From positions 1-27,217 of the IMG/VR virus record IMGVR_UViG_3300022856_000028: a stretch of DNA of 27,217 nucleotides, one strand, 5' to 3'. Origin of the DNA: a virus. Under the pieces are notes generated by a model. It ran no database searches. It was not told where the DNA came from and worked only from the letters and a program-made list of their open reading frames with translations. A program made the position numbers and the translations under genes. How positions within the stretch are numbered: the first letter of the stretch is position 1; each line of letters starts with the position of its first letter. Below are positions 1 to 27,217 of the stretch, piece after piece.

Positions 1-47
1 CCTTCGTGTGCATAACCGCGAATTAAAGTTTCAAGGAATTTAATAAA

Positions 48-428
48 ATGGCGACACGGGGGCGAAAGCCTATGCCGACGGAATTGCGTGTTGTTGGTGG
101 TAATGCTGGCAAGCGGGCGCTACCTGTTGACGAGCCGATGACTGATGGTGTCCCGGTCTCCCCAAAGAAATTGAAAAAGCGCGAGGGCGAACTGTGGGAA
201 CAATTTATTGCCTCTGCTTTTTGGCTGACTGAGCACGATAGCCCGAAAGCGTTTATGTGGGTTTGTCTTCACGCGGAATTTGAAAAATCGCCATCTAAAA
301 TGATTGCCGGGCGCATTGCTCAATTGCGGGCGCTTGGTTCGGAGCTTGGACTGGACCCGGCGTCACGGAGTCGATTGGGTGGTAATGGCAAAGACAAAAA
401 AGAAAAAGACCCCTACTTCGACGACTGA
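48..428 (+). CDS. terS: Terminase small subunit (P27 family)
   Basis: This is the DNA-recognition subunit of the packaging motor; it binds the phage DNA and hands it to the large terminase. The 126-residue product has the P27-family look. Its N-terminus reads RGRKPMPTELRVVGGNAGKR, a basic stretch typical of that family, and its C-terminal part contains ALGSELGLDPASRSRL, the usual conserved end. The ATG at 48 is preceded by an AAGGAA Shine-Dalgarno around 33-38. The gene overlaps the large terminase start by 44 nt, the normal P27 arrangement. At 126 residues it is a little short for the family but looks complete. The assignment rests on recognised motifs, not on a search. Confidence 0.9.
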   Translation: MATRGRKPMPTELRVVGGNAGKRALPVDEPMTDGVPVSPKKLKKREGELWEQFIASAFWLTEHDSPKAFMWVCLHAEFEKSPSKMIAGRIAQLRALGSELGLDPASRSRLGGNGKDKKEKDPYFDD

Positions 429-2163
429 CCCGGTAACGCAATATGCGAAAGATGTTGCCTCTGGAAATAAGATTGCTGGTCCCCATGTTCGCGGGGCTTG
501 CGAGCGGCACCTGAGAGACTTGAAGGAAGGCCCTAAGCGCGGGTTATTCTGGGATATTAAAAAAGCAAACCATGTAATCAATTTTTTCCGTGAAAAGCTG
601 TTTGTCGATAAAGTTGCTGGCGATGTTTCCGAAGGTGACATGAAGCCGTTTGAGTTAATCGACTGGCAGGCGTTTATTGTTGGTTCTTTATTTGGATGGA
701 AGGCTCCGGACGGGTTCAGGCGCTTCCGGATGGCGTTTATAGAAACGGGAAAAGGTAGCGGGAAATCGCCGATTGCTGGGGGCGTGGGCATTTACATGCT
801 GACGGCTGATGGCGAACACCGGGCAGAGGTTTACGCTGCGGCGCAAAAAAAGGACCAGGCCAAGGTTTTGTTTCGTGATGCCGTGGCGATGGTTGAACAA
901 TCGCCGGACTTAGATAAGCGCCTGCACATGAGCGGGGGCTTTGAAAAGAATAATATCGCCTATTTGCGGAAGGGTTCTTTTTTCCGGCCTATCTCGACTG
1001 AGGACAGAGGCCGGGGGCAATCAGGCCCTAGACCTCACTGCGGCTTGCTTGACGAGATCCACGAACACTCGACGAATGCTATGGTTGAGATGATGCGGGC
1101 CGGTACGAAGGGCCGCAACCAAGCGTTAATATTTATGATCACCAATAGCGGGACTGATCGCACATCGGTCTGTTATGACTATCACGAATATGGCGCAAAG
1201 GTTTGTTCCGGGACACTGGAAGACGATAGTTTCTTTTCGTATATTTGTGCGCTTGATGAAGGTGACGACCCGTTCAAGGATGAGACGTGTTGGGCCAAAG
1301 CAAACCCTTCATTGAACACCACGATCACCGACAAATATTTACGGGAGCAGGTTATTCAGGCGCGGGGCATGCCGTCAAAACAGAACTTGGTTCTGCGGTT
1401 GAACTTTTGCGTTTGGACAGATGCGGAATCAACGTGGATTGGCAAAGAGATTTGGGACGCCTGCGAGGTTGAGCCGGATCGCGAACGTCTAAGTGGCAGG
1501 CAAGCATTTGGCGGACTTGATCTGTCCGGCAAAAAAGATTTAACAGCGCTTGCCGTTGCATTTGAGCCTGATGAAAACGGTGTTATTGACGCCTTCGTTG
1601 ATTTGTGGACGCCGGGAGACACGGTTCAGGAGCGGGTTGAAACTGATCGCGTACCTTATGATTTTTGGGTTCGCGATGGCTATTTGCATGCACCGCCCGG
1701 CAAGACGATTGATTATACATTTGTGGCCCGCCGGATTGGCGAGGTTGCGGCAGAGTTTGATTTAACAGAAATCGGGTATGACCGACATCGGATTGATTAT
1801 CTGATCGATGAAATGGACGCCGAGGGCGTTGACTGCTGGAATGGCGGCGACGAAGACGGCGGGACCGGGATCAAACTTACCCCCCACGGTCAAGGGTTCG
1901 TCGATATGGGCTTGGCGGTCGAGGCTGCTGAGGAAGTTATTTTAAACGGCAAGTTGCGCGTCTGGATTAACCCAGTTTTGCGCTGGAATGTTGCGTCAAC
2001 CGTTTTGGATGAAGACGCAGCCGGAAACCGGAAGCCAAATAAACGAAAAGCGACGGGCCGCATTGACGGGCTTGTAGCGTTGATCATGGCAATTCGCCTG
2101 GCTTCGGAAAATGCTGAAAACAGCGGTTCATCCATTTACGAACAAGATGAAATTTTTGTATAA
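385..2163 (+). CDS. terL: Terminase large subunit (ATPase and nuclease)
   Basis: This is the packaging motor, which pumps DNA into the procapsid through the portal and cuts it. The 592-residue product has a Walker A-like motif ETGKGSGKS near residues 120-128 and a Walker B-like CGLLDEIHEH near 219-228, with the usual TEDRGRGQSGPRP segment between. The C-terminal nuclease half starts with FGGLDLSGKKDLTAL, where the aspartate is a likely metal ligand, followed by the YDRHRIDYLIDEMD segment. The layout fits the Terminase_1 (YmfN/HK97-like) group. I chose the ATG at 385, which begins MAKTKKKK, over an in-frame TTG at 304 because the earlier start would add 27 atypical residues overlapping the small subunit. 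The portal gene follows after 12 nt. Confidence 0.93.
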   Translation: MAKTKKKKTPTSTTDPVTQYAKDVASGNKIAGPHVRGACERHLRDLKEGPKRGLFWDIKKANHVINFFREKLFVDKVAGDVSEGDMKPFELIDWQAFIVGSLFGWKAPDGFRRFRMAFIETGKGSGKSPIAGGVGIYMLTADGEHRAEVYAAAQKKDQAKVLFRDAVAMVEQSPDLDKRLHMSGGFEKNNIAYLRKGSFFRPISTEDRGRGQSGPRPHCGLLDEIHEHSTNAMVEMMRAGTKGRNQALIFMITNSGTDRTSVCYDYHEYGAKVCSGTLEDDSFFSYICALDEGDDPFKDETCWAKANPSLNTTITDKYLREQVIQARGMPSKQNLVLRLNFCVWTDAESTWIGKEIWDACEVEPDRERLSGRQAFGGLDLSGKKDLTALAVAFEPDENGVIDAFVDLWTPGDTVQERVETDRVPYDFWVRDGYLHAPPGKTIDYTFVARRIGEVAAEFDLTEIGYDRHRIDYLIDEMDAEGVDCWNGGDEDGGTGIKLTPHGQGFVDMGLAVEAAEEVILNGKLRVWINPVLRWNVASTVLDEDAAGNRKPNKRKATGRIDGLVALIMAIRLASENAENSGSSIYEQDEIFV

Positions 2164-2175
2164 GCGGGGCGATGC

Positions 2176-3720
2176 ATGGGCATTATGAAAAGCGCTGTTG
2201 CCGCCGTTTACAACGCTAGCGGAAAGTTTCTTTCGCAATCCGGGACGCCGAATTCAGGTGATGATTTCTGGTACAATCCCGTGGGGATGGACAACCATTC
2301 TGGTGTGAGAATAACGCCGGATATCGCTCTGAAGGCTTCTGCGGTTTATGCATGCGTTAAGGTGCTGGCGGAAACAATGGGGTCTCTCCCCCTGCGGATG
2401 TACCGCGAATTGCCGGGTGGCGGACGTGAAGAGGCGTCAAACCACCCGCTTGACGAGTTGCTCCGGTTCCAGCCTAACCAGACACAAACGGCTGTTGATT
2501 TCTGGGAAATGATGATGCTCCATGCCGCGTTGCGCGGTGGTGCCTATGCGGAGATTATACCCGGTGCGCGGGGCGCTGTTGACCAGTTATTGCCGTTGCA
2601 TACGGACAGAGTAACACCGGAGCGAATGCGGGACGGCTCGTTGCGGTTTAAGGTGGCTGATCCGAGAAACGGCATGACGCGGGTTTTGCTGCAAGAGGAA
2701 GTCTTTCGTGTTCCGGGTCTTTCGTCTGACGGCATTAGCGGGTTGCGGGCTATTGATCTGGCATCTGAGGATATCGGGCTTGGCATGGCGGCGGACGCTT
2801 ATGCGTCACGGGTATTTTCGAACAAACTGAATATTGGCGGCTTTCTGATCCACCCAAAAACGCTGTCGAACGAGGCGCAGAAGGGCCTTGTTCAAGCTCT
2901 GATGGAGCGGTTTGCGGGCATCAACAATACCCACCGCCCGATTGTCTTGCAGGAAGGCATGAAGTTTGAGCGGGCGATGATGGACGCCAAAGACGCGCAA
3001 TTGTTGGAAGCGCGGAAATGGCAAACCATTCTTGTCGCTCAACGGTTTCGTGTTCCGTTGCACATGCTTTCGATTGACGACCAAACCAACCGGTCAACGG
3101 TTGAGGCGCAAGCAATTGATTTTGTTAAATACACGCTACGTCCTTGGGTAAAGAGGATAGAGCAGGCAATTCGCCGTGACTTGATTGTTGCCAAAGGCAC
3201 ATACGTCGCCAAATTTAATTTGGAGGGGTTGCTTCGTGGCGATAGCGCGGCGCGGGCAAATTATTTCGGGGCGGCTTTGGGGTCTTCTGGCCGGGCGGCA
3301 TGGATGACGCCAAACGAGGTCCGGGCTATTGAGGGGATGAATCCGAGCGACGATCCCCGCGCTAATTTGCTGGGGGGCATGGCTGAGTCATCGCCTGCAA
3401 ATATGGCCGTTACTGACAATACACCTAACGGACGGGCCGACAGGTTGATCAGAAAAGAAGTTGCGGCAATTCGCAAATCATCTATGCGGCTGGCTGATAA
3501 CCCTGACGGATTCCGTCAATGGGTAACGGCTTTTTATGGCGGTCATTGTTCCTTTGTCATGGAGACGCTGGATATCCCGAAAGATGCTGCGCGGGTTTAC
3601 TGCGATTTTCAGCGCGACGAATGCCTGGCTGCAAACAACATTGAAACCATGCTGACCCGTTGGGAAGAAGATAAAGCGGCAGAGATTGCTGCGACACTGG
3701 AGAAACGAAATGAGCAATAA
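2176..3720 (+). CDS. Portal protein (HK97 type)
   Basis: The portal is the dodecameric ring at the head vertex through which DNA enters and leaves, and it docks both the terminase and the connector. The 514-residue product carries the HK97-family hallmark near its N-terminus, KASAVYACVKVLAETMGSLP followed by an LRMYREL stretch. Other recognised parts are HPLDELLRFQPN and the later FRVPLHMLSIDDQTNRSTVEAQ segment. It starts at ATG 2176, 12 nt after the large terminase stop; the Shine-Dalgarno is weak (GGGGCGA), and an in-frame ATG at 2185 is possible. The 3' end overlaps the protease start by 11 nt, so the two are probably translationally coupled. The length is slightly above the roughly 400-450 residues common in this family, through a C-terminal extension of about 100 residues of unknown role. 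Confidence 0.93.
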   Translation: MGIMKSAVAAVYNASGKFLSQSGTPNSGDDFWYNPVGMDNHSGVRITPDIALKASAVYACVKVLAETMGSLPLRMYRELPGGGREEASNHPLDELLRFQPNQTQTAVDFWEMMMLHAALRGGAYAEIIPGARGAVDQLLPLHTDRVTPERMRDGSLRFKVADPRNGMTRVLLQEEVFRVPGLSSDGISGLRAIDLASEDIGLGMAADAYASRVFSNKLNIGGFLIHPKTLSNEAQKGLVQALMERFAGINNTHRPIVLQEGMKFERAMMDAKDAQLLEARKWQTILVAQRFRVPLHMLSIDDQTNRSTVEAQAIDFVKYTLRPWVKRIEQAIRRDLIVAKGTYVAKFNLEGLLRGDSAARANYFGAALGSSGRAAWMTPNEVRAIEGMNPSDDPRANLLGGMAESSPANMAVTDNTPNGRADRLIRKEVAAIRKSSMRLADNPDGFRQWVTAFYGGHCSFVMETLDIPKDAARVYCDFQRDECLAANNIETMLTRWEEDKAAEIAATLEKRNEQ

Positions 3721-5002
3721 AATCGGGAATATGCGCCGGGAACTGCGCAATAGCGTGGGCCGTCCTGTTGCCTATCAGATTCGCGAGGGCTTGGGGGCAT
3801 CCTTGGTGCCTGTTCTTGAGCGGGTTATGCGCGGGGATAAGGTTCTGGACGGTGAGTTTTACGGGGCCGTTGTTGACGACGCGCCGGAGAAATCAGCCAC
3901 GCGCGATGCGATTGCCAAACAACTTGCCGGGCCGATGATTATTCCGGCTGGAAAGGGCGGAAAGTCAACCGCACTGGTTTCGATGCGCGGCATGGCAATG
4001 TACGATGTTGAATATCAGCCGATGGCGTTTTCAACACTGCTCCTTTCGCAGACAATGGCCGCGCTTGGTGCTGATCCTGACATTGGCCTGATCATTCTAC
4101 ATATCGATAGCCCAGGTGGCGTTGTTACCGGAACGAAAGAGGCGGCGGATGCCGTTTATAAGGCGCGACAGTCAAAGCCAGTTGTCGCGCTAGTCAATCC
4201 TTTGTGTGCGTCGGCCGCATACTGGATCGCCTCACAAGCGTCTGAAATTGTCGCGGTTCCGTCCGCTGATGTTGGTTCGGTCGGCGTGTTTATGATGCAC
4301 GCCGAATGCTCAAAGATGCTGGAAATGGACGGTGTGAAGCCGACCTTCATTTTTGCCAAAGACAGCCCCTATAAGATTGAGGGTAATTCGTTTGAGCCAT
4401 TGAGCGAGGAAGCTGAAGAGTATTTTCAGGGCGAGGTAGACGCGATCATGACTGAGTTTGTCAAAGCCATCTCACGCGGGCGCGGAGTGCCTGTCTCCAA
4501 GGTTCTCGCTGATTTTGGCAAGGGCCGGACAATGCTTGCTCCTGCTGCAAAAACTGCTGGCATGGTTGATCGTTGCGCGCCGCTTGGGCAGGCGTTGGGC
4601 CGATGGGGTATTGGCGGCGGGGTTGCTGAGGTCCGGCAGCGTCGCGGCGAAGATGATACGCCGGATGCTAATGCTGTTGCAGGGTATTCTATCACTATCG
4701 GCGCTGGCGGCGCTGGCGGCGCAGGAGAATCAGCGGATGCTTGGGCCGATATGCTGGCGGGGGCTGAGTTTGGCGACCATACGGATATTGAGACGCCAGA
4801 AGAGGTTGTAGCATGGGTCGATGCACAAGATGGCGGTGAAGAATTGGCCGCTGATATTGACGATGTTGCGGATGTGTCGGAAGAAGGCGCTCGCGATGTT
4901 GGCGCTAATGAAACTGCAAACGATGATGACAATGCGGACGATGAACGCACCGCACAAATCGACTCAGCAAACCGGCGGCTCGCTGTAAAGCGCCGCGCCT
5001 AA
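3710..5002 (+). CDS. Head maturation protease, S49/ClpP-like, with acidic C-terminal tail
   Basis: This protease acts inside the procapsid to trim scaffold and capsid N-termini. The 430-residue product has the S49 (lambda gpC/SppA) signature: GLIILHIDSPGGVVTGTKEA near 126-145, then LCASAAYWIAS with the likely nucleophile Ser168, and YKIEGN with the likely general base Lys222. The serine-lysine spacing is close to that in lambda gpC. Residues beyond about 310 are rich in Asp, Glu, Ala and Gly and end in a basic NRRLAVKRRA tail, which looks like a built-in scaffolding domain. I chose ATG 3710, with GGAGA nine bases upstream, which overlaps the portal stop by 11 nt; an upstream in-frame start at 3686 lacks support. 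A terminator-like hairpin lies between it and the capsid gene. Confidence 0.88.
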   Translation: MSNKIGNMRRELRNSVGRPVAYQIREGLGASLVPVLERVMRGDKVLDGEFYGAVVDDAPEKSATRDAIAKQLAGPMIIPAGKGGKSTALVSMRGMAMYDVEYQPMAFSTLLLSQTMAALGADPDIGLIILHIDSPGGVVTGTKEAADAVYKARQSKPVVALVNPLCASAAYWIASQASEIVAVPSADVGSVGVFMMHAECSKMLEMDGVKPTFIFAKDSPYKIEGNSFEPLSEEAEEYFQGEVDAIMTEFVKAISRGRGVPVSKVLADFGKGRTMLAPAAKTAGMVDRCAPLGQALGRWGIGGGVAEVRQRRGEDDTPDANAVAGYSITIGAGGAGGAGESADAWADMLAGAEFGDHTDIETPEEVVAWVDAQDGGEELAADIDDVADVSEEGARDVGANETANDDDNADDERTAQIDSANRRLAVKRRA

Positions 5003-5076
5003 GCAAATTCACGGGTAGCGGCTCTGTTGAGACCGTGATCCCGACATAGTGCGGCACTGCCGCAAATTAAACCATA

Positions 5077-5101
5077 GGGCTCCCAATCGGGGGCCTTTTT
5101 T
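5077..5101 (+). terminator. Intrinsic terminator-like hairpin before the capsid gene
   Basis: The sequence GGCTCCC (5078-5084) can pair with GGGGGCC (5089-5095) around an AATC loop. This makes a 7-bp stem with one G-T pair, directly followed by six T residues at 5096-5101. This is a textbook Rho-independent terminator shape. It sits 14 nt upstream of the capsid start and immediately before that gene's GGAG ribosome-binding site, inside an otherwise continuous late operon. Late phage transcription would have to read through it, or it could act as an RNA-processing or stability element. Confidence 0.6.
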
Positions 5102-5115
5102 CGTGGAGAATTATT

Positions 5116-6600
5116 ATGAATACCAAAAAACTTTTTGCATGGGGTTTCGCTTTTGCGGCCTTGTGCCTCGTTGCCGTTGTGGGCGAGCCTGCTATGGCTG
5201 CACAAGCAATTCATTTGGATGCGCACAGCTATTTCAGTGAAGCTGCTGGCGCAGGTATGGCCCTTGCCGGACTTGGGCGCATCAAACTTTTGCGTGACAA
5301 AAAATCTGCTCTCTTGAAAGAGGCCGACGCCATCAATGTCAAGATCGACGATGGCGATGCATCGGAAGACGATGTTGCCCGCCTTGCCGCCATCACTGAT
5401 GACGGTGGTGACCTGGATCAGGCGAATGTTTCTATCAGTCGTGAAGAAAAGTTGATGGCGCAAAAGCGCAATATGGCGCCTGTTGTCGATATCAACGAAG
5501 ATACCGACGAAGAAATTGAAGCGAAAGCTCCTGCGCTGCCGAAAAAGGAAGCCGATGCTTTTTCCTCTTTTGGTGAACAGCTCCAGGCTGTTGCCCATGC
5601 CGGGATGAACAAAGGCGGCTCCTACGATAACCGACTTGTCTATCAGGCAGCGGCATCCGGTGCCAATGAGGCCGTACCTTCTGAGGGCGGGTTCCTGGTG
5701 CAGCAGGATTATTCAACAACCATGTTGGATTTGATGCACGAAATGGGCGAGGTCGTATCCCGCGTTCGTCGTATCCCGATTTCGGTTGGCAACGGCATTA
5801 AATTGCCCGCGATCGATGAAACCAGTCGCGCCAATGGCTCCCGCTTCGGTGGGGTCCAGGCCTATTGGGCCGACGAGGCCGGTACGGTGGCTGCAAGTAA
5901 GCCGAAGTTCCGCACCATGGAACTCAGCCTTGAAAAGCTGATGGCGGTTGGCTACGCAACTGAGGAATTGCTTGCTGACGCTCCGGCGCTTGAATCTGTT
6001 ATGACTTCGGCGTTCACCGAAGAACTGACGTTCAAAACGGAAGATGCAATTATCAATGGCACCGGCGCAGGCCAGCCGTTGGGCATCCTCAACTCCGGCG
6101 CAACGGTTTCTGTCTCGAAACAGTCCGGGCAGGCTGCTGCAACCATCGTCACGCAAAACATTCTGGATATGTGGGCTCGCACGCCAATTCGTTCGCGCCG
6201 CAATCTTGTATGGGTTGTCAATCAGGACATTGAGCCGCAACTGTTCGGCCTGACACTGGGTTCCGGTACTGCGGTTGTCTTGCTGTATACGCCTCCTGGT
6301 GTGAACGGCAACAACTCCCCGTATGGCCTGTTGATGGGCCGTCCGGTTATTCCGATTGAATATGCGGCAACGCTCGGAACGGTTGGCGACATGATCCTGT
6401 TTGATCCGATGTCATACGTCATGATCGACAAGAACGGGGTTAGCCAGGCATCCAGCATGCATCTGCGGTTCCTGTATGACGAAATGACTTTCCGGTTCAC
6501 ATACCGGGTCGATGGTCAACCTGTCTGGAATTCGCCGGTTACGCCGTACAAGGGGTCTAACACCATCTCCCCATACATCACTTTGGCGACACGGGCTTAA
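5116..6600 (+). CDS. Major capsid protein (HK97 fold) with signal-peptide-like N-terminus
   Basis: This is the main shell protein. The 494-residue product has an N-terminal region rich in charged and coiled-coil-like sequence (about 50-150), matching an HK97 delta (scaffold) domain. The shell domain follows, beginning near SEGGFLVQQDYSTTMLDLMH and containing the typical TEELLADAPALESV and IINGTGAGQPLGIL segments and a C-terminal FRFTYRVDGQPVWNSPVTPY end. ATG 5116 has a good GGAG site at 5104-5107. Unusually, residues 1-29 read as a Sec signal peptide: Lys-Lys, a hydrophobic core, then EPAMA before Ala29. An internal ATG at 5257 (residue 48, MALAGLGRIKLL) would give a conventional capsid start but has no clear ribosome-binding site. 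Cleavage by the upstream protease is expected between the delta and shell domains. Confidence 0.93.
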   Translation: MNTKKLFAWGFAFAALCLVAVVGEPAMAAQAIHLDAHSYFSEAAGAGMALAGLGRIKLLRDKKSALLKEADAINVKIDDGDASEDDVARLAAITDDGGDLDQANVSISREEKLMAQKRNMAPVVDINEDTDEEIEAKAPALPKKEADAFSSFGEQLQAVAHAGMNKGGSYDNRLVYQAAASGANEAVPSEGGFLVQQDYSTTMLDLMHEMGEVVSRVRRIPISVGNGIKLPAIDETSRANGSRFGGVQAYWADEAGTVAASKPKFRTMELSLEKLMAVGYATEELLADAPALESVMTSAFTEELTFKTEDAIINGTGAGQPLGILNSGATVSVSKQSGQAAATIVTQNILDMWARTPIRSRRNLVWVVNQDIEPQLFGLTLGSGTAVVLLYTPPGVNGNNSPYGLLMGRPVIPIEYAATLGTVGDMILFDPMSYVMIDKNGVSQASSMHLRFLYDEMTFRFTYRVDGQPVWNSPVTPYKGSNTISPYITLATRA

Positions 6601-6611
6601 TCATTGTGACT

Positions 6612-6632
6612 GGGACTGGTTTGCGCCAGCCC
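6612..6632 (+). other. Hairpin downstream of the capsid gene
   Basis: GGG-A-CTGG (6612-6619) can pair with CCAG-CCC (6626-6632) around a TTTGCG loop, giving a 7-bp stem with one bulged A. Only three T residues follow, so it is a poor terminator. It may instead protect the 3' end of the capsid message. It lies in the 69-nt gap before the putative decoration gene. Confidence 0.4.
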
Positions 6633-6669
6633 CTTTCGCATATCAATTTTTTGAAGAAGGAAGATTATT

Positions 6670-7143
6670 ATGAAGGGCATTAACATTGCCGAAATGGGGC
6701 ACATCGTTAACGTGCTCCCTCCGGTTGATATCAACGGCGGTGCCAACGGTGACGTTTTCTCAATGGAAAACCACGGTCACGCCACCGTCATTGTGCAAGT
6801 TGGGGTATCGGCTGCGGCCTTTACCAAGATCATCGTGAATGAATGCACGTCACTTGCATCGGCAGGTGCGACCGCAATTGCATTCAACGCGTACAAAGAA
6901 GAAACGGCGGCGGGCGATACGCTCGGTTCCGCTGTTGCTGTTGCGGCGGCTGGCGTGACGCCATCTGCCAACAACAGCATCTTTTATGTGATTGAGATTG
7001 ATGCAAGCGCATTGTCGGACGGGTCTCATTTCGTTCAACTTAGTTTAACCAATGCGTCAGGCAACAGCGTTATTGCTTCGGCGGTCGCTGTGTTGAGTGG
7101 CAGCCGTTATGCACAAGATCAATCTGTAACAGCCATCGCCTAA
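6670..7143 (+). CDS. Putative head decoration/structural protein
   Basis: The 157-residue protein is rich in small residues (Ala, Val, Ser, Gly) and beta-forming stretches. It has no enzyme motifs, signal peptide or membrane segment. It begins with MKGINIAEMGHIVNVLPP and continues through NGDVFSMENHGHATVIVQVG, a pattern I associate with small phage structural proteins encoded just after the major capsid. Its position next to the capsid gene, a strong AAGGAAG ribosome-binding site and a terminator directly after it suggest high expression, as needed for a capsid decoration protein. No specific family name can be assigned from sequence alone. A tail or neck role is possible but less likely given the location. 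Confidence 0.6.
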   Translation: MKGINIAEMGHIVNVLPPVDINGGANGDVFSMENHGHATVIVQVGVSAAAFTKIIVNECTSLASAGATAIAFNAYKEETAAGDTLGSAVAVAAAGVTPSANNSIFYVIEIDASALSDGSHFVQLSLTNASGNSVIASAVAVLSGSRYAQDQSVTAIA

Positions 7144-7161
7144 TATGGCGGACTAAACAAG

Positions 7162-7193
7162 GGCGGGCGGTCTCCGGGTCGCTCGCCTTTTTT
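7162..7193 (+). terminator. Intrinsic terminator after the decoration gene
   Basis: GGCGGGCG (7162-7169) pairs with CGCTCGCC (7180-7187) to give an 8-bp GC-rich stem with one G-T pair and a 10-nt loop. Six T residues follow at 7188-7193. The ribosome-binding site of the next gene (GGAGA, 7194-7198) starts immediately after the T run, the same arrangement as before the capsid gene. Confidence 0.65.
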
Positions 7194-7204
7194 GGAGAAT
7201 AACG

Positions 7205-7489
7205 ATGCAAGTCATTCAGTTAATCGGGCGTTATGCCGGACATCTTGTCGATATGCCTTATGCTGAGGCCCGGTCAAACATTGACAACGGAACGGCGGCC
7301 AAGCCCGGCGATACAATTCTGATGCCGGGTCTTGCCCTGTCGGATGAGGCAAAAGAAGCGATCCGAGATGCGGGCGGCGAGTCTGAACCGAAGAAGCCCG
7401 CCGCGAAAAGAGCGCATGCTGATGACGGAACGTTCAAAGCCGACAATCCCGCAACGCCGGGAGTTAACGAAGCCTACCGCAAGTCATAA
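7205..7489 (+). CDS. Small Ala/Lys-rich phage head-region protein
   Basis: The 94-residue product has two parts. Residues 1-45 form a compact segment (IGRYAGHLVDMPYAEARSNI). Residues 55-94 form a flexible Lys/Ala/Asp-rich tail ending in DDGTFKADNPATPGVNEAY. Very similar tails occur in short uncharacterised proteins encoded next to phage capsid genes, in the position that FI/head-completion proteins occupy in lambda. The ATG at 7205 has GGAGA just upstream, right after a terminator T run. There is no catalytic motif. It is the last head gene before the sugar cassette, which starts one base after its stop codon. The function is unknown; it may be a minor head or packaging accessory protein. Confidence 0.6.
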   Translation: MQVIQLIGRYAGHLVDMPYAEARSNIDNGTAAKPGDTILMPGLALSDEAKEAIRDAGGESEPKKPAAKRAHADDGTFKADNPATPGVNEAYRKS

Positions 7490-7490
7490 A

Positions 7491-8129
7491 ATGGGTCGCA
7501 AGGCATGGCCCGTTCCCGCTATGTGGTCGGGCGAGCCGTGTGTGATTGTTGGTGGCGGTCCTTCGCTGTCATTGAAACAAATCAATCATCTGGCGATGGC
7601 AAGGCTATCAAATAAATGCCGGGTCATCGCCGTAAACAATTCGATTTATCCATGCTGGTTTGCCGACTGGCTTCATGGGTGTGATTTCAAGTGGTGGAAC
7701 TGGCATAAAGAGGCGGCGCTTAAATTTACTGGCATCAAAACGACTTGCACAGAAACAACCCCGGCGATCTGGGCGCATTATATCGAGGTTGCGCCGGTTG
7801 GTGATGACGGATTGAGAACTGGGTTTGCTCCTGAACCACATATGGTTGAGGGCGGCGGCAACGGTGGCTATCAGGCTATCCAGTTGGCGGTGAAGGCGGG
7901 CAGTCCAAAAGTTTTGTTACTTGGTTTTGATATGCGGATTAGCGACGATCAGGCGCACTGGTTCGGAGATCACCCTGACCGGATAAGATCAAATTACGAG
8001 GGGACTATGTTGCCGAATTTTCCGGGCCTTGCCGTTGCGTTAAAAGAGCGTGGCGTTGAGTGTATAAATTGCAGTCCGGGAAGTGCGTTAACTGATTTCC
8101 CGATGGCAAGGATGGAGGATGTTCTATGA
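7491..8129 (+). CDS. MptE-like/DUF115-type Rossmann protein ('norphogenetic' type)
   Basis: The 212-residue cytosolic protein opens with CVIVGGGPSLSLKQINHL, a glycine-rich nucleotide-binding loop. It continues with VIAVNNSIYPCWFADWLHGCD, then GGNGGYQAIQLAVKAGSPKV and LLLGFDM, ending with an HWFGDHP segment. This set of motifs matches phage proteins often labelled norphogenetic protein or 6-hydroxymethylpterin diphosphokinase MptE-like. Relatives of DUF115 occur in bacterial glycosylation loci, for example flagellin modification. I chose ATG 7491 (MGRKAW), one base past the previous stop, rather than an upstream in-frame start at 7332 that overlaps the previous gene heavily. Its stop overlaps the start of a small membrane peptide (ATGA). 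A role in making or transferring a sugar is inferred from the neighbouring genes; the substrate is unknown. Confidence 0.7.
   Translation: MGRKAWPVPAMWSGEPCVIVGGGPSLSLKQINHLAMARLSNKCRVIAVNNSIYPCWFADWLHGCDFKWWNWHKEAALKFTGIKTTCTETTPAIWAHYIEVAPVGDDGLRTGFAPEPHMVEGGGNGGYQAIQLAVKAGSPKVLLLGFDMRISDDQAHWFGDHPDRIRSNYEGTMLPNFPGLAVALKERGVECINCSPGSALTDFPMARMEDVL
8114..8118 (+). promoter_or_regulatory. Strong ribosome-binding site for the 26-residue peptide
   Basis: GGAGG at 8114-8118 lies 7 nt before the ATG at 8126. It is one of the best Shine-Dalgarno sequences in the cassette, supporting translation of the very short gene that follows. Confidence 0.6.
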
Positions 8130-8206
8130 TTTTTATTTTTTTCTGGATGGTCGTGACTGTTGTTGTGGCTTTCTTCATCGTCAATTTTTTGTCGCCACAT
8201 AAATGA
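8126..8206 (+). CDS. 26-residue single-span membrane peptide
   Basis: This short gene encodes 26 residues: a start MIFIFFW, an unbroken Val/Ile/Phe core with no charged residue for more than 20 positions, and a short polar end SPHK. It reads as one transmembrane helix. Support for its being real is positional. It has a strong GGAGG site 7 nt upstream, its ATG overlaps the previous stop as ATGA (8126-8129), and its TGA overlaps the next gene's ATG (8203-8206). It therefore fills exactly the gap between two cassette genes. It may anchor or recruit the cytosolic sugar enzymes to the membrane, or simply serve translational coupling. No known family is recognised. Confidence 0.6.
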   Translation: MIFIFFWMVVTVVVAFFIVNFLSPHK

Positions 8207-8955
8207 TATCTTTCATTCACATCAGAGACGACACAAATGCCGGGGATATGGCGTCGGAGCCAAGCCAGTATTTTTACTCCACGGATTTTCCGGACAAGAA
8301 CGTCCTGAATTTTTCTTGCTCTGTCCCGGATGGCGTCACCGTTTACGGTGGGGGAACGATGGTTAATTGGCTGAATGCGAAACCGGCGTTGCCGGACGGG
8401 CCTCGAATAATCTGGGGTGCTGGATCGTCGCGTCATGGTGAAACTGAGCCGTGGCCCGATCCTGAAGGCTTCGCGCTGATCGGCACCCGCGAATGGTCGC
8501 CAGAACGCGAGGCCGCAGGTTTATATGCGCCGTGCGCGTCGTGCATGTCGCCGCTGTTTGACAAGGAGTATTCTGTTTCACGTGAAGCTGTAGCTTTCGT
8601 CAATGCGAATGACAGCATCCGGGGGCGGTATCCGGCGGCCTATAGGCTGGATATGCCGACGATGAATAATTCCGGTGGCATGGCTGAGATTCTGGAGTTC
8701 CTGGGTTCGGCTGAGGTTGTCCACACAAATAGCTATCACGGATGTTGGTTCGCTCTGTTGCTGGGGCGCAAGGTCGTTTGTTACCCCTATTCATCAAAGT
8801 TTTACGGCTTCAAATACCCGATCAATTACGCCGGATGTTCAGAAGATATTTCGGCCCTTTCATCAGGCGGTGCGTTTTCAGAAGCGTTAGATGAAAGCAG
8901 AGCATACACGACAATGTTTTTTGACCGCGTTATGGAGATTCTTGATGGACATTGA
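8203..8955 (+). CDS. Polysaccharide pyruvyl transferase family protein
   Basis: This family (PF04230, CsaB/WcaK-like) transfers pyruvate from phosphoenolpyruvate to sugars, making acidic ketals. The 250-residue product shows the family features in order: a GD-rich start NAGDMASEP (about 13-20), YGGGTM near 48-53, WGAGSS near 71-76, GTREWSPER near 94-102, and the C-terminal HTNSYHGCWFALLLGRKV (about 174-190), where the His is typical of the active-site region. It is shorter than the roughly 300-380 residues of most relatives, so it looks like a compact version. The start overlaps the preceding small peptide stop as ATGA, and its own 3' end overlaps the HNH gene by 11 nt. It lacks a signal or membrane span. 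Some family members do not use pyruvate, so the exact reaction is inferred. Confidence 0.8.
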   Translation: MISFIHIRDDTNAGDMASEPSQYFYSTDFPDKNVLNFSCSVPDGVTVYGGGTMVNWLNAKPALPDGPRIIWGAGSSRHGETEPWPDPEGFALIGTREWSPEREAAGLYAPCASCMSPLFDKEYSVSREAVAFVNANDSIRGRYPAAYRLDMPTMNNSGGMAEILEFLGSAEVVHTNSYHGCWFALLLGRKVVCYPYSSKFYGFKYPINYAGCSEDISALSSGGAFSEALDESRAYTTMFFDRVMEILDGH

Positions 8956-9544
8956 AGCGCCAGATTGGATGCCGATACGTGACTTTGAAGGCATTTACGA
9001 AGTGTCGTCTTTGGGGCAAATTCGAAGGATCGCTGGCGGTCGGGGCGCGAAAGTTGGCAGGATTTTAAAGCCCGGAGCCAATAAAAGGGACGAGGGGTAT
9101 TTGTTTGTGTTCCTGTACAGAGGAAACGTATCAACCCGGCGATATGTGCATCAAATCGTAACAGATTCATTTCATGGCCCGAGTCCGGTGGCGCACGAGG
9201 TGAATCACATCGATGGCAACAAGAAAAACTGTTGCGCGAGTAACCTTGAGTGGGTCACCAAGAAGGAAAACGCATTCCATGCTGTTAATGTTCTCAAGCG
9301 AGGAAACCGGGGAAAGACGGGGCGAAAAAATCATTTGTCTCGTAAGTATATAATCACATCTCCGTCTGGAGATGTAACGCGCATTCATGGGCTTAACGAG
9401 ACGTGCGCCCGCCTTGGGCTTGATACCGGGTCTATGACGCGGGTTGCCCAAGGGGACTATAGGCACCACAGGGGGTGGCTGTGCGCCTATGATGATGACA
9501 AGGCGGAGAACGCCAGTAAGGTGGGCAGGGAGGCGGCGGCTTGA
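8945..9544 (+). CDS. HNH homing endonuclease with NUMOD4 domain
   Basis: The 199-residue protein begins with a NUMOD4 DNA-binding motif (PDWMPIRDFEGIYEVSSLGQ, about 6-25). A central HNH_3 nuclease core follows: VHQIVTDSF near 68-76, then VNHIDGNKKNCCASNLEW at about 86-103, with His88 and Asn100 as likely active-site residues. It ends with a NUMOD1-like helical DNA-recognition repeat (about 138-178: GLNETCARLGLDTGSMTRVA). ATG 8945 has GGAG 7 nt before it and overlaps the pyruvyl transferase by 11 nt; its stop overlaps the next gene's TTG start (TTGA). Such free-standing endonucleases are selfish elements that promote their own spread among phages. Its seamless overlaps on both sides are unusual for a recent insertion. 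Confidence 0.9.
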   Translation: MDIEAPDWMPIRDFEGIYEVSSLGQIRRIAGGRGAKVGRILKPGANKRDEGYLFVFLYRGNVSTRRYVHQIVTDSFHGPSPVAHEVNHIDGNKKNCCASNLEWVTKKENAFHAVNVLKRGNRGKTGRKNHLSRKYIITSPSGDVTRIHGLNETCARLGLDTGSMTRVAQGDYRHHRGWLCAYDDDKAENASKVGREAAA

Positions 9545-10266
9545 GCGGTCACCGATCACCCGGTCTATCCGCCCTTGTCAGATTACGCGATGAGGAAACG
9601 TGGGTAAAACTGGCGCTGGAATCAATTACGTGGTTTGACGAAATCGTTATTGTGCTGAATTGCTGCACGGACCGGACGCCGGAAATAGTTGAGGACTTTC
9701 GAGCGCAATTTCCTAGTAAAGTGATTGTGGCGGATTATCCCTATACCATCCACCCTATGGGGCCGGGGCATGATGATTGCCCGACAGATAACCCGCATTC
9801 ATCGGCGGCGCTTTATAATTTTACGCAAGACCTTTCAACAAAAACCCATGTTTGCAAAATCGATGGCGACATGGTTTGCATGGATTGGCTCGGCGGTCGT
9901 GTTCGCCAGTTAATGGAAGACGGCCACCATCGGATTAAGATGTTCGGTACGGACATAGTAGGCGATGATTTAACGCATATCGGCAATCACCCACTTTGCC
10001 CGACTAACGGTGTTTATCAGGTGAACGGGACGCGCTACGAACAAGGACAAATGACGCAAAGTTTGCGGGGCGCGGCCCAACCGACAACGGAAATACACGA
10101 TTGTTTTTTGCATTTCAAATGGGCGCGAAATCCGTTTGAAGCGGCAACGGTTCAATGGCCTGAAAACTGGCAGGAGATACCCCATTTCCAGCGGATTGCA
10201 GAAAGGCGGATTCCGGTTGAGCCTTATACGGGCGAATATCCGGCATCTGTGAGGGCTTTAATGTGA
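9541..10266 (+). CDS. GT-A (GT2-like) glycosyltransferase
   Basis: The 241-residue protein has a GT-A-type nucleotide-sugar binding start: ALVRLRDEETWVKLALESI, then DEIVIVLNCCTDRTPEIVEDF near 33-53. The metal-binding DGD lies in CKIDGDMV (about 105-112). The C-terminal part includes an EIHDCFLHFKW stretch often seen in phage and bacterial glycosyltransferases. The predicted protein is soluble, without signal or membrane segments. The start is a TTG at 9541 with GGGAGG about eight nt upstream; it overlaps the previous stop as TTGA. Its own stop overlaps the next gene's GTG (GTGA). It probably transfers a sugar from a nucleotide donor; donor and acceptor cannot be read from the sequence. Confidence 0.8.
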   Translation: MSGHRSPGLSALVRLRDEETWVKLALESITWFDEIVIVLNCCTDRTPEIVEDFRAQFPSKVIVADYPYTIHPMGPGHDDCPTDNPHSSAALYNFTQDLSTKTHVCKIDGDMVCMDWLGGRVRQLMEDGHHRIKMFGTDIVGDDLTHIGNHPLCPTNGVYQVNGTRYEQGQMTQSLRGAAQPTTEIHDCFLHFKWARNPFEAATVQWPENWQEIPHFQRIAERRIPVEPYTGEYPASVRALM

Positions 10267-10841
10267 TTGATCCGATTGTTGGCGGTAGGCTTTCGCCGGA
10301 CGGGAAAATCAAGGACGTTCGCGGCGATCACGTTGCCCGCTATGAGTGGGCTGCTGGTCTTGTCTGCGGTCACGTCATTGATGCCGGATGTAATAGCGGG
10401 TACGGGTCGGCAATCCTTGCCGATGCCGGGTTGACGGTTACGGCAATTGATGTCTGGTCTGATGGCGTCGATTATGGCCGTAAAAACTGGAATAGGCCGG
10501 ACATAACTTGGATTGTTGACGATATTTCACAATGTGGATTTCTGTCTGCGGACGCGGTGGTCGCGTTTGAAGTTATCGAACATTTGGCGGACCCTGCGCC
10601 GTTTTTAACATCTGCAAAATCGGCAAAACGATTGTTTGTCAGCGTTCCAAATGAGTCGGTTTGGCCTTGGCAGCCCAGATATGCGCCGGTCCACCACAGG
10701 CACTATCGGAAAGAGGAATTCGGCGATTTGCTGGAATCCTGCGGATGGGGTGTTGTTGGCTGGTATGGGCAGGCGGGCGGTAGCTCGCCAGTTGAACCGA
10801 ATGTTAATGGCCGGACGTTGGTCGTGGAGTGTATATGCTAA
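10263..10841 (+). CDS. SAM-dependent methyltransferase
   Basis: The 192-residue class I methyltransferase has motif I VIDAGCNSGYGSAIL (about 38-52), an acidic ribose-binding Asp at AIDVW (about 61-65), and AFEVIEHLADP (about 101-111). The downstream HHRHYRKEEFGDLLESCGW segment is common in sugar and lipid methyltransferases of the Methyltransf_11/23 type. The start is GTG 10263, overlapping the previous stop (GTGA), and the 3' end overlaps the next gene by 7 nt. Sandwiched between glycosyltransferases, it most likely O-methylates a sugar of the product glycan; DNA or small-molecule methylation cannot be excluded. Confidence 0.82.
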   Translation: MIDPIVGGRLSPDGKIKDVRGDHVARYEWAAGLVCGHVIDAGCNSGYGSAILADAGLTVTAIDVWSDGVDYGRKNWNRPDITWIVDDISQCGFLSADAVVAFEVIEHLADPAPFLTSAKSAKRLFVSVPNESVWPWQPRYAPVHHRHYRKEEFGDLLESCGWGVVGWYGQAGGSSPVEPNVNGRTLVVECIC

Positions 10842-11533
10842 CAATCGTTTGTTTTCAGTGGATTGATCCCAATGGACGCCACAACCACTTATACAAATAT
10901 GATGCTGAATATGTGAATAAATTGGCGTCGATGTTACGGCGGCATTTGCATATCCCTTATGAACTGGTTTGTGTGACAGATACGCCGGAAGGAATTGAAG
11001 ACAGCATTCGCACGATGCCGACGCCGGTTGATGTCAGGGACTGGCCCGGTCATATGCGCCGGTTGGTGATGTTCCGGCCTGATGCCGCTGAGTTGTTTGG
11101 CGAGCGAATTTTGTTAATTGATCTGGATTGCGTCATTCTGCGCGATATCACGCCGCTGGTTGACCGATCCGAGGATTTTGTATCTTGGGAGCCGCGTTTG
11201 TTTTACGCCCTCAACGGCAAATACAGCCGCTATAACACCGGTTTCATGTTGTTCGATGCCGGGGCAAGGCCGCAAGTCTGGTCTGAACTGACGATTGAGC
11301 GGGCGCAACGGGAATTATCTGTAAAGCATGAGGGCGTTGTAGACGAGCAAAGCTGGATTAGTCACATCCTTGGCCCTGATGAAACGGTATGGCCCTGGAA
11401 CGGCGACGTTGTTTCGGTCAAAGCGGTGCCAAGGCCAAATTTAGCGAGAATGGTATTTTTCAATGGCCCGCGTTCGCCGGGGATGCCTACCATGCAACAA
11501 GAATTCCCGTGGATTAAGGAAAACTGGCTTTGA
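10835..11533 (+). CDS. GT-A glycosyltransferase (GT8-like)
   Basis: The 232-residue product starts MLTIVCFQWIDPNG and has LLIDLDCVILRDI near 93-105. That holds a DxD metal/nucleotide-sugar motif (Asp96, Asp98), as in GT8-type enzymes. NTGFMLFDAG (about 134-143) is a further typical GT-A element, and the tail has VFFNGPRSPG, similar to the HF/YNG-type end of GT8 relatives. There is no membrane span. ATG 10835 was chosen over GTG 10829 because GGAG at 10826-10829 is placed for the ATG, though the spacing is short. The gene overlaps the methyltransferase stop by 7 nt and runs into the next gene through TGATG. The sugar donor is unknown. Confidence 0.75.
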   Translation: MLTIVCFQWIDPNGRHNHLYKYDAEYVNKLASMLRRHLHIPYELVCVTDTPEGIEDSIRTMPTPVDVRDWPGHMRRLVMFRPDAAELFGERILLIDLDCVILRDITPLVDRSEDFVSWEPRLFYALNGKYSRYNTGFMLFDAGARPQVWSELTIERAQRELSVKHEGVVDEQSWISHILGPDETVWPWNGDVVSVKAVPRPNLARMVFFNGPRSPGMPTMQQEFPWIKENWL

Positions 11534-12333
11534 TGGATATTGTTGTCTACCGATCAGGGACGCCGTGGGCAACCCCGATTGAGGCGGCGACAATTGACGG
11601 TTTTAAGGTGCATGGTCTTGACGTTGAGGTAAGGCCGAAAGGTGACTGGCGAAAATCTGACGTTGCCGTTGTCTGGGGTCATCGTGACACGGTTCTGCAC
11701 GATATTCAGAAGGATAATCACTATCTGGTTTTGGAGCGCGGGCATCTACATCCCCGGCGCACCTATACGGCCATGAGCTGGGACGGATTAGGGCGGCGCG
11801 GTCGGTATCCGAAAGCGCCAAACGGCGACCGATGGAATAATCTATTTGCTGGCTACATGAAGTCGTGGAAATCAGGTGGTTCTCATGTTGTCATTTTCGG
11901 GCAAGTGCTTGGCGACGCGTCGTTGGTTGGCGTTGATTTTCATGCATGGGTTTCTGATGCGGTTTGTTCGGCAAGGGTCTATGGATTACCGGTTATCTTT
12001 CGACCACATCCGCGCAGTGCGGGGCTTGGTGACAATTGGCGTCCTGATGGATGCGAGGTTTCTGCATGTTCGCTGGAATCGGATCTGGACCGGGCGGCGG
12101 TGGCGATAACGTATAATTCAACGTCCGGGGTTGAGGCGGTTCTGGCGGGCGTTCCTACGGTCTGTTGCGATCCGGGCGCTATGGCTTGGCCTGTTGCCGG
12201 TCACGATATCGGAAAGACGATAACGCCGTACCGTACCGAATGGGCGCACGATCTGGCTTATACAAATTGGACACTTGATGAAATTGCAGACGGCACGGCA
12301 TGGGCTGCAGAACGAACTGTAATAAAGGATTGA
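11533..12333 (+). CDS. GT-B-like glycosyltransferase (capsule-synthase/KpsS-like)
   Basis: The 266-residue protein has an N-terminal alpha/beta half (MDIVVYRSGTPWATPIEAA) and a central VVIFGQVLGDASL. The GT-B C-terminal pattern follows: LPVIFRPHPRSAGLGDNW, then AAVAITYNSTSGVEAVLAGV and PTVCCDPGAMAW. The RPHP plus S-x-G-V-EA-x-L-x-GVP layout resembles capsule polysaccharide transferases and polysaccharide-biosynthesis GT-Bs. ATG 11533 overlaps the previous stop by one base (TGATG); an in-frame TTG at 11530 would add one residue. It is the last member of the overlapping sugar cassette. It could add a further sugar to the same glycan, but donor and acceptor are unknown. Confidence 0.7.
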   Translation: MDIVVYRSGTPWATPIEAATIDGFKVHGLDVEVRPKGDWRKSDVAVVWGHRDTVLHDIQKDNHYLVLERGHLHPRRTYTAMSWDGLGRRGRYPKAPNGDRWNNLFAGYMKSWKSGGSHVVIFGQVLGDASLVGVDFHAWVSDAVCSARVYGLPVIFRPHPRSAGLGDNWRPDGCEVSACSLESDLDRAAVAITYNSTSGVEAVLAGVPTVCCDPGAMAWPVAGHDIGKTITPYRTEWAHDLAYTNWTLDEIADGTAWAAERTVIKD

Positions 12334-12639
12334 ATGATGCAAAAAGAGCAACCAACAGTATTGACGCCAATGCAAAAATTGAAAGCTATCGGGTTTCGGT
12401 TTTACCAAGGAGATACTCAGGAAAACGCATGGGTTCCTAAAACTGGCGATCTATACACGACAAGCCGTGCCGATCTTGAATTGTACCGTATTGTCGAAGT
12501 TAAAGACGATAAGGTTTACACAGAATATTGCACTAATCCGGGTGTGCTCACTGATTGGCCTATCGATGAATTTACATCAATGAAGACATTTGGTGCTAAT
12601 CGGGTACGCGTACCTGATTGGTGCTTTGATACAGAATAG
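12334..12639 (+). CDS. Hypothetical protein, AT-rich accessory gene
   Basis: This 101-residue protein is not recognised. It is mixed in charge and rich in aromatic residues. It has no membrane segment or catalytic motif; the central VPKTGDLYTTSRADLELYRI VEV-type stretch looks like a small beta-barrel (SH3-like) fold. The start is either of two adjacent in-frame ATGs (12334 or 12337) after AAAGGA at 12324-12329. My hand count over 12361-12600 gives about 42% GC (100 of 240), clearly below the sampled neighbours (57% over 12661-12720), which suggests separate acquisition. It lies directly after the sugar cassette and before the connector gene, so it may belong to the same imported block. Confidence 0.5.
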   Translation: MMQKEQPTVLTPMQKLKAIGFRFYQGDTQENAWVPKTGDLYTTSRADLELYRIVEVKDDKVYTEYCTNPGVLTDWPIDEFTSMKTFGANRVRVPDWCFDTE

Positions 12640-12648
12640 GGCCGTAAC

Positions 12649-13269
12649 GTGTCACTAACACTGGTAACAGCCCCGACCGTTAACCCGGTGACAAATGCCG
12701 AGGTCTATGAACATCTGCGGGTGCCGCTGACGGGATCGCCAGCGGCACCGGTTGATGAGTCGCATATCACGGCATTGATCTCTGCTGCTGTTGGTTATGT
12801 TGACGCCAAAAACGGTGTATTAGGCAGAGCACTGGTCACGCAAACCTGGGACATGAAACTGGATCGGTTTCCCGCTGTAATTTGCGTTCCATTGCCTCCG
12901 TTACAGTCGGTTACATCGATCACTTACGTTGACAGCAATGGCGACAGCCAAACGCTTTCGTCATTGCTTTACACGGTCGATACCAGCACAGAACCAGCCC
13001 GGATTATCCCGGCATATAACGAATCATGGCCGTCAACACGCGGGCATATTGATGATGTAACAATCCGGTTTGTCGCTGGGTACGCGGGTGATGGTGCCAG
13101 CCCCGAAGATTTGCGGGCGAACGTGCCATTCAACATCAAGGCGGGGATAAAGGTTCTGGTTAACGAACTGTATCAGAATCGCGGTGACTCTGCTGTTGGC
13201 GCATCGGTGGAAAAATTACCTTTTGATGTCATGGCGCTGTTAGCGCCGTTCCGGGTTATGGAGTTTTAA
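12649..13269 (+). CDS. Head-tail connector protein (gp6/phiE125 gp8-like)
   Basis: The 206-residue protein matches phage head-tail connector (adaptor) proteins that dock under the portal. The N-terminal part LVTAPTVNPVTNAEVYEHLR is a helical opening with LISAAVGYVDAKNGVLGRAL. It is followed by PLPPLQSVTSITYVDSNGD, an RIIPAYNESWPSTRG segment, VTIRFVAGYAGD and the usual end NIKAGIKVLVNELYQNRGD. That order is the standard one for this family. It starts at GTG 12649, nine nt after the previous stop, with only weak Shine-Dalgarno support. It restores the normal head-to-tail gene order after the sugar cassette. Confidence 0.88.
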   Translation: MSLTLVTAPTVNPVTNAEVYEHLRVPLTGSPAAPVDESHITALISAAVGYVDAKNGVLGRALVTQTWDMKLDRFPAVICVPLPPLQSVTSITYVDSNGDSQTLSSLLYTVDTSTEPARIIPAYNESWPSTRGHIDDVTIRFVAGYAGDGASPEDLRANVPFNIKAGIKVLVNELYQNRGDSAVGASVEKLPFDVMALLAPFRVMEF

Positions 13270-13271
13270 AA

Positions 13272-13514
13272 ATGGAAAACTTTGTTTTTGGCGCTGCTGC
13301 TGGGTTCGTTTATGGGTATTTATTTTGTTTGCTCATTTATTCGCTCTGTTCATCCGGCGAATCTGAAGAAACAGCCCGTCTTTTGAAGGAAAATAAAGAT
13401 GCTTCTGATAGGCTTAAAGCGACGATTGATAGGGATGCTTTGACCATCCCAGACATTCAAGACGCTGCGCGCCGAAACCCCAGTCTCTTTCAGACATCAG
13501 GATACCGCCACTAA
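13272..13514 (+). CDS. Small membrane-anchored protein with helical tail
   Basis: The 80-residue protein has one hydrophobic stretch near residues 5-27 (FGAAAGFVYGYLFCLLIYSL), then a charged, probably helical segment (SEETARLLKENKDASDRLKA) and a polar end. It has no recognised family. ATG 13272 has GGAG at 13260-13263, and its TAA overlaps the next ATG (TAATG), so it is firmly part of the operon. A membrane protein between the connector and head-closure genes is uncommon. It might be a superinfection-exclusion, holin-like or spanin-like protein, but nothing in the sequence decides. Confidence 0.6.
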   Translation: MENFVFGAAAGFVYGYLFCLLIYSLCSSGESEETARLLKENKDASDRLKATIDRDALTIPDIQDAARRNPSLFQTSGYRH

Positions 13515-13846
13515 TGCAGGTCGGAACACTTGACCGCAGGGTCACGATCCAGACCAACACGCCCACACAAGACGCATACGGGGAGCCTATCGAAAGCTGG
13601 TCAACATTCGCGACTGTCTGGGCGAAGCGTGGTGATGTTCGTGGCCGTGAGCGGTTCGCGTCGGAGCAGGAACTTGCAACCCGCACAGCAACTTTTCGCA
13701 TGTACTGGCTGGATGGCGTTCACGAAAGAATGCAGATCGTTGACGAAGATTCAACGGTTTACGACATTCAAGGCATTGCCGGGGATAAACGGCAAAACTG
13801 GCTTGAGTTAAGTTGTGAAGCGAACAGCCCGGAAGCCAGCGCATGA
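13514..13846 (+). CDS. Head closure protein (head-tail joining, SPP1 gp16-like)
   Basis: The 110-residue protein carries the head-tail joining family pattern (PF05521). It starts with MQVGTLDRRVTIQTNTPTQD, then AYGEPIESWSTFATVWAKRG, the VRGRERF segment, and a C-terminal DIQGIAGDKRQNWLELSCE. These proteins form the ring that closes the filled head and provides the docking surface for the tail. The length is normal for the family. It starts through TAATG at 13514 and overlaps the next gene by ATGA. Confidence 0.9.
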   Translation: MQVGTLDRRVTIQTNTPTQDAYGEPIESWSTFATVWAKRGDVRGRERFASEQELATRTATFRMYWLDGVHERMQIVDEDSTVYDIQGIAGDKRQNWLELSCEANSPEASA

Positions 13847-14232
13847 CGATTGAAACGGAACTGCGCACCCGGTTGTTGGCAGACGGAACGATCAGCGGAT
13901 TGATCGGCACTCGGCTATATCCGGTTGTTTTGCCGCAGGACCCGACCATGCCCGCGCTGGTGTCCAGTCGGGTTTCGGGGCAGCGGTTACACAATCTTTC
14001 CGGGGTTGCTGGCCGGGGGATGCCGCGCATAACGATTGACTGTTGGGCATCAACTTATGCCGGGTCAAAGACTTTGGCGGCGGCTGTCCGGTCCTCGCTG
14101 GACGGGCTTAACGGTCTGCTGACCACGATCAATGCCAGCATAAAGATAGATAACGAGATTGACGATTATGAAGACGACACCGGACTGTACCGGGTCATTC
14201 AGGATTACATCATAAACCATTTGGAGGCATAA
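13843..14232 (+). CDS. Tail completion protein (DUF3168, gp17-like)
   Basis: The 129-residue protein looks like the DUF3168 tail completion/tail-terminator family that sits at the head-proximal end of the tail. Features are ETELRTRLLADGTISGLIGT near the start, RLYPVVLPQDPTMPALVSSR, then RITIDCWASTYAGSKTLAAA and the acidic DDYEDDTGLYRVIQDYII end. It overlaps the head-closure gene by ATGA. In many related phages an HK97 gp10-like gene lies between the head-closure and DUF3168 genes; here that gene is found further downstream. Confidence 0.85.
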   Translation: MTIETELRTRLLADGTISGLIGTRLYPVVLPQDPTMPALVSSRVSGQRLHNLSGVAGRGMPRITIDCWASTYAGSKTLAAAVRSSLDGLNGLLTTINASIKIDNEIDDYEDDTGLYRVIQDYIINHLEA

Positions 14233-14233
14233 A

Positions 14234-14443
14234 ATGGCGCTGTATTTTGTTCATGCTGGCGAGGGGTCAATTCTGGTTCGCGCCATAAACGGCCACCGGG
14301 CATTGGAAATTACCGGCGGCGCGTCTGTCGTGCGAATCCTTGAAGGTGGTCCAGAAGGCGCTATTGGCCCGGACGGAAATGTTCAAGATATTGTCGTTGC
14401 TGACGATCCAGAAGAAGTTGAAACAGAAAACGCCGAAGATTAA
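14234..14443 (+). CDS. Small hypothetical protein
   Basis: The 69-residue product is mostly beta-like (ALYFVHAGEGSILVRAINGH) with an acidic tail ending EEVETENAED. It has no recognised family, signal or membrane segment. It starts two nt after the tail-completion stop and ends convergently with the metalloprotease gene: the two stop codons overlap in TTAA at 14440-14443. It may be a small tail or neck component, or a remnant at the edge of the inserted protease gene. Confidence 0.5.
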   Translation: MALYFVHAGEGSILVRAINGHRALEITGGASVVRILEGGPEGAIGPDGNVQDIVVADDPEEVETENAED

Positions 14444-15480
14444 TTTTCGCGGTCGTCTGGCTCGATAGGTTTGCCTGTTGCTTTTTTCGTTTGTATTTCC
14501 TCAACGGTTTGTTCGATAGCAAGGAATCTTTTGGCTGACGAGGGGTGAGTAGACCCGGCAAGGTGGATGGCTTGCGGGTGTGCGGCACCCATACGTCGCC
14601 ATAGCTTGGCGGACTCTTTAACATCGTACCCGGCCCGTGCGGCGAAATAAACGCCCACATAGTCGGCCTCTGATTCAAAGTCCTGGCTACCAATGCCAGC
14701 GCCTAAATTCATTCCGGCCTGCATCATGTTTTGGCCGGTGAGTAGCGTAAGCCCAATCCCTGCAAGGCCGCCAAGAAAGGTGTTCCCGGCCTTCATCGCT
14801 GTATGAGATTCGGTGTTGTGTGCGAGTTCGTGACCGATAATCAGGGCTAGTTCGTCATCGGTTTCGACAAACCTTAGCATGCCGGTTGTTATGGTGATCG
14901 ATGAGCCATCGGCAAAGGCGTTCACGGCATCGTCCGTTGCGATGGCAATCGGGTAATCGCAGATGGTGTCCGTTTTGACAATAAGGGGTATTTTCATACC
15001 ATTTCTATCGATGACCATGGATAATGGGCCTGTCGCGGATTGGATAGCATTTTTCAGAAATTCTGCGCCTTTCTGATCGTCCGGCACGGGCTGTTCATTA
15101 ATTGAAGTGATGGTATCGCCAATTTTTAGCCCCGATTTGTGGACGGGAAACTCCCGATGAATGAAGCCAACTTTCAAGCGGCTTCCGGTACCGGTTACCG
15201 TTTTTACGGCAGACTTGTAATCCTTCGGCCACAGCCCGGCGTTGGTTGCGTTGATGCCAAGCGCTTGTGTAACGGTATCGCCACACCGTTCGGCACCCGC
15301 CCGCAGGATTGCCTGGCCAACTTGTAGGACTCTGTTTTGACGTTTGAGCGTTTGCTCAATGACCAGCTCACGTTGTTTTTCGGCTTCTTTGCCTGCTGCG
15401 GCATCGCTGATGGTTGGAAAGCGTGATGCAGGGGTACAAGCCATAACGAACAGCAAAGATAAACTGATCAGTCGAAACAT
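14440..15480 (-). CDS. M48 metalloprotease lipoprotein with PDZ domain (moron)
   Basis: This 346-residue protein is the only minus-strand gene. Its N-terminus (MFRLISLSLLFVMAC) is a short signal with a lipobox-like VMAC, so it is probably a lipoprotein anchored facing the periplasm. A PDZ-like domain spans about 97-165 (FPVHKSGLKIGDTITSINEQ). The M48 protease core has HELAH at about 217-221 and the third zinc ligand Glu271 in the SEADYVG motif. This architecture resembles periplasmic BepA/Oma1-type quality-control proteases. I chose ATG 15480 over GTG 15489: AAAGG lies 8 nt before the ATG but abuts the GTG. Standing alone against the late operon, it looks like a moron that changes the lysogen's envelope. 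Its substrate is unknown. Confidence 0.85.
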   Translation of the reverse strand: MFRLISLSLLFVMACTPASRFPTISDAAAGKEAEKQRELVIEQTLKRQNRVLQVGQAILRAGAERCGDTVTQALGINATNAGLWPKDYKSAVKTVTGTGSRLKVGFIHREFPVHKSGLKIGDTITSINEQPVPDDQKGAEFLKNAIQSATGPLSMVIDRNGMKIPLIVKTDTICDYPIAIATDDAVNAFADGSSITITTGMLRFVETDDELALIIGHELAHNTESHTAMKAGNTFLGGLAGIGLTLLTGQNMMQAGMNLGAGIGSQDFESEADYVGVYFAARAGYDVKESAKLWRRMGAAHPQAIHLAGSTHPSSAKRFLAIEQTVEEIQTKKATGKPIEPDDREN

Positions 15481-15624
15481 ATTTTTCACCTTTCAATCAA
15501 GGCGAGTACCCTAAACGATTTTTACTTAATTCGCTACTGCGGATTGAAACCGCCCTTACCGTGCCTTGGGCAAGCGCATCACCAACGTCGGATGACGTGA
15601 GAATTACTTTGAAGGAGCCCTATC
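15481..15624. promoter_or_regulatory. Divergent spacer between M48 protease and tail tube
   Basis: This 144-bp gap separates the minus-strand protease from the plus-strand tail genes. It is the only divergent junction in the window and so the natural place for promoters in both directions. It is AT-rich near the protease side (around 15514-15532). It holds an inverted repeat ACGTC-GGAT-GACGT at 15585-15598 that could be an operator or a small hairpin. No convincing -35/-10 pair was found on either strand. The tail tube AAGGAG ribosome-binding site is at about 15612-15617. Confidence 0.35.
15489..15493 (-). promoter_or_regulatory. Ribosome-binding site that decides the M48 protease start
   Basis: On the minus strand AAAGG (15493 down to 15489) lies 8 nt before the ATG at 15480, the ideal spacing. 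It directly overlaps the alternative GTG at 15489, which therefore cannot use it. Confidence 0.55.
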
Positions 15625-16041
15625 ATGACCACCTATGTTGCTGACGGAGTCACGCTCTCCCGTTCCAACCAAGATTCGCCATTAACCTATTCGGCAATTG
15701 CACAAATCACATCCATCACGCCGGTTGGCCAAACCCGGTCGCTGATTGATGTAACGAATCTTTCCTCAACTGCCCGCGAATACAAAAAAGCGATCAAGGA
15801 CGGGCAAGAGATCAATATGACCATTCAGTACGACCCGGACGATACCGGCCATGCCGCGCTGAAAACCGATATGAATGCGGAAACGGCTCGAAGCTATCGC
15901 GTCACGCTGACCGACAGCCCGGCCCAGACGATCACGTTTGATGCCCTGGTCATGAACTGGTCCATCACCAACGTCTCCATCGATAACGTGCTGACGCTGG
16001 AAGTGACAATGAAACCCACGGGTGATCTCACTTTTTCTTGA
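15625..16041 (+). CDS. Major tail tube protein (lambda gpV-like)
   Basis: The 138-residue protein forms the hexameric rings of the tail tube. It has the compact tail-tube pattern of the lambda-type family: TYVADGVTLSRSNQDSPLTY, then ITSITPVGQTRSLIDVTNLS with SSTAREYKKAIKDGQEINM, and the closing WSITNVSIDNVLTLEVTMKP TG-type end. No membrane or enzymatic features are seen. A strong AAGGAG site precedes ATG 15625. It is followed by the tail assembly chaperone genes, the standard order tube - G - GT - tape measure. Confidence 0.87.
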   Translation: MTTYVADGVTLSRSNQDSPLTYSAIAQITSITPVGQTRSLIDVTNLSSTAREYKKAIKDGQEINMTIQYDPDDTGHAALKTDMNAETARSYRVTLTDSPAQTITFDALVMNWSITNVSIDNVLTLEVTMKPTGDLTFS

Positions 16042-16064
16042 TCCCTGAAATAAAGGAATAAAAC

Positions 16065-16433
16065 ATGGCTGCAAAAAAAGACTTCCTTACCAAAGCTAAG
16101 GCGTCTGTAAAAACAGAATCCGTCCCGTTGCCATCAATGAAAATGACAGTAACGGCGCGGGGCCTGTCTGTTGATAATATGGATATGATAATTGAAAAAT
16201 GCACCTTACCCGGAAAGACGATGGCCCATGACGGAGTGAGCGCGATCGACAACAGTCTTCAAATTATTCATATCGTTGCGGCATCAATTGTTGATGATGA
16301 CGGGTCCAGACTAATCCCGGAAGGCCGAGAAAGAGAGCTAAAGGAGCTGCCCCAAGCGGTTTACGGGGCGCTGCAAACAGCGGCACTGCGCGTCAACGGC
16401 ATGTCCGGAGTGGACGCTGAGGGAAACTCCTAA
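16065..16433 (+). CDS. Tail assembly chaperone (gpG-like)
   Basis: The 122-residue protein sits between tail tube and tape measure and ends right after a frameshift site, as lambda gpG does. The fold cannot be proven from motifs; the N-terminal AAKKDFLTKAKASVKTESVP, the central VTARGLSVDNMDMIIEKCTL and the acidic end are consistent with tail assembly chaperones. The ATG at 16065 has AAAGGA at 16052-16057. These chaperones coat the tape measure during tail assembly and are absent from virions. About the last two codons before the stop are replaced when ribosomes shift at GGGAAAC. Confidence 0.8.
   Translation: MAAKKDFLTKAKASVKTESVPLPSMKMTVTARGLSVDNMDMIIEKCTLPGKTMAHDGVSAIDNSLQIIHIVAASIVDDDGSRLIPEGRERELKELPQAVYGALQTAALRVNGMSGVDAEGNS
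16421..16427 (+). other. -1 programmed ribosomal frameshift site GGGAAAC
   Basis: The heptamer G-GGA-AAC sits exactly in the reading frame of the G gene (third base of GAG, then GGA, AAC) and so fits the X-XXY-YYZ rule. The -1 frame is closed by a TGA at 16418-16420 and opens at 16421. It stays open to 16783, so the shift can only occur in the short overlap holding this heptamer. A 5-bp stem (16432-16436 with 16445-16449) starts four nt downstream and might help. Lambda uses GGGAAAG for the same purpose. Confidence 0.85.
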
Positions 16434-16783
16434 CCGACCATCGCCGGTTCTTCAAATTCCGTCTTGCGATGGCGCTGGGCCGCACGGTAGGCGAACTTGA
16501 GGCGCAAATGGCCGATTCCGAATTCTTGGAATGGATGGCATTCGACAACATATCTCCGTTTGGTGAAAAAGGCAGTTATTGGCGGTCTGGTCTGATTGCG
16601 TCAACGCTGGCAAACATCAATCGCGATCCAAAAAAATCCGAAGCCTTCAAGCCTGAAGACTTCATCCCCCAGACGACACCCAAAAAACCAAAATCCGACG
16701 CCAAGGCAATCAAGGCCGGGTTTATGGCCGTGTTTGGCGACCGCGTGAAAAGGAAACCCGATGAAGACGGAATTCAAGATTGA
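16421..16783 (+). CDS. gpT-like extension of the tail assembly chaperone (-1 frame)
   Basis: This reading frame is joined to the G product by the -1 frameshift, giving a fusion of about 239 residues (121 from G plus 118). The joined sequence continues through HRRFFKFRLAMALGRTVGEL to EAQMADSEFLEWMAF, a strong match to lambda gpT-type tail assembly proteins. A basic C-terminus rich in Lys and Pro follows. An internal ATG at 16469 exists but lacks a ribosome-binding site and would cut off the conserved FFKFRLA part, so translation by frameshift is more likely. The GT fusion recruits tail tube subunits to the tape measure in lambda. It overlaps the next gene by 23 nt. Confidence 0.85.
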   Translation, partial: GKLLTDHRRFFKFRLAMALGRTVGELEAQMADSEFLEWMAFDNISPFGEKGSYWRSGLIASTLANINRDPKKSEAFKPEDFIPQTTPKKPKSDAKAIKAGFMAVFGDRVKRKPDEDGIQD

Positions 16784-17171
16784 GGGGGCGAAGGAGATGG
16801 AACGATTGCTTCATAACCTTGGCCCGCAGGTCGCCAATAAACTGGGCATGTCGTCGTTACGTGCGGCAGCAAAACCGATTGTGCAAGAGGCCCGCAGGCT
16901 GGTGCCGAAAGACACCGGCGATCTGGGGCGCAGCATCACGACAAAGGCCGACCGGCAACGATCCGGCAATGACACCAGAGAACTGAAAATCGGGTTTAAG
17001 CCGCCCGTTAGTGCCCGCGCTCACTTCGTTGAATTCGGAACGTCCAAAATGGCGGCCAAACCATTCATGCGCCCGGCGCTGGACAGCAAGGCCAAAGAAG
17101 CCCTTGACGCAATGGGCAAGGTTTTAGGCGTAGGCATCGAGCGCGAAGCTCTGAAAATGGCAAAAAAATAA
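16761..17171 (+). CDS. HK97 gp10-like tail completion protein
   Basis: The 136-residue protein has the HK97 gp10 family signature. It starts with EFKIEGAKEMERLLHNLGPQ, then KPIVQEARRLVPKDTGDLGR, and ends with the diagnostic HFVEFGTSKMAAKPFMRPAL. Members are neck or tail-completion proteins. ATG 16761 has AAGGA about 7 nt upstream. The stop overlaps the tape measure start as TAATG. Its position between the GT frame and the tape measure, rather than beside the head-closure gene, is unusual. Confidence 0.9.
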   Translation: MKTEFKIEGAKEMERLLHNLGPQVANKLGMSSLRAAAKPIVQEARRLVPKDTGDLGRSITTKADRQRSGNDTRELKIGFKPPVSARAHFVEFGTSKMAAKPFMRPALDSKAKEALDAMGKVLGVGIEREALKMAKK

Positions 17172-19897
17172 TGGCAAACATCGGAACACTTACCGCCAGC
17201 CTGCAATTGCAGAGCGCCGCCTTTATCCGTGATATGGGTAGGGCCAGGGCGGCGGTGGCGTCAAACACTGCACAGATGCGCCGTTCCATGCGGACGGTTG
17301 AAACAGCATCGGCTAATGTTGGCCGGCAGGTCACAACCATGACCCGCGCCTTTAGGGGATTGGGGGCTGTTCTGGCTGTTGCCGGGGTTGGTGTAGCCGC
17401 CCGTGAATTTACCGATATGGCCGATACCATGACCCTGTTACGGTCGCGCATTCGTCTTGTTGTTGACAGCAACGAAGAATTAGCAACGTCGCAGAAGCGG
17501 TTGTTTGATATCTCCCAGCAAACCCGAACCGGACTTGAGGCAACGTCAACGCTATTCCAGCGTGTCGCCCGGTCTCGCAACGAGCTTGGGAAATCGGTTG
17601 ACGAAATCCTTGATTTCACCCGAACCATTCAGCAATTGACAATCACCAGCGGTGCCAGCGCTACAGAAGCGACGGCGGCTGTTATCCAACTATCACAAGG
17701 CTTGGCATCCGGACAGGTGCGCGGTGAAGAACTGCGATCTGTCATGGAGCAATTACCAGCCGTTGCGCAAGCCGCAGCCGCAGGAATGAACAAAACGCTC
17801 GGAGAATTCCGAGACGCTTCCCTGAACGGTGAAGTTTCTGCCCGCCAATTCTTTGACGCCATTATCAAAGGATCTGCGCAGGCGGAAAAGGACTTTGCCA
17901 GTATCCAACGGACAGCCGGGCAGGCCATGACGCAACTGCGTAACGACTTGTTAAAGGCCGTTGACGGATCAAACCAGGTCAGTGGGGCGACGGGAACGCT
18001 TGTAGGCGCGATTGATACGTTGCGCGATGCCGTTAAATCCCCGGCCTTTGTCGAGGGGCTTTCTAATATTGCATCGGCAGGTGCGGCGATTGCGAGAAAC
18101 CTTGATGTCCTGACCGAGGCCGTTGGTGCGGTTTATCGGAACTTCCGCGAGCTATCAGCCGCCTTTGCCGCGATTATCGCTTACAAGCTGGCGTCAACCT
18201 TCCTCGGTATTGCTGCGGCGGTCTTTAAGTATGTGACCGCTGTTCGAACAGCGGTTGCCGTTACGGGTACCTTTAACGCCATCATTAAGCGGAATCCTAT
18301 CGGGCTTTTGGCGACGGCGGCGGCAATCGGTGTTGGTGCGTTGATTGAGTTTTCAGACAGCAAAGAGGAAGCGACAAAAGCAAGTAAGCGCCATGCCGAC
18401 GCATTGGGTAAAGAAACCGACGCGCTGTCTACGCAGGCCAAAGCATTGCAAGCAGGACAGAAAGCGACGCTGGAAAAAATGGCGGCTCTTGCACAAAGCC
18501 GTGCGGACGCCTTACGCGAACTGAAAGCGTTGCAAGACGACGGCAACCTTGGCGGGCTTGATCAGTTTGGACCTGGAGAAAGCGTCACGACGCCAAGCGG
18601 GCGCGAGTTTTCAGGCTTTGAGTTGCAGTCTATCGCGGTCAAGGGGTTGACGGCGGCGATTGAGGAAGAAGAGCGGGCCGTTAAAAGCGCACAGCAAAAG
18701 CTGGTCGCGCTCAATGCTGAAATGATGACGACGGCAAAAGTGACTGAGGCCGTTGCTTCGTTCACCGACAAGCAAACAAAAGCATTCCTGGCATTGCAGG
18801 CCAGTTTACTGCCGGGCGTTAAGGCGCATCGCGAATATACCGAGAGTGTGGCCCTGATCGACGCCGCGTTTAAAGCGGGCCAAGTCAATTTGATGCAGTA
18901 CAATCTTATGCTTGAAGCGCTGCAAATGAATTTGGATGAGGCAACCAACTCAACAAAAAAACTTGAGGAAGCGCAGAAAAAAGCATCCGAGGCGCAAACT
19001 GCGACGGTCATTGCAAACGACAGAATCCGCGATGAAACGCAAGCCGTTTTGAATGGTGCCAAAGCCTGGGAAAAGTTCAAGGCCGCCCGCGAGATTAATG
19101 ACGAAGTTTCCGCGCTTTCCAAGGATCTGAAAGACGCTGGACTGGCGTCTGAGGAAATCAAGCGTTTGACGGAACAGCGCAAGTTTTTGCTGGAAAACCA
19201 AAGCGAAGCCATGAAGCAGCTTCAGCAGGAACAGGCGCTTTATAGCGAACTGGAGGCCATCGGCACGCGCTCTTTTGATCGGATTGGGTCTGCCGTAACA
19301 GAGATGTTCGTCCAGGGTAAGGCAGGGGCGTTTGAGTTTAAGAATATCGCTTTAAGTGTGGTCTCTGAATTGGCACAATCTTTCATTCAGTTAGCGGCCA
19401 TTAATCCCCTGAAGAATGCGCTTTTCGGCACATCATCTGCGACCTTATCTGGGGCTGGTGGTATTCTCGGCAGTTTATTCAGTGGCGGGTCCAGCATTAG
19501 CAACGGGAGCGCGGGCGGTGTTCGCGCCCCACGCTCCAGTGGTTTTTTAAGTTCTATTTCCAGCTTTTTTAAGTTCGCTGATGGTGGATCATTTACGGTC
19601 GGGTCCGGCTTTCCATCGGTTAATGCGGGCCGTGATAACCGCATGGTCTCGTTCGCCGCCCGTGACGGCGAACGGGTGACGGTTGAGACGCCCGGACAGC
19701 AGCGCATGCGATCCGGTGGCGGCACGGCTCCCCGTGGCGGTGATATCAATATCTACCCTGATTTGCGCGGTGCCAGCGCCGAGGCCGTGGACGCCCTGCA
19801 CAGCATGGTTCGAGACTTGAAGGCCAATCAAAGCGCCGTTGCCATTGAATCCGTTGTCAAGGCGCGGCGGCGTAACCCCCGACTGTTCGGTGCCTAA
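17171..19897 (+). CDS. Tail tape measure protein
   Basis: This protein sets tail length and is ejected during infection. The 908-residue product has the tape measure N-terminal domain (about 60-270), with FTDMADTMTLLRSRIRLVVD, LEATSTLFQRVARSRNELGK, and VIQLSQGLASGQVRGEELRS followed by VMEQLPAVAQAAAAGM. Hydrophobic segments lie around 330-395 (AAFAAIIAYKLASTFLGIAA), and long helical, Lys/Glu/Ala-rich stretches span about 400-720. A Gly/Ser-rich part (about 770-800) and a C-terminal lambda gpH-like region follow. In lambda-type phages tail length scales with this protein; 908 residues suggest a tail of roughly 130 nm using about 1.5 angstrom per residue. It starts by TAATG overlap. Confidence 0.92.
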   Translation: MANIGTLTASLQLQSAAFIRDMGRARAAVASNTAQMRRSMRTVETASANVGRQVTTMTRAFRGLGAVLAVAGVGVAAREFTDMADTMTLLRSRIRLVVDSNEELATSQKRLFDISQQTRTGLEATSTLFQRVARSRNELGKSVDEILDFTRTIQQLTITSGASATEATAAVIQLSQGLASGQVRGEELRSVMEQLPAVAQAAAAGMNKTLGEFRDASLNGEVSARQFFDAIIKGSAQAEKDFASIQRTAGQAMTQLRNDLLKAVDGSNQVSGATGTLVGAIDTLRDAVKSPAFVEGLSNIASAGAAIARNLDVLTEAVGAVYRNFRELSAAFAAIIAYKLASTFLGIAAAVFKYVTAVRTAVAVTGTFNAIIKRNPIGLLATAAAIGVGALIEFSDSKEEATKASKRHADALGKETDALSTQAKALQAGQKATLEKMAALAQSRADALRELKALQDDGNLGGLDQFGPGESVTTPSGREFSGFELQSIAVKGLTAAIEEEERAVKSAQQKLVALNAEMMTTAKVTEAVASFTDKQTKAFLALQASLLPGVKAHREYTESVALIDAAFKAGQVNLMQYNLMLEALQMNLDEATNSTKKLEEAQKKASEAQTATVIANDRIRDETQAVLNGAKAWEKFKAAREINDEVSALSKDLKDAGLASEEIKRLTEQRKFLLENQSEAMKQLQQEQALYSELEAIGTRSFDRIGSAVTEMFVQGKAGAFEFKNIALSVVSELAQSFIQLAAINPLKNALFGTSSATLSGAGGILGSLFSGGSSISNGSAGGVRAPRSSGFLSSISSFFKFADGGSFTVGSGFPSVNAGRDNRMVSFAARDGERVTVETPGQQRMRSGGGTAPRGGDINIYPDLRGASAEAVDALHSMVRDLKANQSAVAIESVVKARRRNPRLFGA

Positions 19898-20553
19898 TGG
19901 TAAGTTTCAGCTATCCCTTGACGCCGCCGGACACATCACCGGCGCGAGTCACTGTCCGCAAGCAATCGTCAATCGGGCGCGGGCGGTCAAACTATACCGG
20001 GCAGGGGGATGTCCAGGTTTATGACGCGCAGTTGAACATTCTGGATGTCTCGCTGCCGCCACAACTGGACGCATCTTATTACAGTGCTTGGGAAGTCTTC
20101 TTTATGAAGATGAACGGCGGGCAGGGAACGTGCTTGTTTGGCCTGCCGCTTCGTTCGTCGGCACGCGGTATTTACAGCAGCGGGTCAGATACGCCGGTTG
20201 TTGATTCCAGCGCGTCACCTGCACCTAATCAGGATGGCGATCAGGTTCTTGTGACCACGGGCTGGCGCATAAGCGGCACAGGATTGTTGCTGGCTGGCGA
20301 TGCTATCCAGTTAGGCTCCGGCGGGTCGGCAAGCGTCCATCAGGTGTTAGGTGACCTGTCAAGCGATGGGTCCGGCAATGCGACGGTTGATATTTGGCCG
20401 CGCCTGCAACGGACGCCATCGAACGGTGCGGCCATTACAGTCACAAGCCCTGTTGGTCTGTTTGAACTTTCATCAAATGTTGCGGAGTTCTCGGTTGAGC
20501 CCGCAAGCGTATTTGGATTTTCATTTAGCCTGATTGAATCGAGGCGCACATGA
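19897..20553 (+). CDS. Tail tip protein (distal-tail/minor tail type)
   Basis: The 218-residue protein follows the tape measure directly (TAATG overlap), where distal tail or minor tail proteins lie. It has beta-rich sequence with a WEVFFMKMNGGQGTCLFGLP segment, then GDAIQLGSGGSASVHQVLGD and an IWPRLQRTPSNGAAITVTSP stretch before a FELSSNVAEFSVEPASVFGF end. This layout is common in siphophage tip proteins that replace lambda gpM/gpL. No specific family name is certain. Its stop overlaps the next start as ATGA. Confidence 0.65.
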   Translation: MVSFSYPLTPPDTSPARVTVRKQSSIGRGRSNYTGQGDVQVYDAQLNILDVSLPPQLDASYYSAWEVFFMKMNGGQGTCLFGLPLRSSARGIYSSGSDTPVVDSSASPAPNQDGDQVLVTTGWRISGTGLLLAGDAIQLGSGGSASVHQVLGDLSSDGSGNATVDIWPRLQRTPSNGAAITVTSPVGLFELSSNVAEFSVEPASVFGFSFSLIESRRT

Positions 20554-21146
20554 CGCGGGGCCTTGATTCTTCGATTGTCTCCGCGATTGAAAGCGGCACA
20601 TACGCGCCAATCTTCCTGATTGCGGCTGAGTTTGAGGACAGCCAAGGGGTATCTGATGCTTTGTATCTGTGGACCGGCATGGGATCACTGACTTACGACA
20701 GCAACGAATATGTGGGCACCGGAACGCTTTTGACGATTGATGGGTTGCAGGAGATTCTTGAGGTTGTTTCACGTGGATTGACGGTCACGCTGGATGGTAT
20801 CGGGGTGAGCACTGTCAACTCAGAGGGCGATTCAATTCTCGATCTGGCCTATCGCACTGAATATCAAAACAGGCCTTTTACCCTGCTGTTCGGGTTAATC
20901 AACATAAGCACCCGCGCCCTCGTTGGAACTCCTGAAATCTGGTTCTCTGGCCTGATGGACGTGATGACGCCGGAAGAAGATGGGGAGACGGCAACGGTCT
21001 CGCTGACGGTAGAGAATGCCCTTGTTGCGCTGGAAAAGCCAATCAGCACGACTTACACGGCAGAAGACCAGAAAGAAAAATACGCCGGAGATACCTTTTT
21101 CGATCAGGTCACAGAATTGCAGAATATGGAAATCGAGCTTGAGTAA
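20550..21146 (+). CDS. Tail tip/baseplate hub protein (minor tail type)
   Basis: The 198-residue protein lies between the distal-tail-type gene and the peptidase-like gene. It shows a repeated beta pattern: IFLIAAEFEDSQGVSDALYL followed by WTGMGSLTYDSNEYVGTGTL, then LLFGLINISTRALVGTPEIW and GLMDVMTPEEDGETATVSLT. These parts resemble baseplate hub/DUF2163-like proteins of siphophages and gene transfer agents, but I can only place it in that broad class. It ends with a TAA inside the start region of the next gene. Confidence 0.6.
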   Translation: MTRGLDSSIVSAIESGTYAPIFLIAAEFEDSQGVSDALYLWTGMGSLTYDSNEYVGTGTLLTIDGLQEILEVVSRGLTVTLDGIGVSTVNSEGDSILDLAYRTEYQNRPFTLLFGLINISTRALVGTPEIWFSGLMDVMTPEEDGETATVSLTVENALVALEKPISTTYTAEDQKEKYAGDTFFDQVTELQNMEIELE

Positions 21147-21576
21147 ATTACGGCGGGCCACGGGTTGGCAGGAAGATTTAGCGCGGTATCTGGACGAAAA
21201 TCGGAGCCGCGCTTTTTCGTGGGGAACGTTCGACTGTTGCCTGTTCGCGGCTGACTGGGTTGCGCGGCTGACCGGCGAAGACTTGGCGGCAGAATATCGC
21301 GGCTACAAATCGAAACGAGGCGCTATGGCCCGGCTTAAAAGAATCGCTGGAGGCGGCGTAATCGAAGCTGCCTCACGGGCGCTCGGCGAACCATATCCAT
21401 CTGTCTTGTTGGCCCGGCGTGGTGATGTTGTGGCGGTGCGGGTTCGTATCAGGAACGATGAAATTGACAGTCTCGGCATTGTTGATGATAGCGGGGCGCA
21501 GGTTGTGACGACAAATGTTGATGGACTGATTGACGCGCCGCTGGAATCTGCAACCCACGCATGGGGTGTTGGTTAA
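21139..21576 (+). CDS. Tail tip cell-wall peptidase-like protein (DUF6950/NlpC-P60-like)
   Basis: The 145-residue protein looks like the DUF6950/NlpC-P60-like proteins found in siphophage tail tips. It has WQEDLARYLDENRSRAFSWG then TFDCCLFAADWVARLTGEDL, where the Cys pair near residues 35-36 is the candidate nucleophile region. The C-terminus VVTTNVDGLIDAPLESATHA WGVG is typical. It may help open peptidoglycan at infection or be a structural relative; a canonical NlpC histidine is not obvious. I chose TTG 21139 because residues before it do not fit the family and GGA lies 8 nt upstream. The stop overlaps the next start as TAATG. Confidence 0.75.
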   Translation: MSKLRRATGWQEDLARYLDENRSRAFSWGTFDCCLFAADWVARLTGEDLAAEYRGYKSKRGAMARLKRIAGGGVIEAASRALGEPYPSVLLARRGDVVAVRVRIRNDEIDSLGIVDDSGAQVVTTNVDGLIDAPLESATHAWGVG

Positions 21577-24500
21577 TGGGCAGCAAGGTCGGCGGAATTA
21601 TCATTAGCGTTGCTGCTGGAGCATTAACGGGCGGTGTAGGCTTCGGTGCGGCTGGCTTCACATTTTCAGCCGTAAATGCGGGTATCGGCGCGGCGATTTC
21701 CGGGGCGCTTTCTGTTGTGTCGTCTGTGCTCGCCCCTAAACCGCAATCACCAGGCGGTGGTGCTGATTTTGCTGTCAAAGCATCGAAACAAACGCAAACC
21801 CTGCGCCAAGCCGTGGTCAACCGGCGTAAGCCTGTCGGCTCGGTGGTTCTTGGCACCATTCTCACTTACTACGCCGTAACCAGTAATAAAAAATATCATC
21901 ATATGATAATGACGGTCTGTGATGGCCCGATTTCGAGTTTCGGGACGATATGGATTGGCGATGAACCGGTCAACCCGGAAGATATTGACGGTAGCGGCAA
22001 TGTCATCGCCGGGCGGTTTTCTGGCAAGGTTCGGCTTAAACTGCACTTAGGTGCAACGGATCAGGCCGCAGACAGTGATCTGGTGTCTGAAGTTGCCGAT
22101 GTAGACAGCAATTTTCGCGGACGTGGCGTGGCCTATATCTATGCACGTATAGAATGGGATAGAGATATCCTGCCTAACGGGCTTCCCGGCTTCCGGGCCG
22201 TTATCAACGCGTCTGAGTACGATCCGCGCACGGCAACGACTGGATTTAACGACAACTCCAGTCTGGCTTGGCGCGGATATGTTGGTGACGATTCATTGGG
22301 GTTGGCCGTTCATGGCGGCACGGTTTCTGACGTTGACACCACGGCTATGACGGCAGCGGCAAATGTCTGTGATGAGATCCAGGCGACCAACGAAACGACG
22401 GCGACGGTCGAGGCGGTCAGTGTAAGTGGTGACAGCCTGGCACTGACCGATGATCGGTGCCCGTTCTTCACTGGCGACCGGGTTAATCTGACAAACGACG
22501 GAAGCCCAGCTGATGCTCCGGCAGGAATCACAAACGGCAACGATTATTATTGCATCGTGGTCAACCATGCCCGCGCATCGGCATCAAGCCCGGTGCGCAT
22601 ACAGTTTGCAACGTCTCTGGTCAATGCCCGCGCAGGAACGGCAGTGACGATTACCGATGCCGGAACGGGCACGCATACGATTACAAAGGACGGGGAGCCA
22701 CGCTACCGGGCGTCCGGCATGATTGATACAGCCGATGCGCCTTACTCGATTATTGAGGATATGATGACCTCCATGGTCGGTGATGTCATGTTCTCAGGCG
22801 GCAAATGGGTTTTGCTTCCCGGCACGTGGCGGGTAGGCGCTATCAGTTATGACGAGGGGGATTTGCGCGGGTCAATATCTGGGGCAACCCGCTATTCATT
22901 GCGGGAGAATTTCAACGCATGTAAGGGAATTTATGCGTCCCCGTTTCAGGATGGCGAGGCGACGGAATACCCAGTTATCACGTCATCAACACTTGAGGCG
23001 GCCGACAACGCCAAGCGATTGTATGACAAGTTTGATCAGCCCATGACGGCATCGCCTTTGCAGGCGCAACGCAATGCAGGGCAAAGAATTAAACGCTACC
23101 GATCCGGCGAGCAAAGATTTTCCGCCGTGTTCTCCATGAAGGCAACACAGAACCGGGCAGGCGACACGATATTGCTGAACAACACCCGGCGCGGGTGGGT
23201 TAACAAGCCAATGCTGGTGCGCTCGCATACGCTGGTTGTCCAGAAGCAACCGGACGGTGCGCCATATATGGCCGTTCATATGGATTTGCAGGCAACGGCG
23301 TCAACGGATTTCGATTGGGACCCGGCGACGGAGGAAACGGATGTGGTGCCAAGTGTGCGGCTAACCGGGACGGGAATATTCAGCGTCACAACACCGACGC
23401 TCGGCACACTCGCAAGCGGCACAACGCACCTGTTCCTTAAAGGCGATGGAACGGTAATTTCAAGAATTTATATTCCGTGGACTTCAATCACCGATCAGTT
23501 GATTTTAGGTGGCGGTGAGGTCCAGGTTCGGTACAAAAAATCTTCCGAGGCCGCGACGGCCTGGCAAGTCGTTCGACAGGCGGACGCAAATCTTGATTAT
23601 GTCTATGCACAGCCGGTCGATGATGACGTGCAATATGATGCTCAGATACGGGCGGTCAACAGTTTCAACGTGTCGTCGGCATGGTCGACAACATCGACGC
23701 ATACGGTTATTGGCAAAACGACTGTGCCCGCTGACGTTGGCAGTCTGTCCGTCCAGCAAAACGGCGTTAGCTTGGTCTTCACCTGGCCGCAGGTCGCGGA
23801 TATTGACCTGTCCGGGTACGAAATCCGCTATATGAAGGCCCCGTTTGTCTGGGCTGATGCGGCGGTTATGACTAGTGTGACGCGGGGAACGCAAATTACA
23901 TCATCGGCGGTTCCGCCGTCGCCTTTGGGTGCTGATGGCCTTGTTCAAACGCCTTGGGTTTTTGGTATCAAGGCGCGGGATACGTCGGAGAATTATTCCG
24001 ATAATGCGGCAACTCGCTCCATTACTGTTTTTAATGCTTTCGAAATTATCCAGAAGAAAGAGCATTGGCCGTTGTGGTCGGATATGCGGTGGAGACTTCC
24101 CAGTAACGACGACCCGGTTTTTGATGTGAGTGACCAGGACGGAACGCCGAGTGATCTTTTTATTAAGCCTGACGGCCAGACCATGTATGTGGTTGGTGAA
24201 ACAAGTGAAAAAATATTTCAATACAGTTTGTCAACGGCCTGGGATTTAAACTCCGCTTTGGCGACCGGTCTTTCGCTTAATGTGTCCTCAGAAGACGGGC
24301 GTCCTACGGGCATGGCGTTTAGCTCTGACGGGGCAACGCTTTTTGTTTCAGGTGCGGACAATCACAGAATCTATCAGTACGATTTATCTATTCCGTGGAC
24401 TCTTTCCTCCGCTGTTTACAGTTCAGCAAGCCTTGATTTTTCATTGAGAGACAATCACCCGCGTGGTGTTTTTGTTGGTTCCGACGGAACCGAGATGTTT

Positions 24501-26276
24501 GTTATCGCCTTGGAGGCGAGTGATTCTGTCTACAGATATACCCTGTCAACGGCCTGGGATTTGTCTACCGCAAGCTATATTGACAGCGTTACATTAAGCA
24601 GCCCTGCAACATCAACGGTCGAGGGTAATGGCGCGGGTCTTTTCTTCAAGCCAGACGGCACCAAACTGTATGTTGTGGTCGATTTTCATTCAAGTGTTTA
24701 TCAGTACAGTCTGTCAACAGCCTGGGACCTATCAACTGTTACTTATGATTCTGTTGCCGTCCGCCCCGGCGCAAACTCGCCGACAGGATTGTTTATAAAA
24801 TCTGACGGCCTTCGGGTTTATTTTACGGGGAAGACCGCCGATTCTGTATACGAATTTGCATTAAACACGGCATGGAATATGAGTTCCATAGAATTGCTGG
24901 AGCCCAATCTTCAGACGACCGTCGATTTGTCAGATCAGGTATCGGAGCACACCGGCTTTAGTATCGTCAATGGCGGCGTGGTTCTTTTGGACATGGACGG
25001 CACCGACTGCTATCAGTACACGTTGTCGTCTCCATGGAATATTGCGGCGGCGATCTATGATTCCAAAACGTTTGATTTTTCGTTACAGTCAGCCAGTTTT
25101 CAGTCAATAGTACTAAGTGATGATGGGACGAAATGCTTCGCCCTCGGAAACACTTCTGTGTATCAGTATACCCTGTCAACGGCTTGGGATATCTCAACCG
25201 CCAGTTATGATTCTGTCTCTTATGGCATTGAGGCTGTTATTGCGGCCCTACCGGGCAGCAGTTCGTCAAGCGTTACAGATATTTTTATCAAGCCTGATGG
25301 GCTAAAACTTTATGCGGCAGATCAGCAAAACGACGCCATCTATCAATTTAGCATGGGGTCGGCATGGTCTCTGACGGGCGCGTCCTATGATTCAAAGAAA
25401 CTTGATGTGAGTGACCAGGAAGGTTTGGTTTATGCAGTTTTCCTAAGTGATGATGGGGAAAAGGCGTACGCATGCGGCAGCCAGAGCAGGAGCATTTTTG
25501 AATATGCGCTCGCCACGCCCTGGGATATCTCGACGGGGGCTTATTCATCAAGGCGGGTGGTCTTGCCGGATTTTGATGTTTTCGGGATGCAAATTGCTCC
25601 GGACGGAACGACGCTTTTTGCTCTTGCGGCGGCAACGGCCCTTTTATACCAGTATAATCTTGGTCGTGGCTTTGTCAGAAACCCTTTGACCGGGAATTTG
25701 AACCCATTCGACGGAACCCTTGCCAGCGGCAACGACTTCAACGTTTTTAACAACTACGTCACAACGCCACCGACGACCGCAACCTATGAAGCGGATGAGG
25801 TAACGGTAGCCGGTTTCGATGGTGAGACACGCATATGGGCGGATATCGGCGCGAACTTGGGGCCAGGCGAATCCGGGCGGGCATCGGCGCAATTACAGAT
25901 CGACGCCCGAAAGGACGCGGAGTCCTATGACGGGTTTGCCAACTTCACAACCGGGATGGTCGATGCGCGATATGTCAAGGGCCGGATTGTTTCGGATACA
26001 TCGATCGGGGCCACTCGATTGACAGGGTTTAATTTTGTTGCGGATGCCGAGGAATCAAAGCAATCGGATACAGATGTTGCAGTAGGTGGCAGCGGGACCG
26101 CCATCGTGTTCCCGGAACCTTATACATCGCCGCCGTTTTTGCGGGTATCCAATGCGCAGAATAACGACAATCTGACCACTTATGACAGTCTGACAACAAC
26201 TGGATTTACAGCCTATTGCCGGACGGGCGGGGGGCTGACAACCGGCTCCATCAACTGGGAAGCCACCGGCGTTTAA
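21576..26276 (+). CDS. Giant tail tip protein, J-like, with propeller-like repeats
   Basis: The 1566-residue central tip protein is probably the host-recognition machine. The N-terminus is glycine/alanine-rich and hydrophobic (GGIIISVAAGALTGGVGFGA), as in J-type tip proteins. Residues to about 590 form the J-like body, containing an inserted beta domain (about 274-368, ending DAGTGTHTITKDGEPRYRAS). Two fibronectin-III-like domains follow (about 590-818). From about 848 to 1368 there are ten repeats of about 50 residues with the pattern IKPDGxxxYVVG..YQYxLSTAWDLSTASYDS. The C-terminus (about 1370-1566) has an FPEPYTSPPFLRVSNAQ stretch resembling H-type lectin folds. ATG 21576 overlaps the previous stop (TAATG); an in-frame ATG at 21561 is unlikely. 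Confidence 0.85.
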   Translation: MGSKVGGIIISVAAGALTGGVGFGAAGFTFSAVNAGIGAAISGALSVVSSVLAPKPQSPGGGADFAVKASKQTQTLRQAVVNRRKPVGSVVLGTILTYYAVTSNKKYHHMIMTVCDGPISSFGTIWIGDEPVNPEDIDGSGNVIAGRFSGKVRLKLHLGATDQAADSDLVSEVADVDSNFRGRGVAYIYARIEWDRDILPNGLPGFRAVINASEYDPRTATTGFNDNSSLAWRGYVGDDSLGLAVHGGTVSDVDTTAMTAAANVCDEIQATNETTATVEAVSVSGDSLALTDDRCPFFTGDRVNLTNDGSPADAPAGITNGNDYYCIVVNHARASASSPVRIQFATSLVNARAGTAVTITDAGTGTHTITKDGEPRYRASGMIDTADAPYSIIEDMMTSMVGDVMFSGGKWVLLPGTWRVGAISYDEGDLRGSISGATRYSLRENFNACKGIYASPFQDGEATEYPVITSSTLEAADNAKRLYDKFDQPMTASPLQAQRNAGQRIKRYRSGEQRFSAVFSMKATQNRAGDTILLNNTRRGWVNKPMLVRSHTLVVQKQPDGAPYMAVHMDLQATASTDFDWDPATEETDVVPSVRLTGTGIFSVTTPTLGTLASGTTHLFLKGDGTVISRIYIPWTSITDQLILGGGEVQVRYKKSSEAATAWQVVRQADANLDYVYAQPVDDDVQYDAQIRAVNSFNVSSAWSTTSTHTVIGKTTVPADVGSLSVQQNGVSLVFTWPQVADIDLSGYEIRYMKAPFVWADAAVMTSVTRGTQITSSAVPPSPLGADGLVQTPWVFGIKARDTSENYSDNAATRSITVFNAFEIIQKKEHWPLWSDMRWRLPSNDDPVFDVSDQDGTPSDLFIKPDGQTMYVVGETSEKIFQYSLSTAWDLNSALATGLSLNVSSEDGRPTGMAFSSDGATLFVSGADNHRIYQYDLSIPWTLSSAVYSSASLDFSLRDNHPRGVFVGSDGTEMFVIALEASDSVYRYTLSTAWDLSTASYIDSVTLSSPATSTVEGNGAGLFFKPDGTKLYVVVDFHSSVYQYSLSTAWDLSTVTYDSVAVRPGANSPTGLFIKSDGLRVYFTGKTADSVYEFALNTAWNMSSIELLEPNLQTTVDLSDQVSEHTGFSIVNGGVVLLDMDGTDCYQYTLSSPWNIAAAIYDSKTFDFSLQSASFQSIVLSDDGTKCFALGNTSVYQYTLSTAWDISTASYDSVSYGIEAVIAALPGSSSSSVTDIFIKPDGLKLYAADQQNDAIYQFSMGSAWSLTGASYDSKKLDVSDQEGLVYAVFLSDDGEKAYACGSQSRSIFEYALATPWDISTGAYSSRRVVLPDFDVFGMQIAPDGTTLFALAAATALLYQYNLGRGFVRNPLTGNLNPFDGTLASGNDFNVFNNYVTTPPTTATYEADEVTVAGFDGETRIWADIGANLGPGESGRASAQLQIDARKDAESYDGFANFTTGMVDARYVKGRIVSDTSIGATRLTGFNFVADAEESKQSDTDVAVGGSGTAIVFPEPYTSPPFLRVSNAQNNDNLTTYDSLTTTGFTAYCRTGGGLTTGSINWEATGV
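24118..25680 (+). repeat. Ten propeller-like coding repeats in the tail tip gene
   Basis: The region encodes ten degenerate repeats of about 50 residues. The core is a DG turn (KPDG, SSDG, GSDG, KSDG, SDDG, APDG), then a short hydrophobic strand, then YQY, then LSTAWDLSTASYDS. At the DNA level TCAACGGCCTGGGAT recurs at 24231 and 24546, with one- or two-base variants at 24714 and 25176. This shows descent by duplication. GATGTGAGTGACCAGGA occurs near both 24124 and 25405. The pattern fits blades of one or two beta-propellers. Confidence 0.85.
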
Positions 26277-26310
26277 TTTTAATCCATAGTTAATTTAGGA
26301 GAACGACTAA

Positions 26311-27213
26311 ATGGTCGGCACTTTCACGCAACCTGATTTTGAATCTCAGGGCGGCACCGCCTACAAAACAAATCTGGATAATTCGATATCTGTGATTTCG
26401 GATTGGGGAGCAAAGTTTGCTCCCCACGAGCAGACCACACCGGACATGACCATTCAGGTCGATGCGGGCACGCTGTTCAGCGGCACGGCATTAACCGTTC
26501 TGGCGGCGTTGAGCACGGGCACGATCACCGCGCCGTCAACAAACCCGCGCAAGGACATTGTCTATCTGGACACGACAGGCGGCGGCGGGTCGCCGCTGGT
26601 GTATATCGGCGTCCAGACAGGAAGCGAAGCCGCCAGCCCGGTTGACCCGACAGTTGCATCGGGGCTTATCCCGGTTGCGCGGATCACGCTGGCGACCAGC
26701 ACAACAGCAATTTCAAACAGCTTGATTGATGACTTGCGGGGCGTGATCTGGGATAAAGAGAGCTTCGGTATTTTTAACGTTGTTGAGGATACGTCGCCAC
26801 AGCTTGGCGGCAACCTGGACTTAAACGGCAATGTGATAACTGGCTTGGAGATAGGAACAGACGTTCAGGCGTATGACGCTACAGAATACAGCCCAGAAGC
26901 TCGTACCATCACAGCCTACACAGGCACAGCATTAAACTCCGCACTCACACACGAAGGGGGTGTTGTTACTATGAGCAATGCCTCAGCTAACGTATTCACC
27001 ATTGAGCCTAACGCTAATATTGCACACACAGATGGGGCACAGATTGATGTGGTCATGCTAGGTGCTGGGGTAACCTCCGTCACTGGCGGGACTGGGGTTA
27101 CGTTGAATGACGTGAGCGCCGGTACGGGGGTATTAACCCGATACCAAGCGACAACCCTTGTAAGGATATCGTCTGATGTTTGGGTCGCACCCGGCTTAGG
27201 GACCGTATCCTAA
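26311..27213 (+). CDS. Tail fibre-like protein
   Basis: The 300-residue protein follows the J-like gene with an AGGAGA site at 26297-26302. Residues 1-145 look like a beta-rich, phage fibre-type N-terminal domain (PSTNPRKDIVYLDTTGGGGS, LIPVARITLATSTTAI). Then comes the motif VVEDTSPQLGGNLDLNGNVI, which is very common in phage tail fibres, then an IGTDVQAYDA linker (about 184-193). The last roughly 110 residues are a different, beta-rich domain with Ala- and Thr-rich, ACA/GCA/GCT-biased codons, unlike the ACG/GCG-rich neighbours. It reads to a TAA four bases before the window end. The C-terminal half probably contacts the host or a chaperone. Confidence 0.75.
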   Translation: MVGTFTQPDFESQGGTAYKTNLDNSISVISDWGAKFAPHEQTTPDMTIQVDAGTLFSGTALTVLAALSTGTITAPSTNPRKDIVYLDTTGGGGSPLVYIGVQTGSEAASPVDPTVASGLIPVARITLATSTTAISNSLIDDLRGVIWDKESFGIFNVVEDTSPQLGGNLDLNGNVITGLEIGTDVQAYDATEYSPEARTITAYTGTALNSALTHEGGVVTMSNASANVFTIEPNANIAHTDGAQIDVVMLGAGVTSVTGGTGVTLNDVSAGTGVLTRYQATTLVRISSDVWVAPGLGTVS

Positions 27214-27217
27214 TGAC

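Follow-up and report, generated by a model that had tools for sequence, protein, structure and literature searches.

Why should a tailed phage carry a run of glycan enzymes between its capsid genes and its connector? The locus that raises this question occupies positions 7491-12333 of the window, by which we mean the whole 27,217-nucleotide stretch analyzed here (IMG/VR record IMGVR_UViG_3300022856_000028, from an uncultured tailed phage). Its eight genes lie on the plus strand, as do all features given below. The first gene (DUF115) has no overlap with its predecessor, and genes 2-8 each overlap the gene before them, so that all seven internal junctions overlap, with five overlaps of 4 nt, one of 11 nt and one of 13 nt. 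Such overlaps suggest coupled translation, a point in favor of a function in virion protein modification. PHROGs matches identify terL, portal, protease and an HK97-type major capsid protein (MCP; 5116..6600; phrog_10 major head protein, E 9.6e-42) on the left, and a head-tail adaptor (12649..13269; phrog_442, E 2.3e-18), head closure, tail terminator, MTP, TMP and J on the right. Following the MCP are a 157-aa protein (6670..7143), conserved at 67-81% identity and in the same place in L003, L004, L005 and L024, and a 94-aa protein (7205..7489) matching phrog_26939, a family of unknown function (E 2e-4). The GC content of the cassette enzymes (0.50-0.54) is close to that of the whole window (0.53), and composition therefore shows no sign of a recent foreign origin.

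Coordinates, overlaps and flanks thus bear out the initial annotation, which had described an eight-gene, same-strand cassette between the capsid genes and the connector. It had also described a cassette without a flippase or a GtrA/polytopic glycosyltransferase, and this holds as well: GtrA (PF04138) was absent by profile from the window and nine related records, no flippase was found in the cassette, and no cassette enzyme has a TM-like segment of the kind that a polytopic glycosyltransferase of a GtrABC module would carry, the only such segment in the cassette being that of a 26-aa peptide. What the locus does hold is several soluble glycosyltransferases and a tailoring gene on one strand within a structural operon, the arrangement of structural-operon virion glycosylation.

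The cassette opens with a DUF115 protein (7491..8129; PF01973, 35.1 bits against a cut-off of 34.6), and all 21 aligned members of its family match PF01973 at E <= 0.1. “MptE-like”, as it had been called, is correct as the Pfam family name but does not denote the nearest relative: against solved structures the 21-member profile comes closest to CstII, a GT42 sialyltransferase (E 0.004), followed by Maf (5mu5, E 0.1) and an MptE-type protein (8sd5, E 0.75). The window protein also matches phrog_4603, “alpha-2,3-sialyltransferase” (E 4.5e-34), a label that stems from remote clustering. According to PMC11339370, Maf O-glycosylates flagellin Ser/Thr residues using nonulosonic acids and can also use Kdo. 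The DUF115 protein, a putative GT42/Maf-like transferase, is probably the first enzyme of the pathway. The single-TM 26-aa peptide that comes next (8126..8206, with a 4-nt overlap at either side) is not conserved, since L003 has no room for one, and no conserved small peptide with a TM segment was found when the relatives were searched between DUF115 and the following gene.

Next comes a polysaccharide pyruvyl transferase family protein (PyrT; 8203..8955). Its family assignment (PF04230, 33.2 bits against a cut-off of 25.3), as made initially, stands, and PF04230 is the sole family matched at E <= 0.1 in eight of nine PyrT homologues. PyrT was the one cassette protein taken through structure prediction; an AF2 model from nine sequences (pLDDT 82), replacing a poor three-sequence fold (pLDDT 55), has the GT-B-like fold of WbbZ and Pvg1p. 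It aligns with WbbZ (6x1l) at Z 11.8 over 187 residues with 17% identity, and other GT-B and 2-epimerase folds reach Z values equal to or above this. With WbbZ, Pvg1p and CsaB it shares PF04230, this fold and the NxGD, Arg, His and Lys residues of their PEP site, and N12/G14/D15 of that motif, R96, H179 and K199 are invariant across the nine homologues. In contrast to these enzymes, the window protein is short (250 aa), has RxxS/T in place of RxxxS/T, and carries a Ser in place of the equivalent of Pvg1p Arg337. Because this residue, Ser177, stands in all nine homologues where the PEP-binding Arg337/Arg306 would be, the pyruvyl step is uncertain; judged from sequence, with the fold and most PEP residues kept and one Arg lost, PyrT is an unproven pyruvyltransferase. 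A tblastn search of 50,697 phage records gave no match to PyrT, and peptide patterns, which reach near relatives only, gave none that could be confirmed in 84,980 genomes. In 385 genomes belonging to one class, a profile search returned one cellular relative, at 27% identity. Those close relatives of PyrT that were found lie without exception in phage head operons, and homologues are therefore not confined to host polysaccharide loci.

An HNH endonuclease gene (8945..9544) separates PyrT from the next enzyme. It is indeed present in the run, as first annotated, but its domains (HNH_3, 2e-15; NUMOD4, 3e-8) are those of a homing endonuclease and not of a glycan enzyme. The L003 cassette is without it, and what L025 has at the PyrT/GTA1 junction is a NUMOD3 gene unrelated to it; the HNH gene is a selfish insert, a parasite of the cassette locus. 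GTA1 (9541..10266), a GT2-type glycosyltransferase with a DGD motif, matches CgtA (PF06306, 1.3e-5), and its 15-member profile reaches GmaR (E 2.3e-9) and, weakly, SunS, both protein glycosyltransferases. The methyltransferase seen initially is a predicted SAM-dependent tailoring enzyme (10263..10841; Methyltransf_11, E 9.7e-11). Weak PDB profile matches are the basis for the family assignments of the last two enzymes. GTA2 (10829..11533; DLD motif; phrog_1962 glycosyltransferase, 1.4e-14) appears GT8/glycogenin-like, with matches to the Skp1 galactosyltransferase (6mw5) and glycogenin, and GTB (11530..12333) appears to be a KpsC/Capsule_synth-like GT-B enzyme (profile against KpsC 6mgd, E 0.0055); of its 15 homologues, 11 have DUF6716, a “putative glycosyltransferase” family, and two have Capsule_synth.

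A search for the same gene set beside capsid genes in other phages, proposed with the initial annotation, was positive. The order DUF115-PyrT-GTA1-GTA2-GTB and its place recur in nine non-redundant viral contigs beyond the window (L002, L003, L015, L022, L024, L025, L026, L027 and L028), of which L015 and L027 are cut and L002 lacks GTA2; as some are closely alike (e.g. L025/L028), independent events number fewer than nine. Seven further contigs carry the cassette without PyrT (L030, L032, L034, L036, L037, L042 and L043). In every case where phage structural genes can be seen flanking a close relative of GTA1, the cassette occupies the slot from MCP to adaptor. Since order and place recur in phages whose MCPs are about 36-70% identical to that of the window, the cassette is not a chance assembly, and cassette-free relatives (L008 and L050) mark it as an optional module. 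Within it, the relatives retain a core of DUF115, GTA1 and GTB and exchange the pyruvyl, methyl and sulfo caps, so that what varies seems to be the chemistry on the outside of the particle. The methyltransferase gene lies before GTA2 in the window and after it in L003, L024 and L026, sulfotransferase genes are found in L022, L027, L034, L036, L037 and L042, and one relative has added a CMP-sugar-synthetase-like gene.

What, then, does the cassette modify? Gene set and position support the original proposal that the head operon contains a glycan cassette, whose targets are most probably virion proteins; the shielding of the particle from antibodies, receptors or nucleases that was proposed with it is speculative. 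We consider it likely that the cassette is a phage cytosolic pathway in which a short glycan is built directly on a virion protein during particle assembly. Flagellin glycosylation by Maf and GmaR is a cytosolic, lipid-carrier-free transfer to protein, and the GTA1 protein of the window is related to GmaR and the DUF115 protein possibly to Maf, although in the window a multi-enzyme chain with caps would act, on a putative acceptor. Gene content, families, order, position and conservation are observed, and from these we infer the enzymatic steps. The first sugar would be placed on the protein, from host nucleotide sugars, by a soluble transferase, either the GT42/Maf-like DUF115 enzyme or GTA1 with its likeness to GmaR and SunS. 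Elongation would fall to GTA2 and the KpsC-like GTB, and capping to the methyltransferase and the PyrT-family enzyme; the cap from PyrT would be a PEP-derived acidic ketal, provided that the protein is an active pyruvyltransferase. The position in the head operon shows late co-expression, not the identity of the substrate. The most likely acceptor is the capsid or the adjoining small protein; the 157-aa protein is a possible decoration protein and, like the MCP, a candidate acceptor. No obvious Ser/Thr-rich C-terminal tail that might serve as acceptor is present in the MCP, the 157-aa protein or the MTP. A more specific and tentative idea, which we hold to be possible but rather doubtful, is that the fixed core puts a keto-deoxy-sugar glycan (CMP-Kdo/nonulosonate type) on the capsid, with pyruvyl, methyl and sulfo caps setting charge and recognition. 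Such a glycan would be the phage equivalent of coats that bear sialic acid or sulfate.

The enzymes could instead alter the host surface polysaccharide, masking receptors or excluding superinfection in the manner of serotype conversion. PF04230, Capsule_synth and CgtA are, as families, known mainly from host polysaccharides, a phage-encoded pyruvyltransferase, WbbZ-Cv, modifies the host O antigen (PMC10629545), and the record of one phage relative (L032) includes an integrase. Moreover, a GTA1 relative with 51% identity resides in a Rhodospirillales MAG locus of polysaccharide type, alongside ABC transporter, epimerase and PF04230 genes, but it is the only close GTA1 relative found in a cellular polysaccharide locus, and many phages have the cassette in the identical MCP/adaptor slot. 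This slot belongs to the late head operon and is not a lysogenic-conversion position; flippase, GtrA and polytopic glycosyltransferase are all absent; and an integrase is missing from the window and from the records of L003, L022, L024, L025 and L028, which are possibly fragments. We regard modification of the host surface as unlikely.

That the sugars tune adsorption and sit specifically on the tail, on its tube or on fibre/host-recognition proteins, and not on the head, is a somewhat fainter prospect. CcrColossus has a comparable cassette adjoining a tail gene, tail-tube glycosylation is reported in mycobacteriophages, and J and MTP of the window contain 19% and 25% Ser/Thr, yet the phages of this family carry the cassette in the head part of the operon, after the MCP gene and before that of the adaptor. 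That the enzymes glycosylate modified DNA bases is very improbable: some phages do have glycosyltransferases that hypermodify DNA (as cited in PMC12619734), but the window revealed no gene for base modification, the proteins of solved structure closest to GTA1 and DUF115 have proteins or glycans as substrates, and the cassette is located in the head operon.

Glycosylation of virion proteins by cassettes in structural operons is already known from Corndog and Che8. Capsid and tail-tube glycosylation in mycobacteriophages was reported by Freeman 2023, according to PMC11256854, PMC12363180 and PMC12619734, and Corndog encodes an O-methyltransferase and glycosyltransferases between portal and protease (PMC4351075). 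The window cassette resembles those of Corndog and Che8 in combining glycosyltransferases with a methyltransferase, Corndog's likewise inside the structural operon, but it lies between MCP and adaptor, and the Corndog/Che8 sets as described comprise only O-methyltransferase and glycosyltransferases, with DUF115/GT42-like, pyruvyl-transferase, sulfotransferase and KpsC-like genes unmentioned. Tetraselmis viridis virus S20 (NC_020840) has two DUF115 genes, glycosyltransferases (its GTA2 35% identical to that of the window) and a methyltransferase between capsid block and head closure, deposited as hypothetical/GT, and PyrT was not found there. Pseudomonas phage phi_D3 has DUF115 (phrog_4603) in the identical slot from MCP to head-tail adaptor, with no second annotated glycosyltransferase within 11.5 kb around it. 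In Mimivirus, fibril glycan clusters of viral glycosyltransferases with methyl- and putative pyruvyl-transferase genes decorate the particle (PMC9614988), although this eukaryotic virus has sugar-nucleotide pathways of its own. The novelty suggested initially is therefore partial: a phage pyruvyltransferase, pyruvyl-transferase genes of giant-virus fibril clusters and structural-operon glycosylation cassettes are published, but the literature searched yielded no PyrT within the head operon of a phage. New here are this placement of PyrT and the design of fixed core and variable caps.

If our interpretation is correct, phages beyond the mycobacteriophages make acidic, chemically variable glycan coats through a dedicated head-operon pathway in which caps are swapped and the core stays. 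This would offer a testable explanation for the widespread phrog_4603 “alpha-2,3-sialyltransferase” genes adjoining phage capsid genes, and would supply cytosolic enzymes for the glycosylation of proteins. For phages in general, the chemistry of the capsid matters to particle stability, adsorption and recognition.

The eight cassette genes (7491-12333) probably form a unit within the head operon that builds glycans on virion proteins, and we consider this the best reading of the locus. The virus record is linear and 27,217 bp long. PHROGs assign terS, terL, portal, protease and an MCP of HK97 type to 48-6600; in the same annotation, the region from 12649 on holds the head-tail adaptor, head closure, tail terminator, major tail protein, tape measure, Dit and J. 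The cassette genes fill 7491-12333 on one strand throughout, and all seven internal junctions overlap (by 4 nt at five, and by 11 nt and 13 nt at the remaining two). The eight-gene run that the initial annotation had recognized between the capsid genes and the connector is real, with coordinates, strand and overlaps confirmed. One of its members, a 26-aa transmembrane peptide (8126-8206), is coupled to both neighbours and was not found in relatives. Next to the cassette, 12334-12639 holds a 101-aa gene that is without a family match and has a GC content (0.42) and GC3 (0.37) below those of its neighbours. Amid the forward tail genes lies a reverse-strand gene (14440-15489) for an M48 peptidase that contains a PDZ-like region and whose N-terminus is lipoprotein-like.

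Family assignments were obtained for DUF115 (7491-8129; PF01973 and phrog_4603), GTA1 (9541-10266; CgtA family), the methyltransferase (10263-10841), GTA2 (10829-11533; phrog_1962 glycosyltransferase) and PyrT, the polysaccharide-pyruvyl-transferase-family protein (8203-8955; PF04230, with a score exceeding the cut-off). Judged by sequence, the nearest matches of profiles built from relatives point to enzymes that would act on protein or glycan: the GTA1 profile matched GmaR (E 2.3e-9) and, weakly, SunS; the DUF115 profile matched CstII and, weakly, Maf and 8sd5; and the GTA2 profile gave weak matches to the Skp1 galactosyltransferase and glycogenin. GTB (11530-12333) gave no strong single match by itself; its family profile matched KpsC (E 0.0055), and DUF6716, described in Pfam as a putative glycosyltransferase, is present in 11 of 15 homologues. 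The homologues conserve a DGD motif in GTA1 and a DLD motif in GTA2.

PyrT is a member of the PF04230 family, and is predicted as a likely pyruvyl transferase because of its modelled fold and its retained family residues, despite one substitution. Its AlphaFold model (from a 9-sequence alignment; pLDDT 82) has a GT-B-like fold that aligns with WbbZ (Z 11.8, 17% identity), and Foldseek placed Pvg1p among the top matches; GT-B glycosyltransferases and 2-epimerases scored similarly to, or above, WbbZ and Pvg1p. The papers on WbbZ, CsaB and Pvg1p name NxGD, one Arg, one His and one Lys as residues that are conserved or belong to the PEP site; N12, G14, D15, R96, H179 and K199 are invariant in all nine PyrT homologues, with H179 and K199 spaced 20 apart like the His and Lys of CsaB. 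The same papers name Arg337 of Pvg1p as a further residue; here PyrT differs, with Ser at this position in 9/9 homologues, as is also the case in a cellular PF04230 protein in L044.

The initial annotation had suggested looking for the same gene set beside phage capsid genes, and such a search was positive. PyrT and GTA1 alignments were searched against 2.9 million viral contigs and the matches annotated against the window, yielding nine further non-redundant contigs that bear PyrT, in the order DUF115-PyrT-GTA1-GTA2-GTB, 3' of MCP and 5' of the adaptor (L015 and L027 end within the cassette, and L002 is without GTA2). Around this order the content varies. The methyltransferase lies 5' of GTA2 in the window and 3' of it in L003, L024 and L026, and further methyltransferases of other kinds occur among related cassettes. 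Sulfotransferase genes are found in L022, L027, L034, L036, L037 and L042, and the cassette of L022 includes a PseF/KdsB-like cytidylyltransferase fused to an RraA/aldolase-like domain (L022:11107-12477). DUF115 and GTA1 occur together without PyrT in seven loci (L030, L032, L034, L036, L037, L042 and L043), and distant GTA1 relatives (L035 and L038-L041) lie in different gene contexts. The cassette is an optional module, since L008 carries MCP, a 157-aa-like protein and the adaptor with no gene intervening, and in L050, a fragment within a bacterial genome, MCP adjoins the adaptor.

Other genes were also observed in and beside the cassettes. The PyrT/GTA1 junction is taken by unrelated homing-endonuclease-type genes, HNH_3 plus NUMOD4 in the window (8945-9544) and NUMOD3 in L025 (L025:7096-7998). 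In L024, DUF115 and PyrT are separated by a 286-aa reverse-strand ORF and a gene with a DnaJ domain (L024:5678-7192). ORFs of 682-824 aa separate GTB from the adaptor in two contigs (L025:12780-15254 and L028:12780-14828); the large L025 ORF had no Pfam match.

Among 50,697 phage records, DUF115 was found in 73, at less than 60% identity in every one, and tblastn with PyrT gave no match. In phi_D3, DUF115 is located between MCP and adaptor. We propose DUF115 as the first enzyme of the pathway, because it also occurs beside capsid genes without other annotated glycosyltransferases. Tetraselmis virus S20 resembles the window in having a full cassette in the corresponding genome slot; a related gene set in CcrColossus adjoins a tail gene.

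The main rival to virion-protein glycosylation is that the cassette modifies the host surface. Phage-encoded enzymes with either kind of target are described: the O antigen is the target of a phage WbbZ (PMC10629545), and phage glycosyltransferases that glycosylate capsid and tail tube are attributed to Freeman 2023 in later accounts (PMC11256854, PMC12363180, PMC12619734). In Corndog, an O-methyltransferase and glycosyltransferases lie between portal and protease, and capsid modification was suggested by the authors (PMC4351075). In a Rhodospirillales MAG, the locus of a GTA1 relative (51%) also encodes an ABC transporter, an epimerase and a PF04230 member; the cassette enzymes may therefore derive from host polysaccharide loci. 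Putative pyruvyl transferases are included in giant-virus fibril clusters (PMC9614988), and the literature searched yielded no account of a phage head operon that contains a pyruvyl transferase. With virion proteins as the probable target, the features that set this cassette apart are the presence of PyrT and a fixed core with exchangeable caps, in what is otherwise a kind of system already known.
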